A DNA stretch of 64,000 nt, taken from positions 1 to 64,000 of the IMG/VR virus record IMGVR_UViG_3300044957_000168, one strand, 5' to 3'. The position numbers were made by a program, and so were the translations under genes. This document shows positions 1 through 64,000 of the stretch, piece after piece (position 1 is the first letter of the stretch; each line of letters opens with the position of its first letter). The notes beneath the pieces are model-generated. The model made no database searches. It saw only the letters and a list, made by a program, of their open reading frames with translations, and was not told the DNA's origin. This stretch comes from a virus.

Positions 1-1
1 T

Positions 2-2116
2 AAGGATGATGGCTTAGTACAGCACTCAGGTTTGTGCATTATTGATTTTGATAAATATCCAGATGCTGATACCATGGTAGCTGAGAGGCAGAGGCTAATT
101 AATGACAAGTACACCTATATGCTATTTACCTCACCTAGTGGCAAAGGGCTCAAGGTAATTATTCGCATTCCCCCATGTGATAAATTAGAGCACAGGAGAC
201 GGTTTAGCCACTATGAGCAGTACATCAATAGTGAATGGTTTGATACCTCCAATAAGAATGTCAGCAGGGTGTGCTTTGAGTCCTATGATCCTGAGGCCTA
301 TCTCAATGAGTTTGCTGCTATCTATACCGGTATCCTTGAGGATACAGGGTACAACCGAGCAGAATATACGCCCAAGGTAATCATTACTAACGAGAAGCGT
401 ATTATTGACAAGGTGCTTAAGTTTAACCATGGTAAATTTACAGAAGGCAACAGATCCAACTGGGTCTATAAGGTAGCCTGCTGCCTATGTGAGTACTCCA
501 TCCCACTGACTACTGCAGAAAATACACTACTGCAATATGCTGAGAATGGTTTCACAACTAGCGAAATAGTAAACAGCACCCGTAATGCCTACAAGAGGGC
601 TCAGTTTGGTCTCAAGGTATTTGAGGATGCGGAGGCCATCAATGGTATTAAGGTCAAGCTCAAGCAAGGTATATCACCAGAGGACATAGCCAAGCAGCTC
701 AGTGTGTCTACCGACGACATAAAAAGCATACAGAAGGAAGAGGATATATTCTGGGAGGTAAAAAAAAACACCGTGAGTATCATTCCTAACAAGTATGCTG
801 CCTGGCTGCATAAGCAGGGCTTTGCAAAGTATTATCCGGAGCGTTCAAATAACCCTATTTTTGTGTACATAATCGAGAATAAGGTGCAAGAGAGCTCTGT
901 GGAGAAGATCAAGGACCATGTACTAACCTATCTATTGGACCGAGAGCTAATGGATGTGTACAACTACTGTGCCAAGAGCACTCAGCTCTTTACACCGCAG
1001 CACCTTAATATGCTTGATAGCATTGATATGAAGATTGTGCAAGATGGTAAGGCCGAGTGCTATCTACCATTTACAAATGGTGTGGCAGTTATCACTAAAA
1101 ATAAGGTCAAGCTACTGAGCTACATTGATATTGATGGTTATATCTGGAGGGATCAAATCATACCTAGAGAATTTAAGGTTGAAAATAATCATGATAACAA
1201 CTTCAAGGACTTTGTTTCTAAGATATGTGCTCAGGATGTTAACCGAGTCAAGTCAATGAGGACCACCATAGGATACCTACTGCATACTTACAAGGATAAG
1301 GCCGATCAGAAGGCAGTAATTTTCAATGATGAGGAGATAGATGATAACCCTAATGGAGGGAGTGGTAAAAGTTTGATGCTGACAGCCATCGGTCATATCC
1401 GTAAAATAGTCAAGATTGATGGTAAGCTGTTTAACCCAGCAAAAAATGATTTTTCATACTCTAGAGTTAACCCTGATACTCAGGTGCTAGCGTTTGATGA
1501 TGTAAAAAAACATTTTAATTTTGAACAACTGTTCTCACTGATCACAGAGGGTATACCTGTTAACCGTAAAAACAAGGATGAGTACTACATCCCATACGAA
1601 AGGAGCCCTAAAATAGTGATTACAACTAATTATGTTATTAGTGGTACTGGTGGTAGCCATGATCGGAGAAGGCATGAGGTGGAGTTCAATCAATACTTTA
1701 ATGCTTATCACTCACCTATTGATGAGTATGGCTGCAAGCTGTTTGATCAATGGACTGATGATGAGTGGAGCTACTTTGATAACTACATGATAGACAACAT
1801 CAAATACTACCTTAATCATGGTCTCTATCAAGCCAACAGTATTAATAGTGACCTTAAAAAGTTGATCCAAGAGACCTGCAAGGAGTTTGTTGACTTCGTG
1901 CAGGATACGCCTCTGAAGGCTGATGGTAAGCAACTGCATAAGTACAAAGGGCTTATGTTGCAATTCCAAGAGGAAACCAACGCATTTAAGGACCTTAAGC
2001 CTCAAGTGTTTGCACGTTGGATAGATTGTTATGCTACGTACATGAAATATAAATTAACTAAACATAGAAACCATGAAGGTCGTCAATTTTTTCTTACTCC
2101 TACTCAGCCTGTTTAG
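2..2116 (+). CDS. Primase-helicase with VirE-N-like N-terminal domain, 5'-partial
   Basis: The reading frame is already open at base 2 (KDDGLVQHSGLCIIDFDKYP), so the true start lies upstream of the window; the TTG at 32 is not needed. The first ~105 residues match the VirE N-terminal (BT4734-like) domain typical of Bacteroidetes mobile elements. Next comes a PriCT-like helical stretch around the residues encoded near 480-600. A superfamily-3-like helicase follows, with Walker A (GGSGKS, 1356-1373) and Walker B (VLAFDD, about 1488-1505). Such proteins prime and unwind DNA at phage replication forks. The 3' end overlaps the next gene by 44 bases, which indicates translational coupling. Domain order is seen directly; the primase role is inferred from the family. 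Confidence 0.8.
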   Translation, partial: KDDGLVQHSGLCIIDFDKYPDADTMVAERQRLINDKYTYMLFTSPSGKGLKVIIRIPPCDKLEHRRRFSHYEQYINSEWFDTSNKNVSRVCFESYDPEAYLNEFAAIYTGILEDTGYNRAEYTPKVIITNEKRIIDKVLKFNHGKFTEGNRSNWVYKVACCLCEYSIPLTTAENTLLQYAENGFTTSEIVNSTRNAYKRAQFGLKVFEDAEAINGIKVKLKQGISPEDIAKQLSVSTDDIKSIQKEEDIFWEVKKNTVSIIPNKYAAWLHKQGFAKYYPERSNNPIFVYIIENKVQESSVEKIKDHVLTYLLDRELMDVYNYCAKSTQLFTPQHLNMLDSIDMKIVQDGKAECYLPFTNGVAVITKNKVKLLSYIDIDGYIWRDQIIPREFKVENNHDNNFKDFVSKICAQDVNRVKSMRTTIGYLLHTYKDKADQKAVIFNDEEIDDNPNGGSGKSLMLTAIGHIRKIVKIDGKLFNPAKNDFSYSRVNPDTQVLAFDDVKKHFNFEQLFSLITEGIPVNRKNKDEYYIPYERSPKIVITTNYVISGTGGSHDRRRHEVEFNQYFNAYHSPIDEYGCKLFDQWTDDEWSYFDNYMIDNIKYYLNHGLYQANSINSDLKKLIQETCKEFVDFVQDTPLKADGKQLHKYKGLMLQFQEETNAFKDLKPQVFARWIDCYATYMKYKLTKHRNHEGRQFFLTPTQPV

Positions 2117-2306
2117 CTGTAAAACAGCTCAGAAATGTGATGCATACAGCATCCAAGGATATGATCATATCCAAGTACTTGGGTATACAGATATTGTTCC
2201 TACCTTTGGTGAGGGAAAGCTCAACCTACCACCTGGTGAGTACATCATTAAGGCATGGAAAGGTGAGGAGATAACATACATACGATATGAAAAAAGAACA
2301 CAGTAA
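2073..2306 (+). CDS. Small putative lipoprotein
   Basis: This 77-residue protein begins with a short basic start (MK), a Leu-rich hydrophobic core and a lipobox-like LFSC with Cys at residue 16. After cleavage the mature protein would be about 60 residues, lipid-anchored and probably outward facing. The remainder is small and beta-rich with no family I recognise. The gene overlaps the primase-helicase gene by 44 bases and the downstream nuclease gene by 20, so it belongs to the early operon. Phage-encoded small lipoproteins are known in other systems to block receptors (superinfection exclusion, as with the T5 Llp protein). That role here is only a suggestion. Confidence 0.6.
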   Translation: MKVVNFFLLLLSLFSCKTAQKCDAYSIQGYDHIQVLGYTDIVPTFGEGKLNLPPGEYIIKAWKGEEITYIRYEKRTQ

Positions 2307-2739
2307 GACACTACACGACCTTAAGATATGCAAGGTGTTATCTAAATGCCCTACCTATCCTGTTAACTATATTCCAAAAACTATGTATAATGACTCAACA
2401 GCCAATGGACTCACCAAGGCTATCTGTGATTGGATCAATCTGCATGGCTATCAAGCTGAGCGCATCAACACCATGGGTGTGGCACGGACAAGGTACCGGA
2501 CTGATGGATCAGTGGCAGGTGTTACTTGGACCAAAGGCACCGGTACTGTAGGATCTGCTGACATATCGGCTACGATTAAGGGCAGAAGTGTCAAAATAGA
2601 GGTGAAGATTGGCAATGATAGGCAGAGTGATGCACAGAAGAGATACCAAGAGAACATTGAGAAGGCAGGAGGTATCTATATTATTGCAAAAAATTTTGAT
2701 GATTTTGTTGAATGGTACAATAATTTTGTATCTTTGTAA
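2287..2739 (+). CDS. VRR-NUC-like / Holliday-junction resolvase-like nuclease
   Basis: The 150-residue protein has a PD-(D/E)XK core in its second half: GSADISA supplies the first acidic residue, IEVKIG the E-x-K pair, and DAQKRYQENIEKAGG the helix with conserved Gln. The C-terminal IYIIAKNFDDFVEWY fits VRR-NUC proteins, where a strand and a hydrophobic helix close the fold. These enzymes cut branched DNA or act as structure-specific nucleases in phage recombination. The gene sits next to ERF and exonuclease genes, which agrees with that role. The first ~40 residues are not conserved in any way I recognise. Confidence 0.7.
   Translation: MKKEHSKTLHDLKICKVLSKCPTYPVNYIPKTMYNDSTANGLTKAICDWINLHGYQAERINTMGVARTRYRTDGSVAGVTWTKGTGTVGSADISATIKGRSVKIEVKIGNDRQSDAQKRYQENIEKAGGIYIIAKNFDDFVEWYNNFVSL
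2703..2736 (+). promoter_or_regulatory. Bacteroidetes-type promoter
   Basis: TTTTG at 2703-2707 and TATCTTTG at 2729-2736 are separated by 21 bases, matching the Bacteroidetes primary sigma consensus (TTTG, 19-21 bases, TAnnTTTG). It lies inside the 3' end of the nuclease gene and 22 bases before the ERF gene start, so it would give the recombination genes their own transcript. Confidence 0.7.
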
Positions 2740-2757
2740 AAATTAAACCTATATTTT

Positions 2758-3294
2758 ATGACAACAAGAGCAAAAAAAGAGGAGGTAGTACCTCAGGCTG
2801 TAAGCCTAAATATCTACCAGAAAATACACTGTGCCAAGCAGTCCATTGGTAAGGTTATTAAAAATGCCACCAACCCACACCTGAAGCGTAACTATGCTGA
2901 CATCAATGCTATCCTTGAGACCGTAGAGCCTGCACTCATGGACTGTGGCCTGCTGTTGATACAGCCGGTGAAGGATGATAAGGTATACACTATCATTATT
3001 GATATAGAAAATGAGGACACTGTGGAGTCTTTCATGCAGTTACCGGTAATCACGGATGCACAGAAACTTGGAGGAGCTATCACTTACTTCCGAAGGTACA
3101 CCCTTGTATCTCTCCTATCCCTGCAAGCCATTGATGACGATGGTCATGAGGCTTCAAGAGCTCCCAAGGCTAAGCCAACCCTTGATGGTGACAGATGGAT
3201 TAAGGCACTCAATGCTATCAAGGATGGTAGATACACTGTTGAGGATCTCAAGGCAACCTATTTACTAACCAAAGATCAGGAGGCACAGCTATGA
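2758..3294 (+). CDS. ERF family single-strand annealing protein
   Basis: The 178-residue protein carries the ERF family signature: an N-terminal helical stretch (about residues 20-55), then LPVITDAQKLGGAITYFRRY and VSLLSLQAIDDDG around residues 95-125, the usual core of ERF recombinases. ERF proteins bind single-stranded DNA and anneal complementary strands. The tail after residue 130 is variable, as expected for the family. The next gene overlaps by four bases and encodes a lambda-exonuclease-like enzyme, which makes a Red-like recombination pair. A consensus promoter lies just upstream. Confidence 0.85.
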   Translation: MTTRAKKEEVVPQAVSLNIYQKIHCAKQSIGKVIKNATNPHLKRNYADINAILETVEPALMDCGLLLIQPVKDDKVYTIIIDIENEDTVESFMQLPVITDAQKLGGAITYFRRYTLVSLLSLQAIDDDGHEASRAPKAKPTLDGDRWIKALNAIKDGRYTVEDLKATYLLTKDQEAQL

Positions 3295-3914
3295 AGTTTA
3301 GAGCATCACAATTAGGTAAGCTAATGACCTCCTCCAGAACTAAGGGGGAGGCACTTAGCCAAACAGCTAAGAGCTACATTGTCCAGAAGGCTAAGGAAGA
3401 CTATTTCGGATATAAGAATGAGCTCACTAACAAGTATCTTATCAAGGGAATAGAACAGGAACAGGACTCTATTGACCTGCTTAACCTGGTAAGAGTGGAG
3501 CAATGGGTAAAGAATGAGAAGAGAGCAGAGAATGAGTGGCTCACAGGGTGCTGTGATATAGTGACTGATCTATGTGTTATTGATATCAAGACATCATGGT
3601 CATTGGATACGTTCCCTGCTACTACCTATGAGCTGAAGGACCTAAATGAGTATGAGTGGCAGGGCAGAGCCTATATGTGGCTGTATGATATGCCATGCTT
3701 TGAGCTATGTTATATTATGGTAAGCACTCACCCAGAGCTACTGAGTCAATATGATCCATATGACATACATGAGGTAGACCACATAGCTCCTGAAAAGAGG
3801 ATAACATCTATCACATTTCAACGTGATAAGGATATGGAGATACAGATGGCTGAGAGGCTGATAGAGGCCACATTGTTTTACAAAGAAGTATTGACCCAAT
3901 TAAATAATAAATAA
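3291..3914 (+). CDS. YqaJ/lambda-exonuclease-like PD-(D/E)XK nuclease
   Basis: This 207-residue protein fits the YqaJ-like viral exonuclease family. It starts with FRASQLGKLM (the usual Ser/Gly motif near the N terminus). The catalytic core is GCCDIV followed by CVIDIKTSWSLDTF (Asp, then D-x-K), and then EYEWQGRAYMWL, where Gln closes the site. The enzyme would resect double-stranded ends to give single strands for the ERF partner. The start codon overlaps the ERF stop, which fits coupled expression of the two proteins. Length is typical for the family. Confidence 0.85.
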   Translation: MKFRASQLGKLMTSSRTKGEALSQTAKSYIVQKAKEDYFGYKNELTNKYLIKGIEQEQDSIDLLNLVRVEQWVKNEKRAENEWLTGCCDIVTDLCVIDIKTSWSLDTFPATTYELKDLNEYEWQGRAYMWLYDMPCFELCYIMVSTHPELLSQYDPYDIHEVDHIAPEKRITSITFQRDKDMEIQMAERLIEATLFYKEVLTQLNNK

Positions 3915-3915
3915 C

Positions 3916-4110
3916 ATGACACGACACGAATTTTTTGTTGAGGCCTGTTTGAGGGCGTTGCAAGGACTATTAGCTGCATCCGGTGAGTACCGTGATGAGT
4001 TTATTGTGGATCCACCCAAACACATGGCTGTGGCTGCATATCAATATGCCGAGGCACTCACTCAGCAGGTGTATGGTGATCCTATACAATGGCCCTCAGA
4101 ATTGTATTAA
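3916..4110 (+). CDS. Small conserved-looking phage protein
   Basis: This is a 64-residue soluble, helical protein (MTRHEFFVEACLRALQGLLA at the start; Pro-rich IVDPPKH in the middle). I do not recognise a domain. It starts two bases after the exonuclease stop and is followed directly by another small gene, so it belongs to the recombination/replication operon. Coding character is supported by tight packing and even amino-acid composition. Confidence 0.6.
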   Translation: MTRHEFFVEACLRALQGLLAASGEYRDEFIVDPPKHMAVAAYQYAEALTQQVYGDPIQWPSELY

Positions 4111-4111
4111 C

Positions 4112-4333
4112 ATGAAAGCAACAATAGAATATAACCTCCCAGAGGAACAATACGAATGGGATAACGCTATTAAGGCTGATGCTATGTACTCGGCACTTTA
4201 TGATATCTCTCAGGAGTTAAGAACACTATGGAAGTATGAGGAGCTCAGTGAGGAGGAGTGGAAGATGGTAGAAAGAATCAGAGATAAGTTCTATGATATA
4301 TTAAATAAAAATCAAATAAACCTGGATAAATGA
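4112..4333 (+). CDS. Small acidic helical protein
   Basis: I chose the ATG at 4112 rather than an earlier in-frame start at 3983. The earlier start would read through the whole preceding gene in another frame, while 4112 follows its stop by one base. The 73-residue product is acidic and helical (repeated EELSEEEW and similar). No family is recognised. The 3' end overlaps the SSB-like gene by four bases, which implies co-translation with replication genes. Confidence 0.6.
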   Translation: MKATIEYNLPEEQYEWDNAIKADAMYSALYDISQELRTLWKYEELSEEEWKMVERIRDKFYDILNKNQINLDK

Positions 4334-4677
4334 GTAAATTTAAAGGCGAGGTGGTATTTATGACACCTACAACAACAGTAAATGACAAGTTTAAGAAAAG
4401 AGACATAACCCTCAAATCACAAGATGAGTATCCTCAGTACGTTACCTTTCAGCTAACACAAGATAAGTGCTCCTTGGCTGATAACCTGAACATTGGGGAT
4501 GTGGTGGAGCTGAGCTACAACCTACGAGGCCGCAGATGGGAGGCACAGGATGGTACCATAAAGTACTTTAACACCATCGAGGCATGGACCATGAGCTCTT
4601 CTGCTCCTGTTGTTGAAAAAAAGTTAGTAAATAAACAAGCATCTAAGCATGAAGACTCTGACGATCTACCTTTCTGA
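4330..4677 (+). CDS. DUF3127-like OB-fold single-strand DNA-binding protein
   Basis: The 115-residue protein looks like the DUF3127 family, an OB-fold group found in Bacteroidetes and their phages: FKGEVVFMTPTTTVNDKFKKRDITLK, then a strand-rich core ending in YNLRGRRWEAQDG. The C terminus is acidic and ends DSDDLPF, closely like the DDDIPF tail that bacterial SSB uses to recruit partners. It would coat single strands produced by the primase-helicase and exonuclease. The tail similarity is seen directly; SSB function is inferred. Confidence 0.75.
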   Translation: MSKFKGEVVFMTPTTTVNDKFKKRDITLKSQDEYPQYVTFQLTQDKCSLADNLNIGDVVELSYNLRGRRWEAQDGTIKYFNTIEAWTMSSSAPVVEKKLVNKQASKHEDSDDLPF

Positions 4678-4909
4678 CGGTGAAACCCTTAGCCAGTGGG
4701 CTGTAAAGCAGGCTAACTATATGCTCAATGACCGGTACAGACTGGTGCATCTGTCTAAGGACATGACAGCACCGTACCATACTGTTAGGAGGTTTGTTGC
4801 AGGGCATAATGTAGCACTTAAGATACAAGATAAGTTTATTTCATTATATTTGAGCCATGTATACGGTAATTACCCTGATCCCGATAGCATGGTGGCTCAC
4901 AGAATTTGA
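4649..4909 (+). CDS. Small protein of unknown function
   Basis: An 86-residue protein that overlaps the end of the SSB-like gene by 29 bases and the next membrane-protein gene by 53. The segment LSKDMTAPYHTVRRFVAGHN could be a helix-turn-helix-like DNA-contact region, but I cannot confirm it. Overlaps at both ends argue for real, tightly packed genes rather than chance, although one member of the overlapping set could be spurious. Confidence 0.5.
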   Translation: MKTLTIYLSDGETLSQWAVKQANYMLNDRYRLVHLSKDMTAPYHTVRRFVAGHNVALKIQDKFISLYLSHVYGNYPDPDSMVAHRI

Positions 4910-5084
4910 GCCTCTTCAAGCAACTATTGACCGCATCCCTATGTCTGCATGGCTGAGGGATGCATTCACTTGTGTGAAGTGTGTATCTTTTTGGCTTACT
5001 CTTATTGTTTCACTTGATTTTATACTAGCATGTCAGACAGCACTATTGGCTTACCTGTTGAGCAGAGTGATAGAGAGGTTGTAG
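4857..5084 (+). CDS. Small membrane protein with CxxC motif
   Basis: The 75-residue product has an N-terminal hydrophobic stretch (about residues 4-15) and a second, longer one (about 45-70), with CVKCVSFW just before the second. It would lie in the inner membrane as a two-pass protein. The pattern LRDAFTCVKCVSFW resembles small DUF1360-type membrane proteins, a weak match from memory. It overlaps both neighbours by about 50 bases. Confidence 0.45.
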   Translation: MYTVITLIPIAWWLTEFEPLQATIDRIPMSAWLRDAFTCVKCVSFWLTLIVSLDFILACQTALLAYLLSRVIERL

Positions 5085-5281
5085 ATAGAGTGCTATCTCT
5101 GCCTGCGTCACTGCGTTACTCTAAGCACTCACTTTCTCAACTGCTACAGATCAGGATCAAATACCAAGGACCACAGCCCTCAGAGTGTTTCTGTGCATCG
5201 GTGAGACGGAAGGTGTGGTACAAAGAATTTACTGTATGGTATGAAGACTATCTTAGACAAGTTGGTGTCACAACAGTATGA
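5030..5281 (+). CDS. Small protein of unknown function
   Basis: This 83-residue soluble protein has LSLPASLRYSKHSLSQLLQI and a C-terminal aromatic-basic stretch (RRKVWYKEFTVWYEDYL). I recognise no domain. It overlaps the preceding membrane-protein gene by 55 bases and the following sigma-like gene by 41. The composition looks like a folded protein. Confidence 0.5.
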   Translation: MSDSTIGLPVEQSDREVVDRVLSLPASLRYSKHSLSQLLQIRIKYQGPQPSECFCASVRRKVWYKEFTVWYEDYLRQVGVTTV

Positions 5282-5765
5282 GGAGCTCGAAGCCTATACT
5301 CACTACCTACTCAATAGGCTAGGCAGTCAGCTTGACGCTGCAACTGTTATATCTAATAGCTATCTGCACTGTGTTAAAATAGAATGCACTGACCAAAATA
5401 CCATGAAGAGCTATATGCTCAACACTATTAAGAAACAGATCATGTGGTCAGGCTCCCAAAGTAATAGAGAGGAGTCTATCAATAGCTCTTGTGATGAAGT
5501 AGAGGAAATAGATGATACAACTGACCTAGACAATAAAATCATGTATGAGAAGTTATACAACCGGAATAAGGCATACATAGAGATATACCGGTCTAGCTGT
5601 GAGGATAGAGTCAGTCAGATAGTACTTAGTGCTTATGTTGACAAGGGATACAACACAGCTCGGAGCATGGCAAAGTATTTTGACATCCCTGTTACCTCAG
5701 CTCACTACTTGATATCTCATATTAAACAAAAACTTCGTGAGATACAATATAAGTATGAGAATTAG
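5241..5765 (+). CDS. Sigma-factor-like / helix-turn-helix regulator
   Basis: A 174-residue protein with an N-terminal helical part resembling sigma-70 region 2 arrangement (YTHYLLNRLGSQLDAATVISNSYLHCV) and a C-terminal helix-turn-helix (ARSMAKYFDIPVTSAHYLISHIKQKLREI), like sigma region 4. Small sigma-like proteins of this type occur between replication and packaging genes in Bacteroidetes phages, where they may switch on late genes. Here too it precedes the terminase genes. The acidic linker EVEEIDDTTD separates the halves. Function is inferred from architecture only. Confidence 0.55.
   Translation: MKTILDKLVSQQYEELEAYTHYLLNRLGSQLDAATVISNSYLHCVKIECTDQNTMKSYMLNTIKKQIMWSGSQSNREESINSSCDEVEEIDDTTDLDNKIMYEKLYNRNKAYIEIYRSSCEDRVSQIVLSAYVDKGYNTARSMAKYFDIPVTSAHYLISHIKQKLREIQYKYEN
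5744..5757 (+). promoter_or_regulatory. Start-abutting repeat motif, copy 1
   Basis: ACAATATAAGTATG ends with the start codon of the small membrane-protein gene at 5755. The same 14 bases end at start codons at 8267 and 15309. This supports 5755 rather than the earlier in-frame ATG at 5737. Confidence 0.5.
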
Positions 5766-5940
5766 TCAACTCATAGCCACATGCTGTAACTTCTTAGGTA
5801 TCTTTACAGGTATCTCACTGCTGTGGCTTAACTATCAATGGGCCTGCTATAGCGCAGGATCTTGGATATTAGGATACTATTTATATTTAATTAGAGACGA
5901 ATATGAGCAAAAAAAAAATAACACCGAAGGTGAACCCTGA
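5755..5940 (+). CDS. Small membrane protein
   Basis: I chose the ATG at 5755 because it is preceded by the repeated start-context motif also found at 8267 and 15309. The 61-residue product has two hydrophobic segments (LIATCCNFLGIFTGISLLW and WILGYYLYLI) and a charged C terminus, so it should be an inner-membrane protein. No family is recognised. It overlaps the sigma-like gene and the next small gene, in keeping with the dense early-middle cluster. Confidence 0.5.
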   Translation: MRISQLIATCCNFLGIFTGISLLWLNYQWACYSAGSWILGYYLYLIRDEYEQKKNNTEGEP

Positions 5941-6088
5941 GTATTTGGGTCATACATTGGAGATTACAGGACCTAACAGCACTATGAAGGTAGTAGTAAC
6001 TGAAGCACTAGCCAAAGAGCACATTTATTACACTTCTATTGGCTTAGGTTATTTATTTATTGTTGAAGATGCCAAGACCGAGGATTAA
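5903..6088 (+). CDS. Small protein of unknown function
   Basis: The 61-residue product starts with a Lys run (MSKKK) and continues with a beta-rich pattern (LGHTLEITGPNSTMKVVVTE, then YYTSIGLGYLFIVE). I recognise no family. It overlaps the previous gene by 38 bases and the next by about 20. Confidence 0.5.
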   Translation: MSKKKITPKVNPEYLGHTLEITGPNSTMKVVVTEALAKEHIYYTSIGLGYLFIVEDAKTED

Positions 6089-6536
6089 TGAGACTGCTGA
6101 GCAGTACATCTCACGGTGTATGGCTGATGCTGAGACCATAGAGAAGTACCCAGATCAGGCACAACGGTATTTAGTGTGTGGGTCTATGTATGATACTCCT
6201 CTAGGTAACTATAAGAATGTGTTTGCTCAATCCTATGATGACTATCCTAAGGCTGCCTCGGACAATGCTAAGGTAGCTCTTAGATGGGTTGAAGAGAATG
6301 GATGGGGGCAGTGTGGCACAGGAGTAGGCAAAGCCAGAGCTAATCAGCTAGCCAAGGGTGAGCCACTTACTGAGAGTACCATTGCACGTATGGCAGGCTT
6401 TGCTAGGCACCGGCAGAATGCACAGAGAGAGCTCGGGGATGGATGTGGTAGGCTCATGTGGTTAGCATGGGGAGGTGATGAGGGGATAGCTTGGGCTCAA
6501 CGTAAACTAAAACAAATTAGAGGTGAGCAAAAATAA
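6069..6536 (+). CDS. Conserved phage protein (VGxARANQLAxGE motif)
   Basis: The 155-residue protein starts best at the ATG at 6069 (MPRPRINETAEQY); a TTG at 6060 would add three residues. It carries a motif set I know from many phage proteins: DNAKVALRWVEENGWGQCGT, GVGKARANQLAKGEPL, RMAGFARH and LMWLAWGGDEGIAWA. In some phages this domain is attached to XkdF-type capsid proteases; here it stands alone just before the terminase genes. Its biochemical role is unknown to me. It may be virion- or packaging-related. Confidence 0.6.
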   Translation: MPRPRINETAEQYISRCMADAETIEKYPDQAQRYLVCGSMYDTPLGNYKNVFAQSYDDYPKAASDNAKVALRWVEENGWGQCGTGVGKARANQLAKGEPLTESTIARMAGFARHRQNAQRELGDGCGRLMWLAWGGDEGIAWAQRKLKQIRGEQK

Positions 6537-6948
6537 GTACATAGAGACTCCTGAGGACCTACAGAGAATGTGGAAGGACTATAAAGCTCAGTTGCCTGTA
6601 GATTTAATACCTGTGCTATCAACTAAGACAGGTCAGGTAATGTTTCTGCCTACGCAAAAACCTCCTACAAGACATGGCTTTGAGGCCTATGTATGGGAAA
6701 AGTATGGCCATGGTGTGAAGCAGTACATAGATAACCAAGACAAAGCATATAATGAATATCTGGGAGTCGTTACGTACATAAAGAATGATTGGACCGATGA
6801 CCATATCACTGGCACTATGACCGGTAAGTACAAGTCACCCAACCTTACAGCAAGAATAATCGGAGTCAATGACAATGTGGATGTTACTACCAAGGGTCAG
6901 GCAATGAATGACATCAAGGTAACTATAGTAACACCTGACAGTGAATAA
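6523..6948 (+). CDS. Terminase small subunit (DNA-packaging gp3-like)
   Basis: This 141-residue protein starts with GTG inside the end of the previous gene. It shows the pattern of gp3-like small terminases: TPEDLQRMWKDYKA near the N terminus, PPTRHGFEAYVWEKYG, KDYIxx-like spacing to ITGTMTGKYKSPNLTARIIG, and an acidic end. Small terminases recognise the packaging start on phage DNA and load the large subunit, which is encoded 140 bases downstream. Position and motif agree, so confidence is good although no search was possible. Confidence 0.7.
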   Translation: MSKNKYIETPEDLQRMWKDYKAQLPVDLIPVLSTKTGQVMFLPTQKPPTRHGFEAYVWEKYGHGVKQYIDNQDKAYNEYLGVVTYIKNDWTDDHITGTMTGKYKSPNLTARIIGVNDNVDVTTKGQAMNDIKVTIVTPDSE

Positions 6949-7138
6949 TCAGATAGACTACATGGCATCGGTGGTTGAGCAGTACATGCTTAAAGTCAAA
7001 AGTAAAAAAGTCCGGATCAACAGAAGGCTAGTAGCAATGGATGCAAGGCAGTTGGTCATGCTATACAATGCCTACCGACAGATAGTACATGGAGTTAAAG
7101 AGCACGATTATATTTCAAAAGAACCACCAGGCACTTGA
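6941..7138 (+). CDS. Small basic protein between terminase genes
   Basis: A 65-residue protein that may start at GTG 6941 (overlapping the small terminase stop) or at ATG 6962. It is basic in the middle (KVKSKKVRINRRL) and helical at the end. It overlaps the large terminase gene by 50 bases. No family is recognised. Confidence 0.5.
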   Translation: MNNQIDYMASVVEQYMLKVKSKKVRINRRLVAMDARQLVMLYNAYRQIVHGVKEHDYISKEPPGT

Positions 7139-8237
7139 GGGTCCTGAGAGGTTTATAGTGAATGAGGGAGGGTCAAGGTCATCAAAGACCTACAGCCTAT
7201 GTCAGCTAATGATAGTGTACTGCCTGCAGAATAGAGGTAAGGTAGTATCTATTATACGTAAGACTTTCCCTGCATTAAGGGCAACAGTATTAAGAGACTT
7301 TACGAAGATACTCAAAGACCTTGGTATCTACTCTCAGGAAGCTCACAATAAGAGTGAGCAGATATACACCTTCCCCAATGGATCTATGGTGGAGTTTTTT
7401 AGTGTGGATGATGAGCAGAAGATCAGAGGTAGGAAGAGAGACATAGCATGGTGTAATGAGGCCAATGAGTTGTACTTCGATGACTTTACTCAGCTTAACA
7501 TGAGGACTGAGCACAAGCTAATCTTTGACTACAACCCATCGGACAACAGCTCGTGGCTGTATGAGTTACCTGCTGAGGATACCATACTGATCCGGTCCAC
7601 CTACAAGGATAACCCATTCCTACCTCAGTCCATCAAGAACCAGATAGAGGACCTGAAGAGAACGGATGAGGCACTGTATCAGATCTATGCCTTGGGTCAG
7701 AAGGCAGTAAGCAAGAGTAACATCTACAGCCAATGGACCTTTATGACTCACAGGCCTGCAAGGTTCACTCAGTACGTGTATGGCCTTGACTTTGGGTACA
7801 ACCACCCTACTGCACTGATGAGGGTGTATTGGCATGAGAGAGACATCTTCATTGAGCCTGTGATCTATGAGAGCTACCTGACCACCACCATGCTCATTGA
7901 GAAGATGAGACAGCTCAACATTGAGAGGGAGGTCACTATCTTAGCTGACTATTCAAGGCCTGAGATTATTGCCGAAATGGTGAGCAGTGGCTATGATGTC
8001 ATTAACGCTAACAAGGTGGTGAAAAAAGGCATTGATTACGTTAAGACCTTCGGAGTATACTGCATGGATAGCAAGGACATCAAGAGGGAGTATGACAACT
8101 ACAAGTGGAGAAAGATAGGCGACCACATTACGGATGAGCCGGTCAAGCTCTTTGATGATGCCATGGATGCTGTGAGGTATGCAGTCACCTACATCAAGGA
8201 TGAGTACTTTACTGACAGTGCATACATATCCTTCTAA
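7089..8237 (+). CDS. terL: Terminase large subunit (region A phage)
   Basis: The 382-residue protein fits PBSX-type large terminases. The ATPase half has a Walker A (GGSRSSKT, residues 27-34) and a Walker B region ending in the catalytic acid (RDIAWCNEAN, Glu near 124). The nuclease half has acidic residues in YGLDFGYNHPTA (Asp 234), ILADYSRPE (Asp 287) and FDDAMDAVRYAV (Asp 357/360), the usual RNase-H-like triad layout. It packages DNA through the portal. All key residues are present and the length is normal. The portal gene lies unusually far away, at 19,921. Confidence 0.92.
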   Translation: MELKSTIIFQKNHQALEGPERFIVNEGGSRSSKTYSLCQLMIVYCLQNRGKVVSIIRKTFPALRATVLRDFTKILKDLGIYSQEAHNKSEQIYTFPNGSMVEFFSVDDEQKIRGRKRDIAWCNEANELYFDDFTQLNMRTEHKLIFDYNPSDNSSWLYELPAEDTILIRSTYKDNPFLPQSIKNQIEDLKRTDEALYQIYALGQKAVSKSNIYSQWTFMTHRPARFTQYVYGLDFGYNHPTALMRVYWHERDIFIEPVIYESYLTTTMLIEKMRQLNIEREVTILADYSRPEIIAEMVSSGYDVINANKVVKKGIDYVKTFGVYCMDSKDIKREYDNYKWRKIGDHITDEPVKLFDDAMDAVRYAVTYIKDEYFTDSAYISF

Positions 8238-8254
8238 ACAGATGAGAACATTAA

Positions 8255-8269
8255 GACAATATAAGTATG
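8255..8269 (+). promoter_or_regulatory. Start-abutting repeat motif, copy 2
   Basis: GACAATATAAGTATG runs from 8255 into the ATG of the first tail gene (8267-8269). It is identical over 15 bases to the copy at 15297-15311. Confidence 0.5.
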
Positions 8270-9736
8270 GCAGTATCTCTAATAGCTAAACCCTACACCC
8301 TAACACCTGCATACAATGAGGTGAAGTTCATCCATGACTCTACCAACAAGAACCTGCAGGGATTTAAGTACATCTATGACATCTACCAGAGTGGTACAGT
8401 TAACAAGATAGCAGAGTATCGGGTGCTACCTGTGTATGGCACTGGCTATGGTGAGGTGGACCTATCCAAGCTATTGCAGTCCTATGTGAGCTATGACCTG
8501 AACCTGACCAATACAACGGTATACAATGCATCGAGCAGCCACTACAAGTATGATGTTAAGGTAGGAGAGGAGTACCTCACTACCACTACCTACACGGCTG
8601 CACTCACTCAGTACCTGCTAGCTCCCTACGTGGGTAGGGTACAGATTAACGTGGTTAACACCTTTGCAGTCGGTGACCAGATCAATATCACTGAGATAGG
8701 TGGTGGTGCAGCTAACCCAAGTATGGAGGGGCTATTCACTGTGGTGGTAGCTAACCCTGCCTTCATTGTGATCAATGTGCTGTACTCAACCATTGTGAAC
8801 CCTAATAAGGATGGAGAGATAACCTATGCAGATGGTAGGAGAACAGTGACTAGAGACCTACACCTTGACCTCAACCAATTTGTGTTCAATGGAGCTATAC
8901 GATGGGTAGATATGCCTGCATACAACTGGCAGGACTTCATGCTCAACAACGTGACTGACAGGCTACTGACCAACCAACCTGAAGGTATTACACACTTCAA
9001 TGCTACACTGTCTCAAGATATATGGTTCAACGCTGTGGCTAATGGAAGCCCAGGTGGTTCGGACTTTATGTATTTTGAAAGTGACATAGGGTTTGTATAC
9101 CGGAAGTCTATCAATGCTATTGACCATGTGAGTGGTATCTCTGTAGGTCCTAATAACCATGGTACCTTGATCCCTGTGGTAGGGTCATTGCCACTCATTA
9201 AGCCTACCACTCAGTACTATTATGTATATTATTACAGAGCAGGGCAGGTGTCACAGCACTACTACATCGGCATAGATAGGAGGGTGAGAGACATTGAGTA
9301 CAGCATCCTGTTTCTTGACCGTATGGGTTCATGGAGTAGCTTTGCCTTTACCGGTAGATTCTACGAGAAGGGCAACATCACTAGGACTCAATACAATAAG
9401 GATGTAGAGGGCTATGTCAGTAGTAGCCGATGGACCTACAACACACAGGATAGAGGCTTTCTAAACACTCACATCACAACGGACACCACCCTTGACCTAA
9501 ACACTAACTGGATGACAGAGCAGATGGCTGAGTACTTCGTGGAGTTGTTGAGTTCACCAGAGACCTACATCAAGATAGCTGACTACAGCAATGCCTGTGA
9601 TGCACCCATCAGCACTGAGTACGTGAGCTGTAACATAGTGACCTCAAGCTATGAGGTGTATCAGCAGAGGAACAACCATTTAATAAAGCAGAGCATTACG
9701 GTGAAGCTTGCAAACAACAACATAGTCAATGGTTAA
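8267..9736 (+). CDS. Putative tail/virion structural protein
   Basis: This 489-residue beta-rich protein (many short Thr/Tyr/Asn-rich strands) follows the terminase gene and precedes a still larger structural gene with which it overlaps by eight bases. I see no signal peptide, membrane segment or catalytic motif. The N terminus reads like a small beta-sandwich (AKPYTLTPAYNEVKFIHDST). By position and composition it is probably a tail or tail-tip protein. No family is recognised with certainty. Confidence 0.6.
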   Translation: MAVSLIAKPYTLTPAYNEVKFIHDSTNKNLQGFKYIYDIYQSGTVNKIAEYRVLPVYGTGYGEVDLSKLLQSYVSYDLNLTNTTVYNASSSHYKYDVKVGEEYLTTTTYTAALTQYLLAPYVGRVQINVVNTFAVGDQINITEIGGGAANPSMEGLFTVVVANPAFIVINVLYSTIVNPNKDGEITYADGRRTVTRDLHLDLNQFVFNGAIRWVDMPAYNWQDFMLNNVTDRLLTNQPEGITHFNATLSQDIWFNAVANGSPGGSDFMYFESDIGFVYRKSINAIDHVSGISVGPNNHGTLIPVVGSLPLIKPTTQYYYVYYYRAGQVSQHYYIGIDRRVRDIEYSILFLDRMGSWSSFAFTGRFYEKGNITRTQYNKDVEGYVSSSRWTYNTQDRGFLNTHITTDTTLDLNTNWMTEQMAEYFVELLSSPETYIKIADYSNACDAPISTEYVSCNIVTSSYEVYQQRNNHLIKQSITVKLANNNIVNG

Positions 9737-12584
9737 GATACAATTACTGACAGGCTACCTTGATGTCAAGGAAGGCACTGCCTTCCCATTGAACTTTCAA
9801 GTAGGTGACATTAGAGATATCTCACAACGGAAGGGTAATTTTAGTAAGACAATTAAGCTCATTGGTAGCAAGAATAACAATAAGCTCCTAGGTCAGTACT
9901 ATGATGTGAACATTGAGGCAGGTACCTTCAACATCAACACCTTGACTACCTGCTCTGTCATACAGGATGGCATCCCTATCATGGAGAATGTATCCATGCA
10001 GTTGACCAACGTGGTCAAGGTACAGGACACCTCTGGCTATGAGGAGTCAGTTGAGTATGATGTGCTCATCAAGGAGAGCAAGGGTGATTTCTTTACAGCT
10101 ATTAATAATCTTGAGCTGACAGATATAGACTTCAGTGACCTTAACCATACTTTTGATGCCTTTAATGTGGTCAACAGGTTCTCCAATACGGTAACTGATG
10201 GGTTCAAGTACAGCCTCCCTGGTAGTGGTGATGTGCAGTATGGTACTAATGAGTTCAAGCCTTGTATCTTTGCCAAGACTTACCTTGACCGTATCTTTGC
10301 TAATGCAGGCTATCAGTACAACTGGGCAGGGTTGACTGCTGCAAGATTTGACAGGCTCATCATCCCCTACAACGGTGATGTAGATAACTTTGACTACAAT
10401 GACTACATGGTCAAGGCTGAGAAGACCACACCATTTACTTTGACTGGTGACACCTCCGTGTCGGGATACACTAACATACCATTTGTACCAGGTTCACCCA
10501 TTACTGCATGGACTGAGACAGAGGACCCACAAAACATCTTCAACCCTGTGACAGGTGTCTACACTACACCGTTTAACATCAGCAGTAACAACGCACAGGA
10601 GTACACCTACACTGTTCAGATCCGGTACAGGCTTGACCTTATTAACCCTACCGGTGCTACCATATTTAGTGCCAAGCCCAACAACGGGGGTATACAAGCA
10701 CCTAACCCTGTTTTTTATAGACCGATATTGATAGTGCAGGGTTTAGGTGGAATCGGTAGTCCGTTTATTACGCAGGCACTATACACTAACCCTAACCCAC
10801 TGAGTGCTGCTGTCAACAACGGTGTGCAGTGCCCTCTTAGTGTTTTACCAGGTACTACTACGGTACTAAGTCAGACAGTTGTAGCTACATTGCCTGTAAC
10901 AACTCAGAACTTTCCACAGTTAAGTACTTGCAGGTTGTACGCAGTTGTTAACCAACCATACCATATCCCTGCAGGTCAGAGCCAAACAGGCACTTGCTGG
11001 AGGGTAGGTAGTATCTTTGGTGCCGCAGCTCCCAATGTCCGTCTTGACATGATCATTGACAGCGTCTACCTGACTATTGTGCCTAACAATAACATTGTAG
11101 CCATTGGTGGTATCTTGGAGGTCAATGACTATGTACCTAAGAAAATTAAGCAGAGTGACTTTGTAAAGGCCATATTCAATATGTTCAACCTGTATGCTGA
11201 GGTGGACAAGGTACAGCCTAACACCATCAACCTCATACACCGTGATGACTACTATGACTCAGGAGCTGAGGTTGACTGGACGTACAAGCTAGCCAAGGAC
11301 CAAGAGCAGGAGCTGTCATTTCTACCAGAGCTCACAAGTAAAAAGCTCATCCTTACCTATGCACCAGATAAGGATGCACCCAATGAGACCTACACCAATG
11401 CTACCAACCAGATTTATGGGCAGGCTGAGGTAGTTTTTGACAATGATTATGTCAAGGATGTAACTTTGAAGCCTGTACTGTTTAGTCCTACACCCATCAT
11501 GCGTACACCCTTCAATGCATACACACCTATACTATGTGGTGCAGCACCTAAGACTAACATCCGGATATTGTATGATGGTGGCATGAAAATTTGCAACCCT
11601 TACAATATCTATGATTATGGAGTGGTAGGTATGTTAGGACTTACAAGCTACCCATACGTGGGGCACTTCGATGACCCATTGCTACCTACCTTTGACATCA
11701 ACTTTGCAACCTGTGCCTTCTATTTCTACAGCCCTACAAGCCTAACAGAGAACAACCTCTACAACCGGTATTGGAGGCGCACAATGGGGCAGATTAACAA
11801 CGGTAAGATGTTGACTGCTATGTTTAACCTAACTGAGAGCGACATCCAAAAGATGAAGCTCAATGATAAGATAAGGATAGACAACAGTTGGTGGAACATC
11901 AACAAGGTCATTGACTACGATGCCAACGCTAACAAGCTTACCAAGGTGGAGCTCATTAGCATAGACAATGAGATAAATTTCATGCCCTTTGTTTCTGGCT
12001 TCAATGAGCCTGGGATAGGACTGCCTAATGTAGGACCTATTCAGCAAGTAGCTAACAACAGCATGATCAGGACTAAAAGCTCCTATTCCAACGTAACAGG
12101 CAACGGGGGTATGCAAGGTGAGATCATTGGTAAGGGCAACGTAGTGCCACCAGGATACAAGACACTGATAGTAGGTGATGGTTATCAGGTTACTCAGGAT
12201 GGTATAGTGGTAGACAATTTAGTAGTAAGAAGTAGCTACAACGGTGTGCCTGTTGACAATACACCACTAAGATACATTGCCAACCTCACACAGGCAGGTG
12301 CAGCAAATCCAACAGCCTACGTCATAGAGGGTAGCTTTGGCAGTATTACATGGATAAGGATAGCACAGGGGCAGTACTGGGGCTACCTTGATCAATATGA
12401 CCCACTGACACCACTCACTGAGCTATCAGTTATGATAAGCAGTAACATCTTGGATGGGCTTATCACTGCACAATACATAGCAGTTAAACAAGTAATAGAG
12501 GTGTTCACCACACAGGTAGGTGTGGGCTTGGTAGATGACTACCTCAATAGTACAACAATAATGATATATTACTATCCACAATAA
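9729..12584 (+). CDS. Large putative tail tip / receptor-binding protein
   Basis: A 951-residue protein with a beta-rich, Asn/Thr/Pro-rich composition and no enzyme motif that I recognise. The N-terminal ~130 residues (VKIQLLTGYLDVKEGTAFPL, then the NFSKTIKLIGSKNN region) look like a compact docking domain. The C-terminal region after about residue 770 (SMIRTKSSYSNVTGNGGMQG onward) looks like a separate beta domain. Placed between terminase and tape measure genes and overlapping the upstream structural gene, it most likely forms part of the tail tip or baseplate. Its last codon overlaps the tape measure start. Confidence 0.6.
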   Translation: MVKIQLLTGYLDVKEGTAFPLNFQVGDIRDISQRKGNFSKTIKLIGSKNNNKLLGQYYDVNIEAGTFNINTLTTCSVIQDGIPIMENVSMQLTNVVKVQDTSGYEESVEYDVLIKESKGDFFTAINNLELTDIDFSDLNHTFDAFNVVNRFSNTVTDGFKYSLPGSGDVQYGTNEFKPCIFAKTYLDRIFANAGYQYNWAGLTAARFDRLIIPYNGDVDNFDYNDYMVKAEKTTPFTLTGDTSVSGYTNIPFVPGSPITAWTETEDPQNIFNPVTGVYTTPFNISSNNAQEYTYTVQIRYRLDLINPTGATIFSAKPNNGGIQAPNPVFYRPILIVQGLGGIGSPFITQALYTNPNPLSAAVNNGVQCPLSVLPGTTTVLSQTVVATLPVTTQNFPQLSTCRLYAVVNQPYHIPAGQSQTGTCWRVGSIFGAAAPNVRLDMIIDSVYLTIVPNNNIVAIGGILEVNDYVPKKIKQSDFVKAIFNMFNLYAEVDKVQPNTINLIHRDDYYDSGAEVDWTYKLAKDQEQELSFLPELTSKKLILTYAPDKDAPNETYTNATNQIYGQAEVVFDNDYVKDVTLKPVLFSPTPIMRTPFNAYTPILCGAAPKTNIRILYDGGMKICNPYNIYDYGVVGMLGLTSYPYVGHFDDPLLPTFDINFATCAFYFYSPTSLTENNLYNRYWRRTMGQINNGKMLTAMFNLTESDIQKMKLNDKIRIDNSWWNINKVIDYDANANKLTKVELISIDNEINFMPFVSGFNEPGIGLPNVGPIQQVANNSMIRTKSSYSNVTGNGGMQGEIIGKGNVVPPGYKTLIVGDGYQVTQDGIVVDNLVVRSSYNGVPVDNTPLRYIANLTQAGAANPTAYVIEGSFGSITWIRIAQGQYWGYLDQYDPLTPLTELSVMISSNILDGLITAQYIAVKQVIEVFTTQVGVGLVDDYLNSTTIMIYYYPQ

Positions 12585-14845
12585 TGAATAGCGTAGAGAT
12601 ACCATTAAAGGTCCAAGGGATTGCACAGATACGAGCAGAGCTCAAGGCATTAAAGAGTGAGCTAGCCAATGCTACTGATCCTGAAGAGATGGCTAGACTT
12701 GCTGAGCAGGCAGGGGTGCTTAGTGATAAGTTGAAGGATGCCAATGAGAAGGCAGCAGTCTTTGCCACGGGCTCCAAGTATCAGCAGACTAGAAATGCAT
12801 TTAGCTCTATGAAGGATGACCTCATGGAGCTTGACTTTGAGGGAGCACAAGAGAAAGCTAAGATATTTGCTACCACCCTTGGCAGTGTCAACCCTGGTCA
12901 GCTCAGTAGTGGCTTTAAAAATCTTATGGGCACTCTTACTTCCTTAGGAGGTGCCTTTATGAAGTTAGGTATGCAGATATTGGTCAACCCTATCTTTTTG
13001 ATTGTGGCTGCAGTGGTGGCTATAGTAGCCATCATTGTTGTCTTAATGCAAAAATTTGGAATACTTCAAAAGGTAATAGATGCACTTATGGCACCGATCA
13101 ATGCACTCATTGCAGGTTTTGCAGCACTGACTGATTGGCTAGGAATAACTACCAATGCCTTGGATGAGAAACATGATACTGCGATGAAGCAATTAGAAGC
13201 AGAGGACAAGAGACTGCAAGCCGCTAATGAGCTCAAGCAACAAGTGTATACTCAAGAGGTAGGAGCTATAGATAGACAGATAGCTCTTGCTGCTGCACAG
13301 GGTAAGGATACAACTGAGCTGACAAGGAAAAAAATTCATGGATCTATCACGTTTCAAAAACAACAACTTAAAGAAATAGAAAATCAGATAAAATCAGTCG
13401 CAGTAACACTAGCAGAAACCGAAGCATTGAACGCTAAGAAAAAAGCTCAAGGTCAGGAGGTAGATTTACAGGATCAGGAGAAGTTACAGAAAAAATTAAA
13501 CGAGTTAAAAAATCAAAGAGTGCAGGTCAATGAGTCTATTTTGAACAGTGAAAATCAACTGAAAATAATGGATGCTGAGGCTGCAAAAAAATTAAGAGAA
13601 AAAGCAAACAAAACAGGTAGCAAAAAAGATATAGAAGCAGCAGGCAAGGCTGAACTTGATTTAAAAAGAGCACAAAAGGATCAAGAAATAGCTATGATAC
13701 AAGATGCTAATCTTCGTGAACAAGAAACCATAAAAGAAAAATATAAAAGATTACAAGAGGACCTAAAAACTGATAGCAAAAAAACTGCTGCTCAAAAGAT
13801 AGAATATGAAAAACTCTACCAACAACAACTGACCGTAGAGTTAGAAACAGCAGAAAAAAACCGTAAAAAAATTGAGCAAGAAAATCTTATTAAGGCTAAT
13901 GAAATGATCAACCAATTACGGTTAGAACTCATGCCTGAAGGTGCTAATAAAGAGAAGGCCATGCAGGATGACAAGTATCGTAAACTACGTGAGGCCGCTA
14001 TTGCTGATACCACACTTACTGAGGAGAAGAGGAATGAGATACTTGACCTGTATGATGAGCAACGTAAAATGGAGGATGAGGCTAAAATAAAGGCAGATCA
14101 AGATATTAAAGATGAGTTTGCGAGAAACTTTGCCCTATCTCAAATGACTCAATCAGAACAGGAGCTTGAAGCATTGAGAGTCAAGTATGAAGAGGAGCGT
14201 AAACTAGCAGAGGGCAATGCTGCTCTATTGCTAGAAATGGAGGAGAAATACAAAAATGATAGAAAAAAGATACTAGATGCTCAGACATTGGCAGCCATTG
14301 AAGAGAAGACAAAAGAACGTGATGCCATCATTAGCTTGACCAATGACATCTTTGGTGGTGTCAGTAACCTGGCCGGTATGATGATCAAGGACCAAAAGAA
14401 ACTTGAGAAATTTAACAAGGCCTCTGCACTCATTCAGATAGGTATTGACACAGCCAAGGCTATCTCTGCATTGGTTGCTGCATCTCAGGCTAACCCATTA
14501 AATGCTGCTACATTTGGTGCTTCAGGTTTTGCACAATTCGCTACGGGTATTATTCAGATTTTGACTAACATTGCCAAGGCTAAGCAGATACTGTCTTCAG
14601 GAGGTGCAGCTACACCTTCAGGTGGTGGTGGTGGTGGTGGTGGTCAAAGTGGTACTGGCTCAGCAGCTCAGGTTATACCACAGGCAGCACAACTGTTTGG
14701 TCAAGGTAACACTGGAGGCATTAAGAATGCAGGAGGTACAGTTACTGAGAACTCAGGCATGACAGTCACGGCGGTGGTGAGTGAGACAGCTATGACAACC
14801 GTACAGAACAGAATAAACAGAATAAACAAGAATGCAGAGCTATGA
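12584..14845 (+). CDS. Tail tape measure protein
   Basis: The 753-residue protein has the tape-measure pattern. There is an N-terminal coiled-coil part and a hydrophobic segment around residues 140-160 (FLIVAAVVAIVAIIVVLM). Long Lys/Glu/Gln-rich coiled coil runs from about 190 to 580. A Gly/Ala-rich membrane-active C-terminal part follows (FNKASALIQIGIDTAKAISA and nearby), with an eight-Gly run. Such proteins set the tail length and help DNA cross the cell envelope. Its presence makes region A a long-tailed, siphovirus-like phage. The coiled-coil core (about 13,340-13,900) is noticeably AT-rich compared with its flanks. Confidence 0.8.
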   Translation: MNSVEIPLKVQGIAQIRAELKALKSELANATDPEEMARLAEQAGVLSDKLKDANEKAAVFATGSKYQQTRNAFSSMKDDLMELDFEGAQEKAKIFATTLGSVNPGQLSSGFKNLMGTLTSLGGAFMKLGMQILVNPIFLIVAAVVAIVAIIVVLMQKFGILQKVIDALMAPINALIAGFAALTDWLGITTNALDEKHDTAMKQLEAEDKRLQAANELKQQVYTQEVGAIDRQIALAAAQGKDTTELTRKKIHGSITFQKQQLKEIENQIKSVAVTLAETEALNAKKKAQGQEVDLQDQEKLQKKLNELKNQRVQVNESILNSENQLKIMDAEAAKKLREKANKTGSKKDIEAAGKAELDLKRAQKDQEIAMIQDANLREQETIKEKYKRLQEDLKTDSKKTAAQKIEYEKLYQQQLTVELETAEKNRKKIEQENLIKANEMINQLRLELMPEGANKEKAMQDDKYRKLREAAIADTTLTEEKRNEILDLYDEQRKMEDEAKIKADQDIKDEFARNFALSQMTQSEQELEALRVKYEEERKLAEGNAALLLEMEEKYKNDRKKILDAQTLAAIEEKTKERDAIISLTNDIFGGVSNLAGMMIKDQKKLEKFNKASALIQIGIDTAKAISALVAASQANPLNAATFGASGFAQFATGIIQILTNIAKAKQILSSGGAATPSGGGGGGGGQSGTGSAAQVIPQAAQLFGQGNTGGIKNAGGTVTENSGMTVTAVVSETAMTTVQNRINRINKNAEL
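14621..14644 (+). repeat. (GGT)8 microsatellite in the tape measure gene
   Basis: Eight perfect GGT units encode a Gly run near the C terminus of the tape measure protein. Slippage would change the Gly count in multiples of three bases without breaking the frame. Confidence 0.85.
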
Positions 14846-15279
14846 TCAGTCTACAGTCCACCATCAACAAGATAACAGCTTTCTACAAGTCTCACCTCCA
14901 GGTCAAAAAGGTAGGAGCAGACTTTAAGGAACAGATGACTAACTTTGCCACTAAGGATGAGAAGTATCCTATAGTGTTCATAGTACCGGTAACAGTAAGT
15001 AACACAGAAAATACCAACATTTACACGCTTGACATCTACTGCTTTGATATCATTCAAAAGGATAGGGCTAACATTATTACCATTCTGAGTGATACGCATC
15101 AAATACTCATGGACCTGTACAACTATTTTACCTTCAGCAAGGACTTGAGCATGGATATTATACAAATACCTTCCTTTACAGCACTGAACAATGACCTTCT
15201 TGACTATGCTGCAGGCTATGTAATGACCATTACCTTAGAGGTATCTAATTGGACTGATTGCGATGTGCCGCTACAATAA
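14842..15279 (+). CDS. Putative tail terminator/completion protein
   Basis: This 145-residue alpha/beta protein overlaps the tape measure stop by four bases. The C-terminal YVMTITLEVSNWTDCDVPLQ and the middle IYTLDIYCFDIIQKDR fit the small tail-terminator or minor-tail proteins seen in Bacteroidetes phages. No catalytic motif is visible. Assignment is by position and pattern. Confidence 0.5.
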   Translation: MISLQSTINKITAFYKSHLQVKKVGADFKEQMTNFATKDEKYPIVFIVPVTVSNTENTNIYTLDIYCFDIIQKDRANIITILSDTHQILMDLYNYFTFSKDLSMDIIQIPSFTALNNDLLDYAAGYVMTITLEVSNWTDCDVPLQ

Positions 15280-15296
15280 ACATTTAAGCGAGCTTT

Positions 15297-15311
15297 GACA
15301 ATATAAGTATG
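15297..15311 (+). promoter_or_regulatory. Start-abutting repeat motif, copy 3
   Basis: GACAATATAAGTATG matches the copy at 8255-8269 base for base. It ends on an ATG (15309-15311) that opens only 12 codons before TAG, immediately followed by the ATG of the 15348 gene. Confidence 0.5.
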
Positions 15312-15347
15312 AGCATACCACTGTGTGTATCCCAAAAAATTTATTAG
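15309..15347 (+). other. 12-codon leader ORF or amber-interrupted start
   Basis: ATG at 15309 reads MSIPLCVSQKIY and stops at TAG 15345-15347. The next base begins the in-frame ATG of the downstream gene. The strong repeated start motif precedes the first ATG, not the second. It may be a leader peptide with stop-restart translation, or a gene whose 13th codon became amber. Confidence 0.4.
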
Positions 15348-15800
15348 ATGGGAAGATATAAAAAGGATGGTAATTTCTATGTCAAGTATCCTACTAGGAG
15401 AAAGATGGCAGCGCTACTTAGGAGAATAATTATGAGCAAGGGGCTCTATCAAGAGGGCACATTGGTTGACTCGGTGCGTATCAATGCAATGGTTACTGGG
15501 TTTGCTAAGCTAGAGATAGAAATTATTGCTATGTATTACTTCATCTTCCTTAACAATGGAGCCTTTCTGTGGAATGGTGGAGTAATACCACCCTATGACA
15601 TTGTGAGTGACTTCACGGATCAAATGAATAGCAGTGGACTTACTTCAGAGATATACTCACAATACACTGAATGGGTTACGCAAAATTACCCATTACTTCA
15701 AGCTGTTGAGGTATTAGCTAAGGATCAGAAGATAGTATACAAGTTTGTACCTATTGATCCCCCTTCAGGGTTCACTGTTGGTAGCCCGTTAGATGTCTAG
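15348..15800 (+). CDS. Putative tail-completion / head-tail joining protein
   Basis: The 150-residue protein has a basic N terminus (MGRYKKDGNF, YPTRRKMAALLRR). A central hydrophobic pair of strands with FIFLNNGAFLWNGG follows. This layout is seen in small virion proteins of the HK97 gp10-like type, where a Phe/Leu-Asn-Gly turn sits mid-protein. I am not certain of the family. It ends 12 bases inside the convergent minus-strand gene, so the two transcription units meet tail to tail. Confidence 0.45.
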   Translation: MGRYKKDGNFYVKYPTRRKMAALLRRIIMSKGLYQEGTLVDSVRINAMVTGFAKLEIEIIAMYYFIFLNNGAFLWNGGVIPPYDIVSDFTDQMNSSGLTSEIYSQYTEWVTQNYPLLQAVEVLAKDQKIVYKFVPIDPPSGFTVGSPLDV

Positions 15801-16523
15801 CTCTTTTTTCATACCAAGCATATTAAAAACATAGTACAGGGGTAGCCCTCCTATGGCATCGGACTTGGATAGGTCACCATTGCACAGGTTGTAGATGAGT
15901 AGCTCCCATGACCACTTGGCTGTGTTTTTCTCAGGCTCTTTGTTAGGCTCACCATCCTCATCCTCATAGCCTTGCTCAGGTTCAGGTGGTAGAGGGTCCT
16001 CAAATAGGTTTATGTAGGTATTAAGAAAATGCTCACGAAACTTAAGAAAGTCCTTAATAACACCATACACATCAGTGATGGGTACATCCATCAGCCTCTC
16101 AGCTCTAATTTTGCAGTCATATTCATAGGGCTCCCACACTACCTCGCCCCATTCATTCTCTTTGGTTTGCCGGTACAGGATAGCACAGATGTAGGGTAGG
16201 TTAATTAGGTATCCTTGTATGCAGAAGTAGTCCAGGTCAATATACTCATATAGCGTGAGCTTACTAAATGGCTTAATAATCATCCCATTCAACTCTTGCT
16301 TGTAATTTTTTGAAGGTTCAGAGGTGGACCACTTACAGTCATCCACCAACTGCTGAAGCTCTTCAATGTCCAAGTTATCCACATCAATATCACTGAGGAT
16401 ACTAATGACCTCACTGTTGTAGTGAATAGCTCCCTGCTGCTTATCAATCTTGGCTATCTCCGTCCACTCCTCCAGAGTTATTTCCTTCCAACTTGTTGGG
16501 AGCTTGTTTTTTAATCTTTTCAC
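15789..16523 (-). CDS. Tail-assembly-chaperone-like protein (downstream member of pair)
   Basis: This 244-residue minus-strand protein starts at GTG 16523 inside the 3' end of the upstream gene (80-base overlap). The pattern WKEITLEEWTEIAKI, then ELQQLVDDCKW, then ITI-like KLTLYEYIDLDYFCIQGYLI is shared by a Bacteroidetes phage family I associate with tail assembly. Its N-terminal layout matches that of the upstream protein. A flexible Pro/Glu-rich linker (about residues 178-202) separates a final helical part. A run AAAAAAC at the start of the overlap could allow a -2 or +1 ribosomal shift from the upstream frame, as tail chaperone pairs often do. Confidence 0.5.
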   Translation of the reverse strand: MKRLKNKLPTSWKEITLEEWTEIAKIDKQQGAIHYNSEVISILSDIDVDNLDIEELQQLVDDCKWSTSEPSKNYKQELNGMIIKPFSKLTLYEYIDLDYFCIQGYLINLPYICAILYRQTKENEWGEVVWEPYEYDCKIRAERLMDVPITDVYGVIKDFLKFREHFLNTYINLFEDPLPPEPEQGYEDEDGEPNKEPEKNTAKWSWELLIYNLCNGDLSKSDAIGGLPLYYVFNMLGMKKELDI

Positions 16524-17007
16524 TTATGAATGTTATGTATGGAATAGCAAGTGCTGCAGGTTGTTTAGCCAACCACTTAGATTTATATTTTAAATGTGCA
16601 TCAGTGTAGTGCTCCACAGGTCCAAGGTCCTCACGCTTAAAAAAAACAGCCAATATCTTAGATAAGTATCCCTTTTCCTTGGCTATTGAGTACTTCTCTA
16701 TAAGTTTGGTATCTCTCACGGTCATTTTCATTTGAGCCTTATAGGTATATCCTTCATGCTCCAGAGTATCAATGGTAGGGTACTCTAGATGTGGATGGTT
16801 GTTAAACTCCTGAACCACCTTGATAAAGTCCTCTACATCCATGTCATTAAAGTAATTTTCAGGTATCCCAAGGTACTCAAAAATCTTGAGGTGTTTTTCA
16901 ATAGGGTCAAGGGTAGTGTCACTGCCCAGATCAGTGATATTTTCAAATTGCTCCACCGTGAGCTCAGTAATTAGGTTAGGGATTTCTCTGTCAAGTATTT
17001 TAATCAT
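16444..17007 (-). CDS. Tail-assembly-chaperone-like protein (upstream member of pair)
   Basis: I chose ATG at 17007 (MIKILDREIPNLITELTVEQ); an earlier in-frame GTG at 17064 would collide with the divergent gene at 17049. The 187-residue protein reads LTVEQFENITDL, then a helical region with IPENYFNDMDVEDFIKVV, and ends Gly/Asp-rich. The same arrangement appears in the downstream minus-strand gene, so the two may be paralogues. Position between tape measure and capsid genes and the overlapping pair fit tail-assembly chaperones. The minus orientation within a + strand late module is odd. Confidence 0.5.
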   Translation of the reverse strand: MIKILDREIPNLITELTVEQFENITDLGSDTTLDPIEKHLKIFEYLGIPENYFNDMDVEDFIKVVQEFNNHPHLEYPTIDTLEHEGYTYKAQMKMTVRDTKLIEKYSIAKEKGYLSKILAVFFKREDLGPVEHYTDAHLKYKSKWLAKQPAALAIPYITFISEKIKKQAPNKLEGNNSGGVDGDSQD

Positions 17008-17021
17008 CTGAAAATTTTGAA

Positions 17022-17029
17022 CAAATATA
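17022..17029 (-). promoter_or_regulatory. Possible -7 box for the minus-strand pair
   Basis: On the minus strand this reads TATATTTG, matching the Bacteroidetes -7 element 15 bases before the 17007 start. No convincing -33 TTTG is found at the right distance, so this is weak. Confidence 0.3.
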
Positions 17030-17048
17030 GAAAAAAAACAATATAAAC

Positions 17049-17993
17049 GTGACCGAGTTACCAATTTACATTATTACCATTGACCCTGAGTATGCAGAAG
17101 GTGATGAAGAACTAGGTATTGAAACTATTGCCTTTACATCTAAGCCTGCAATAAAAGTTAAAGGAATGGCCTTCCAGCAACAGACTAAGGCATTAGCTTT
17201 CAAAGATGGGTTGAAATACCGTATAACTGCACCTGCTATGATACCTATGGAGATCTATCGTAGGGATGATGATACGAATGAGGAGTTTATAGTTAAGTTT
17301 ACGGTTGACGAAATAGATGCAATGCATTCTAAATTCATGCAGCAGTTAGTTAATTCTGCTAAATTCAACCTTGAACACAATGAAGAGAAAAAAGTACCAG
17401 CCTATATCCTTGAGGCATGGTTAGTAGATAAGCCTGAGCTTGACAAAGCATACGCAACCTATGGTATTGAGGTGCCAACCGGTACGTTGATGCTAACAGC
17501 TCAAATAACTGATGTCGACTACTACAATAAACTGGTTAAAGAGGACCAGGTTGGGTTCAGTATTGAGGGCTTTATGGGGATGAAACTAAAATCTAAATAT
17601 AACATGCAATTACCTGATGGAGAGCACCTCATTGAGGGCAAAATCTACGTGGTCAAGGATGGCCAAGTAGTAGAAATTAAAGAGCAACTTATAGAAACCA
17701 CAGAGGAGGAAGTAGCAATGGCTGACACCGTAGTAGAAGAGGAAGAGGAAGTTAAAGAAGAGGTGCAGGCTGCTGTTGACCCTACCATAGATGCTGAGGC
17801 TATACTTGCTATAGTGCAACCGGTACTAACTGAGCAGATCAATGCAGTACTATCTATAGTAGCTGAGCTTAAAAGTCAATTAGAGGAGGTTCTTGGAGCT
17901 GAGACTGAGGAGAAAGAGGAGACTGTTGAGATAGATGCTAAGACTATGCTCGCTGAGAACCTAAGAAAGTTTAACCAATTTAATAATAAATAA
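17049..17993 (+). CDS. XkdF-type prohead protease fused to scaffold-like tail
   Basis: The 314-residue protein starts with GTG. Residues 1-200 fit the XkdF-like phage serine protease family (Peptidase_S78_2): an N-terminal IYIITIDPEYAEGDEELG, a candidate catalytic His in AKFNLEHN, and Ser in QVGFSIEGFMG. From about residue 215 on, the protein is very acidic and coiled-coil (EEEEEVKEEV, then QPVLTEQINAVLSIVAEL), as expected of an internal scaffold. The protease would mature the prohead and remove the scaffold. It lies two bases before the major capsid gene, which agrees with that role. Confidence 0.8.
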   Translation: MTELPIYIITIDPEYAEGDEELGIETIAFTSKPAIKVKGMAFQQQTKALAFKDGLKYRITAPAMIPMEIYRRDDDTNEEFIVKFTVDEIDAMHSKFMQQLVNSAKFNLEHNEEKKVPAYILEAWLVDKPELDKAYATYGIEVPTGTLMLTAQITDVDYYNKLVKEDQVGFSIEGFMGMKLKSKYNMQLPDGEHLIEGKIYVVKDGQVVEIKEQLIETTEEEVAMADTVVEEEEEVKEEVQAAVDPTIDAEAILAIVQPVLTEQINAVLSIVAELKSQLEEVLGAETEEKEETVEIDAKTMLAENLRKFNQFNNK

Positions 17994-17994
17994 A

Positions 17995-18927
17995 ATGCGT
18001 AAATTAAAATTCGATTTACAAGTCGATCCAACAGCTTTACTAGCTGCAAACCCTGAGGCATTCTACTCGGCTGCCTATTTAACGTCGGATATACCTGACA
18101 ACTTCCGTACTTTGCCTGGTGTGAAATACCAGACTAAACTTGGTACTGTTGTTTTTGGTAATGTTTTACAGAGCTCTACTTGTTCATGGCCTACTCCAGG
18201 CTCAACTGATGACTTGAGTGCAGTGTTAATTGATGTATCTGCTGTATCTGCTATGGCTCAGATATGTCAGTTCGACCTTGAGCAGTCATTCGTTTCTTTG
18301 CAGATGACAAAAGGATCAAATAGTGACTTTTCTGTTGCATCATTCATGAACTTCTACTGGGAGACTATGGCTAAGACTGTTGCTCAGGACATCGAGAACA
18401 TCAGATGGAAAGGTGATACAACTTCAGCTAACCCTACATTAGCTCTTTGTGATGGTTATGAGAAAAAGTTAACTGCTGCTGTAGGTCCTGGTGGAGTCAT
18501 TAACGGCGGTACCGGTGCTATTGCTAACTTCTCGGCTCTTGAGACTGCTATCAGCAATGCTTTTGCTTTATTGCCTGCTGCTGTATCATCTAAGACTGCT
18601 GACCTTCGTATCTACTTACCTACTCAGTTGGTTAACATCTACCGCTTAGGAGTAGCTTCAGGTAACACCATTGCATATATCACTCAAGATTTGTCCTTGA
18701 CTTACTTAGGTATCAAAATTGTTCAATGTCAAGGAATGAGCAATGACACCTTTGTTATCACATTGAAAGACAACCTTATCTATGCATTTGATGCTGAGGG
18801 GGATAGCTCTGACTTACGTGCGGTTAACCTACGTGATACTGTCGCTGAACCTTACATCCGTACTCGTGCAGACATGAAGATTGGTTTCCACTTTGTCAAT
18901 GACACTGAAATAGTTTTCTACTCTTAA
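17995..18927 (+). CDS. Major capsid protein (region A phage)
   Basis: The 310-residue protein follows the protease-scaffold gene directly and has the composition of an HK97-fold capsid subunit: an N-terminal arm, a central alternation of strands and helices, and a C-terminal P-loop-like stretch (AEPYIRTRADMKIGFHFVND). Codon use here shifts to preferred codons compared with neighbours, as expected for a very abundant protein. A short hairpin after the stop may help set its expression. No direct fold search was possible. Confidence 0.75.
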   Translation: MRKLKFDLQVDPTALLAANPEAFYSAAYLTSDIPDNFRTLPGVKYQTKLGTVVFGNVLQSSTCSWPTPGSTDDLSAVLIDVSAVSAMAQICQFDLEQSFVSLQMTKGSNSDFSVASFMNFYWETMAKTVAQDIENIRWKGDTTSANPTLALCDGYEKKLTAAVGPGGVINGGTGAIANFSALETAISNAFALLPAAVSSKTADLRIYLPTQLVNIYRLGVASGNTIAYITQDLSLTYLGIKIVQCQGMSNDTFVITLKDNLIYAFDAEGDSSDLRAVNLRDTVAEPYIRTRADMKIGFHFVNDTEIVFYS

Positions 18928-18937
18928 TAATAATCAT

Positions 18938-18962
18938 GAGCCTTCAGCAATGGGGGCTCTTT
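18938..18962 (+). terminator. Short hairpin after the capsid gene
   Basis: GAGCC at 18938-18942 pairs with GGCTC at 18955-18959, followed by TCTTT. The stem is only five pairs with a 12-base loop, so it is at most a leaky terminator or mRNA-stabilising element. Confidence 0.35.
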
Positions 18963-18976
18963 AATAATTCATTACC

Positions 18977-19528
18977 ATGCCAAATGTTTGTCAAGCATTA
19001 GAAGCAGTTGCCAAGAGCTGTGATAACAACTCTGGAGGATTGCATGGGATTGCGTTGATCCCACAGGATGATGTAGTGAGTGTGACGGTGAATACAACTA
19101 ACCCTGGTGACTATGAGGTGACAGCTTTCACCTTAACAACTATACCTGCTCCTATTTTATTCACTGACTACTACATCCGTAGAAATACATCTAATTACAC
19201 TGAGGAGCTAGCGAGTGACCTTGTTAACGGTAGTTCATTTGTTACTCAGACTATTAACTTAATCTTCCACCGAAGAGAGATGGCTACTTCCAGAGCTATC
19301 AAAATCTTAGGTTCAGGACAGCAGTACCTATCAGGGATTGTTAAGGATGCAAACGGTAAGTATTGGTACTTCCCTTACTTGCAGTTATCTGCTTCCGGTG
19401 AAGGTTCCGGTACAGCTCGTGCTGATGGTAGTAAATACTCCCTAACTTTGATTGCTCAGAATGAGTTTCTTGCATACGAGGTAGTTATGAGTTCTGCTGC
19501 TCTTCAAGCTATCGGAGTTAGCTTCTAA
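18977..19528 (+). CDS. Putative major tail protein
   Basis: A 183-residue beta-rich protein with preferred-codon use similar to the capsid gene, suggesting high expression. The N terminus has a Cys pair (NVCQALEAVAKSCDNNSGG). The core is strand-rich with GSGQQYLSGIVKDANGKYWYF and a Gly/Ser stretch (LSASGEGSGTARADGSKYSL), and the C terminus ends in a short helix. Size, position after the capsid gene and composition fit a tail tube subunit. This is inference. Confidence 0.5.
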   Translation: MPNVCQALEAVAKSCDNNSGGLHGIALIPQDDVVSVTVNTTNPGDYEVTAFTLTTIPAPILFTDYYIRRNTSNYTEELASDLVNGSSFVTQTINLIFHRREMATSRAIKILGSGQQYLSGIVKDANGKYWYFPYLQLSASGEGSGTARADGSKYSLTLIAQNEFLAYEVVMSSAALQAIGVSF

Positions 19529-19566
19529 TTCTGAACATTCTACGTAAGGTCAGACAATATCTTTAG

Positions 19567-19917
19567 ATGATCTATGTAGCACAGAATAGCACCAATCAAA
19601 TAGTACTCACACTTACAGAGGTAACAACGGTGATAAACCCGAGTTACCTCTTTGTGTTTACTAATGAGTACAATACAACAAGTACTCCTATCCTATTTAC
19701 TGCTGCAGATACATCACTGTATCTAGAGCGGTACAATTTATTTACATTAGTAGAGCCCACTGACCTTAGCCTTGTTGTAGGTCAATATACCTACCAGATA
19801 TATGAGAAGAGTGGACCATTTACATTACCTCTTAGCATTGCACAGACCACAGGTGTAGTTATTGAAGAGGGTAGAATGGTAGTTAGTGGACCTGCACCTT
19901 CATCCGTATACACATAG
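19567..19917 (+). CDS. Small beta-sandwich virion protein
   Basis: The 116-residue product is almost all strands (MIYVAQNSTNQIVLTLTEV; YLFVFTNEYN; YTYQIYEKSG). This pattern recurs in short proteins beside Bacteroidetes phage portal genes, but I cannot name a family. The start codon is directly preceded by ACAATATCTTTAG, a variant of the repeated start motif. It lies three bases before the portal gene. Confidence 0.55.
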   Translation: MIYVAQNSTNQIVLTLTEVTTVINPSYLFVFTNEYNTTSTPILFTAADTSLYLERYNLFTLVEPTDLSLVVGQYTYQIYEKSGPFTLPLSIAQTTGVVIEEGRMVVSGPAPSSVYT

Positions 19918-19920
19918 ACT

Positions 19921-21255
19921 ATGGCTTGGTACGATATATTTATCAGAAAAAAAGAGCAGGGTTCTACCGTAATAGAAGGATACCATGCTTTCAGCACTCC
20001 ATTTTTATCAGTTGGTAGAGGTAACTTGACTCTACCCTATGTCAATGGTAGATGGACTGCCGGTAACTGGGTAGACTTTGGTGAGGGCAACCTATATCCG
20101 GAGCTTTTGAATCAAATGTACTTCAGTTCACCACTGCACGGTGCTATTGTGGACTTTAAGACCAATGCTGTCATTGGTGGTGGCTATGCCTTAGATGCTG
20201 AGAAGCTCACAGCACAGCAAAAGGTGGACCTATACACATGGGAGCGCCAGATTAAACTCAAGCACACTGTTGAAGCAGTTACTCAACAACTTATACTGCA
20301 CAATAGAATTTACTTTAAACTCATATTTAATGATAAAGGTAAGCTCGTTAAGGTCTACAACGTAAGCCCTGAGAAGATAAGAGTATCAAGGTGCAAGAAA
20401 AAGTACTATTTAAGTAATGATTGGAGCCAAAGACTTGATGTAGTAGAGATTAAGGCCTACCACATATTATGCAAGGATGAGGTTCAGCTCTATTGCTATG
20501 AGGTTCACTCTGTTGGTCAGGACTACTACCCACTACCTCAGTATACCAGTGCTCTTAACTTTGCTTTCCTTAGCGGTGAGCTCTCATATTTCGCCAAAAG
20601 TAACATACAAAACAGTATATTTCCATCCTTTGCTATGATGTTTCCTAAGAGACCACAGTCTGAAGAGGAAAAACACATGATTAAAGAGACTATTGATAGG
20701 TTGAAGGGAGCACAGAACGCAGGTAAAGCTGTTGCATTTTTTGCCAATAGTCAAGATCAGCTCCCTAAGATAGAGGCACTACCAACCAATGCAAATGATA
20801 AACTATTTCATGAGGCATCTGCCCTAAATACTGAGCAGATTTGCTTTGCTCATACTATAGATCCTATTCTTCTGGGGGTTAGAACCACAGGCTCCTTGGG
20901 TAGTGGCTCGGATATTAAGCAGGCTTATGTGATATTTGAGAAAAACGTGGTCAAGAAAGTACGTTGTCAAGTTGAGACCATCTTTAATGAGCTTCTTAAC
21001 ATAGCAAAGTTGCCTGCTGAGTTTACGATCAACAACTATCAAATAATCAATGAGGCAATTGTTGAGATTGAAGGAGATGCTTCCAAAACACAAGATGCTC
21101 TTAATGCGATGAGTCCATTAGTTGCCACCAAGGTCCTTGAGCAGATGACGATAAATGAGGTCAGAGCATTGGCATCACTTGCACCGATTGAAGGTGGAGA
21201 TGTAACTCAAGCACAAGCGGCAGCTGCTGCACAACCACAAACACCTCAAGACTAA
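19921..21255 (+). CDS. Portal protein (region A phage)
   Basis: The 444-residue protein has portal hallmarks. The N-terminal part has WVDFGEGNLYPELLNQMYFS, followed by a helix and wing region with VIGGGYALD. The central YFKLIFNDKGKLVKVYNVSPEKIRVSR is typical of portals, and NTEQICFAHTIDPILLGVRTTGSLGSGSDIKQAYVIFEK marks the stem and clip approach. It forms the dodecameric ring through which terminase drives DNA. The C-terminal Gln/Ala-rich tail is flexible. The gene lies about 11.7 kb after the terminase gene, which is an uncommon order. Confidence 0.85.
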   Translation: MAWYDIFIRKKEQGSTVIEGYHAFSTPFLSVGRGNLTLPYVNGRWTAGNWVDFGEGNLYPELLNQMYFSSPLHGAIVDFKTNAVIGGGYALDAEKLTAQQKVDLYTWERQIKLKHTVEAVTQQLILHNRIYFKLIFNDKGKLVKVYNVSPEKIRVSRCKKKYYLSNDWSQRLDVVEIKAYHILCKDEVQLYCYEVHSVGQDYYPLPQYTSALNFAFLSGELSYFAKSNIQNSIFPSFAMMFPKRPQSEEEKHMIKETIDRLKGAQNAGKAVAFFANSQDQLPKIEALPTNANDKLFHEASALNTEQICFAHTIDPILLGVRTTGSLGSGSDIKQAYVIFEKNVVKKVRCQVETIFNELLNIAKLPAEFTINNYQIINEAIVEIEGDASKTQDALNAMSPLVATKVLEQMTINEVRALASLAPIEGGDVTQAQAAAAAQPQTPQD

Positions 21256-21824
21256 TGTTGTACTTCATAACTGAAAATTACCTTAAGACAAATACACCCA
21301 TTACAGCCAATGTGGATGTAACGGATGTGACTCCATACATAGCTACGCAAAGTACTCTCAGGATACAGCCTATCCTTGGCACTACATTCTACAACCATCT
21401 ACTAGCTGCATACAATGCTCAGACCTTGACTAATGATGAAATAACCCTGGTTGAGTTTATTCAGCCGGTTATTGCATGGAGGTCAGCAGAGGATGCTGTG
21501 TTCGGACTTAGCTATCAGCTTAAGAATAAAGGGCTCCAAACACAGAATGGTGACTACTCTGCTAGTGTATCACGTGGTGAGGTAGCCTTCGGCATGGAGC
21601 ATTATGCTCAGAAGGCTGCATTTTTTGAGCAGAGGTTGATCCGTTGGTTATTAACTAACAAGAATTTATTTCCTATATTCATATCAGCACTTAATACGGA
21701 TACTGACCTACGACCTATGTTTGCCACCTGTAACTACTGCATTGCCAATAACCACATGACCTGCACCGGTGTTTGTGGTAACTTTCGTGAGAATGGATAC
21801 AATAACAGCATTTTGATACTATGA
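21255..21824 (+). CDS. DUF6712-like head-tail connector
   Basis: This 189-residue protein overlaps the portal stop by one base. It has a pattern I associate with DUF6712: ENYLKTNTPITANVDVTDVTPYI, then QPILGTTFYNHLLAAYNAQTL and a helical FIQPVIAWRSAEDAVFGLSYQLKNKGL. Proteins of this type sit right after the portal in Bacteroidetes phages and probably form the connector ring below it. A Cys cluster near the C terminus (CNYCIANNHMTCTGVCG) could bind a metal. Confidence 0.65.
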   Translation: MLYFITENYLKTNTPITANVDVTDVTPYIATQSTLRIQPILGTTFYNHLLAAYNAQTLTNDEITLVEFIQPVIAWRSAEDAVFGLSYQLKNKGLQTQNGDYSASVSRGEVAFGMEHYAQKAAFFEQRLIRWLLTNKNLFPIFISALNTDTDLRPMFATCNYCIANNHMTCTGVCGNFRENGYNNSILIL

Positions 21825-22312
21825 GACTACAGCTAACTTTACTACTGATAGCACTGAAGAGTAAATGGCCTAACTATCTTAGCATAGTTAGTGCTTTCTT
21901 TATGCCCATTACAGGGCTTATGTTCCTTATAGGATTTACCATAGCTGTTGATACCATCACTGGTGTGTGGAAGGCACGTAAGAAAAAAGAAAAAATTAGT
22001 TCACGTAGACTATCTGCTGTCATTAGTAAGATGTTACTATATGAATTTACTGTTATATTATTCTATTTAATTGATTATTTTATCCTCAATGATATTGTTC
22101 TTATTTTTTTCAGTATACCTTTAATGCTAACTAAGATGTTGGCATTGGTCCTAGTATCCATTGAAGTGGTGAGTATCAATGAAAATTACAAGGCGGTGAA
22201 GGGAATAGACCTGTGGGTAAGTGCTAAGAATTTAATATCACGAGCAAAAGAATTGAAAAAAGATGCAGATGAAATTAGATCTAACGAAAATAGTTCAGGA
22301 GAGACTAGATAA
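21821..22312 (+). CDS. Holin
   Basis: The 163-residue membrane protein has three or four hydrophobic segments (PITGLMFLIGFTIAVDTITG; YEFTVILFYLIDYFILND; IPLMLTKMLALVLVSIEVVS) and a basic stretch KARKKKEK after the first, matching the toxin-secretion/phage lysis holin family. It would make inner-membrane lesions that release the endolysin. It overlaps the upstream gene by four bases and the amidase gene by 50. Confidence 0.75.
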   Translation: MRLQLTLLLIALKSKWPNYLSIVSAFFMPITGLMFLIGFTIAVDTITGVWKARKKKEKISSRRLSAVISKMLLYEFTVILFYLIDYFILNDIVLIFFSIPLMLTKMLALVLVSIEVVSINENYKAVKGIDLWVSAKNLISRAKELKKDADEIRSNENSSGETR

Positions 22313-22916
22313 TAACCAGTATTTCCATGAAGATTTTGATAAAAAACAGATATATCTTCACCATACAGCAGGTAATGGTAATGCTGTGGGGGTGGCTAAG
22401 TTCTGGAATAGCAATGATACAAGAATAGCTACTGCCTTTGTCATTGGAAACAATGGTACAATAGTACAATGTTTTAGTTCCAAGCACTGGGCCTATCACC
22501 TTGGCATTGATAGTCAAGACTTTCAAATGCATGGCCTCCGGTATCAGAACCTCAACAAACTTAGTGTTGGCATTGAGGTGTGCAACTGGGGCCCACTTAA
22601 GCAGATCAATGGTAAGTACCTCAACTATGTTAAGGGTGTGGTAGTTCCTTCGGAGGTAACTATCCTGGAAAAGCCATTCAAAGGTCATGTTCTATGGCAT
22701 AAATACACGGATCAGCAGATAGAAAGCACTCGGCAGTTACTTGTGTATCTATGTGAGACATACAACATACCCAAGGCATACCGTAAAGAGATATGGGCCA
22801 TTGATAAGGAAGCCTTCAAGGGTACACCTGGCATTTACACCCACAATTCAGTGAGGAAGGATAAGAGTGATATCTACCCATGCCCTCGAATGTTAGCAAT
22901 GTTACAGAACCTATAA
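22263..22916 (+). CDS. N-acetylmuramoyl-L-alanine amidase (endolysin)
   Basis: The 217-residue protein is an Amidase_2-type enzyme. IYLHHTAGNG supplies the first zinc His, FVIGNNGTIVQCF and WAYHLGI follow in the usual order, SVGIEVCNWG is the conserved central strand, and THNSVRKDKSDIYPCP holds the second His and the acidic zinc ligand. It cleaves the amide bond between MurNAc and the stem peptide. There is no signal peptide, so export depends on the holin encoded just upstream. An alternative start six bases downstream is possible. Confidence 0.88.
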   Translation: MQMKLDLTKIVQERLDNNQYFHEDFDKKQIYLHHTAGNGNAVGVAKFWNSNDTRIATAFVIGNNGTIVQCFSSKHWAYHLGIDSQDFQMHGLRYQNLNKLSVGIEVCNWGPLKQINGKYLNYVKGVVVPSEVTILEKPFKGHVLWHKYTDQQIESTRQLLVYLCETYNIPKAYRKEIWAIDKEAFKGTPGIYTHNSVRKDKSDIYPCPRMLAMLQNL

Positions 22917-22917
22917 T

Positions 22918-23076
22918 ATGAAATTTAGAAACTCTTGGAAATCATCCACAAAACAATGGGATAAAATAATGATAAGAATAAGAATTTCTTCATTAGATAT
23001 CTTTTCATTTGAAATAGATATCTCCAGAAACTTTTATTTATTATCAATATTAAACTTCACAATTAAAAATAGATAA
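22918..23076 (+). CDS. Small AT-rich ORF after the endolysin
   Basis: ATG at 22918 opens 52 codons to TAA at 23074-23076, starting one base after the amidase stop. The product is basic with amphipathic strands (MKFRNSWKSSTKQWDKI; IRIRISSLDIFSFEIDIS). It is far richer in A/T than the amidase gene and resembles region B in composition. It may be a real small late gene or marks the junction zone. No family is recognised. A strong terminator follows 25 bases downstream. Confidence 0.45.
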   Translation: MKFRNSWKSSTKQWDKIMIRIRISSLDIFSFEIDISRNFYLLSILNFTIKNR

Positions 23077-23100
23077 TACTTTATCTTCTCTATATAAAGT

Positions 23101-23134
23101 AATCTAGGTATATAGTATACCTGGATTTTTTTTG
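23101..23134 (+). terminator. Strong intrinsic terminator at the region A/B junction
   Basis: AATCTAGGTATA (23101-23112) pairs with TATACCTGGATT (23116-23127) over 12 positions including one G-T pair, with a three-base loop and a following T run. It separates the lysis genes from the region B operon. Confidence 0.85.
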
Positions 23135-23160
23135 TTTAAATCTTTTCTATTTAAACTTTT

Positions 23161-23172
23161 ATAGTATATTTG
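23161..23172 (+). promoter_or_regulatory. Candidate promoter of the region B packaging operon
   Basis: ATAGTATATTTG contains the Bacteroidetes -7 box TATATTTG (23165-23172) 22 bases before the first region B start codon and after a strong terminator. No TTTG is found at 19-21 bases upstream. Similar (T)TAGTATATTT sequences occur at 46321 and 61051. Confidence 0.5.
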
Positions 23173-23194
23173 TGTAAACTTTAATTAATATATC

Positions 23195-23497
23195 ATGGAA
23201 AACCAACAAATGAATGAGGAGTTAACTCCTGAGCAATTAGAAGCAAGAAGAGATGAAATGAAACAATTTTATGAAAATTCTCTTCCCTATCTTGAAGCAC
23301 AAGCAAAGTATGAAAAATTACTTACTGAGGTTGAAGAAGCAAGATATAAAAGAGCAACAATGCAACTTCAGTATGCATCAATGATGGCTGCTACACAACC
23401 ACCAATGGAAGATGAAGAAGAAGATTTTCCAACACAAACACCACCAAAACCTGTAGCACAAGCACCAGCTAGAGGTAAAAAATTAAAAAGAGGTTAA
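23195..23497 (+). CDS. Small coiled-coil protein
   Basis: The 100-residue protein is helical and Glu/Gln-rich for its first 65 residues (ELTPEQLEARRDEMKQFYEN; AQAKYEKLLTEVEEARYKRA), then acidic (MEDEEEDF), then Pro/Ala/Lys-rich (ending RGKKLKRG). I recognise no family. It is the first gene after the candidate promoter and overlaps the next gene's start by one base. Confidence 0.6.
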   Translation: MENQQMNEELTPEQLEARRDEMKQFYENSLPYLEAQAKYEKLLTEVEEARYKRATMQLQYASMMAATQPPMEDEEEDFPTQTPPKPVAQAPARGKKLKRG

Positions 23498-23877
23498 TGG
23501 CACTTGTTAATCAAGTTCAGAAAAGGGTTAGAATGCCCAAATGGGATATTGTAAAGTTTCAGATTTTAACTCATTGTTATATTAACCGTATAGCAATGAG
23601 TGAATCTGATCTTGACTGTCTTACTTTACTTAGTTTCAATCAACCAATTGAACTTAGTAATTTTTGTCTTGATGCATCTTCTGAAGAAGATTGGATTTTT
23701 AAATCACCTCAAACTGTTAGAAATAGTGTAAATAAAGCTGAGAAAAATGGACTTGTGATTAAGGATGCAAGTAACAAAAAAGTAATTATGCTTAATCCAA
23801 ATATTAAAGTTCAAACAGAAGGAACTATACTATTAGACTATAAATTTTTAGGAAATGATACCGAAGAAAGCAAGTAG
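23497..23877 (+). CDS. Small protein, possibly winged-helix
   Basis: This 126-residue product has a helical first half (MPKWDIVKFQILTHCYINRI; ESDLDCLTLLSF). The part SPQTVRNSVNKAEKNGLVIK resembles a recognition helix followed by a wing, ending with short strands. This is compatible with a DNA-binding winged helix. It overlaps the HU/IHF-like gene by 23 bases, so the two may work together on DNA structure or transcription. No firm family match. Confidence 0.5.
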   Translation: MALVNQVQKRVRMPKWDIVKFQILTHCYINRIAMSESDLDCLTLLSFNQPIELSNFCLDASSEEDWIFKSPQTVRNSVNKAEKNGLVIKDASNKKVIMLNPNIKVQTEGTILLDYKFLGNDTEESK

Positions 23878-24265
23878 TCTATATAAAGAAATAACAAAAG
23901 AGTTTGAAGTCTCTAAAGATTTAGTTGAAACTTTAGTAGAGAATTATTATGAAACATTAAGAAAAAAACTAAGTAGTTTAAGTGATTTAAGAATAAATGT
24001 AGATGGCTTAGGTCACTTTGTTATTAAAATTCAAAAAGTAAAGAAAGCAATACCTCATTATGAAAAAGTTTTAAAAAATCATGACACATCAACTTTTGGT
24101 GCTTATCATAATAAAAAGAATGTTGAGGAAAAATTAGAACTTTTAACAGAAATTCATAAAAAGGCAGAACAAGAATTATTAAAACGAAAAACTTTTAAAG
24201 ATGAAAAATACTCTAAAATTAATTTGGCAAAACCGGAAACAGATCCTGGAAGGGATAACCAATAG
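23855..24265 (+). CDS. HU/IHF-like DNA-binding protein
   Basis: The first ~85 residues follow the HU/IHF layout: a helical N-terminal dimerisation part (LYKEITKEFEVSKDLVETLVENYYETLRKKL), then strands with the family's turn (LRINVDGLGHFVIKIQ, compare the V-x-I-x-GFGTF motif), then a basic arm region (KVKKAIPHYEKVLKNH). A Lys/Glu-rich C-terminal helix extends it to 136 residues. IHF-like proteins occur in the conserved block of crAss-like phages, and this gene sits just before the PD-(D/E)XK and terminase genes. DNA-bending or packaging roles are inferred. Confidence 0.6.
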   Translation: MIPKKASSLYKEITKEFEVSKDLVETLVENYYETLRKKLSSLSDLRINVDGLGHFVIKIQKVKKAIPHYEKVLKNHDTSTFGAYHNKKNVEEKLELLTEIHKKAEQELLKRKTFKDEKYSKINLAKPETDPGRDNQ

Positions 24266-24503
24266 TATAATTAGAGATGAGACCGTAGAAGAAATAGCTA
24301 GACTAAGATATTCTATTTGTGATGAATGTGAACATATAGATTTAAAAGGTAAAGACTGTGCTATGAAAGGTACTCAACCTTGTTGTGCAGAATGTGGATG
24401 TTCACTAAATTTTAAAACTAGATCTCTTGCCTCTGAGTGTCCCCTTGGTAAATGGGATGCAATTGCTACGGTAGAAGAAGAAGATAAATTAGAGGAGTTA
24501 TGA
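24201..24503 (+). CDS. Small zinc-ribbon protein
   Basis: The 100-residue product has Cys pairs spaced as in a zinc ribbon (ICDECEHIDLKGKDC, PCCAECGCSLNFKT, then ASECPLGKW). The N terminus is helical (NTLKLIWQNRKQILEGI). It overlaps the HU/IHF-like gene by 65 bases and the nuclease gene by four. I know similar short proteins in phages of Bacteroidetes but not their function. The Cys arrangement is seen directly. Confidence 0.6.
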   Translation: MKNTLKLIWQNRKQILEGITNSIIRDETVEEIARLRYSICDECEHIDLKGKDCAMKGTQPCCAECGCSLNFKTRSLASECPLGKWDAIATVEEEDKLEEL

Positions 24504-25330
24504 TTGTATTTAATGCAGATGATCATAGTTACAGAAGTCTTGATGACAGTAACATTGATTGGATAAGTGTTACTACACTAGTCTCTCATTTTAAAAAACC
24601 TTTTGATGCTAAGAAAATAGCAGAAAAAGTAAGTAAAAAGAAAAATTCTAAATGGCATGGTATTGAGCCAAAATTGATTCAACAGATTTGGAATAATGAA
24701 TCTGAAAGATCACTAACACTTGGAACATGGTATCATAATCAAAGGGAAGCTGACTTATGTTCATTTGCATCTATGGAAAGAGAAGGTGTTACAGTACCTG
24801 TATTTAAACCATCAGAAGTTCAAAATGGTATTAAAGTTGCTCCTTCACAAAAATTAGAACCAGGCGTGTATCCAGAACATATGGTCTATTTAAGATCAGC
24901 AGGTATCTGTGGACAATCAGATTTAGTTGAAGTAGTCAATGGTAAAGTAAATATCATTGACTATAAGACTAATAAAAAGATTGATACTGAATCTTATGTT
25001 GACTGGGAAGGTAAATCTGAAAAAATGAATCCACCTTTAGATTCACTTGATGATTGTAATTTTTACCACTATGCATTACAGCTTAGTATATATATGTATA
25101 TTATACTGAAGCACAATCCTAAATTAAAACCTGGAAGAATATTTATTCATCATATAGTTTTTGAAATAGAGAAAGAGGATGAGTGGGGATATCCGGTAAA
25201 TAAAACAGATGAGAATGGTGAGCCTATAGTAAAAGAAGTTAAGCCAATTTCAATACCTTACCTTGTGGATGAAGTACTTGCAATTTTTCATTATCTTCAT
25301 AATAACAAGAATAAAATTAAAAAGAAATGA
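24500..25330 (+). CDS. PD-(D/E)XK superfamily nuclease
   Basis: This 276-residue protein carries a RecB/Cas4-like nuclease core: an upstream Gly/His region (LGTWYHNQREADL), then GICGQSDLVEVVNGKVNIIDYKTNK (about residues 134-160; Asp, then D-x-K) and YHYALQLSIYMYIILKH, where Gln of QLS closes the site. Crassvirales encode a PD-(D/E)XK nuclease in the same block as IHF-like and terminase genes, and this gene has that context. A role in DNA processing or host DNA attack is possible. Substrate is unknown. Confidence 0.75.
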   Translation: MIVFNADDHSYRSLDDSNIDWISVTTLVSHFKKPFDAKKIAEKVSKKKNSKWHGIEPKLIQQIWNNESERSLTLGTWYHNQREADLCSFASMEREGVTVPVFKPSEVQNGIKVAPSQKLEPGVYPEHMVYLRSAGICGQSDLVEVVNGKVNIIDYKTNKKIDTESYVDWEGKSEKMNPPLDSLDDCNFYHYALQLSIYMYIILKHNPKLKPGRIFIHHIVFEIEKEDEWGYPVNKTDENGEPIVKEVKPISIPYLVDEVLAIFHYLHNNKNKIKKK

Positions 25331-25845
25331 TACTAACTAAACTATTTGATGTTCAGAATGGTGTTGTAATTCCAACAGAACATTGCTATACATTGAGAGC
25401 ATTAAAAGATGTTATGGATGAATATCCTGAAGACTATCTTAAAATATATATGTATTTGTTTTATATGTGCTGCCCTAATCCGGATTTAAATCCTTTTTTC
25501 TTTACACCAGATATGGAAAAAGAGAATATGATTATGGATCAGATTGGAGCAGAGTTTTCTACTGAAGATGAAACAGTATTTAGAGCATTACAGTTTTGTC
25601 AGAAAATGTATGAAACACCTACATCTAGAGCATACAAAGGTATTGCAACTATGTTGGATAGATTGGGTAGATATATGGAAACTACACCTATTACACACGG
25701 TCGTGATGGTAATATGAACTCTCTTATTGCAGCAGCTAAAAACTATGAAGCAATAAGACAATCTTTTAAAGGTGCATATAAAGATTTACAGGAAGAACAA
25801 TCTAGTAGAGTAAGAGGTGGACAAGGATTAGCATATGATATGTAA
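25327..25845 (+). CDS. Helical protein before the terminase; possible small terminase
   Basis: The 172-residue, mostly helical protein overlaps the nuclease gene by four bases and the large terminase gene by one. It has two Cys near FYMCCPNPDLN and a Gly/Arg-rich end (SRVRGGQGLAYDM). Position directly before the large terminase makes it the best candidate for the small packaging subunit, but no motif proves it. Confidence 0.45.
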   Translation: MILTKLFDVQNGVVIPTEHCYTLRALKDVMDEYPEDYLKIYMYLFYMCCPNPDLNPFFFTPDMEKENMIMDQIGAEFSTEDETVFRALQFCQKMYETPTSRAYKGIATMLDRLGRYMETTPITHGRDGNMNSLIAAAKNYEAIRQSFKGAYKDLQEEQSSRVRGGQGLAYDM

Positions 25846-28049
25846 TGAGTGAAATTTATCAAGACATACCGACTTATGATAATGAAACATGGACAACAAC
25901 AAGTTTTGAATCCAGAGAAGACTTCAGTAACTTCATTAGAGATCTATTCAAAGAACCAGGAAAGTATAACTTTAATGAAACAACAAATCAAGTATTCATA
26001 TCGGAATCAGTTAAATTTAAAAAAGATGGAGTATACTGTACAGCTCCATTTAAATCCCTAGACTTTATAAATTACTGGGATGATCAAAAGACAAAATGCC
26101 GTAAGGGTATTATAGTTAAAGATGGAGATAATACATGGTTTGTTGCAAGAGAGTACTACATGTGGTTAAACTTTCTTCCAATCTTTGACAAAGAAATTCA
26201 ACAGTTTGGTTTTGCTAAAATTAGAGATGCACAATATCACATGGCATTGTATGAACTATTAGCAGAACTAAATTATAAACATGCAGCTATTTTAAAGAAA
26301 CGTCAGATTGCTTCTTCATATTATCATATGGGTAAGTTTATAAATCAACAATGGTTTGAAGCAGGGGTAACATTAAAGATGGGTGCATCACTAAAAGACT
26401 ATATAAATGAAAAAGGGTCTTGGAAATTTTTACAAGAGTATGCAGCATTCTTAAATGAGCATACTGCTTGGTATAGACCAATGTCACCAGATAAAGTTAT
26501 GATGTGGCAACAAAAGATTGAAGTAAGAAAAGGAGATAGAAAAACTGAGGTTGGTCTTAAAGGAACTATACAAGGTATGTCATTTGAGAAAGATCCAACA
26601 AATGGTGTAGGGGGTCCAGTTAAATACTTCTTTCATGAGGAGGCTGGGATTGCTCCTAAGATGGATCAGACATATGAGTATATGAGACCAGCAATGAGAT
26701 CAGGTCTCATCACTACGGGAATGTTTATAGCTGCAGGATCTGTGGGGGATTTATCCCAATGTCTTCCACTTAAAGATATGATACTAAACCCTACTGCAAA
26801 AGATATATATGCGGTAGAAACAGATCTTATGGATGATAAAGGTACTGTTGGTCTTTCTGGTTTATTTATTCCAGAACAATGGTCAATGCCACCATATATT
26901 GATAAATATGGTAATTCACTTGTAGAAGAAGCAGTAGATGCTTTAGAAAAACAATTCAAACAATGGAGAGATGAACTTGCTCCAGAAGAATATCAGTTAA
27001 GAATTTCTCAGCATCCAAGAAATATAAAAGAAGCATTTGATCATAGAACAGTATCTGTATTCCCTCCACATCTTCTTGCAGCACAAGAAAGAAGAATAGA
27101 AGATAAAGAATATGGTTTTGAATTCTTAAATATTTCAGCAGATGCTGATGGTAGACCTGAAGTTACTAAAAGTAACAAAAGGCCTATCATAGAATTTCCA
27201 GTAAACAAAAAGACAGAAGATAAAACAGGATGTCTTGTTGTTTGGGAAAGACCCGTTAAGGATCCAAATTTTGGTGATTACTATGCATCTGTTGACCCTG
27301 TATCAGAGGGTAAAACAACAACATCAGAATCATTATGTTCTATATATGTGATGAAAGCACCTATTCAAGTAACTAGACATACTGGTTCAGAATCAGAAAC
27401 TTATATAGAACAAGGTAAAATTGTAGCAGCTTGGTGTGGTAGATATGATGATATTAATCAGACACATAAGCAACTAGAACTTATTATTGAATGGTATAAT
27501 GCTTGGACACTTGTAGAGAATAATATATCATTGTTTATTCAATACATGATATCTAGACGTAAGCAGAAATATCTTGTGCCAAAAAATCAAATCATGTTCT
27601 TAAAAGATCTTGGATCAAATAACAATGTATTCCAAGAATATGGGTGGAAAAATACGGGTACTTTATTTAAATCACATCTTCTTAGTTATGCCATAGAATA
27701 TACTAAAGAAGAATTAGATCAAGAATTAAAATCTGATGGTACTGTTGTAAGAACAACATATGGTATTGAACGTATACCAGACCCTATGTTAATCAAAGAG
27801 ATGAGAGAATATGCAGATGGGGTTAACGTGGATAGACTAGTTTCTTTTGCAGCTCTTGTTGCTTTTATGAAAATTCAAGAGTCAAATAGAGGATATAGTA
27901 AAAGAACAATAATGGATGAGACTGCTAAAAACTTGCAAAAGTCAGAAAATTTGTTTAAATTAAATAAGAGTCCGTTTAGACATATGGGCAGTAAAATGAG
28001 CAACACTACTGGTAGATTTAAAAAATCTGCATTTAAAAATATTAAATAA
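25845..28049 (+). CDS. terL: Terminase large subunit (region B phage)
   Basis: A 734-residue large terminase. The ATPase domain has the adenine/P-loop area KKRQIASSYYHMGK (about residues 151-164). The catalytic Walker B is VKYFFHEEAG (Glu 265/266), and IAAGSVGDLSQC is the coupling motif. The nuclease domain includes YYASVDPVSEGKTTT and FLKDLGSNNNVF. The P-loop is unusual: where most terminases have R-Q-x-G-K-S/T, this reads RQIASS, lacking both Gly and Lys in the standard places. The length fits crAss-like terminases. Portal, scaffold-like and capsid genes follow in order. Confidence 0.88.
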   Translation: MSEIYQDIPTYDNETWTTTSFESREDFSNFIRDLFKEPGKYNFNETTNQVFISESVKFKKDGVYCTAPFKSLDFINYWDDQKTKCRKGIIVKDGDNTWFVAREYYMWLNFLPIFDKEIQQFGFAKIRDAQYHMALYELLAELNYKHAAILKKRQIASSYYHMGKFINQQWFEAGVTLKMGASLKDYINEKGSWKFLQEYAAFLNEHTAWYRPMSPDKVMMWQQKIEVRKGDRKTEVGLKGTIQGMSFEKDPTNGVGGPVKYFFHEEAGIAPKMDQTYEYMRPAMRSGLITTGMFIAAGSVGDLSQCLPLKDMILNPTAKDIYAVETDLMDDKGTVGLSGLFIPEQWSMPPYIDKYGNSLVEEAVDALEKQFKQWRDELAPEEYQLRISQHPRNIKEAFDHRTVSVFPPHLLAAQERRIEDKEYGFEFLNISADADGRPEVTKSNKRPIIEFPVNKKTEDKTGCLVVWERPVKDPNFGDYYASVDPVSEGKTTTSESLCSIYVMKAPIQVTRHTGSESETYIEQGKIVAAWCGRYDDINQTHKQLELIIEWYNAWTLVENNISLFIQYMISRRKQKYLVPKNQIMFLKDLGSNNNVFQEYGWKNTGTLFKSHLLSYAIEYTKEELDQELKSDGTVVRTTYGIERIPDPMLIKEMREYADGVNVDRLVSFAALVAFMKIQESNRGYSKRTIMDETAKNLQKSENLFKLNKSPFRHMGSKMSNTTGRFKKSAFKNIK

Positions 28050-28055
28050 TAGGTT

Positions 28056-30803
28056 ATGCAAGTATACAACGCATTACAACTTAAAAAAGGAGCTAAGACA
28101 GAACAAAATAGATTGGGTAGTATTACTCAGCCGTTGCAGTTTTTACCTAAAAAAGATAAAACAGAAGAGTGGGCTGCTTGGAACTTAGACTGGTTAGAAT
28201 GGCAAGGATTAAAACAAATCCGTAGAAATGCCAGAAGATTAATGAAAAACTACAAACTTGCAAAAGGTATTATTGATAGAACTGATTATATAATTGAAGA
28301 GGATAATGAATATAGAGATGTTGTAGAACTATTAACAAAAGAAGATGTATCTGCACTAGAATTAAAGTTCTATCCTATTATTCCAAATGTTGTTAATGTT
28401 TTAGTAGCAGAATTTGCTAAAAGATCAACAAGATTAACCTATAGAGCTGTTGATGATTTTTCATACAATGAAATGCTTGAACAAAAAAGAGCACAAGTAG
28501 AACAAACATTAATGGCTGATGCTGCTACAAAAATGTTAGCGGCTATGTTAGAACAAGGACTAGATCCTGGGTCAGAAGAAGCCCAACAACAACTTACACC
28601 AGATAATTTAAAGACACTACCTGAAATAGAGCAATTCTTTAAAAAGGATTATAGATCTATGGTAGAACAATGGGCTGAACATCAACATAAAGTAGATGTT
28701 GAAAGATTTAGAATGGATGAACTTGAAGAAAGAGCATTTAGAGATATGCTTATTACAGATAGAGAGTTCTGGCATTTTTATATGATGGAAGATGATTACC
28801 AAGTAGAACTCTGGAATCCGGTGCTTACATTCTATCACAAATCTCCAGATATTAGATACATATCACAAGGTAACTGGGTAGGTAAAACAGATATGTTTAC
28901 TGTATCAGATGTTATTGATAAGTTTGGACATGTACTTACTGAAGAACAACATAGAGCACTTGAATCAGTATATCCAATTAGATCTGCTGCTTATAACATT
29001 GGTGGTTTACAAAATGATGGAAGTTTTTATGATGGAACTAAAACACATGACTGGAATGTCAATATGCCATCTTTAGCATACAGACAGTATACATCATTTA
29101 TGGCAGGTAATATTTTTGATGGTTCAGATATTATTGCACAGATACTTGCCGAAGGTGAAGATTACTATGATCAGGGTACAGCATACTTGTTAAGAGTAAC
29201 AACAGCATACTGGAAATCTCAAAAGAAAATTGGTCACTTAACTAAAATATCAGAAGAAGGTGAAGTAACTAATGAAATTATTTCTGAAGATTATAGAATT
29301 ACAGATAAGCCAATTTATGATACTAGACTCTTTAAAAATAAAACAAAAGATAATTTACTCTTTGGAGAACATATTGATTGGATTTGGATTAATGAGGTTT
29401 GGGGTGGAATTAAAATAGGACCAAATGTACCATCATTCTGGGGTATGAATAATCCAGGTGGATTTTCTCCTATATACATTGGAGTAAATAGAAATCATAT
29501 TGGACCAGTTAAATTTCAATTTAAAGGAGAAGCAAATCTATATGGATGTAAACTTCCGGTAGAAGGTTCTGTATTCTCAGATAGAAATACTAAGTCTACT
29601 GCACTTATTGATTTAATGAAGCCATATCAGATTGGATATAATATTGTAAATAACCAGATTGCAGATATCTTAGTAGATGAGCTTGGTACTGTAATCATGC
29701 TTGATCAAAACTCATTACCTAGACATTCATTAGGAGAAGATTGGGGTAAAGGTAATTTAGCTAAAGCATATGTTGCAATGAAGAACTTCCAGATGTTACC
29801 TTTGGATACTTCAATTACAAATACAGAAAATGCATTAAACTTCTCTCATTTCCAAAAACTTGACTTAGAACAGACTAATAGACTTATGTCAAGGATTAAC
29901 CTTGCAAACTATTTTAAACAGCAAGCATATGAAGTTATAGGTGTAAATCCACAAAGAATGGGACAACAACTATCACAGACTACTGCTACTGGAGTAGAGC
30001 AAGCAATGCAAGCATCTTATGCTCAAACAGAAACTTACTTTATTCAACACTGTGATTATTTAATGCCAAGAGTACATGAAATGAGAACTGACTTAGCTCA
30101 GTATTATCATTCTACAAAACCTTCAGCAAGATTAACATATGTAACATCTGCAGATGAAAAAGTAAACTTTGAAATTAATGGAACAGATCTTTTACTTAGA
30201 GATCTTAATATTGCTATAAGTACTAATGCAAATCACAGAGCTATTCTAGAGCAGTTAAAAAAAATGGCTATTCAGAATAATACAACAGGGGCTTCTATAT
30301 ATGACTTAGGTAAAATTGTACAATCTGACTCTATTGCTTCTCTTAACAGTGTTCTTAAAGATTCTGAACAAAAACAACAGCAGATGAAACAACAGGAGAT
30401 GCAGCAACAACAGCAAATGCAACAAGAACAACTTCAAAAACAACAAGAGATTGAACAAATGAAGATTGATTCAACTGCTGCTGAGAAAGAAAAAGATAGA
30501 CAAAGAGATATTCTAGTTGCAGAAATTAGAGCTGCTGGCTACGGATCTATGGCAGATGTTGATCAAAATCAAATGTCTGACTATAGAGATGCTATGAAAG
30601 ATATTCGTGAAACAGAACAATATCAAGAACAAACTGGACTTCAAAGAGAAAAAGAAGTAAATAGAATGACTATTGAAAATCAAAAAACTCAGTTAGAACG
30701 TGAGAAAATACAAGCACAGAAACAAATTGCAGATAGACAATTACAAATTGCACAAGAAAATAAAAACAAATTTGATGTAAAACCTCCTAAAGAAAATAAG
30801 TAG
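28056..30803 (+). CDS. Portal protein with Gln-rich coiled-coil tail (region B phage)
   Basis: This 915-residue protein follows the terminase gene by six bases. The portal body spans roughly residues 30-760, with FYPIIPNVVNVLVAEFAKRS near the N terminus and SFWGMNNPGGFSPIYIGVNR and a helical stem (about 560-680) later. The last ~150 residues are a long Gln/Glu/Lys coiled coil (QQQMKQQEMQQQQQMQQEQ and similar) that would project into the capsid as a barrel. Large portals are typical of crAss-like phages. The ring would sit between the capsid and the short tail. Confidence 0.8.
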   Translation: MQVYNALQLKKGAKTEQNRLGSITQPLQFLPKKDKTEEWAAWNLDWLEWQGLKQIRRNARRLMKNYKLAKGIIDRTDYIIEEDNEYRDVVELLTKEDVSALELKFYPIIPNVVNVLVAEFAKRSTRLTYRAVDDFSYNEMLEQKRAQVEQTLMADAATKMLAAMLEQGLDPGSEEAQQQLTPDNLKTLPEIEQFFKKDYRSMVEQWAEHQHKVDVERFRMDELEERAFRDMLITDREFWHFYMMEDDYQVELWNPVLTFYHKSPDIRYISQGNWVGKTDMFTVSDVIDKFGHVLTEEQHRALESVYPIRSAAYNIGGLQNDGSFYDGTKTHDWNVNMPSLAYRQYTSFMAGNIFDGSDIIAQILAEGEDYYDQGTAYLLRVTTAYWKSQKKIGHLTKISEEGEVTNEIISEDYRITDKPIYDTRLFKNKTKDNLLFGEHIDWIWINEVWGGIKIGPNVPSFWGMNNPGGFSPIYIGVNRNHIGPVKFQFKGEANLYGCKLPVEGSVFSDRNTKSTALIDLMKPYQIGYNIVNNQIADILVDELGTVIMLDQNSLPRHSLGEDWGKGNLAKAYVAMKNFQMLPLDTSITNTENALNFSHFQKLDLEQTNRLMSRINLANYFKQQAYEVIGVNPQRMGQQLSQTTATGVEQAMQASYAQTETYFIQHCDYLMPRVHEMRTDLAQYYHSTKPSARLTYVTSADEKVNFEINGTDLLLRDLNIAISTNANHRAILEQLKKMAIQNNTTGASIYDLGKIVQSDSIASLNSVLKDSEQKQQQMKQQEMQQQQQMQQEQLQKQQEIEQMKIDSTAAEKEKDRQRDILVAEIRAAGYGSMADVDQNQMSDYRDAMKDIRETEQYQEQTGLQREKEVNRMTIENQKTQLEREKIQAQKQIADRQLQIAQENKNKFDVKPPKENK
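30365..30450 (+). repeat. Gln-codon rich low-complexity stretch
   Basis: CAA/CAG codons dominate this part of the portal gene and encode runs of three to five Gln. It is the start of the C-terminal coiled coil. Confidence 0.7.
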
Positions 30804-30880
30804 TTAGCCATATATTACAAAATTTTTTTTGCAGAGTTTTAAATTTTTGAAGTTTATTTTATATATTGATATATAAACAA

Positions 30881-30890
30881 AAACCAACAG
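30881..30890 (+). promoter_or_regulatory. AAACCAACA leader motif before scaffold-like gene
   Basis: AAACCAACAG lies directly before the start codon context. Near-identical leaders occur before the genes at 33888 (two copies) and 40892, suggesting a shared 5' untranslated region or initiation enhancer. Confidence 0.4.
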
Positions 30891-30891
30891 A

Positions 30892-32148
30892 ATGGAAACA
30901 ACCAACACAAATCCTGAAAATCAGGTCCAAGATTCTACAACGGTAGAACAGGTAGATGTAAATATTGATGCCCTCTTTGGAATGCCTGGAGCAGAGAATG
31001 TAATGCTCCCTGCAGAAGAAGAAAAACCTAAATCAGTGTTTCATAAAGAAACAGTTGATACATCGTTCTTTGACAACCCTACTGCTTCACCAGAAGAAAG
31101 ACAACAAGAGCAAGAAAAGAAAATTGAAGTTCAAGAAACAATTAATGAACTAGATAATCTAATTGCTCAAGAAGAAGAAGCCGGTAATAAAGGAAGACCA
31201 AAGGTTGATAAATCAGGTCTTGCAGAGTTAGCACAGAAAATGATTGAGGATGGGTCTTTAGTACCTTTTGATGATGATAAACCATTAGAAGAATATACTA
31301 CAAAAGATTTTCGTGAACTCTTTGAAGCAAATTTTCAAGAAAGAGAAAATCAAATAAGAAGAGATACTCCAAGAGAATTTTTTGAAGCATTACCAGAAGA
31401 ACTTCAAGTTGCTGCTAAATATGTAGCTGATGGAGGACAAGATTTGAAAGGTCTATTTAGAACTCTAGCTTATGTAGAGGAAATGAGACAACTTGATCCT
31501 GCTGATGAATATGATCAAGCAGAAATTGCAAGACAATATTTACATGCTACAAACTTTGGTACTCCAGAAGAAATTGAACAAGAGATTCAAGACTGGAGAG
31601 ATTTAAACCGACTTGAACAAAAAGCTAATCAGTTTAAACCAAAGTTGGATGCAATGCAAGAAGAAATTGTTGCAAGACAACTAGCAGAACAAGAGCATAG
31701 AAGAAATATGCAAGCAGAACAAGCTAAAGCATATCAAGAAAATGTGTATAGTACACTTGCTGCAGGAACAATTGGTGGATTAAAACTAGATAAAAAAGTA
31801 CAAGGTCTTTTATTTTCTGGATTAGTTCAACCTAATTATCCTTCTATCTCTGGTAAACCTACAAACTTACTAGGCCACCTTTTAGAGAAATATCAGTTTG
31901 TAGAACCAAGACATGACCTTATTGCTGAAGCACTTTGGTTACTTGCAGATCCAAATGGATATAAGAATAGAGTAAGAGAACAAGGATCAAGACAAGCAGT
32001 AGAAAAAACTGTAAGACAATTGAAAACAGAGGAGTCTAGAAAGATTGCTTCTTCAACAAATACATTGTATGATGATGAACCAAGAAGAACACCTTCTAGA
32101 TCTGAACCTAGAAAATTGTCAAAAAACAGTATGTTTAAAAGATTTTAA
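30892..32148 (+). CDS. Putative capsid scaffolding protein
   Basis: This 418-residue acidic protein lies between portal and major capsid genes, the usual place of a scaffold. It is Glu/Gln/Asp-rich with coiled-coil potential at about residues 65-90 and 225-285, and has a basic C-terminal end (RRTPSRSEPRKLSKNSMFKRF) as scaffolds use to bind the capsid protein. A conserved-looking hydrophobic segment (LLFSGLVQPNYPSISGKPTN) lies at about 305-325. No protease domain is visible, so removal may need another protein. Function is inferred from position and composition. Confidence 0.6.
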   Translation: METTNTNPENQVQDSTTVEQVDVNIDALFGMPGAENVMLPAEEEKPKSVFHKETVDTSFFDNPTASPEERQQEQEKKIEVQETINELDNLIAQEEEAGNKGRPKVDKSGLAELAQKMIEDGSLVPFDDDKPLEEYTTKDFRELFEANFQERENQIRRDTPREFFEALPEELQVAAKYVADGGQDLKGLFRTLAYVEEMRQLDPADEYDQAEIARQYLHATNFGTPEEIEQEIQDWRDLNRLEQKANQFKPKLDAMQEEIVARQLAEQEHRRNMQAEQAKAYQENVYSTLAAGTIGGLKLDKKVQGLLFSGLVQPNYPSISGKPTNLLGHLLEKYQFVEPRHDLIAEALWLLADPNGYKNRVREQGSRQAVEKTVRQLKTEESRKIASSTNTLYDDEPRRTPSRSEPRKLSKNSMFKRF

Positions 32149-32177
32149 ATTAAGTAACAAATAAAACAAATATAAAA

Positions 32178-33794
32178 ATGGCAACTCCAGTTTTAAACAA
32201 TGGTATCTTTCTACGGGATACAGCCTACCAGGCAAGCTCACACGTAGACTCCTACCACTTGGTTAACATGTTGAAGGATGCAGAACCAATGGACCTTGGT
32301 CCAGTAGACCTATGGGCTATGGCTCAGAAGGTGGAAATGCCCCTTTACCAAATGTCTAGCTTTGGTGGTAAGAATGTAATCATGGTGGATAACCACCGAG
32401 GAGAATATAGATGGCAGACTCCTGTATCTATTGATCTTCCATACATTGTTGAGGATATTGAACCTCAAGCAGCTTACAGAGGTACTGATGGATCTACCTT
32501 CCGTATCAAAATCAACAGACGTGAATTTGGACATGGTGATATCATCACTTATCACAAATATAACGGAGTTGAGATGTACATCACTGACGAGGATATCCTT
32601 CCTGTAGGTGACGGTTATATCTATACTGTACAGTTGGTAAACAACGATAACTACAAGTATCTAGATGCAAAATATCTTACTAATGGTACTAAAATCTTCC
32701 GTAAGGGTTCTGCCCGTGGGGAGTATGGTGAAAGATTCTCTGACATCACAACAAGAACTGGTTTCCGTGAATTCTACAACTTTGTAGGAGGTGCTGAAGC
32801 TCACGTACATTATTCTATCTCTTCTCGTGCAGACTTGATGATCAAAGGTGGAATGAATGCAGATGGTACAGTTCCTGTAACTGAGATCTGGAGAACTTTT
32901 GACAAAGGTATGGATCCTTCTATTTCTTCATTAGAAGATATGGTTAAAGTAATGGGTAAAGATAAAGTTAAACGTGCATTTGACAATGGTGACTTATCTA
33001 GAACATTCTTGACTCAAATGGAAGCTGCACACTTAAGTAAAGTTGCAAGTGACATTGAGACCTACTTAATGTGGGGACAAGGAGGTCGTGTACGTCAAGA
33101 TGGACCAGATGACATTAGATTATCTGTGGGTCTTTGGAGACAGTTAGATAACTCATTTAAAAGAGTATATAACAAAAATAACTTTACACTTGATTTGTTC
33201 CGTGGAGAAATCTACAACTTCTTCAATGGTAAGGTTGAGTTCCAAGGTCCAGATCCAAAAAGATCTCTAGTAGTTCAAACTGGTATGGGTGGAATGAGAA
33301 TGGTAAATGAAGCTATCAAAAGAGAAGCTGTTGCTTCTGGTCTATTGATTCAGGCTGCTGATATTGGTGCTATCACTGGTAAAGGTATGGACTTGAACTT
33401 TGGATTTGCTTATACTTCATATGTAATTCCATTCTTGGCAAATGTTAAGTTTGTTCTTAACTCAGCATTTGACAATGTTCATACAAATGATATTGAGAAC
33501 CCAATCATTGATGGTTTCCCATTATCTTCTTATAGCTTTATCATCTTTGATATCACTGATAACACTAATGACAATATCTACTTATTGAAATTGTCTTGGG
33601 ATAATCAATTGAAGTGGTGGTATCAAAATGGTACTATGGATTACATGGGACGTACCCAAGGATTCCAGTCTTCTGGTCAATTCAACGGATACCGTGTAAT
33701 GATGTCTCAAACAATGCCTGCAATTTGGGTAAAAGACCCAACTAAGGTATTGAAGATTGTTATGAGAAACCCAGTAACCGGTGGTTCATTCTAA
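32178..33794 (+). CDS. Major capsid protein (region B phage)
   Basis: The 538-residue protein follows the scaffold-like gene and precedes a strong terminator. It shows codon use biased toward C-ending codons (for example AAC, TTC, ATC) relative to its neighbours, a sign of very high expression. The layout is HK97-like: N-terminal arm (SSHVDSYHLVNMLKDAE), E-loop-like strand region near residues 90-170, and a long central helix region. The size is a little above that of crAss-like capsid proteins I know. Capsid identity rests on position, expression signals and composition. Confidence 0.75.
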   Translation: MATPVLNNGIFLRDTAYQASSHVDSYHLVNMLKDAEPMDLGPVDLWAMAQKVEMPLYQMSSFGGKNVIMVDNHRGEYRWQTPVSIDLPYIVEDIEPQAAYRGTDGSTFRIKINRREFGHGDIITYHKYNGVEMYITDEDILPVGDGYIYTVQLVNNDNYKYLDAKYLTNGTKIFRKGSARGEYGERFSDITTRTGFREFYNFVGGAEAHVHYSISSRADLMIKGGMNADGTVPVTEIWRTFDKGMDPSISSLEDMVKVMGKDKVKRAFDNGDLSRTFLTQMEAAHLSKVASDIETYLMWGQGGRVRQDGPDDIRLSVGLWRQLDNSFKRVYNKNNFTLDLFRGEIYNFFNGKVEFQGPDPKRSLVVQTGMGGMRMVNEAIKREAVASGLLIQAADIGAITGKGMDLNFGFAYTSYVIPFLANVKFVLNSAFDNVHTNDIENPIIDGFPLSSYSFIIFDITDNTNDNIYLLKLSWDNQLKWWYQNGTMDYMGRTQGFQSSGQFNGYRVMMSQTMPAIWVKDPTKVLKIVMRNPVTGGSF

Positions 33795-33814
33795 TCTATC
33801 ATATATAATAAAAA

Positions 33815-33843
33815 AGGGAGGGGGTAACTCCTCCCTCTTTTTT
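33815..33843 (+). terminator. Intrinsic terminator after the capsid gene
   Basis: AGGGAGG (33815-33821) pairs with CCTCCCT (33830-33836) with an eight-base loop, followed by a T run. It ends the capsid transcript. Confidence 0.85.
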
Positions 33844-33860
33844 AAAAAGTAATTTAATAA

Positions 33861-33887
33861 CCAACAAAAATAAAAACCAACAAAAAC
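33861..33887 (+). promoter_or_regulatory. Double AACCAACAAAAA leader motif
   Basis: CCAACAAAAA at 33861 and AAAACCAACAAAAA just before the ATG at 33888 give two copies of the leader motif found also at 30881 and 40879. Confidence 0.4.
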
Positions 33888-34910
33888 ATGGAAACAACAG
33901 GATTTACAATGGTAGAAGTAGGGGTAGGCAGCATTAAAAAAACATCACTTGCTGTTAGACCTTACTTTGATAAACAAGCAACTAATATGGGGCTTGAAGA
34001 ATATGGAATGAGTCTCTTTGATGGAGTAACTCATAATGAGCAACTTGCATGCTTAGAATTAAATGGAGTAATTAGATATATCACAGGTTTAAATGAATTT
34101 GCACCTGAGATTAAATTACTTGACTCAGAAGTAAGAGAAGCAAGAATCAGAGAAATTAGAACTTCAATTGCAGAACTTGAAAAAGAACTTGCTGCAAATT
34201 TTATTGAAATTGATGATAAAGATTTTTGGAATAAAGTAAAATTACTAAAACCTGATAATAAAGAGTTTTGGAATAAAATTGAGATATCATGTGGTAATGA
34301 ACCATTATATTTAGATCCAACTAAACCATTTGATAAAATAAAACTTCATGCAATTGAGGCAGGTGGTTTTCCAATGATAGCAAAAAGTTATGAAGATGCC
34401 AGAGCAAAAGCAGTACCACCTAAGTTTTATCTAGATAAAGAAGAAGAAACTGTAATGGCAAGAACTGAATACAAAAAGATGCGTAACAAAGCACTTTCAG
34501 AACTTCAGAAACTATATGATAAAAACAGTACTAAACTATTCTATGTTGCTAAAGTAGTAGATGCAAATAGTTCTCAGTACAGAAAATCAACTCCACTAGA
34601 TATTATTTATGAGAATATGGATAAATATATTTCTGGAGAAGGAGCTGAGTCAAACAAAGAAAGAGCTTCAAGAACATTCCTTGATGCAGTAAATTTAGAT
34701 ATGGAATCATTAAAAATTAAATCAATTGTACGAGATTCCGTATTTTTTAAGTATATTATTAATAAGCCGGATGGATATATTTACCATGCTAAAACAAATG
34801 CTTTACTTGGTAGAAATGTATCTGATGTAATTGAACACTTAAAAAATCCTTTGAATGAGGATATTTTAAAAGATTTAATTGCATCCTGTGAAAAATATTG
34901 GAACACTTAA
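33888..34910 (+). CDS. Virion-associated protein of unknown function
   Basis: This 340-residue protein is the first after the capsid terminator. It is helical in the middle (REARIREIRTSIAELEKELA; TEYKKMRNKALSELQKLYDK) with mixed flanks. Two repeats of a short pattern are visible: DDKDFWNKVKLL and DNKEFWNKIEIS, about 18 residues apart. I recognise no family. The position suggests a capsid accessory or internal protein. Confidence 0.55.
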   Translation: METTGFTMVEVGVGSIKKTSLAVRPYFDKQATNMGLEEYGMSLFDGVTHNEQLACLELNGVIRYITGLNEFAPEIKLLDSEVREARIREIRTSIAELEKELAANFIEIDDKDFWNKVKLLKPDNKEFWNKIEISCGNEPLYLDPTKPFDKIKLHAIEAGGFPMIAKSYEDARAKAVPPKFYLDKEEETVMARTEYKKMRNKALSELQKLYDKNSTKLFYVAKVVDANSSQYRKSTPLDIIYENMDKYISGEGAESNKERASRTFLDAVNLDMESLKIKSIVRDSVFFKYIINKPDGYIYHAKTNALLGRNVSDVIEHLKNPLNEDILKDLIASCEKYWNT

Positions 34911-34921
34911 AATTAAATAAC

Positions 34922-35119
34922 ATGAAAGCAAAAATGCCAATGGTAACAAAAGACGGTAAACAAATACCAGCTTTTGCTGCAGATGGAAAAGGTAAAATGA
35001 AAATGGGTGGAGCTAAAAAACCAAAGATGATGGCTGGTGGTGCTAAACCAAAAGCTATGTATGGTACTGCTATGAAACCTAGTATGATGAAAAAAGGTGG
35101 AGCTAAAAAAATGAAATAA
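34922..35119 (+). CDS. Small basic Lys/Gly/Met-rich protein 1
   Basis: I chose ATG 34922; the in-frame start at 34898 lies in the end of the previous gene. The 65-residue product consists largely of Lys, Gly, Met and Ala (KMKMGGAKKPKMMAGGAKP). It is strongly basic and without hydrophobic core. It is the first of nine such genes in a row. Such proteins might bind packaged DNA or fill the capsid; no function is proven. Confidence 0.6.
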   Translation: MKAKMPMVTKDGKQIPAFAADGKGKMKMGGAKKPKMMAGGAKPKAMYGTAMKPSMMKKGGAKKMK

Positions 35120-35316
35120 TGGCCACTAAGAAGACAACTAAAAGCAAAGTAAACCAGGCTGGTGTTTATACTAAGCCTGGTATGCGTAAGTCTTTGTTTG
35201 AAAGAATTAAAGCTGGTACAAAGGGAGGAGATCCTGGAGAATGGTCTGCAAGAAAAGCACAACTTTTAGCTAAAGAATATAAGTCTAAGGGTGGTGGTTA
35301 TAAAACTAAGAAGTAA
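35119..35316 (+). CDS. Small basic protein 2
   Basis: A 65-residue basic protein that overlaps its neighbour by one base (TAATGG). It starts with MATKKTTKSK, has a short folded-looking stretch (GMRKSLFERIKAGTKGGDPG) and ends with KSKGGGYKTKK. The segment GDPGEWSARKAQLLAKEYK occurs in similar small phage proteins I recall, without known function. Confidence 0.6.
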   Translation: MATKKTTKSKVNQAGVYTKPGMRKSLFERIKAGTKGGDPGEWSARKAQLLAKEYKSKGGGYKTKK

Positions 35317-35582
35317 TGGCTAAAGATCCTCAGCAAAGTTTAAGAGATTGGTCAGCACAAAAGTGGATGACATCTGGAACTTATGCAAATAAGAAGAAAG
35401 GTTCTTCTAAAGAGGTAAAGTCAAAAGGTAAAAAAAGGTATTTACCTGAAGCTGCTTGGGGTTCTTTATCAGCAGGAGAAAAAGCAGCTACAAATAAAGC
35501 AAAGGCTAAAGGTAATAGTAAAGGAAAACAATTTGTTAAACAGCCAAAGGGTATAGCCCAAAAAGCAGCAAGATTTAGATAG
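35316..35582 (+). CDS. Small basic protein 3
   Basis: An 88-residue basic protein. SLRDWSAQKWMTSGTYANKK, then KKRYLPEAAWGSLSAGEKAA and a Lys-rich end (KGKQFVKQPKGIAQKAARFR) give a pattern seen in short phage proteins: a Trp-Ser-x-Gln-x-Trp motif plus a Leu-Pro-x-x-x-Trp element. The gene overlaps the upstream stop by one base. Confidence 0.6.
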   Translation: MAKDPQQSLRDWSAQKWMTSGTYANKKKGSSKEVKSKGKKRYLPEAAWGSLSAGEKAATNKAKAKGNSKGKQFVKQPKGIAQKAARFR

Positions 35583-35584
35583 TT

Positions 35585-35824
35585 ATGGCAATTAAAAAAA
35601 CAACAACAAAATCAACACCAGCTAAGAAAAGTTCTTCAGTTGGTATTTCTATTTTTGGTGGTAACAAAGCAGAAATGAGAAAATGGGAAGTTGAATCTGC
35701 TATGTCTACATTACAAAGAGCTTCTGAGATTCAGAAGAATGCAAAGTTAATGGCAGATGTAAAAAAGATGGCAGCTGAGAAAGCAAAAGAATTTAACAGT
35801 ATTGCATCTGGTAAAAAGATTTAA
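35585..35824 (+). CDS. Small basic protein 4
   Basis: The 79-residue protein has a Lys/Thr-rich head (MAIKKTTTKSTPAKKSS), then GISIFGGNKAEMRKWEVESA and a continuous helix to the end. It differs from its neighbours by the helix, so it might pair with another chain. Unknown function. Confidence 0.6.
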   Translation: MAIKKTTTKSTPAKKSSSVGISIFGGNKAEMRKWEVESAMSTLQRASEIQKNAKLMADVKKMAAEKAKEFNSIASGKKI

Positions 35825-35826
35825 TA

Positions 35827-36171
35827 ATGGCACAGGCAAAAACTAAGAAAGTAAAAGTTACTGCCGGTGGTGAAAAACATGTAGTATATAAGAAGACTAC
35901 AAAAAAAGGAGAAGGAAAGGTTGGTCATATTATGGTCAACCATCCTACTAAAGATAAAGGACAGTGGGATACTATAGATTTAACTGCTAAAGCAAAAGCA
36001 AAAACAGTTAAACAAGGTGTGGCAGCAACTAGAAAATGGCATAAAGAAAATCCTTATCCCAAACAAAAAATGAAGTTGGGTGGAAGTGCAAAGAGTTGTT
36101 GGCCTGGTTATGAAAAAAAAGGTACTAAAAAGATGTATGGTAAAACATATAACAACTGTGTAAAAAAATAG
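35827..36171 (+). CDS. Small basic protein 5
   Basis: A 114-residue basic protein. The N-terminal part has strands (KVKVTAGGEKHVVYKK; VGHIMVNHPTKDKGQWD). The end carries the pattern KMKLGGSAKSCWPGYEKKGT followed by YGKTYNNCVKK, with two Cys that could form a bond or bind metal. The pattern is widespread in short phage proteins of unknown role. Confidence 0.6.
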   Translation: MAQAKTKKVKVTAGGEKHVVYKKTTKKGEGKVGHIMVNHPTKDKGQWDTIDLTAKAKAKTVKQGVAATRKWHKENPYPKQKMKLGGSAKSCWPGYEKKGTKKMYGKTYNNCVKK

Positions 36172-36173
36172 TC

Positions 36174-36494
36174 ATGGCAAGTAGTAGAGCACAACAAGCA
36201 GCAATAGCTATCTCAATGAAGAAAGCTGGTAAGAAACCTAAGATGAAATCAGGTGGTTCTACTCCTGCTTGGACAAGAAAAGAAGGAAAATCTCCTTCTG
36301 GAGGACTTAATGCTAAAGGTAGAGCTTCTTATAACAAGTCTACTGGTGGTAATCTTAAAGCTCCTCAACCAGAAGGAGGTCCTAGAAAAAAATCATTTTG
36401 TGCTAGATCTGCAGGTCAAATGAAGATGTGGCCTAAAGCAGCTAAGGATCCAAATAGTAGATTACGATTAGCTAGAAAGAAATGGAAGTGTTAA
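36174..36494 (+). CDS. Small basic protein 6 (SPSGGLNxKGRxSYN motif)
   Basis: The 106-residue product has the recognisable block KSPSGGLNAKGRASYNKSTG followed by NLKAPQPEGGPRKKSFCARS and GQMKMWPKAAKDPNSRLRLA, ending KKWKC. I know this block from many unrelated phages (DUF6321-like, from memory). Its role is unknown. It stands 30 bases before the next start and is strongly basic. Confidence 0.65.
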   Translation: MASSRAQQAAIAISMKKAGKKPKMKSGGSTPAWTRKEGKSPSGGLNAKGRASYNKSTGGNLKAPQPEGGPRKKSFCARSAGQMKMWPKAAKDPNSRLRLARKKWKC

Positions 36495-36524
36495 AAATAT
36501 TATTAATTAAAAAATAAATGTATA

Positions 36525-36740
36525 ATGAAAAAGTTAGTAAAAAAACAAGTGGGTGGTCCAGTAAGACCTAAAAATGTACAAAGAACAAGCGGTTCACAAC
36601 CTTTAACAGAATATAGTCCAAAGATTAATAGAGGAGGTGGAAATCTTATACCTGTTGGAGCAACTAAACATCCTAAAACAGGAAAACCTTTAAAACCTTC
36701 TATGAAGAAAGGTGGAATTGTAAAAGGTAAGAAAAAATAA
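36525..36740 (+). CDS. Small basic protein 7
   Basis: The 71-residue product is basic and Gly/Pro-rich (MKKLVKKQVGGPVRPKNVQR; LIPVGATKHPKTGKPLKPSM), ending KKGGIVKGKKK. No fold is apparent. It overlaps the next mini-gene by one base. Confidence 0.6.
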   Translation: MKKLVKKQVGGPVRPKNVQRTSGSQPLTEYSPKINRGGGNLIPVGATKHPKTGKPLKPSMKKGGIVKGKKK

Positions 36741-36832
36741 TGAAAGGTATGAAAGCTAAACTTACATCTGCTAAGACAGCTAATGATCCTAACTCTAGGA
36801 TCAATAAGTCTTTAAGAAAGTGGAATTGTTAA
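36740..36832 (+). CDS. 30-residue mini-gene with DPNSR-KWxC end
   Basis: ATG at 36740 overlaps the previous stop (TAATG) and opens 30 codons to TAA at 36830-36832: MKGMKAKLTSAKTANDPNSR, then INKSLRKWNC. The C-terminal half repeats the end of the gene at 36174 (DPNSR, eight residues, KWKC), so it is probably a real, truncated paralogue. It is basic like its neighbours. Confidence 0.5.
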   Translation: MKGMKAKLTSAKTANDPNSRINKSLRKWNC

Positions 36833-36849
36833 ACTAAAAATTATAAGAA

Positions 36850-37515
36850 ATGAAAATGTGTGCTAAATGTGGTGGATCTATGAAAAAAGGTGGTGCTACA
36901 AAAAAGATGGCTAAAGGTGGTGTGCAAAAAATTGTTGGTATGCCTGGATATAATGCAACTCTTTACCCTACATCTTTTAAGAAAGGTGGTGTTAAGAAAA
37001 TGCAGAGTGGTGGAGAAAAACCTGATAAAAGTGTTTTAAAAAATATACTAGGTTTAATTGGTGGAGGATCTGGTATTTTAGCTGGCACAATATTAGGAAA
37101 TAGAGAAAAGGATTCTGAAAAAGCTAATGAAAGAGATAATAAAAGAATCCAAAGAAAAAGTGATAGAAGGGAAAAGAAAGGTTACAAACCAATCTCTAGA
37201 CCATCATTCAAAAATGGTGGTTCTACTTCTTTTGGTATGCTTTCAGTAAAAGCTGGTGTAGATAAAAATCCTAAACCAACTGCTGCTGATAGAATTGCTG
37301 GAGCTAAGATGAAAAAGAAAATGGGTGGTTCAGCAAAACCTTCTGCTGATCTTAGTGCAAAAACTAAATCTAACATTGCTAAAAAAGCTAGTGCTGGAAA
37401 AGACATTGGTAAGAAAGGTAAAGGTTTTGCAAAAGTAGCTGCTGCTGCAGGTGGTGGTGAAAAAGGTAAAAGAATTGCTGCAGCTGCAATGTGGAAAAAT
37501 ATTAAAAGAGGATAA
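36850..37515 (+). CDS. Basic Gly/Lys-rich protein with CxxC and hydrophobic segment
   Basis: A 221-residue member of the basic cluster. It opens with MKMCAKCGGSMKKGG (a CxxC pair), has repeated KKGG or KMGG elements, a hydrophobic Gly-rich stretch (ILGLIGGGSGILAGTILG, about residues 66-83) that could span or perturb a membrane, and a Lys/Ala-rich end (AKVAAAAGGGEKGKRIAAAA). It might link packaged DNA to a membrane event, but no function is known. Confidence 0.6.
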   Translation: MKMCAKCGGSMKKGGATKKMAKGGVQKIVGMPGYNATLYPTSFKKGGVKKMQSGGEKPDKSVLKNILGLIGGGSGILAGTILGNREKDSEKANERDNKRIQRKSDRREKKGYKPISRPSFKNGGSTSFGMLSVKAGVDKNPKPTAADRIAGAKMKKKMGGSAKPSADLSAKTKSNIAKKASAGKDIGKKGKGFAKVAAAAGGGEKGKRIAAAAMWKNIKRG

Positions 37516-38213
37516 TGTTAAATAGTACTATTACCATAAAGATTAAACAAAGACTCAATAAACTTGACAGTCAAGATTATGATAACATAACCTGCTGGCA
37601 AGTTGTTGAGGCTTTTAATAAAGCTCAGGTGGAATGGTCTAGGAGACAGCTACATGGTATTAATGTAGTTAAGGAAGGTGATGAACAATCTACTCGTAGA
37701 AAGGATGACCTTCAAAAACTTTTAATTAAAACACCTTTGACTTCAGTAAAGAAAGATCTTTATTATGAAGGAGATGTTCCTGTAAACTATTTACAATGGA
37801 AACGTGTAGACATCTATGCAAAAAAAGAGTGTTGTGATAAAAGAAGAATGACTGTATATCTTGCAGAAGAAGGGAATCTTAATCAACTTCTGAGAGATAA
37901 ATCAAAACAACCAAGTTTTGAATGGGCAGAAACATTTGCAACTTTAATCAACGACACAGTACATCTTTACACAAACAATGAATTTGAAGTAGAGGAAGCA
38001 TACCTAACCTACTACAGACAACCGGTAAAAATACAAATTGATGGATGTTCAGATCCATACACCGGGATTACTTCCACTACAAATGTAGATTGTGAATTTA
38101 AAGATGACATAATAGAATTAATAATTGATGAGGCAGTAAGTATTCTAGCTGGAGACATAGAGTCTGGAAACCAATTCTCTAGAACACAAGAATCTGCTGA
38201 ACGTAGTAACTAA
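37515..38213 (+). CDS. Putative head-tail connector / ring protein
   Basis: The 232-residue protein starts with helical TIKIKQRLNKLDSQDYDNIT and CWQVVEAFNKAQVEWSRRQL, then a beta-rich part (VDIYAKKECCDKRRMTVYLA) and a C-terminal helix with DIIELIIDEAVSILAGDIES. This matches what I recall of crAss-like ring/connector proteins encoded after the capsid gene. It overlaps the end of the basic cluster by one base. Location in the virion is inferred. Confidence 0.55.
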   Translation: MLNSTITIKIKQRLNKLDSQDYDNITCWQVVEAFNKAQVEWSRRQLHGINVVKEGDEQSTRRKDDLQKLLIKTPLTSVKKDLYYEGDVPVNYLQWKRVDIYAKKECCDKRRMTVYLAEEGNLNQLLRDKSKQPSFEWAETFATLINDTVHLYTNNEFEVEEAYLTYYRQPVKIQIDGCSDPYTGITSTTNVDCEFKDDIIELIIDEAVSILAGDIESGNQFSRTQESAERSN

Positions 38214-38219
38214 TAAATA

Positions 38220-38837
38220 ATGGAATCAAAACCAAGAACTTTAAAAAGACCAGAAATTGTAAAAGTGCCTCAATCAACTGGCATACCAAATATTGATAAA
38301 CCAAGTACAGGAACATCAAAAGATACTCCTGAATTTAAAACCATGAACCCTCTAATTACAGAGTCATGTGTAGAATATCTTAATTATAGAATTCAACAAG
38401 AAGAATATTCTTCTAGAATCTACATGGCAATGACGATGTGGTTGGATGAAAAAGGATTTAAAGGAGCTGCTGGTCTTTGGAGAAAATATTCAGATGAAGA
38501 ACTTACTCATGCTGACATAGCACGTAAGTATCTTTTATCTTTTGGTGTACAACCATTAACTCCAAGATTAGACCAACCTCAACAAGATTTTCCAGGAAGT
38601 CTTCCTGAGATTATTCAGTTATCTTATGAGCATGAGATAGAAGTATCTACTCAAATTAAAAAGATGGCTGATCATGCACTTGGCATGAAAGATCATATGT
38701 TATATGAATTATGTCTTGGTTATCTTAAAGAACAAGTTGAAGAGCATGATAAAATGCAAACATGGGTTGACAAATTAAAAACATTTGGTACAGATCCATT
38801 AGCTCTTAGATTACTTGATAATGATATGGCCGGATAA
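38220..38837 (+). CDS. Ferritin-like protein
   Basis: This 205-residue protein has a ferritin four-helix signature after a ~45-residue Pro/Lys-rich extension. Helix A has QQEEYSSRIYMAMTMWLDEK, helix B KYSDEELTHADIARKYLLSF, then FGVQPLTPRLD, helix C SYEHEIEVSTQIKKMADHAL, and helix D CLGYLKEQVEEHDKMQTWVD. Candidate iron ligands are Glu 61/62, Glu 94, His 97, Glu 139/141 and Glu 174, in the order of bacterial ferritins. It would oxidise and store iron or resist oxidative damage. The gene sits inside a virion operon, and the extension could tether it to the particle. Confidence 0.8.
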   Translation: MESKPRTLKRPEIVKVPQSTGIPNIDKPSTGTSKDTPEFKTMNPLITESCVEYLNYRIQQEEYSSRIYMAMTMWLDEKGFKGAAGLWRKYSDEELTHADIARKYLLSFGVQPLTPRLDQPQQDFPGSLPEIIQLSYEHEIEVSTQIKKMADHALGMKDHMLYELCLGYLKEQVEEHDKMQTWVDKLKTFGTDPLALRLLDNDMAG

Positions 38838-38866
38838 TTTTTATAATAATTTGGATAATTAAAAAC

Positions 38867-38893
38867 TTTTGACTATATTATAGTATATATTTA
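38867..38893 (+). promoter_or_regulatory. Possible promoter before the 38913 virion gene
   Basis: TTTTG (38867-38871) and TATATTTA (38886-38893) precede a gene ended by its own terminator. The 14-base spacing is short of the usual 19-21, so this remains tentative. Confidence 0.35.
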
Positions 38894-38912
38894 TTAACTA
38901 AAACAAAAAACA

Positions 38913-40262
38913 ATGGCTTATTTTGATCATGCGTACAGAAAAGTCCTTTTGGCAACAAATGGAGTTTCTAACCTAACAGGTGTACAATTAGGTACTCCTA
39001 CTGCACCTGGTGCAACAACTACTTACCAGCTTGCTCCTGGTACAATTACATTTATCAACCCTGAAACATTTATTGTTGATGATGCTCCTGCATCTTGTTG
39101 TGATGTAATTCTTGCTGCTGGTTCAATCTATCCTAAAGATAAGATTGGTCCTTTCCACGGAGGTTATCAAGAGTCTAACAAAACTAAGACTATCAAACCT
39201 CAGTATGTAAGCAAGTATTGGTATGTTAATGCTAATGCACCTTCTAACTATATTATCCATGTTGGATATACTCCATGGACAGATGCAAATCCACCTTCAA
39301 GCAGCAACCCTGGTGAAACAGGAGGTACTTGTTGTAAAGAGTTCTTATGTGGTGAGACTTATTATCTACGTTTAGATGTTAAAGGTTCTCCTGCAATGAG
39401 ATACTTAAATCACAATGCATATGAGACTCTTGAGGCTTATACAGGATGTTGTGATCCTGCTGCAATTGCACCTACTCCAGTTGATCCACGTAAAGTATAT
39501 CTTGCTTGGGCTAATCAACTTTTAGAGTCTCCAATTGTAAATCCTTTTGCATATCCAGTAGTTACTTTCTCAAATGATGGTGGAGCAACTTGGACATACT
39601 ACTATCCAAATAATGTTAATACTGCTACATTACCTGTAATCCCAGGTGTAACATATGCAAATTATGAGGATTGGACTGAGCAAGTTTATGCAAACACAAT
39701 GTGTGCTGGTTTAGCTTTAACTGGTGCTTATGTTGATACTAAGTTTGGTAACTGTACATTCCAAGTTTCTGACTTCTATGAATTAGAGCCAGTAAGACTT
39801 TATGCTTCTGAAGTAGATTACACAGGTTCACCTTGTGAGTTTAACTCACTTTGTGTTGGTGTAGAATGTTATGGATTACAAGCAAATGGTACTGGAGAAA
39901 CTGTAGCAAGAGATTACATCTTGTCAGAATCTTACAGACAAAGCTACTTTGCAACTGACTTCCGTATCAGAGAGATTACTCAAGGAGATGCAATTGTTGG
40001 ATGTAATGGATTTATTGATAGAAACTCTCTATATGATAGAATCTACTTACTACACAATGTACCTCGTTTCTACAATCCTACTGGAACATTTGACAATGAT
40101 CAATATTTAGTAGAAGTTATTGTAGATCAAGGAGACATTTTAAATCCAAATGGTGTTTGGAATGCAATCTCTGATTGGTTAACAAACTGTTCAAGTTGTA
40201 ATGCTGAACCTAATGTAACAGGTACCAACTGTCCTACTCCAGTGGTTCCATTACCAGCATAA
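38913..40262 (+). CDS. Abundant Cys-rich virion protein
   Basis: A 449-residue beta-rich protein with more than a dozen Cys, many in pairs (ASCCD, GTCCKEFLCGE, GCCDPA, CSSC). It has its own candidate promoter and a strong terminator, and codon use looks optimised, so it is likely a major virion component such as a head decoration, collar or tail protein. MAYFDHAYRKVLLATNG at the start resembles structural proteins of Bacteroidetes phages from memory. No enzyme motif is visible. Confidence 0.55.
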   Translation: MAYFDHAYRKVLLATNGVSNLTGVQLGTPTAPGATTTYQLAPGTITFINPETFIVDDAPASCCDVILAAGSIYPKDKIGPFHGGYQESNKTKTIKPQYVSKYWYVNANAPSNYIIHVGYTPWTDANPPSSSNPGETGGTCCKEFLCGETYYLRLDVKGSPAMRYLNHNAYETLEAYTGCCDPAAIAPTPVDPRKVYLAWANQLLESPIVNPFAYPVVTFSNDGGATWTYYYPNNVNTATLPVIPGVTYANYEDWTEQVYANTMCAGLALTGAYVDTKFGNCTFQVSDFYELEPVRLYASEVDYTGSPCEFNSLCVGVECYGLQANGTGETVARDYILSESYRQSYFATDFRIREITQGDAIVGCNGFIDRNSLYDRIYLLHNVPRFYNPTGTFDNDQYLVEVIVDQGDILNPNGVWNAISDWLTNCSSCNAEPNVTGTNCPTPVVPLPA

Positions 40263-40283
40263 TAGAACATAGTAATAACTCAT

Positions 40284-40320
40284 AAGGAGAGTGAGAGTCT
40301 ATCTCTCCTCTCCTTTTTTA
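40284..40320 (+). terminator. Intrinsic terminator
   Basis: AAGGAGAG (40284-40291) pairs with CTCTCCTT (40308-40315), with further inner GAGAG/CTCTC pairing, and a T run follows. It ends the transcript of the abundant virion protein. Confidence 0.85.
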
Positions 40321-40330
40321 TTATAAAAAA

Positions 40331-40873
40331 ATGGCAAATCATGTATTAAGTTTGGAGATACCTACTGTATCAAATCCATGTGTGTTCAAAATCTTTGACA
40401 CAAGTGTATACTCACCACTGGTTGGAATATTTAATCCAAGACTTTATGTAGTTGTTCCTGGATTTAAAAATACTGCTGAGTTATCTTTTGTACCAGAATC
40501 TAGTCCTACACTTACTGCTTGTGACTTTGGTTTACAAACTGAAGGATGTGGTAGTACATATGCTAATCTTCCAGATGGTATATATGGTATTAAATATTCT
40601 GTAGATCCTGAGTGTAAAGTTTACGTAGAATACAATCATTTAAGAATTACATGTGCATTGAATAGATATGAAAAAATACTGTGCACATTGAGTATTTCAG
40701 ATTGTGATCCTCCAGTAAAAATAAAACAAAAGCTACGAGATCTTCATTTAATTAAAATGTATTTGGAAGCAGCTAAGGCAAAAGTTGAAACGTGTCATGA
40801 AAATCAAGAAAGTATGACATTGTTTAACTATGCAGTTAAGCTTCTAAATAAATTTGAATGTAAAAATTGTTAA
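40331..40873 (+). CDS. Putative virion protein
   Basis: This 180-residue protein has a beta-rich N-terminal part (LSLEIPTVSNPCVFKIFDTS; YVVVPGFKNTAELSFVPESS) and a helical C-terminal part with Cys (KIKQKLRDLHLIKMYLEAAK; ending NKFECKNC). The layout, a beta domain for assembly plus a helical stalk, suits a connector between virion parts. The sense of the end (FNYAVKLLNKFECKNC) recurs as a pattern in the next, larger Cys-rich protein (EKRYGITNCC). Confidence 0.5.
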   Translation: MANHVLSLEIPTVSNPCVFKIFDTSVYSPLVGIFNPRLYVVVPGFKNTAELSFVPESSPTLTACDFGLQTEGCGSTYANLPDGIYGIKYSVDPECKVYVEYNHLRITCALNRYEKILCTLSISDCDPPVKIKQKLRDLHLIKMYLEAAKAKVETCHENQESMTLFNYAVKLLNKFECKNC

Positions 40874-40878
40874 ACTCT

Positions 40879-40890
40879 AAAAACCAACAA
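40879..40890 (+). promoter_or_regulatory. AAACCAACAA leader motif before zinc-ribbon mini-gene
   Basis: AAAAACCAACAA precedes the ATG at 40892 and matches the leaders at 30881 and 33861-33887. Confidence 0.4.
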
Positions 40891-40891
40891 A

Positions 40892-41035
40892 ATGAGTGCA
40901 TGTCCAAATTGCGGAAAAAAACTGTCTTGTGGATGTCAAAAGAAAAAAGCATCTAATGGACAAACTGTATGTAATGACTGTAAAGTACAGTATGAGCAGC
41001 AGTTACAACAACAAATGAAAAAATTTACTAAATAA
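40892..41035 (+). CDS. 47-residue zinc-ribbon mini-protein
   Basis: ATG 40892 opens 47 codons to TAA, whose last base begins the next ATG (TAATG). The product has two Cys pairs (CPNCGKKLSCGC and CNDC) and a Gln-rich end (EQQLQQQMKKFTK). It should bind one zinc ion. It is coupled to the large Cys-rich virion gene downstream. Confidence 0.6.
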   Translation: MSACPNCGKKLSCGCQKKKASNGQTVCNDCKVQYEQQLQQQMKKFTK

Positions 41036-43182
41036 TGTGTACAATTGTTCCAGGTTCCCTTACCGTAAGAGTCTCAGAATGTGACCCAGATACAGGATTA
41101 TATTCAATATCAGGAGAAGTTGATGTTATCAACCCTCCTGGACAAATGAATTCTGGAACAACAGGTTATGCAGTATTTGGTACTACATGTAGTGGAGGGG
41201 GATCAAGTCCAGAAGTTGTTTCTGGATTGTTTCCAGATCTTCCAGTTGTAACAGTAAGTTATACAATTATTAATTTAATTGCTAATGGTGTTAATGGTTG
41301 TATACTTTCTGTAGAATTTTATGATAATACTTTTCCAACAAATAATTTAGATCCTGTAGTTGTTTGTTCTGCTGAATTAGAATTTAATGCACCAGAGCCA
41401 TGTTTTACAGAGTTTCTTTATTATGAGTTTACAAACTGTTGTAATCCAGATGAAGTAATATCATTTAATCCAGGACAAGATCCTTTTGTTACAATTACTC
41501 CAGGAACATATTTATATTCTGGTCCAGCATATCAAGGTTTATTACCTAATACATGCTATACTATATCAGAGGCATTTACAATAGATCCTGCATTTTTTAC
41601 TAATCTCCCAAATGTACCATTAAACATTCCAGCAAATTACACAGAAGCTGTTGATTGTAATGATACACTTGTTTGTCCAGGATGTGATGTAAAATGTTAT
41701 AGACTTTTTTCTTGTGCAGGTACAGCATTACCTTTTAATACACATACAAATCTTTCTGCATACTTAGGTCAGTTTATAGAAATAAGTTTGGTTGGTCAAA
41801 CTTCAATTGGTTGTTTTTATGTACAAGAAGTTGATCCTTTTACTTGTTCTGATGCTGTTGAGATAGAAGTTCTTGGTACAGGTTGTAATTGTGAATGCTT
41901 ATGCTATACAATATTAGGAACTGTTAAAAAATTACAATACTTATCTTGTGATAATCAAATAATAAAAGATCCTACTGTAAGTCAATTTTGTTCAAGAATA
42001 TATCCTATAGTTTCTGGCACACCTGGTGAATATCAAATAAATCAAGGTTTACCGTGTGTAGATGGTGAATGTCCTGAAGTTTGTTATTTACTAACTAATT
42101 GTCAAACCGGTGCTACAATTACTACACAAAATAATCTGTCTCAGTATTATTTAAGTAATCAGGTAGTTGTAATAGTTGGAGAAGAAGGATGTTGGGAAAT
42201 TGAAATTGCTGAAGCTTGTGATTGTCCACAAGAAGTTATAGTTGCACAATTCTATGATGATTGTCCATCATGTATTCCACCGATTGCATATAAGTTAATA
42301 AACTGTACAACACAACAAGTACAATTTTATACAACTACAGATTTATCTGCCTATGTAGGCAAAAGTGTAGAAATAGATTGTGGTTGTTATTTTGTAGAGC
42401 AAATAAATATTATACCCCCAACAGATACACCTATTGTAGTTGAATTTGTTTTTGATGATTGTATTGCTTGTAAAAAAGTTTATTACAGATTACAAGATTG
42501 TTTTGATCAAACTAATGTAATTTATACAACAACTGATTTAAGTTTATACCTTAATGAAGTAATTAAAATAAAAGGTTGCGATAACTGTTGGCAAGTAACA
42601 GAAACAAGAACTTTTACCACATTAGAAAATGTAGAGGTAGTACAGGATTTTCTAACCTGTGAAGATTGTTATGTAGATGCTCCATGTATCTGTACTAAGA
42701 TAACTAATCTTACTCTTACAACACAAACTATTAGTTATATAGACTGTGAAAATAATGAAGTAGATCTAACACTGTTAGTAAATGAAACATCAGATAAGAT
42801 ATGTGCTAAAAGATGGATTCTTCCAGATCTACCTGCTGGTCAATTCCTTTACCAAGAAACATTTGGAGAATGTCAACAAGGAGTGTGTCCACAGCCAGTA
42901 TTTAAAAATAATAGAACAGTACGTCCAGGATATAATACACCAATTTGTACACCGGCAAAATATGATGAAATAACTTGCAAGTTTGCAGACATCTTATATA
43001 AGATTGCTCTTGAGAAAAGATATGGTATTACAAATTGTTGTCCTGAAGATGATGACAAGTGGTTGATTAAAAAAGAACTTATAGATCTTCAAGCTTTAAA
43101 AGATCCAAATTATGATTGTAAAGAATGTACGTGTGGTTGCAATCCAGTAAATGCATGCTCTACTTGCAATTGTAAAAATTAA
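41035..43182 (+). CDS. Large Cys-rich virion protein with tandem repeats
   Basis: The 715-residue protein carries about four repeats of 65-130 residues with a shared pattern: Tyr-x-Leu-x-x-Cys, then a Thr-rich stretch, LS-x-Y, V-x-I, and Cys-Trp/Tyr-x-V. They begin near residue 221 (CYRLFSCAG), 350 (CYLLTNCQTG), 418 (AYKLINCTTQ) and 482 (YYRLQDCFDQ). A more diverged copy may start near 128. The end is Cys-dense (ECTCGCNPVNACSTCNCKN). I interpret it as a multi-domain fibre or baseplate-like part where repeats act as beads. No enzyme motif is present. Confidence 0.6.
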   Translation: MCTIVPGSLTVRVSECDPDTGLYSISGEVDVINPPGQMNSGTTGYAVFGTTCSGGGSSPEVVSGLFPDLPVVTVSYTIINLIANGVNGCILSVEFYDNTFPTNNLDPVVVCSAELEFNAPEPCFTEFLYYEFTNCCNPDEVISFNPGQDPFVTITPGTYLYSGPAYQGLLPNTCYTISEAFTIDPAFFTNLPNVPLNIPANYTEAVDCNDTLVCPGCDVKCYRLFSCAGTALPFNTHTNLSAYLGQFIEISLVGQTSIGCFYVQEVDPFTCSDAVEIEVLGTGCNCECLCYTILGTVKKLQYLSCDNQIIKDPTVSQFCSRIYPIVSGTPGEYQINQGLPCVDGECPEVCYLLTNCQTGATITTQNNLSQYYLSNQVVVIVGEEGCWEIEIAEACDCPQEVIVAQFYDDCPSCIPPIAYKLINCTTQQVQFYTTTDLSAYVGKSVEIDCGCYFVEQINIIPPTDTPIVVEFVFDDCIACKKVYYRLQDCFDQTNVIYTTTDLSLYLNEVIKIKGCDNCWQVTETRTFTTLENVEVVQDFLTCEDCYVDAPCICTKITNLTLTTQTISYIDCENNEVDLTLLVNETSDKICAKRWILPDLPAGQFLYQETFGECQQGVCPQPVFKNNRTVRPGYNTPICTPAKYDEITCKFADILYKIALEKRYGITNCCPEDDDKWLIKKELIDLQALKDPNYDCKECTCGCNPVNACSTCNCKN
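41695..42690 (+). repeat. Four tandem protein repeats (coding)
   Basis: The repeat units start at about 41695, 42082, 42286 and 42478. Similarity is at the protein level; bases have diverged, which indicates old duplication under selection. Confidence 0.65.
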
Positions 43183-43208
43183 TTTGTATATTATAAATAG
43201 AACAAAAT

Positions 43209-44918
43209 ATGAAGCCTTTAAATTTAGATAACAGACCATGCTCTCCAATATCATCTAATTGTGTGATATGGCAAGGACCTACATTAGATTGTATTAGTCT
43301 ATGTACTGGAGATACTATATCTGATGTTGTAGCAAAAATGGCTACAGAACTTTGTACATTACTTGATCAAACTAATGTTACAAATTATGACCTTACTTGT
43401 CTTGGAATTACATCTTGTGGTCCTCAAGATTTTCAAGCTCTTATACAATTACTAATTGATAAAATTTGTGAACTTCAAGGTTTACCAGTTAATCAACTTC
43501 AGTCAACTTCTACATGTCCAGATTGTTTGGTTTCAGTAGCTCCATGTTTTGTAGAAAATGGTCAAACTACAATGCAGTTGATTGACTATGTTCAAATGAT
43601 TGCAAATAAACTTTGTGATTTAATTGCACAAATTGCAGACATACAAACTCAAATAGACAATTTGGATATTAGAGTTACTGTATTAGAAAATACTCCTCCA
43701 CCATCATTTACACTTCCAAGTATAGCAGTAGATTGTACATTATCAGATGGTGTTATTGTTGGAGGAAATGCTTATACAATTGATCTTATACTAAATGCAT
43801 TAGTAAATGATGATACTTATGGATACTGTGCACTATTGGGTGCAACAGGTTTACCTGCTGATATTATCTCTGCAGTATCTGGTGCATGTATTACATCTAC
43901 CACTCCAACATTGTCTAATGCACCAACACCTTATGGTACTGAGTATTTAGGTTCTTGGGTTAATACCCCTACTACGGTTGCTGATGCAATTACTAATATT
44001 TGGATTGTACTTTGTGATATTTATCAATACTTACAAAGTCCAACTTTAAATGTAACTGACACAACTACTGTAAATCTAACATATTCATCTGGAACACTAT
44101 CTGCACAAGTACAAGATACTGGTTGGCTTGATTTAGATGGTTTTTCATTTATGGCATCAAATGCTAATAGACCTCAGTGTAGAAGAATAGGAAATGAAGT
44201 ACATTTTAGAGGATATGTAACAGTACCAATGGGAAATGCTGATTCTGGAGGAAGTGGTAGTGTTAATCCTGCAACAAATGCTAATGATTATGTAGGATTA
44301 GCTTATGGTAATACATTTAATACTGTGCAATCTGGAAATGCACCTGACTCATGTAAATTAGTTACTTATAATAGTGGTGTTTGGGCTGCAGGTAATGTGG
44401 GTATTGGATTAAGTTTTAATCTTGGTAATTCTGTTATTCCTTCTGGAATACTTGCTCCTGGACAACTTTTTGATGGTAGTTATGCTTTAGGTGGTGGGAC
44501 AAGAAATATTATTTTTAGAACTGTAAGAACTACTGGTGGTAAAAATGCAGCTCTTCATTCATTAGGAAGTCTTTCTATATCAAGCACTGGTATATTATTT
44601 TGGGGAGGCCCATTATATGATGAGACATATCCTTCAGCAGTTTCTGGTTGGGAATATAGTGGGATTGGTAGAAGTATGATAAGTAATATAATATCTGGAG
44701 AAAATGTACCAACATTTACACCAACAGCACCATCAAGTTATAATGCAACTGGAGCAGGAGCATATACTCCAAGTTTAACAGGGGTTGCAGATACATGGGC
44801 ATTTACTCAAAATGCTGGTCATGCAGATCAACTTGGTGGATTTATAATTAGAATAGATGGTTTAAAAGCATTTATTGATCCTTGTGATCCAATAATACCA
44901 ACACCATCACCTTGTTAA
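43209..44918 (+). CDS. Fibre-like virion protein with N-terminal anchor domain
   Basis: The 569-residue protein starts with a Cys-containing anchor-like domain (NCVIWQGPTLDCISLCTGDT, then AKMATELCTLLD), followed by short coiled coil (about residues 140-158), and from about residue 300 a beta-rich C-terminal domain (TGWLDLDGFSFMASNANRPQ; EVHFRGYVTVPMGN) typical of receptor-contacting fibres. The next gene has a related N terminus but a different C terminus. It is probably a head or tail fibre. Confidence 0.6.
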   Translation: MKPLNLDNRPCSPISSNCVIWQGPTLDCISLCTGDTISDVVAKMATELCTLLDQTNVTNYDLTCLGITSCGPQDFQALIQLLIDKICELQGLPVNQLQSTSTCPDCLVSVAPCFVENGQTTMQLIDYVQMIANKLCDLIAQIADIQTQIDNLDIRVTVLENTPPPSFTLPSIAVDCTLSDGVIVGGNAYTIDLILNALVNDDTYGYCALLGATGLPADIISAVSGACITSTTPTLSNAPTPYGTEYLGSWVNTPTTVADAITNIWIVLCDIYQYLQSPTLNVTDTTTVNLTYSSGTLSAQVQDTGWLDLDGFSFMASNANRPQCRRIGNEVHFRGYVTVPMGNADSGGSGSVNPATNANDYVGLAYGNTFNTVQSGNAPDSCKLVTYNSGVWAAGNVGIGLSFNLGNSVIPSGILAPGQLFDGSYALGGGTRNIIFRTVRTTGGKNAALHSLGSLSISSTGILFWGGPLYDETYPSAVSGWEYSGIGRSMISNIISGENVPTFTPTAPSSYNATGAGAYTPSLTGVADTWAFTQNAGHADQLGGFIIRIDGLKAFIDPCDPIIPTPSPC

Positions 44919-44951
44919 TGTATATATAAGTTTAATTAAAAAATAAAAAAA

Positions 44952-46253
44952 ATGGCAACTAATAACTGTGGAAATTCAAATTGTGGATGCACAAATACAT
45001 ATACTGTAACGGCACCATGTCCTCCTTCATGCCCTGAAGTATTTAATTCATCTTGTATTGTTTACACAGGTACTGATATTTTATGTAATCAAGATACTGT
45101 AATTAGCAGATATGATTATCTTGATACTATTATTACTAAACTAGTAAACTACATCTGTAGCGTTCAAGCTCCAGTAACAGTTGTAGTAGGATCTACTTAT
45201 GTTGATGTATCTCAAAATACAGTAGGTAATACAACTACATATACTGTATCTGTAGATATTCCTGCACTTCAAGCATATTTTGATATAATTATTTCTCAAA
45301 CAATTGCAGCTTCAATTTTTGAAGGGCCTGGTATTGATGTAAGTGTTAATCCAATTACAAATGCTGTAACTATTTCTCATGAAGATACATCAACTGTAGC
45401 AAACTTATCAAGCAGTAATTCAGGTAATACTTTTATTCAAGATATCTTCTTTACATTTGACACCTTTGGACATGTTACTGGTGCATCAGTTGTTCCTAGT
45501 TCTGTAACTCCTCCAAATGATTTTGATAGAGCTCAGATTAATCCTGATTTAGGATTTACATGGGGACCTAATAATGATCCAACTAATATTCAAATTGCTG
45601 ATGCTCCTGGAGATACATTAAACTTTGTGGCTGGAACAGGTATTACACTTAATGCAAGTACTGTACCTACTACTGACGCAATTAGAATTACTAACTCTGA
45701 TCCAGGTTCTGCAGTTACACTTACTTCAGCCGGTGGTACAGAAACTTTAGTAAATAATGGTACAGGACCTGCTTTAGCAACAAAAGGACTTACTGCAGGA
45801 ACAGGTATTTCATTAACTGGTACAGCAACTGCAATTACGTTGACTAATACAGATCCAGGATCTGCTGTTACTTTAACAGATGCTGGTACTACTGCACATG
45901 AATCATTAGTAAATAATGGGGTTGGTCCAGCTCTAGCTACTAAAGGATTAAAAGCAGGTACTGGAATTTCATTAAGTGCTACTGGTACAGATATTACTAT
46001 TACTAATACCATTACTTCAGTTGTTCAAAAATACACAACAACAACTTTTCTTCCGGGAGCAGGTAGTGTTACTATCACACATAACTTAAACACACTAGAT
46101 ATTGTTGTTGCTGTCTCTCAAGATGGAGTTCCTCCATTAAATGGTTTAGTACCTGGTGTTGACTACACTTACACCATTACAAGTTTAAATACAATAAATG
46201 TTAATGATGCAGCATTTGGTGGTGGCTCTATTAGAGTTACTGTTATAGGATAA
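44952..46253 (+). CDS. Fibre-like virion protein with tandem repeat
   Basis: The 433-residue protein has a Cys-rich start (NNCGNSNCGCTN), an anchor-like section similar to that of the preceding protein (SSCIVYTGTDILC), two tandem ~51-53-residue repeats (DPGSAVTLT, LVNNG, GPALATKGL, AGTGISL), and a C-terminal beta domain (YTTTTFLPGAGSVTITHNLN to the end) of the kind that ends many phage fibres. A double hairpin terminator follows. Receptor contact is inferred. Confidence 0.6.
   Translation: MATNNCGNSNCGCTNTYTVTAPCPPSCPEVFNSSCIVYTGTDILCNQDTVISRYDYLDTIITKLVNYICSVQAPVTVVVGSTYVDVSQNTVGNTTTYTVSVDIPALQAYFDIIISQTIAASIFEGPGIDVSVNPITNAVTISHEDTSTVANLSSSNSGNTFIQDIFFTFDTFGHVTGASVVPSSVTPPNDFDRAQINPDLGFTWGPNNDPTNIQIADAPGDTLNFVAGTGITLNASTVPTTDAIRITNSDPGSAVTLTSAGGTETLVNNGTGPALATKGLTAGTGISLTGTATAITLTNTDPGSAVTLTDAGTTAHESLVNNGVGPALATKGLKAGTGISLSATGTDITITNTITSVVQKYTTTTFLPGAGSVTITHNLNTLDIVVAVSQDGVPPLNGLVPGVDYTYTITSLNTINVNDAAFGGGSIRVTVIG
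45699..46010 (+). repeat. Two tandem ~51-53-codon repeats
   Basis: Unit 1 runs 45699-45851 and unit 2 45852-46010. Both encode DPGSAVTLT, LVNNG, GPALATKGL and AGTGISL in the same order, with small insertions in unit 2. Confidence 0.8.
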
Positions 46254-46261
46254 GGTTGCAG

Positions 46262-46284
46262 GTTTGTTGGTTTCTGTAACAAAC
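46262..46284 (+). other. Hairpin upstream of terminator
   Basis: GTTTGTT (46262-46268) pairs with AACAAAC (46278-46284). It lies just before the terminator and may protect or pause the transcript end. Confidence 0.5.
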
Positions 46285-46291
46285 AGACAAG

Positions 46292-46316
46292 CCCTCACAC
46301 TCGTGGGGGTTTTGTT
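46292..46316 (+). terminator. Intrinsic terminator after the fibre genes
   Basis: CCCTCAC (46292-46298) pairs with GTGGGGG (46303-46309) with a four-base loop and a T-rich tail. Confidence 0.85.
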
Positions 46317-46320
46317 TTAT

Positions 46321-46331
46321 TAGTATATTTG
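46321..46331 (+). promoter_or_regulatory. Candidate promoter of the tail operon
   Basis: TAGTATATTTG includes the -7-like TATATTTG (46324-46331) 29 bases before the start of the 46361 gene; a second TAGTATATT lies at 46349. It follows the terminator and matches the elements at 23161 and 61051. No -33 TTTG at the expected distance. Confidence 0.5.
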
Positions 46332-46360
46332 TTAAAGTCATTAATTTTTAGTATATTAAT

Positions 46361-46942
46361 ATGAGGGAATTTAATAAACCAAATGTAAAGGCTTCAAGGT
46401 ATCGACCTGAAGTAAACACTATTTTAAACAAAGAGTTCTTTGAAAATTTTAAAAAGAAACATCCTAAGTATAAAGACTTAGATAATAAAATGCTTAGAAA
46501 AATTATTAAAAGGTTTAATCAAGTATTGCATCAAACAGTTATTGATACAAGGGATGGTGTTCAGTTACCCGAACAAATTGGTTGGATCTTTATTGGTACT
46601 TGTGAGAGAAGTAAAAAGGACAATATTGATTATGCCAAATCAAACAAGTATGGTGTAAAGGTAACTAATAACAACTGGGACACAGATGGCAAACTAGCAA
46701 AAATATTTTTTACAAACTATGCTCCAAAACACAGAATGAAGAACAGAGAATTTTGGGGGTTTCAAGCATGCAGAGATTTTAAAAGAGCAGTAGCTAAAAC
46801 ATATCCTGAAAATTGGAATATGTATGTACAAGTCTTACCAGAATCAAAAATTAATAAAGTTTATAATAGTGTACTTTACAAGGATTATATGAATAAAGTT
46901 AAAACAAAAGCTCTTAAGAGCTATAATGAATTTGACATATGA
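46361..46942 (+). CDS. Basic protein of unknown function opening the tail operon
   Basis: The 193-residue protein is basic and mixed alpha/beta. The stretch TVIDTRDGVQLPEQIGWIFI weakly recalls the HU/IHF turn, preceded by a helical region as in that family, but the match is uncertain. FKRAVAKTYPENWNMYVQVL follows near the end. It overlaps the next gene by four bases and opens the operon that builds the tail. It may bind DNA or be a virion cargo protein. Confidence 0.5.
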   Translation: MREFNKPNVKASRYRPEVNTILNKEFFENFKKKHPKYKDLDNKMLRKIIKRFNQVLHQTVIDTRDGVQLPEQIGWIFIGTCERSKKDNIDYAKSNKYGVKVTNNNWDTDGKLAKIFFTNYAPKHRMKNREFWGFQACRDFKRAVAKTYPENWNMYVQVLPESKINKVYNSVLYKDYMNKVKTKALKSYNEFDI

Positions 46943-47601
46943 CAACAATAGGTGAAGCCGTATCAAGAGTTAGAAATGCATTAAAAGCTGTTAAGGAAGA
47001 TCCTTTCTTAACAGATAGAACTATTTATTATGCATTAACTAAGTATGGTCAGACACTTCTTAAAAGAGAAGACAATCAATTTAGACTAATGAAAATTAGT
47101 TCTATATTCAAGGTTCTTCCCTATATTGAACTTATTGATGTAGATAAAGTAGAAGCAGGATGTATTGGAGTATATTCTGGTTGTTACTTTAAAAGATCAA
47201 AAGAAAAACTACCTACTATATTTGATGGTGCTCTAGGTCCTATTATACGTACTGTGTCTTCAATAGATGGTACAATAGAAATGTTTAGAACTGATCCAGG
47301 TACTTGGATTTCTATAACTAAATCTACAACTTTTAAATATAATACAAGAAAATACTTTTGGTATTTAAACGGATACTTGTATGCACCAAATATTGATTGG
47401 GATGCTGTAAGAATGGAAGCAGTGTTTGAAGGTAAAGTAGATGCATGTGATACAGATCCTTGTCTTATTAGACAAGATGATCCACTTCCTTTTCCAGAAT
47501 ATTTATTTTCTGAGGTAGAGCAATTTGTAATAAAAGAATTAACTATAGCTATGCAAGTACCTACAGATGGTGCTGATGATAGTCAAAATGTACTTAGATA
47601 A
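46939..47601 (+). CDS. Putative short-tail ring/adaptor protein
   Basis: A 220-residue protein with an N-terminal helical part (GEAVSRVRNALKAVKEDPFL) and a beta-rich core, ending with a helix (SEVEQFVIKELTIAM). Size and order (ring proteins before a giant tail protein) fit the P22 gp4-like or ring proteins of crAss-like phages. It overlaps its neighbours by four bases and one base. The call is by position and fold impression. Confidence 0.5.
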   Translation: MTTIGEAVSRVRNALKAVKEDPFLTDRTIYYALTKYGQTLLKREDNQFRLMKISSIFKVLPYIELIDVDKVEAGCIGVYSGCYFKRSKEKLPTIFDGALGPIIRTVSSIDGTIEMFRTDPGTWISITKSTTFKYNTRKYFWYLNGYLYAPNIDWDAVRMEAVFEGKVDACDTDPCLIRQDDPLPFPEYLFSEVEQFVIKELTIAMQVPTDGADDSQNVLR

Positions 47602-48599
47602 TGGACTTTAACTATACTCTTAAATATAGAACATTTGACCAACTCTTGGAAGATGTAACTATTGACTTACATACTTTTGCTCTAGAAAATATGATAGAGC
47701 CTCAGCAACTTATAAAGCTTGTAAGAAAAGTTAATTATCAGTTAGGTCTTAGAATTAACCAAACAAAGGAAGTTATATTAGATGTAACTCATCACAAAGT
47801 AAAATTACCGGATGATTTTTATACATTCAATTATGCACTTATTTGTGGTGATTTTAAAGAAGTAATAGGTTATGATGGTATGGCTGGTGGTACAAATATT
47901 CAAGAATTACCATATACTGATTGGCCAAATAATATTACAGAGTGTGGTTGTCCTGTAGATAACACATGTTGTTTAAATGGTAAAGAAGGAATATGCATTA
48001 CACATAATCCACAAGAACCATATGGTGATCCATTAGCAAAACCAAGGGTGTTTCTAAATTGTAAGAATGAGGCATATGAACTTATTCAAGTGATTAATCC
48101 AAGTGTAACTAGATTATTTAGATATCTCAAACCTTTGAGAATGAAATCTAGTCAAGAGATTGAATGTGAATGTCCAAATCTTTATTATAATACTGCAGAT
48201 CAAGGTTGGATTAAAGATGGATTTTTAAATACAACATTTGAATGTGGTAAAGTATATTTAAATTATCAGGGAGATATGACTGATGACAATGGACACTTGC
48301 TTGTTCCAGATCATGAGTTACTTAATGAATATTATGAGTATGCATTAAAATCTAGAATCTTTGAAAATTTATTTTTAAATGGTGAAGATGTTTCACAAAG
48401 AATGCAAGTTGTTGAAACTAGACTTAGAGAGGCTAGAAATAATGCTATTAGTTTAGTTAATACACCAAACTTTAGAGAAATGGAAAAACTTTGGTGGACA
48501 AATAGAAAAGCAATGTATGGCAAGTATTACTATATGTTTATGAGCCATTCACCAAATAATCCATACATAAGAGGAAATACAAACAATAGAGTTCTTTAA
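47601..48599 (+). CDS. Putative tail ring/tubular protein
   Basis: This 332-residue protein starts with helices (FDQLLEDVTIDLHTFALENM; LIKLVRKVNYQLGLRINQTK) and KVKLPDDFYTFNYAL, then a Cys-containing insert (CGCPVDNTCCLNGKEGIC), and ends helical with aromatic residues. The LP-x-DF element after a helix resembles connector proteins of short-tailed phages. The gene lies directly before the giant tail protein. Confidence 0.5.
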   Translation: MDFNYTLKYRTFDQLLEDVTIDLHTFALENMIEPQQLIKLVRKVNYQLGLRINQTKEVILDVTHHKVKLPDDFYTFNYALICGDFKEVIGYDGMAGGTNIQELPYTDWPNNITECGCPVDNTCCLNGKEGICITHNPQEPYGDPLAKPRVFLNCKNEAYELIQVINPSVTRLFRYLKPLRMKSSQEIECECPNLYYNTADQGWIKDGFLNTTFECGKVYLNYQGDMTDDNGHLLVPDHELLNEYYEYALKSRIFENLFLNGEDVSQRMQVVETRLREARNNAISLVNTPNFREMEKLWWTNRKAMYGKYYYMFMSHSPNNPYIRGNTNNRVL

Positions 48600-48601
48600 T
48601 T

Positions 48602-51600
48602 ATGGCGAAATATCAAGGATTACAAGATACTAGCAAATCTTTTACTAATTCATTTACTAAAGGATTAAATAAAGACTCAGACCCTTCATTTGTACAAGAA
48701 GGGATGTGGACACATGCTATCAATGTTGTAAATAATACAATTGAAGGTGACGTAGGTACATTATCTAATGAAACATCAAATATCTTATGTGCCTCAGTAG
48801 GTAGATCAATGCCTGCAACAGTAACTGAAAAATTTATTCTGGGTGCAATTTATTTATACTCTGATAAATGGATAATTTATTCTGTAGGTTATAATGCAAT
48901 AGGATTAGCCGTTACTTCAGAAATAGGATTGCTTGAAGAAGATGTTTGTACATATAGAGAAATAGTTCAAGATCCTTGTTTAAGCTTTGATAAGCATTAC
49001 CTTATATCTGGAGCATCAAGGGAAAAAGAAGATTGTTCTTGGCAAGTATATTGGGCAGATGGTTTAAATCCAGATAGATTTTTAAATATAGGAGATCCTA
49101 AACTTTGGCCAACTCCAGATTATCAGTGGGTAGGGGGAACAATCAATATGAATTTCTATTCTAATGGTTCAGATACAACCTTTCTTTGGCCTGGAGTTCA
49201 ATGGGAACAAACTTGTCCTACTCCTGCACCAGCTGGTGGTGGACCATATGTTTTAGATTGTGAGCATTGTAGAGATGTAAATAAATTAGATTGTCCTAAA
49301 ACAAGAATTGCAAGACTAATGGAAACACCATGTCTTAATTTAATATTAGGTCAATCTGGTGGGACACTTGCCAACGGTACATATTTTGCAGTAATAGCAT
49401 ATTCAATAAAAGGTCAAAAAGTAACTGATTGGTTTTCTCAAAGTAATTTTCAGTTTGTTTATACAGAAAATGACTTAGAGGGTTCTTTAACTGTTGAGGT
49501 AAGTGCTGACTCAGAAAATTTTGATGAGTTTATTCTAGCAATAGTAGAATCAACAAATCAACAAACAGTAGCTACACAGATGGGAATTTATTCTACTAAA
49601 ACTAGTAGAATTGCTATTGATCAAATTAATCCAAGTAATATTAAAATCCCATTAGAACAAATACCCATACAAACACCAGTATTTGAAACATCTGATCAAA
49701 TGACAGATGTTAATGGATATTTAATGAGGGTAGGACCCAGATCTAAATTTGATTTTAATTATCAACCTCTCGCTAATTTAATTAGAGCTAAATGGACAAG
49801 TGTTGAATACCCGGCAGATTATTATGTAAAGGGTGGTAATAAAACAAATTATCTTAGAGATGAAGTATATACTTTTTATATAAGATGGATTTATGATACA
49901 GGAGATAAATCAGCATCATATCACATTCCTGGTAGGCCCTCAAAGAATTTTCAAATTCCAGGAGGGATATCTATGGCTGAGACAGATTTCTTTAATGTAA
50001 CAAATGATAAAAACGTATTAGCAACAGATGACCAAGTATTTGAAGTATATAACACAGCTTCATTTAGTCCATATCCTACAACATTACCTGGAGCAACACT
50101 TGTAAATGGTAAATGGGTTTTACCAGATGGAGGTACATTACTTGCTGTTGGTGAGATGGGTTATTGGCAATCATCAGAAAGATACCCAAATAATAGACCA
50201 GATATATGGAATCCAAGTAAATATTGTTGGACTGGTCCTGCTGCACAAATTCAACCTGGTCAAACAGAAGGTTACTATGATCTTTGTGGTAAAAACATAA
50301 GACATCATAAATTTCCAGAAGACTTTATAAATAATAGTGCTAATACAGAAGTAATGCACTTTAGACCTACAACAAATGCAGCAACATCTGGAGATGAATA
50401 CTTTATAAGGATCATGGGAGTAATGTTTGAAAACATTATTCTCCCTAAAGATCAAGATGGAAATGATATTCCTGGTATTGTAGGTTATGAAATATTAAGA
50501 GGTTCAAGAGAAGGTAACAAAACTATTGTTGCTAAAGGAATGGTAAATAACTTTAGGACATTTGAGTTAAAAGGTGCACTTGCAAAAAACAGAACAGGGT
50601 TATATCCTAACTATCCATATAACACAATACAACCAATTGGTTGGTCAATAAATCAAAATGACCATAACTATAATGTGAATGATCCTTATATAAAAAATGT
50701 AGGTAATAATAATGATGTAGTTAATCAAGATATACCAACTGATATATTTACATTTCATTCTCCGGATACAATGTTCCGGACTCCGTTTCTTTCTACTACA
50801 GAATTTAAACTGTATGGATCATTAAATGGGTATGCTGATATGAATTTTCAGGAACCTAATGGTCATCCTAAATTTAAACTGCTTTCTGATTATGTGGTTT
50901 TACCAATGATTATAGCTGGAGTTGCAGAAGCAATAATATCTATGATTGGTAGAAGAACTATTAATTCTCCAACTATTGTTCCAGGTTCAGGTGCAAGTGA
51001 TGCAGCAGGTGCTGCTTCTGCAGCAGCTTTAGCAGCAATGCCAATTGTTACTGGTGCAGCTGCGTCATACAATGCATTTATTGGATCATATTATAGTTCT
51101 GGTCAAGCATTAGCAGATGTTTTTTTAATGTTAGCTGGTGGATATGGTGCAACACAACTTTCAGCTTTTGATCAAGGTCTTGCTGCTGCCACAGCTGCTG
51201 CAGCTACATCAAATGTAGTAGTTCCTGCAACAATAGCTGGAACAATAGAATTACCAGATTTTGCATATTTAGATCCAATAACAAGAACTCTTGGAGCATT
51301 AAATCAAATTGTATATTATTTTTCAGAAGGTGCAGATATTGCATTAAAAATATTTTATGCAATTACACCATATAGACAATATGCATTACAACAAGTAAGT
51401 CATGGATATTATAACACTATGTCTAGAATTTCTAATTCTTTATTGAAAAGATTTAGAATAGATGACAGTTTTTACATGAGAGATAATATTCAACAAGTAT
51501 CTAAATATCAAGATGTTACAACTGGTAATTATTATAATTATACAATTAATAATTTACAAAGATCTGATGCTGTTGTAATTAGAACAATGTCTGGTCCACA

Positions 51601-54103
51601 ATATTTGGGTGGTGTAAATATTGGACCACATCTAATAACATCAGGTTTTCAAGATAAATCACTAGTTACTTTAGGAACTCTAGTTCAAAATAGTTCTGAT
51701 CCTGCAATTTTACCAGGACTTCTTCCAGATTTTAATGATGATAAAAAAGACTTACCATTTAGTTTACAAATAGCAAGTCATTATGGTGCAATCAAAGGAA
51801 GAGTGAGAAATCAATATGGTCAATTGGGTAGTGAATTTCAAACAGTTATTACACCATGTGAACAAAAATTATCAAATTATAATGTACAACCTGCCGGGTG
51901 GATTTGTCCTACAATTAATGGACAAAATTATAGTGCAAATGTAATTACAAGAACTCCAATATTTTTTGGAGGAGATACTTATATAAATAGATATACGGAG
52001 AAGAACAACATGATGTTCTTTTATAATTGGTTATATGGACAACCAGATGGGTTTGAATATAACTACTTCTTATATAGTATGATACCAAGTGCAAGATTTG
52101 CTACAAATAGTATTGCATATGATCCAGGAGATTTAGCAGAAGTTTTTAATTTTAATTCTCCTGCTGTACCTGGTACAGGTGCATTTCCAGGAAGATTTTA
52201 TAATTTGGACTACTATGTACCAGGTATACTTGGTAATAGAAAATATAATTATAATGATGATACTAAAGGTGGTTCTCCAGGATTTTTTCCTTTTCAAAAT
52301 TTTGTAGAAAGAGAAAAAGGTTTATGGTCAGTAAGAGATGCATACTTTTATTTAGCTAACTCAGGAGTAAGGGATTTCTTTGTTGAATCTGAAGTACTTA
52401 TTGATTTTAGAAAACAAAGTACAAGAGAGGGTGGTAAACATTATGATCCTTATAAATATACTGATATTGAAGCTATGTTTGATATGAACCCAGATATTAT
52501 GGGTAGACTTAGTGAATATATCTATGATTACTCATTAAGTGTTTCTAAACTATACAATCAATATTTTTCTGTAGGTAGTTTACAATCAAGATATTATGAC
52601 CCAGAAGTAGCTAAATATTGTTACACATATTATCCAGATAGAATAATTTATTCATTACCTCAACAAGATGAAGCAATAAAAGATAGTTGGTTTATCTATT
52701 TAGTAAATAACTATAAGGAATTTAAAGGGCAAATATCTGGTGTTAAGTCAATTAACAAATCTGGTATATTTATTACTTTTAAAAATGAAAGCCCATTAAT
52801 GTATCAAGGTGTAGATACACTTGAGACAGATTTAAATACTAAGATTACTATTGGGGATGGTGGATTATTTTCTCAGCCACAACAATCTGTTTCTAATGCC
52901 GATAAGGCATATGAATATGGATCATCACAAAATAGATTATCTGTAATATCTACACCAGCAGGTATATTCTATATGTCTCAAAATCAAGGTAGAATATTTA
53001 GTTATGGTCAAGGTTTACAAGAGATATCCCAATCAGGATTAAAGTGGTGGTTTATTTTATATATGCCATATCAATTAACTTTAGATTTTCCTGAATATCC
53101 TTGGACAGATAATCCTGTAGCTGGTATTGGATGTCAAGCAACTTATGACAGTTCTAGTGCAGTTCTTTATTTTGCTAAAAAAGACTACCGTCTTAAAAAA
53201 GAATTTAAAGGAAGAGTTACATATGAACCATTAGATAGAAAAGGATTTGGAGATGTTTTTATTCTTGATGGATCTAAAAATTCTAAATACAGACTAGGAG
53301 ATCCTTATCTTTTTGATGATGCTTCTTGGACAGTGAGCTATGACCCTAAACAACAATACTGGGTAAGTTTTCATGACTGGCATCCTGATTTATTAATACC
53401 AACTAAAGATATATTCTTAAGTACAAAAGGTAATGGTATATGGAAACATAATTTTATCTGTGATGGTTTCTGTAATTTCTATGGTCAACAATATGGCTTT
53501 GAAATAGAATTTCCAATTGTTACTGGTCAAACAGTAATGACCACTAGATCAATGGAATATATTTTAGAAGCATACAGAAGACGTGGTGATAGTTGTATAG
53601 ATCAACATCATGTTCTTGATTACAACTTTGATACAGCTGTAGTTTATAATTCAGAACAAGTTTCCGGATACTTAAATTTAAATATATATCCTAAGAACGA
53701 TATTAATCTATCACTACAATATCCTAAGATAGGTACAAACCAGTCTTCATACGATATATTATTTTCTAAAGAAGAACAGAAGTATAGATTCAATCAATTC
53801 TGGGATATTACAAAAGATCGTGCAGAGTTCCCTATAGGTTCTAATTATCCTCCTACAGGTCCATTAGTTCCAGGTACTACTCAACTTCTTGGTAATTACT
53901 CTTCTGAAAATACTTGGATTACAGCTGCAGATGGATACAGTAGAATATTAAATCCAAATAATATGGATTATAGTAAACCTGAATTGCAAAGAAAAAAATT
54001 CAGACATTACTTGAATTTCTTAAATTTAAGAAAAGAGCAGTGTAATGATGTTAACGTCATACTCAAAATGTCAAATAGTAAAAATCAATATTCTTCAAGG
54101 TAA
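48602..54103 (+). CDS. Giant tail (muzzle/stabilisation-like) protein
   Basis: The 1833-residue protein is the largest in the window. Its N-terminal part (SFTKGLNKDSDPSFVQEGMW, then NTIEGDVGTLSNE) is like tail-stabilisation proteins that read genome-end or tail-core positions in short-tailed phages. A long beta-rich body follows. An Ala/Gly-rich hydrophobic insertion lies at about residues 763-900, and more beta-rich sequence runs to a charged helical end (RRKKFRHYLNFLNLRKEQ-like). In crAss-like phages a comparable giant protein forms the tail muzzle. No peptidase or glycosidase motif is visible. Confidence 0.6.
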   Translation: MAKYQGLQDTSKSFTNSFTKGLNKDSDPSFVQEGMWTHAINVVNNTIEGDVGTLSNETSNILCASVGRSMPATVTEKFILGAIYLYSDKWIIYSVGYNAIGLAVTSEIGLLEEDVCTYREIVQDPCLSFDKHYLISGASREKEDCSWQVYWADGLNPDRFLNIGDPKLWPTPDYQWVGGTINMNFYSNGSDTTFLWPGVQWEQTCPTPAPAGGGPYVLDCEHCRDVNKLDCPKTRIARLMETPCLNLILGQSGGTLANGTYFAVIAYSIKGQKVTDWFSQSNFQFVYTENDLEGSLTVEVSADSENFDEFILAIVESTNQQTVATQMGIYSTKTSRIAIDQINPSNIKIPLEQIPIQTPVFETSDQMTDVNGYLMRVGPRSKFDFNYQPLANLIRAKWTSVEYPADYYVKGGNKTNYLRDEVYTFYIRWIYDTGDKSASYHIPGRPSKNFQIPGGISMAETDFFNVTNDKNVLATDDQVFEVYNTASFSPYPTTLPGATLVNGKWVLPDGGTLLAVGEMGYWQSSERYPNNRPDIWNPSKYCWTGPAAQIQPGQTEGYYDLCGKNIRHHKFPEDFINNSANTEVMHFRPTTNAATSGDEYFIRIMGVMFENIILPKDQDGNDIPGIVGYEILRGSREGNKTIVAKGMVNNFRTFELKGALAKNRTGLYPNYPYNTIQPIGWSINQNDHNYNVNDPYIKNVGNNNDVVNQDIPTDIFTFHSPDTMFRTPFLSTTEFKLYGSLNGYADMNFQEPNGHPKFKLLSDYVVLPMIIAGVAEAIISMIGRRTINSPTIVPGSGASDAAGAASAAALAAMPIVTGAAASYNAFIGSYYSSGQALADVFLMLAGGYGATQLSAFDQGLAAATAAAATSNVVVPATIAGTIELPDFAYLDPITRTLGALNQIVYYFSEGADIALKIFYAITPYRQYALQQVSHGYYNTMSRISNSLLKRFRIDDSFYMRDNIQQVSKYQDVTTGNYYNYTINNLQRSDAVVIRTMSGPQYLGGVNIGPHLITSGFQDKSLVTLGTLVQNSSDPAILPGLLPDFNDDKKDLPFSLQIASHYGAIKGRVRNQYGQLGSEFQTVITPCEQKLSNYNVQPAGWICPTINGQNYSANVITRTPIFFGGDTYINRYTEKNNMMFFYNWLYGQPDGFEYNYFLYSMIPSARFATNSIAYDPGDLAEVFNFNSPAVPGTGAFPGRFYNLDYYVPGILGNRKYNYNDDTKGGSPGFFPFQNFVEREKGLWSVRDAYFYLANSGVRDFFVESEVLIDFRKQSTREGGKHYDPYKYTDIEAMFDMNPDIMGRLSEYIYDYSLSVSKLYNQYFSVGSLQSRYYDPEVAKYCYTYYPDRIIYSLPQQDEAIKDSWFIYLVNNYKEFKGQISGVKSINKSGIFITFKNESPLMYQGVDTLETDLNTKITIGDGGLFSQPQQSVSNADKAYEYGSSQNRLSVISTPAGIFYMSQNQGRIFSYGQGLQEISQSGLKWWFILYMPYQLTLDFPEYPWTDNPVAGIGCQATYDSSSAVLYFAKKDYRLKKEFKGRVTYEPLDRKGFGDVFILDGSKNSKYRLGDPYLFDDASWTVSYDPKQQYWVSFHDWHPDLLIPTKDIFLSTKGNGIWKHNFICDGFCNFYGQQYGFEIEFPIVTGQTVMTTRSMEYILEAYRRRGDSCIDQHHVLDYNFDTAVVYNSEQVSGYLNLNIYPKNDINLSLQYPKIGTNQSSYDILFSKEEQKYRFNQFWDITKDRAEFPIGSNYPPTGPLVPGTTQLLGNYSSENTWITAADGYSRILNPNNMDYSKPELQRKKFRHYLNFLNLRKEQCNDVNVILKMSNSKNQYSSR

Positions 54104-57100
54104 TGTATAATAAAAAAATTCTTATTGATGCGCTAAAGAAGTTAGGAAGTGCCAAAGCTCCAGCTCAAAAAAAAGACATAGTAGTAGGTTCAAATAATCC
54201 TACTGAAATGTTTGCTATGCAAAAAGGTTTTTCACCATATGACAAAAAGTTAAATGTAAAAAAATCTAACATACATGGTAAAGGTTTATTTACTGAACAA
54301 CCACTTAAAAAAGGAGAACTAATTGGTTTAGCACATGTTAATAATCAACCTACACCTATTGTTGGTAATTTTCATAATCATTCTGAAAATAATGCAACAG
54401 CATTAAGTATACGTAGGGGTAATCAAAGATATTTAGTTGCTGCAAAAGATTTAGAACCCGGTACAGAAATTACAACTAATTATAGATTGCAACCTGAATT
54501 AGGTCAACCAGAAGATTTTTTACATTCAATAAATGAAACTCCTACTGCTAGACGTGGTGGTTCAGCTCCAAAACTTCCAAATAAAAAAAACTCAAGAGCC
54601 TACTCAAGAAGTCTTGATGCTACTAATAGACTATTTGCAGAACATCCTTGGTTTAAAAAATCTAAATCTAGAAAGAATAAGATTTATGATCCTAATGCTA
54701 AATACTATCAGGATGGTGGAGAACAAGGATGTCCAGAAGGTTATACATACAATCCAGAAACAAAAAGATGTACAAGAAAAAACACAAATTGTCCTGAAGG
54801 TTATTTCTTTGATGCACAAGAAGGAAGATGTAAATCTAAAGCTTATAGAGAAAAATTTGAATTATATAATAAAGGCACTAAAATTACACCAACTGAAGAA
54901 GAAGAATCTTATTCTTATTGGCCAGATGATCTTACTTTAAAATATCTAGATAAAGATATAATGAATAATCCAGAAGGTTCTGAAGTTAATAGACCATTTT
55001 TAATAAACCCTATTAAAACAATTGGTATTTATAATCCTGAAAGAGAATATGAAGAAGATATTGATGACAGATATCTAGCTGATACATACGTTAATGTATA
55101 TCCAGATTTAAATTACCAAGTAGTTGTAGATCCTAGTAAGCCAAAAGGATATAATGCAGACAAATCTATATACTATGTTCCTGATGAGAATAATTTTGAA
55201 TTTGAAAAATTTAAACAATATAAAAAACTAAAAGAAATTGAAAAAGAAAACTTATCAAATCTTGCAAAATATCCAAATTTAATAACAAAAGAATGGCAAG
55301 AAGATTATAAGTATCGTCCACAGGATGATCCTAAACTATTTTTAGATGCTGAATATTATGGTCAAGGTCTTCCGGGTTATTATACAAACCTAACAAACAT
55401 GCCTTTTGATAAATATAAAAATTCAATAAAAAGAGAATTTAATACGGGTTGTAAAGATTGTAAATATCATTATGGTATAAGTCATGAATATAATGATGAT
55501 TATAATATCAACTTAATTAATCTTGGACATGTAAAAAAAGGTCTTAAAAGCAATGACCCTTCTTATGACATAAGAAATATAAAAGAATATGATTATGTAG
55601 ATCTTCCAGATGAATCTATAATACCAAGATTTGACTTAGAATCTGCTGATACAGAACCACCTATTTATAGAGAAGGTGATCCAAGTATGCTAGTACCTCA
55701 TATGAGATTAGAACCTGGCAAAAAAAAATCTAAAAAACATAGAGGACGTTTAATGTATGGTAAAGGTCAAAAATATAAATGGACTACTTATAGACAAACT
55801 AAAGATTTAGAGTTTGGTACACATAAAACTAATAGACCTATACCAGCTTTAGTTCAAAAATTTACAGGTTATGATCCTAAATATTATCAAGGTTATGATA
55901 AAGAAGTAGGTGATGAAACTGAATTTGTTCCTGGAGAAATTGAAAGAGCAGAGCAAGAAGGAAGAAAAGTTAACTTTAAAGGTGCGGCTACACTTAGAGA
56001 TTTAAAAAAACAAAAGGAGTATGAAAGACAATGGTTAGAATATCAAAAACAAAAAGATGAAGTAAGACAAAGAAATGAGGATTACTTAAAACAATATAAT
56101 ATTACCCCTGAAGAATATGAACAATACTATGGTCCTTTTAGAAGAGGAGGACAATTACCTAAAGCTCAATATGGAATACCACAAGAGTTTTATCAAAACT
56201 GGTATCAAAATAGGGTAATGCCTACTCCAGAAGGACAAAAACTTTTAGATAAAATACGTCCTGAAGCTTTAGAAAGATCAAGACAAATGATACCTTATAT
56301 TTATTCTGATAAACTAAAACTAGATGATGCAGGATATTATGATACAAAAACTCAAGAAATAATTTTAAATAAGTTTTTACCAGAAGCACAAATAGAAGCT
56401 ACAAAACAACACGAGTTTGGACATCATATACAAGCAGGAAATAAATTTTATAATGTTTTAGATAAACCACATCAATTTCTTGTTGAACAAAATATTGTAG
56501 AGCCTGAAAAAATAAGTACAGGAAATTCAGAATGGGATGAAAAATTAAAAGAAAACTATGATTATGTAACTCAACCAGACGAAATGCATGCAAGAGTAAT
56601 GACTCTTAGAAGATTAGCTGGATTTCAACCTAATCAAGTTATTACTGAAAAAGATCTTAAAGATTATTTTAATAGAGTAAAGGAAGCTGGGGAAGCATTA
56701 GACCCAGATATAGAAGATCTAAGAGGAGTTACTAAAGGAAATCAATCTATAGTAAATCTATTAAATGATATGGTCTCTGTTCCTAGTAATAGAGAAGATT
56801 TACAAGTTGCTAAGTATGGTGTTGAATTAGATCTTACAGAAGATGAAATTAAAAAATATGTGGATAGAGGTTATGTGGTAGAAGACATTTCTATACCTTC
56901 ATTAACAAAGATGAAAAAAGGTGGTTTACCTTGTCCACCTTTTTGTTCACCATTAATTGAACTTTCAAAAGGCTTGTCATCTATTGCACAAAATATTCCA
57001 AAAACAAATTTTTTAGGAAGGGGAATAGCAAATACTGCAACAATTTTAGATGAAGGTTTGGGACAAGCTTTTTTAGCTAAGTCTAACGCAGATGCAATAT

Positions 57101-58104
57101 CTGCAGGTAATAAATGGTTACATAATTGGATACAACATCCTACAACACAAATGAAAATTCAAGCTGATATGTTGGATGTAATAAACAATAAAAATTTAAA
57201 TCCTTACAGGATTAAATATGAAACACCAAGATATGGAGATATTGTTCTCAATCCAGAAGAACAATATACAGAAGCATTAAAGATTGCTCAAAATTATATG
57301 CCTGATGCTAAACCATATTCTTTTGAAAATTTCTTTTCTAATTTAAAAGAGGATAAATTAAATCCAATGTTTGATGTTATGGGTATAACATACAAACATC
57401 AGTCAGATCCTATTATGCGTAGTTTATATAGTCATGCATTTTTTAAACCAAACAGTACTCAAATTGATACTGACTATAAACCTTTTAAACATTATGGGAC
57501 ATTTATTAGAAGAAGTCCATCATTTAGTCCTTATCAAAAAGAATTAGTAACAATACATGAAGGTACACATGAGTGGATAACAGATAAATTGTTAAAAGAA
57601 ACTGGTCAAAAAGATTTAATCTTAAGCAGTATTGATCCAGAAATTAAAAAACTTTTTGATAAATGGTCAGTAGATCGTGAAACAAAAGATTTAACTGAGG
57701 ATGAAAAAAAGCTTGCTTATCTATCAAATCCAACAGAAGTGCATGCAAGAATAATGGAATTAAGAAGACATAATAATTTAACTCCTTCTGATTATGTTGA
57801 TGAAAATATGGCAAAAAAATTTCTTGAACAAATTAAAAATAAAGAAATATCTGGCGGCAAAGAATTTGCAACAGTTTTAAAAAATGATCCTAAAACATTA
57901 TCTAAATTAATGAATGATTTATATAATATTTCAATTCCTTTGGGTGTTGGTATTGGAGGAGCATCTTTATTAAAAAATCCATACAAAGAAGAATCACCAA
58001 TTGGTGGATATAAAATGGGTGGAGAGTTTGAATTAGGTGATGAAGTAGATGAAGTTACTATGAAAGAATTAAAAAAATTAGGTTTTACATTTGAAAAAAT
58101 ATAA
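54103..58104 (+). CDS. SET-domain, double-metalloprotease giant protein
   Basis: This 1333-residue protein overlaps the tail gene's stop by one base. Residues ~50-135 match a SET methyltransferase signature: SNIHGKGLF (55-63), FHNHSENNA (90-98) and GTEITTNY (120-127). Cys-rich mini-repeats CPEGYTYNPETKRC and CPEGYFFDAQEGRC lie at ~209-245. Two metallopeptidase-like halves follow: HEFGH at 770-774 with DEMHAR (Glu 827) and HEGTH at 1152-1156 with TEVHAR (Glu 1212), a gluzincin-like arrangement. An LPKAQYG motif is near residue 685, and two GY-VED-type modules end the halves. I infer virion cargo that modifies host proteins; substrates are unknown. Confidence 0.65.
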   Translation: MYNKKILIDALKKLGSAKAPAQKKDIVVGSNNPTEMFAMQKGFSPYDKKLNVKKSNIHGKGLFTEQPLKKGELIGLAHVNNQPTPIVGNFHNHSENNATALSIRRGNQRYLVAAKDLEPGTEITTNYRLQPELGQPEDFLHSINETPTARRGGSAPKLPNKKNSRAYSRSLDATNRLFAEHPWFKKSKSRKNKIYDPNAKYYQDGGEQGCPEGYTYNPETKRCTRKNTNCPEGYFFDAQEGRCKSKAYREKFELYNKGTKITPTEEEESYSYWPDDLTLKYLDKDIMNNPEGSEVNRPFLINPIKTIGIYNPEREYEEDIDDRYLADTYVNVYPDLNYQVVVDPSKPKGYNADKSIYYVPDENNFEFEKFKQYKKLKEIEKENLSNLAKYPNLITKEWQEDYKYRPQDDPKLFLDAEYYGQGLPGYYTNLTNMPFDKYKNSIKREFNTGCKDCKYHYGISHEYNDDYNINLINLGHVKKGLKSNDPSYDIRNIKEYDYVDLPDESIIPRFDLESADTEPPIYREGDPSMLVPHMRLEPGKKKSKKHRGRLMYGKGQKYKWTTYRQTKDLEFGTHKTNRPIPALVQKFTGYDPKYYQGYDKEVGDETEFVPGEIERAEQEGRKVNFKGAATLRDLKKQKEYERQWLEYQKQKDEVRQRNEDYLKQYNITPEEYEQYYGPFRRGGQLPKAQYGIPQEFYQNWYQNRVMPTPEGQKLLDKIRPEALERSRQMIPYIYSDKLKLDDAGYYDTKTQEIILNKFLPEAQIEATKQHEFGHHIQAGNKFYNVLDKPHQFLVEQNIVEPEKISTGNSEWDEKLKENYDYVTQPDEMHARVMTLRRLAGFQPNQVITEKDLKDYFNRVKEAGEALDPDIEDLRGVTKGNQSIVNLLNDMVSVPSNREDLQVAKYGVELDLTEDEIKKYVDRGYVVEDISIPSLTKMKKGGLPCPPFCSPLIELSKGLSSIAQNIPKTNFLGRGIANTATILDEGLGQAFLAKSNADAISAGNKWLHNWIQHPTTQMKIQADMLDVINNKNLNPYRIKYETPRYGDIVLNPEEQYTEALKIAQNYMPDAKPYSFENFFSNLKEDKLNPMFDVMGITYKHQSDPIMRSLYSHAFFKPNSTQIDTDYKPFKHYGTFIRRSPSFSPYQKELVTIHEGTHEWITDKLLKETGQKDLILSSIDPEIKKLFDKWSVDRETKDLTEDEKKLAYLSNPTEVHARIMELRRHNNLTPSDYVDENMAKKFLEQIKNKEISGGKEFATVLKNDPKTLSKLMNDLYNISIPLGVGIGGASLLKNPYKEESPIGGYKMGGEFELGDEVDEVTMKELKKLGFTFEKI

Positions 58105-58106
58105 TC

Positions 58107-60698
58107 ATGGCTAAGTATAGAATTACCAGTATACCACAGTCTTTACCAAAAGCGCAATTAGGTTTATTTAAAAATAAAAATACATCTCCATTATGGGAAG
58201 CTCAATCTGTTCCAGTTTTTCCAGATCAAGAATCTTCTATTGAAGATGTTATGCCTAGAAGAACTGCTGAAGAACAAGCTAATATTTTTCCTATTATAAA
58301 TCCAGATTTGTCAGGTTCTGCTGAATATGATTTTTCAAAAAGTTGTCCAAATCGTCAAATTTTTTATAGAGGTCAATGTGTTAGTGAAGATGTATTAAAT
58401 GTAATTCTTCAAAGAGAACAAGAAACTGAAAAATTTCAAGCTAAAGAAAGTTTTAGAAATCAACAAATTGCACATAATAAAATGCTTGATGATTTGTATA
58501 TAAAAAATATGCAAATAGCTCAAGAAGAAAAAAATCTTGCTCAAAAAATTAAACATGAAGATTATGTAAAAGATTTTAAAAAATCAAAAAAATCTACACA
58601 AATAAAACCATTAGACGTATTTGATACAAATACATTAAGTGAAATGGTTCCAGTTATTGGGGATGATGGAAAAGTAGTAATGGATGAAGAGACTGGTAAA
58701 CCAAAAATGCAAACAAGAAGAGAAGCACTTAGTTCACAATATCTTTTAATTGATAATGATGAAAATAGTAACATTGGTTCAACTGGAACTACTTCTGCTT
58801 GGCCATTAGCAGTTGTTGCAGATAGAATTTACAATAGTGGATTTCAACCAACACAGTTTAAAACAATATGGAAATTTAATGATGACCAAGTAAGACAAGT
58901 AAAAGAACAAACTGGTTCATTAATGGAAAATGCAAAAAATGCATATGATAATGAAGCATATAATAGAATTTTAAAAAAAGCACTTGAGCTCAACATTACA
59001 CCAGAAGAAGCTGCAAAAATTGTTGCTGGAAAAAATTCTAGTTTTGGATATGCAGAAAGTCTAACAAAAGAATATGCTCCCAATGTTCAGAAAATTATAA
59101 ATACAGCATTTGAAGATCTTATGAAAAAAACAGGATCAAGTGCTGATGCAGAAAAACTTAGTCCTACTCAAAAAGAATTATTGCTTAATTTAGAAGAAAC
59201 AAAGGATCAACAATTCTTAAATATAAATGGTGGTCATTATGTAACAGATAAAGATGGTTATAAAATATGGGTTCCTCCCGGAGTAGGAGCAAATATAATG
59301 CCACTACCTGCTGAAAGTACTGCAGTAAGAAATAAGATAGGTGCATGGACTACAGATCCTGCAACAGGTAAAAAACAGTGGGTTGCACCTAATAATAATA
59401 CAGCTTATGAAAATGCTCAAGCTGAAAAACTAATTAAAGAGCAAGAAAATATGGTTGCTCAAATACAATATGCTGCTTTAAGAAGATTAATTGAATCTCC
59501 AGATGTTACTGATGCAGAAAGATTAAAAATAGCTAACGATCCAAAAAAACTTGAAAAACTAATAAGTGAATATGTAAATTGGTCTTATTCACCTGAAGGA
59601 GAATTTGATCCACGTAGAGAACAAACTCAAGGTGAATATAGATATACTCCTGGACATTTAAAATCAGATTTTAAAATAACTCCTGAAGGTGCACAATGGT
59701 CTCCTGGTCGCTATGGTCAGGGAAGATATATTGATGGTCCTGTAAATATGGTTTATCCTGAGAAATATGTTATGGGACCTGGTGCAGGAGTTCTTGGTGG
59801 AGGTCTTAGATTACTTAATAAACCACTTGCTAGTTTTATTGGAAGTAGTGCTGCACCTTGGTTAACTGCTGGTAATTTATTTGGTGCTTATACTATATAT
59901 AATGCAGTTAGACCAGAAGGAACTATTTCAAGTGCATATGATAAATTTTCAGAGGGTGATTATAAAGGTGGTGCTTTAAAAAGTCTTGAAGCAGCATTGG
60001 AGTTGTTTCCCACTGTAGGTATTATTTCAAAAGGTGCTAAATTATTAAAGTCAACACCAAGATTTTTTGAATATACTGCTCCTTCAGGTAGAACTTTTGG
60101 TCTTGGAAATGCAAACTTACCAAATATAACAACTGCAGAAAAACCTGAGCAATTTCTTAGTTTAATGACAGGTAGTAATGCTTCTCAGTTAAAAAATTTA
60201 TATTCAACAGAAGCTGATATTATAAATGCAGAAAAAGCACTTGCTAGTGGTCAAGCATTTCCAAGATATACATTTACTCATCCTGCAAAAACACAATTAC
60301 AACTTGAACAAGCATATCAGAATTTAGATCCTAAAGAATTTATGCTTAAGAATTTAGGATTTAGATTAGGAGAAAGTTCACCTATTGAATTTGGAACTTT
60401 TAGTCAACCTACAAAATATTCAACAAAATTTGGAGAATTTACTTTTGGCCCTAAAAGATTTTATCCTGCTAAACTTGAGAGTATAGATTTTAAATCACCC
60501 ACGGTCTATGATGAAGGTTCTGTAAATATGTTAGGTCTTAAAGAAGGAGGTTATCTACCACAAGCTCAAGGAGGGTTAATTGCATTAGCTAAAAATTTAT
60601 CTAAAGGTTTAGCAATTCCAGTTTCATCTACAGTGTCTGCATTAAGAAAAATACCAGCAACATATACTGCAATTGCTGAAGGTGGTAATTTATTTTAA
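58107..60698 (+). CDS. Giant putative virion cargo protein, second
   Basis: The 863-residue protein begins two bases after the SET/protease gene. It opens with ITSIPQSLPKAQLGL, has a Cys mini-repeat (SCPNRQIFYRGQC) and long Lys/Glu-rich helices (~110-170). A mixed central region follows, then a hydrophobic Gly/Ala segment (MGPGAGVLGGGLRLLN; ~555-570) and near the end KEGGYLPQAQGGLIALAKNL. The frame stops at TAA 60696-60698. The next frame carries a matching C-terminal module, which suggests that a +1 shift (TTT-TAA) joins them or that one indel broke the gene. Confidence 0.6.
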   Translation: MAKYRITSIPQSLPKAQLGLFKNKNTSPLWEAQSVPVFPDQESSIEDVMPRRTAEEQANIFPIINPDLSGSAEYDFSKSCPNRQIFYRGQCVSEDVLNVILQREQETEKFQAKESFRNQQIAHNKMLDDLYIKNMQIAQEEKNLAQKIKHEDYVKDFKKSKKSTQIKPLDVFDTNTLSEMVPVIGDDGKVVMDEETGKPKMQTRREALSSQYLLIDNDENSNIGSTGTTSAWPLAVVADRIYNSGFQPTQFKTIWKFNDDQVRQVKEQTGSLMENAKNAYDNEAYNRILKKALELNITPEEAAKIVAGKNSSFGYAESLTKEYAPNVQKIINTAFEDLMKKTGSSADAEKLSPTQKELLLNLEETKDQQFLNINGGHYVTDKDGYKIWVPPGVGANIMPLPAESTAVRNKIGAWTTDPATGKKQWVAPNNNTAYENAQAEKLIKEQENMVAQIQYAALRRLIESPDVTDAERLKIANDPKKLEKLISEYVNWSYSPEGEFDPRREQTQGEYRYTPGHLKSDFKITPEGAQWSPGRYGQGRYIDGPVNMVYPEKYVMGPGAGVLGGGLRLLNKPLASFIGSSAAPWLTAGNLFGAYTIYNAVRPEGTISSAYDKFSEGDYKGGALKSLEAALELFPTVGIISKGAKLLKSTPRFFEYTAPSGRTFGLGNANLPNITTAEKPEQFLSLMTGSNASQLKNLYSTEADIINAEKALASGQAFPRYTFTHPAKTQLQLEQAYQNLDPKEFMLKNLGFRLGESSPIEFGTFSQPTKYSTKFGEFTFGPKRFYPAKLESIDFKSPTVYDEGSVNMLGLKEGGYLPQAQGGLIALAKNLSKGLAIPVSSTVSALRKIPATYTAIAEGGNLF

Positions 60699-61020
60699 TA
60701 TAGGTTCAGCAAAAGGTGTTCCTGGTCGTGCTACAGATCCATTAACTAATACCGCAAGAGGAACTGGTTTACATACAAGACAATGGATAAGTGGTAAGGG
60801 AAATCAAATAGGCACTATTGATCCTACTTTTAGATTTACGGATATGAACAAAATGAGTGCTAAAGATTATTTAGAAATGGAAAGAGAAAAAGAAGACTTA
60901 ATAAAGCTTTTTAATACTGGTTGGAGAGGTCATTATAAAAAAGGTGGTGTTTCAATGAAACTTTCTAAAAAAGAAATTGATCAATATATCAAAGATGGAT
61001 ATATAGTTGAGGATGAATAA
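60673..61020 (+). CDS. C-terminal continuation of the second giant (frame +1)
   Basis: This frame runs from 60673 (TTG) to TAA at 61020, but the likely coding part starts near 60697 after the upstream stop: NIGSAKGVPGRATDPL, then GTGLHTRQWISGKGNQIG, and the end module YKKGGVSMKLSKKEIDQYIK plus DGYIVEDE. That same end module closes the first giant protein and lies inside it, so the segment belongs to the 58107 protein. It would add about 108 residues after a +1 shift at TTTT in TTA-TTT-TAA. Confidence 0.55.
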   Translation: MLKVVIYFNIGSAKGVPGRATDPLTNTARGTGLHTRQWISGKGNQIGTIDPTFRFTDMNKMSAKDYLEMEREKEDLIKLFNTGWRGHYKKGGVSMKLSKKEIDQYIKDGYIVEDE

Positions 61021-61050
61021 ACTTTATAAGTTTATTGATTAAATTAAAAT

Positions 61051-61061
61051 TTAGTATATTT
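61051..61061 (+). promoter_or_regulatory. Candidate promoter of the third giant gene
   Basis: TTAGTATATTT lies 18 bases before the ATG at 61079 in an AT-rich gap, matching the elements at 23161 and 46321 except for the final G. Confidence 0.4.
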
Positions 61062-61078
61062 AATATATAATATATCTT

Positions 61079-64000
61079 ATGAAAAAATCTGTAAGAATAA
61101 GAAAAGCACTTCCAGGAGAAAAACCAGGGTATTATAATAAGACAGCCAAGTTTTTGAAAAAGGCTCAAATGGGCATGGAAGTAAATTCACCAAGTAATGA
61201 TCCTCAAAGATTAAATGCAATATATACTAATGTATATGCTTCTTTAATGTCTGACATTACTCCAGATGTAATTTATAGTTCATTAATTGGTGAGTATGCT
61301 TTAGATGAGAATACTGCTCTTATGATATTAAGATCTGCATTAGGAAAACTTGCAGAAGAAGGTAAAATTGATCCAGAGTCTTTAGAGGGTGGTAATTCAC
61401 AACAAAATCAAAAACAAGAAGAACAACCTAGTGAAACACAAGACAGAGAAAGTCAAGAAGAATATGATCAACGCATGTCTGAAGATGCTGAACAAGATGA
61501 GTTGGCAATGTCAGATGAAGGTTATTATGATGAAGAAGAAGCAGCAAATAATGATAATTCTCATTTAGATACCGAACAAGAACAACAACAACAGGCTTTT
61601 GCATTTGGTGGTTACTATGATACGGGTGGTGAGTCAGATGAAGATTATTCAGATTACTATGATGATTCAAATCAAAGTTCTTCTCCAGAAAATGCTGTTA
61701 TAAATCAATATAATAATCCTGGTCAAAATAAAATGAAGAAACCTTTTTCTATGGAAGATCTAATAAATATGACACCAGGTATTCAAGGTACTCAATCTGT
61801 ACCAGGTATAGAAGATTATTTAGGAGATTATAGACCTATATCAGAATCATATGGGTCAATGGATTACTTACCACAAGCACAATGGGGAGGATTAAGTTTA
61901 CTACCTGGTTTAACAAGACAAGTTGAAAAAGGCATAGAAGCTTTTAATAAAGGCTATAGTGCAATTAGGGGTTTAAGTCCAATGACTAATGTATCAGGTA
62001 TAAGAAAAGCACTTCCACTTGCTACATTAACAGGAGAAGCTTTAACTAAATTACCATATATTGGAAAAAAATTAGCTCCACAATTAAAAACCACATTTAC
62101 ACAAAACAGAAATCATTTATGGAAGGTTTTAAATGGTGCTGGTCCAAATCAAGAAATTTTTGGAAATGTTGGAACTCGTGCTAATCCTGATGGTAGTTTA
62201 CAAGTAAATAGATTATTACTATATCAAGATGATGTAGCAAAAATAGTTAGTCAAATTGAAGACTCTGGAAGTCCTGCTGCAGTTATAGAACCAGATGGTT
62301 CAATGAGTTGGGATTATAGCAAAACACTTCCTGAAAGAAAAGTATTTGAGCTTGGTGAAGTACAACCAATGGCTGCAGCAGATGGTTTAGTAAGTGGTGT
62401 ATATCCCATGAATTCTAAAGTAACTGGTGGAGTGGATGATAAAGGAAATAAATTTTTTGAGATTTCACATAAATTTGGCCCTAATCAAACATTACCTTTT
62501 GGATCAACATCAAGTAAAGCAAAAGAATTAACATTTAAAAATAGATTTTATTATAAAACTGTAGTTGATCCTGCTACTAATCAAACATCTATTAAAGTGT
62601 TTGGACCATTGGGAGAAGAATTAACACCTGGCACTCAAACTAAATTTAAAATACAAAGACCTTTTATACCATCTGTATTAAGAACTGTAGCAGAAAAATT
62701 TTTGCAAGATCCTAATACACCTTTTCCAAATTTTCAAGTAGATTTTGGAAGAAATCCAAACGGTCCTTTTACAAGTAGGGTTGGTCGCGTAGATATTACT
62801 TCTACTCCACCATCTACAGTAGATAGGTTAAGTACTAGGGGTAAAATTGGTAGAGGTTTAGAAAATTTTGCTTTAAGTACTTATATACCACAAATATTTG
62901 GATTAGGTAATCCATTAAGAACATCTCCAAAAAATGTAACTCCATTAAAACTTCCAGTTCTTGGATATACAAGTTCTGCATTAGGTCCTAATGTTGTTAA
63001 TCCAGCACTTGAAACTGGTGTTGCTAGTGACATTGCAAATGCAATGAACTATAAATATAGAATAGGACGTAATGCATTAATAGGAGCAGGAGGATTAGGT
63101 TACTTAGGGTATAAGACTTGGGATGCTTTTTATAATCAGTGTCAATGTGATAATCCAACAGGTAGAAATTATATGCCTAAAGATGAGTATGGTAATTGTC
63201 CTTGTGGAGGAGATGTTGATGATAAAAGAATACTAGATCCTACAGAACAGCCGACTGTTCAAGATATTATGAAGTTTTTGGATGAGCAGGGTCTTTATCC
63301 TACTGAAAAAGATTACTATAGACTTAAAGGAAAAAATAAAAGAAGTAAAGCTGTTGATTATAAAACTGGAGGTATAACAGAAAAACAATTTGTAAAAGCA
63401 TTCTCTTCTAAATTCCAAGATGGTGGACCTCAAGATCAATCATTGGGTAAAGGTAAAAGAATGGATACCCTTACTAATGATGTAGAAGCTAGAAAAGATA
63501 TCTTTAAAAGTAAACTTAAAGATAATTCTAATGTAGCTCTTACAAAAGAAATTTATAAAAATGCACAAAGTAATCCTCAGATCTTAAACATGTTAATGCA
63601 AGATGGTCCTAAAGAAAATCTTGCTGAAGATACAGGAATGCAAACAGCACAATTTGGAGGAGTTCCTAATTGGTATACTGGATATAACACAGCTTTATCA
63701 CCAAAAGAGTATAGAAAGTTATATAGACAAATGAAAAGAATGATACCAAGAGGTCTAGATATATCTAGAGCTAACATGGCATCAAACTTTTATGACAATA
63801 GATTTATGCAGCCAGGTTACGGTACAGTAGTTACTACACCTGAGTATATGAATATGCTTGCTATGTCTTCATTACCATTGTACAAAAGTGCAGCCAATGT
63901 TTATGGAGGTGGTAGAAAACCTTCTGAATTACAAGCATATGAAGCTACAGCAATCAATAATGAAAAAGGAATACCATTACTTCCTGAAATGACTCCAGAC
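61079..64000 (+). CDS. Giant putative virion cargo protein, third (3'-partial)
   Basis: ATG at 61079 opens a frame that is still open at the window end (974 codons seen). The N-terminal part has KTAKFLKKAQMGMEV. A very acidic low-complexity stretch follows (~120-210, many Asp/Glu/Tyr/Gln), then MDYLPQAQWGGLSLLPGLTR (~260), a long mixed region, and a probable membrane segment (ALIGAGGLGYLGYKTWDAFY, ~665-685) before a Cys-rich bit (CQCDNPTGRNYMPKDEYGNC). The DGG or FGG elements recur later. Architecture resembles the two preceding giants. Function is unknown. Confidence 0.6.
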   Translation, partial: MKKSVRIRKALPGEKPGYYNKTAKFLKKAQMGMEVNSPSNDPQRLNAIYTNVYASLMSDITPDVIYSSLIGEYALDENTALMILRSALGKLAEEGKIDPESLEGGNSQQNQKQEEQPSETQDRESQEEYDQRMSEDAEQDELAMSDEGYYDEEEAANNDNSHLDTEQEQQQQAFAFGGYYDTGGESDEDYSDYYDDSNQSSSPENAVINQYNNPGQNKMKKPFSMEDLINMTPGIQGTQSVPGIEDYLGDYRPISESYGSMDYLPQAQWGGLSLLPGLTRQVEKGIEAFNKGYSAIRGLSPMTNVSGIRKALPLATLTGEALTKLPYIGKKLAPQLKTTFTQNRNHLWKVLNGAGPNQEIFGNVGTRANPDGSLQVNRLLLYQDDVAKIVSQIEDSGSPAAVIEPDGSMSWDYSKTLPERKVFELGEVQPMAAADGLVSGVYPMNSKVTGGVDDKGNKFFEISHKFGPNQTLPFGSTSSKAKELTFKNRFYYKTVVDPATNQTSIKVFGPLGEELTPGTQTKFKIQRPFIPSVLRTVAEKFLQDPNTPFPNFQVDFGRNPNGPFTSRVGRVDITSTPPSTVDRLSTRGKIGRGLENFALSTYIPQIFGLGNPLRTSPKNVTPLKLPVLGYTSSALGPNVVNPALETGVASDIANAMNYKYRIGRNALIGAGGLGYLGYKTWDAFYNQCQCDNPTGRNYMPKDEYGNCPCGGDVDDKRILDPTEQPTVQDIMKFLDEQGLYPTEKDYYRLKGKNKRSKAVDYKTGGITEKQFVKAFSSKFQDGGPQDQSLGKGKRMDTLTNDVEARKDIFKSKLKDNSNVALTKEIYKNAQSNPQILNMLMQDGPKENLAEDTGMQTAQFGGVPNWYTGYNTALSPKEYRKLYRQMKRMIPRGLDISRANMASNFYDNRFMQPGYGTVVTTPEYMNMLAMSSLPLYKSAANVYGGGRKPSELQAYEATAINNEKGIPLLPEMTPD

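What the first reader, a model, noticed from the sequence alone, without database searches (positions are those of the whole stretch)
5744..15311. 14-15 base motif ending exactly on start codons
ACAATATAAGTATG occurs at 5744-5757, 8258-8269 (GACAATATAAGTATG from 8255) and 15298-15311 (from 15297), always with ATG as its last three bases. Looser variants precede 17049 (ACAATATAAACGTG) and 19567 (ACAATATCTTTAGATG). It marks the first tail gene and other late genes, so it may be a late-gene translation signal or a promoter for nearly leaderless mRNAs.
Basis: seen in the sequence. Interest (0 to 1): 0.6.

Follow-up and report, generated by a model that had tools for sequence, protein, structure and literature searches.

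The report
Phage sigma-factor late promoters at start codons
The repeated motif is the right half of a two-part promoter that a large family of uncultured Bacteroidota viruses places directly against the start codons of its late genes, most likely so that a small sigma factor encoded by the virus can switch those genes on from mRNAs with almost no leader.

Summary
ACAATATAAGTATG occurs exactly three times in 64 kb, always ending on an ATG; shuffled sequence gives none.

It is only half of the signal. AAACA lies exactly 17 bp upstream of AATATA at all three copies, and GAACA 16 bp upstream at the GTG at 17049. In up to about 100 distinct related phage sequences the layout AACA-N16-[CT]AATATA-[AG]GT-ATG recurs at four places: P1 (101/103), P2 (96/97), P3 (61/63) and P4 (33/34). 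That is sigma-type promoter architecture.

P1 lies inside the last codons of a 174-aa gene (5241-5765). Only the promoter bases there are frozen at synonymous sites (107/107). That gene resembles an ECF sigma factor by fold and weakly by HMM.

In some clades the ATG has moved 1-12 nt downstream while the motif stayed, and position -3 is G. This argues against a translation signal. A host-type promoter (TATATTTG) 4-5 nt before an ATG heads the sigma operon.

Best reading: late promoters of a phage-encoded ECF-like sigma, probably giving leaderless mRNAs. Phages 7-11 and phiEco32 are the precedent. New variant of a known kind; 5' ends unmapped.

The parts
4845..4852 (+). Host-type (Bacteroidota sigma-A) -7 element TATATTTG, 4 nt before the ATG at 4857; probable promoter of the sigma operon, predicted leaderless
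   Evidence: TATATTTG 395-427 nt upstream of the sigma gene and 2-5 nt before an ATG in about 94 of 107 distinct relatives; PMC6847099 places TSS 4-5 nt after TANNTTTG
4857..5084 (+). First small gene of the sigma operon (75 aa)
   Evidence: ORF; start adjoins the host-type -7 element
5030..5281 (+). Second small gene of the sigma operon (83 aa)
5241..5765 (+). ECF-like sigma factor candidate (174 aa; region-2-like N-terminal half, HTH region-4-like C-terminal half)
   Evidence: orthologues in 299 viral loci
5724..5728 (+). P1 upstream (-35-like) box AAACA, inside the sigma gene
5746..5751 (+). P1 downstream (-10-like) box AATATA (ACAATATAAGTATG 5744-5757), inside the sigma gene; ATG 5755
5755..5940 (+). 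First gene after P1: 61-aa protein conserved in relatives
   Evidence: 127 loci
8236..8240 (+). P2 upstream box AAACA
8258..8263 (+). P2 downstream box AATATA (motif 8256-8269); ATG 8267
8267..9736 (+). First gene after P2: 489-aa probable tail protein (by position; no family hit), directly after the large terminase 7089-8237
15278..15282 (+). P3 upstream box AAACA
15300..15305 (+). P3 downstream box AATATA (motif 15298-15311); ATG 15309 opens a 12-codon remnant of a gene deleted in this record
17019..17023 (+). P4 upstream box GAACA, overlapping a leftward host-type TATATTTG (17029-17022, - strand)
17040..17045 (+). P4 downstream box AATATA (spacer 16); GTG start 17049
17049..17993 (+). First gene after P4: probable head maturation protease, followed by major capsid (17995) and portal (19921)
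19533..19561 (+). Weak fifth site: GAACA, spacer 18, AATATC, before ATG 19567; a clear site (CATTATAGTC-ATG) precedes the orthologue in L256

Best explanation
The motif is the -10-like half of a bipartite late promoter, A-AACA-N16-[CT]AATATA-[AG]G-T-A. It is most likely read by host RNA polymerase carrying the phage's own ECF-like sigma factor (5241-5765). A host sigma-A promoter at 4845 makes the sigma operon early. The sigma then fires P1 (in its own 3' end), P2, P3 and P4, which stand before packaging-side, tail, receptor-binding-type and head genes. The start codon sits 3 nt after AATATA, so transcripts probably begin at or within a few nt of the A of the ATG and are translated leaderless. 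SHOWN by sequence: the two boxes, the fixed spacing, conservation at four loci, selection on DNA at P1, and ATG adjacency. SUPPORTED by fold and weak profile hits: the sigma identity. INFERRED: that this sigma reads these promoters, the timing, and the exact 5' ends.
For: Three exact copies with AAACA 17 bp upstream of AATATA; 0.055 bipartite sites expected in shuffles. Across 20 relatives a loose bipartite pattern gives 94 hits on the coding strand and 16 on the other. Of 262 distinct sites with spacing 16-19, 229 have exactly 17. By orthologous position: P1 101/103, P2 96/97, P3 61/63, P4 33/34. At P1, inside the sigma CDS, Lys AAA 107/107, Gln CAA 96/96 and 107/107 and Tyr TAT 107/107, against in-gene usage of 0.35, 0.26 and 0.35, while spacer codons vary. 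At P2 the AAACA spacing survives two different C-terminal endings of the terminase (F-stop and FKNK-stop), so it is not coding constraint. Sigma: ECF NCBIfam models hit several members at best E about 3e-4; two AlphaFold models (pLDDT 80-81) retrieve almost only sigma factors from PDB and annotated phage sigma factors from BFVD (best annotated E 1.4e-4). A clade with only 33% sigma identity keeps the layout with CATTATA-type boxes before four starts. Internal calibration: TATATTTG 4-5 nt before the first ATG of the sigma operon fits a TSS on the ATG (PMC6847099).
Against: No transcript data. Pfam does not recognise the sigma candidate, Foldseek E-values are 1.6e-3 to 7e-3 at best in PDB, and pTM is 0.40-0.43. 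Spacing for a leaderless start is short: TAATAT ends 4 nt before ATG against 6-7 bp in Deinococcus (PMC12340547), and the phage sigma promoters of PMC8948821 have TSS 6-9 nt from the element, which could put the TSS inside the ORF. Related sequences are not independent events. Host RNA polymerase with a host alternative sigma could in principle read the motif.
Confidence: 0.78

Rival explanations
1. Same bipartite phage-sigma promoter, but transcripts start a few nt inside the ORF or upstream; the ATG next to it is served by read-through mRNA and the messages are not leaderless.
For: TSS geometry of the phage sigma promoters in PMC8948821 (6-9 nt downstream of the element) would put +1 up to about 6 nt inside the ORF.
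Against: Four non-homologous genes have their conserved start codon placed 3 nt after the box, and where it moved it is almost always downstream. The family also places a host-type -7 element exactly one TSS distance from an ATG. A promoter that excludes the start codon of the gene it abuts would make little sense at four loci.
Confidence: 0.2
2. A translation-enhancing element (Kozak-like, A-rich) fixed to start codons of late genes.
For: Always ends on a start codon in the window; A at -6 agrees with the Flavobacterium preference (PMC6847099); Bacteroidota lack Shine-Dalgarno signals.
Against: The conserved unit extends to an AAACA box about 31 nt upstream with fixed spacing. ATG is displaced to 4, 5 or 13-15 nt in some clades while the motif stays. 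-3 is G in 64% of motif starts, against A in 47% of other starts.
Confidence: 0.07
3. Promoter read by a host alternative sigma or by an unrecognised phage polymerase rather than by the 174-aa protein.
For: The pairing of sigma and promoter is by synteny and architecture only; no binding data.
Against: The sigma candidate is present in essentially every relative and its 3' end carries P1. Boxes differ from host sigma-A TTTG/TANNTTTG and from the F. psychrophilum sigma-ECF CGT box (PMC9723704). No RNA polymerase gene was recognised among the window's phage genes that were profiled (not every gene was profiled).
Confidence: 0.12
4. Chance or duplicated DNA without function.
For: The bare 14-mer is found in many unrelated AT-rich viral contigs, where the AACA partner is present at about chance level outside the family.
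Against: Shuffles, synonymous-site freezing, conservation at four loci; flanks and spacers are unrelated between copies, so they are not duplicated segments.
Confidence: 0.01

Closest known systems
Salmonella phage 7-11 sigma gp47 and its late promoters (PMC8948821)
   Same: Small phage-encoded sigma directs host RNAP to bipartite promoters (GTAAtg-16-aCTA) before late genes; spacer 16 as here
   Different: No detectable sequence relation; box sequences differ; different host group; start-codon adjacency not described in the passages read
phiEco32 sigma gp36 middle/late promoters (tAATGTAtA; PMC8948821)
   Same: Phage sigma; core box tAATGTA resembles tAATATA
   Different: Single-element promoters, no -35 box and no sigma region 4; here both are present
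Deinococcus-Thermus '-10 region adjacent to ORF' leaderless genes (PMC12340547)
   Same: -10 box a few bp before the ATG, mRNA without leader
   Different: Host primary sigma, TANNNT 6-7 bp before ORF, -35 optional; here phage sigma candidate, strict -35-like box, 4 nt
Bacteroidota sigma-A promoters TTTG/TANNTTTG (PMC6847099, PMC9723704)
   Same: Host group; used by this phage family before the sigma operon, 4-5 nt from ATG
   Different: Late motif lacks TTTG and has AAACA instead of TTTG upstream

Membership tests
Phage-encoded ECF-like sigma with its own late promoters (7-11 gp47 type) | Encodes a sigma-like protein with region 2 and region 4 | tested here: met
   Fold searches return almost only sigma factors; weak ECF NCBIfam hits; Pfam silent
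Phage-encoded ECF-like sigma with its own late promoters (7-11 gp47 type) | Bipartite boxes about 16-17 bp apart upstream of several late genes | tested here: met
Phage-encoded ECF-like sigma with its own late promoters (7-11 gp47 type) | Sequence homology to a phage sigma in the annotated phage collection | tested here: not met
   tblastn, no match at E<=0.1 in 50,697 phage records; works like, not a demonstrated member
Phage-encoded ECF-like sigma with its own late promoters (7-11 gp47 type) | Sigma plus host core transcribes the promoters; TSS mapped | not testable with these tools
   needs bench work
Leaderless genes with ORF-adjacent -10 box | -10 box at a fixed few bp before the start codon | tested here: met
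   3 nt after AATATA at P1 101/101, P2 64/96, P3 45/61, P4 20/33
Leaderless genes with ORF-adjacent -10 box | Spacing of 6-7 bp as in Deinococcus | tested here: not met
   4 nt from TAATAT, 3 nt from AATATA
Leaderless genes with ORF-adjacent -10 box | mRNA 5' end at the start codon | not testable with these tools
   no transcript data
Bacteroidota Kozak-like translation initiation region | A at -3 | tested here: not met
   G 64% and A 23% at -3 of motif starts; A 47% at other starts
Bacteroidota sigma-A promoter | TANNTTTG -7 element | tested here: not met
   AATATA[AG]G at the late sites; TATATTTG is found before the sigma operon and leftward at P4

The most novel reading that the evidence does not exclude
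A whole family of Bacteroidota phages runs its lytic programme on leaderless mRNAs: an early host-sigma promoter fused to an ATG makes a minimal ECF-like sigma, whose own last codons encode the first late promoter, and all late promoters are fused to start codons, so transcription start and translation start coincide by design.
Probability: 0.5. Interest if true: 0.75.

Novelty: new variant of a known kind. Interest (0 to 1): 0.56.

Why it matters
It gives a sequence-level transcription programme (early host promoter, phage sigma, four late promoters) for a large family of uncultured Bacteroidota phages (over 400 terminase-bearing stretches). If the late mRNAs are leaderless it would show a phage relying on leaderless translation in hosts that have no Shine-Dalgarno signals and where only about 5% of mapped mRNAs are leaderless (PMC9723704). 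The sigma-promoter pair is also a compact candidate orthogonal expression tool for Bacteroidota, and the promoter buried in the sigma gene is a clean case of selection on synonymous sites.

Tried and rejected
Bare 14-mer as a diagnostic: rejected, because it hits 120 or more viral contigs, mostly unrelated. Single-subunit (T7-like) RNAP promoter, suggested by TATAGG in relatives: rejected, since a second box 17 bp upstream implies a sigma layout and no polymerase gene was seen in the genes profiled. Translation signal: rejected on -3 base, moving ATG and distal box. Prophage/host context: only one GTDB contig matched, itself 29.6 kb and probably a phage, so no host was identified. Nearest isolated phages (Bacteroides BC669P3, BF1-2, terminase about 33%): the genes before their terminase gave no sigma hit in NCBIfam and the regions printed showed no such motif on reading. 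PDB sequence search with the sigma profile: no usable hit. A partially conserved TA dinucleotide a few nt before the -10-like box: seen at P2/P3, absent at P1, left open.

Full report
CHECK. The 14-mer ACAATATAAGTATG is present exactly three times on the + strand of the window, at 5744, 8256 and 15298, each ending in ATG, and nowhere else in the 91.6-kb viral record. Dinucleotide shuffles of the 22.9-kb phage part give none. The looser copies at 17038 and 19554 are as described.

THE SIGNAL HAS TWO PARTS. Reading upstream of each copy shows AAACA, 17 nt, AATATA at 5724-5751, 8236-8263 and 15278-15305, and GAACA, 16 nt, AATATA at 17019-17045. Expected AACA-N16-[CT]AATATA sites in shuffles of the same sequence: 0.055; found 3 (+ strand) and 0 (- strand). 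The site at 19533 (spacer 18, AATATC) is weak.

RELATIVES. Terminase and tail-gene searches found 454 and 67 viral stretches encoding relatives, the longest on contigs mostly of 24-32 kb. Upstream of the tail gene the motif reads [CT]AATATA[AG]GT-ATG with AAACA at constant distance, in clades whose terminase ends differently (F-stop versus FKNK-stop), so the spacing is not a by-product of coding. By orthologous position the -10-like box is found at P1 in 101 of 103 distinct regions, P2 96/97, P3 61/63, P4 33/34; the P1, P2 and P4 exceptions and one of the two at P3 belong to one divergent clade (L256/L339/L340). At P3 the exact AACA-N16 partner was found in 46 of the 61; at P4 the spacing is 15 (AACA) or 16 (ACA). 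Of 262 distinct bipartite sites 229 have the 17-nt spacing. After thinning to 42 sites under 80% identity the spacer is largely uninformative while both boxes, and the following G and G/T positions, are not (the boxes themselves were required by the search pattern, so their full invariance there is by construction, but searches are anchored on genes instead). Rows are related sequences, not independent events.

SELECTION ON DNA AT P1. P1 lies within the last 13 codons of the gene 5241-5765. In 107 distinct orthologues the codons covering AAACA and CAATATA never vary at synonymous positions (AAA 107/107, CAA 96/96 of the Gln codons, CAA 107/107, TAT 107/107), although the same genes use AAA, CAA and TAT for only 35, 26 and 35% of Lys, Gln and Tyr elsewhere; codons in the spacer vary freely. 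Something reads these bases as nucleic acid.

WHO READS IT. The gene 5241-5765 encodes 174 aa, is in essentially all relatives, and looks like a minimal ECF sigma factor: two helical halves with an HTH at the C-terminus; several members hit ECF NCBIfam models at best E of about 3e-4; the best PDB folds of two models from different members are almost all sigma factors, including M. tuberculosis sigma-L and E. coli sigma-E; BFVD gives annotated phage sigma factors. Pfam is silent and pTM is low (0.40-0.43), probably because the two halves are loosely joined, so the identification is good but not proof. That this sigma reads P1-P4 is inferred from synteny, universal co-occurrence and promoter architecture. 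In the divergent clade with 33% sigma identity, four starts carry CATTATA- or CATAATA-type boxes with a G[AT]AC-type box 16-17 nt upstream (read by eye), consistent with sigma and promoter drifting together; this is suggestive only.

PROMOTER, NOT TRANSLATION SIGNAL. In several clades the ATG of the P2 gene is 13-15 nt after the box, and at P4 it is 4 or 5 nt, while the box and its GGT tail stay. Position -3 is G in 64% of motif starts; other starts in the same genomes, and the published Flavobacterium preference, favour A (PMC6847099).

LEADERLESS? At P1 all, and at P2-P4 most, start codons begin exactly 3 nt after AATATA. If the ATG is on the transcript the leader must be zero to a few nt. 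A useful internal calibration is the host-type element TATATTTG that precedes the first gene of the sigma operon (window 4845; ATG 4857): it sits 2-5 nt, mostly 4-5 nt, before an ATG in about 94 of 107 relatives, exactly the element-to-TSS distance measured in F. johnsoniae (PMC6847099). So the family appears to use a start-codon-fused promoter of the host type too. Against it, known phage sigma promoters start 6-9 nt downstream of the element (PMC8948821) and Deinococcus leaderless boxes stand 6-7 bp away (PMC12340547), so here the distance is short by about 2 nt or more. I put leaderless or near-leaderless at roughly two in three, given that it is a promoter.

MODEL. Host RNA polymerase makes the sigma operon early (4845). 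The sigma then directs RNA polymerase to P1 (reading out of its own gene into 5755 and terminase), P2 (tail), P3 (a variable receptor-binding-type gene in relatives) and P4 (protease, capsid, portal). At P4 the upstream box overlaps a leftward host-type TATATTTG (17029-17022), so the late sigma might also compete with a leftward promoter; this is inference. Host phylum Bacteroidota is itself inferred, from the TATATTTG elements and from the nearest isolated phages by terminase.

KNOWN OR NEW. Phage sigma factors with own late promoters are known (7-11 gp47 with GTAAtg-16-aCTA; phiEco32 gp36 with tAATGTAtA; PMC8948821), and ORF-adjacent -10 boxes are known in Deinococcus-Thermus (PMC12340547). 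I found no report of such a sigma-promoter set in Bacteroidota phages, nor of late promoters systematically fused to start codons, in the papers searched (subscription journals are missing). Hence: new variant of a known kind.

CAVEATS. No cultured member, no host, no transcript data. The record is probably a chimera: everything matching this phage family ends near 22.9 kb, GC drops from about 41 to 32%, and a Crassvirus capsid gene lies at 32178-33794. In this record the gene behind P3 is deleted, so the third copy in the window fronts only 12 codons.

Noticed in passing
window 22900-64000: GC falls from about 41% to 32% and homology to the ~29-kb phage family stops; a Crassvirus major capsid gene (32178-33794) shows the rest is a crAss-like phage. 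The 91.6-kb record is probably a chimeric assembly.
   Followed up: partly
window 15298-15350: Compared with L123/L125, a stretch of roughly 0.7-0.9 kb holding a receptor-binding-type gene (MSIPNWWGDW...) and most of a small following gene is missing; a 12-codon fusion remains. Real deletion or assembly error.
   Followed up: partly
window 4845-4857: Host-type TATATTTG 4 nt before an ATG, conserved in relatives: a predicted leaderless early promoter for the sigma operon.
   Followed up: yes
window 15789-17064 (- strand): Two conserved leftward genes sit inside the late rightward block; their host-type -7 element TATATTTG overlaps the upstream box of P4.
   Followed up: partly
L256, L259, L339, L340: Divergent clade (sigma about 33% identical) keeps the start-codon-fused layout with CATTATAG-TC-ATG style boxes; possible case of sigma-promoter coevolution.
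   Followed up: partly
family-wide, a few nt before the -10-like box: A TA dinucleotide is conserved at P2 and P3 (about 0.95 bit in the pooled logo) but absent at P1; meaning unknown.
   Followed up: no
window 23165-23172: Host-type promoter element TATATTTG before the first gene of the crAss-like part (23195).
   Followed up: no
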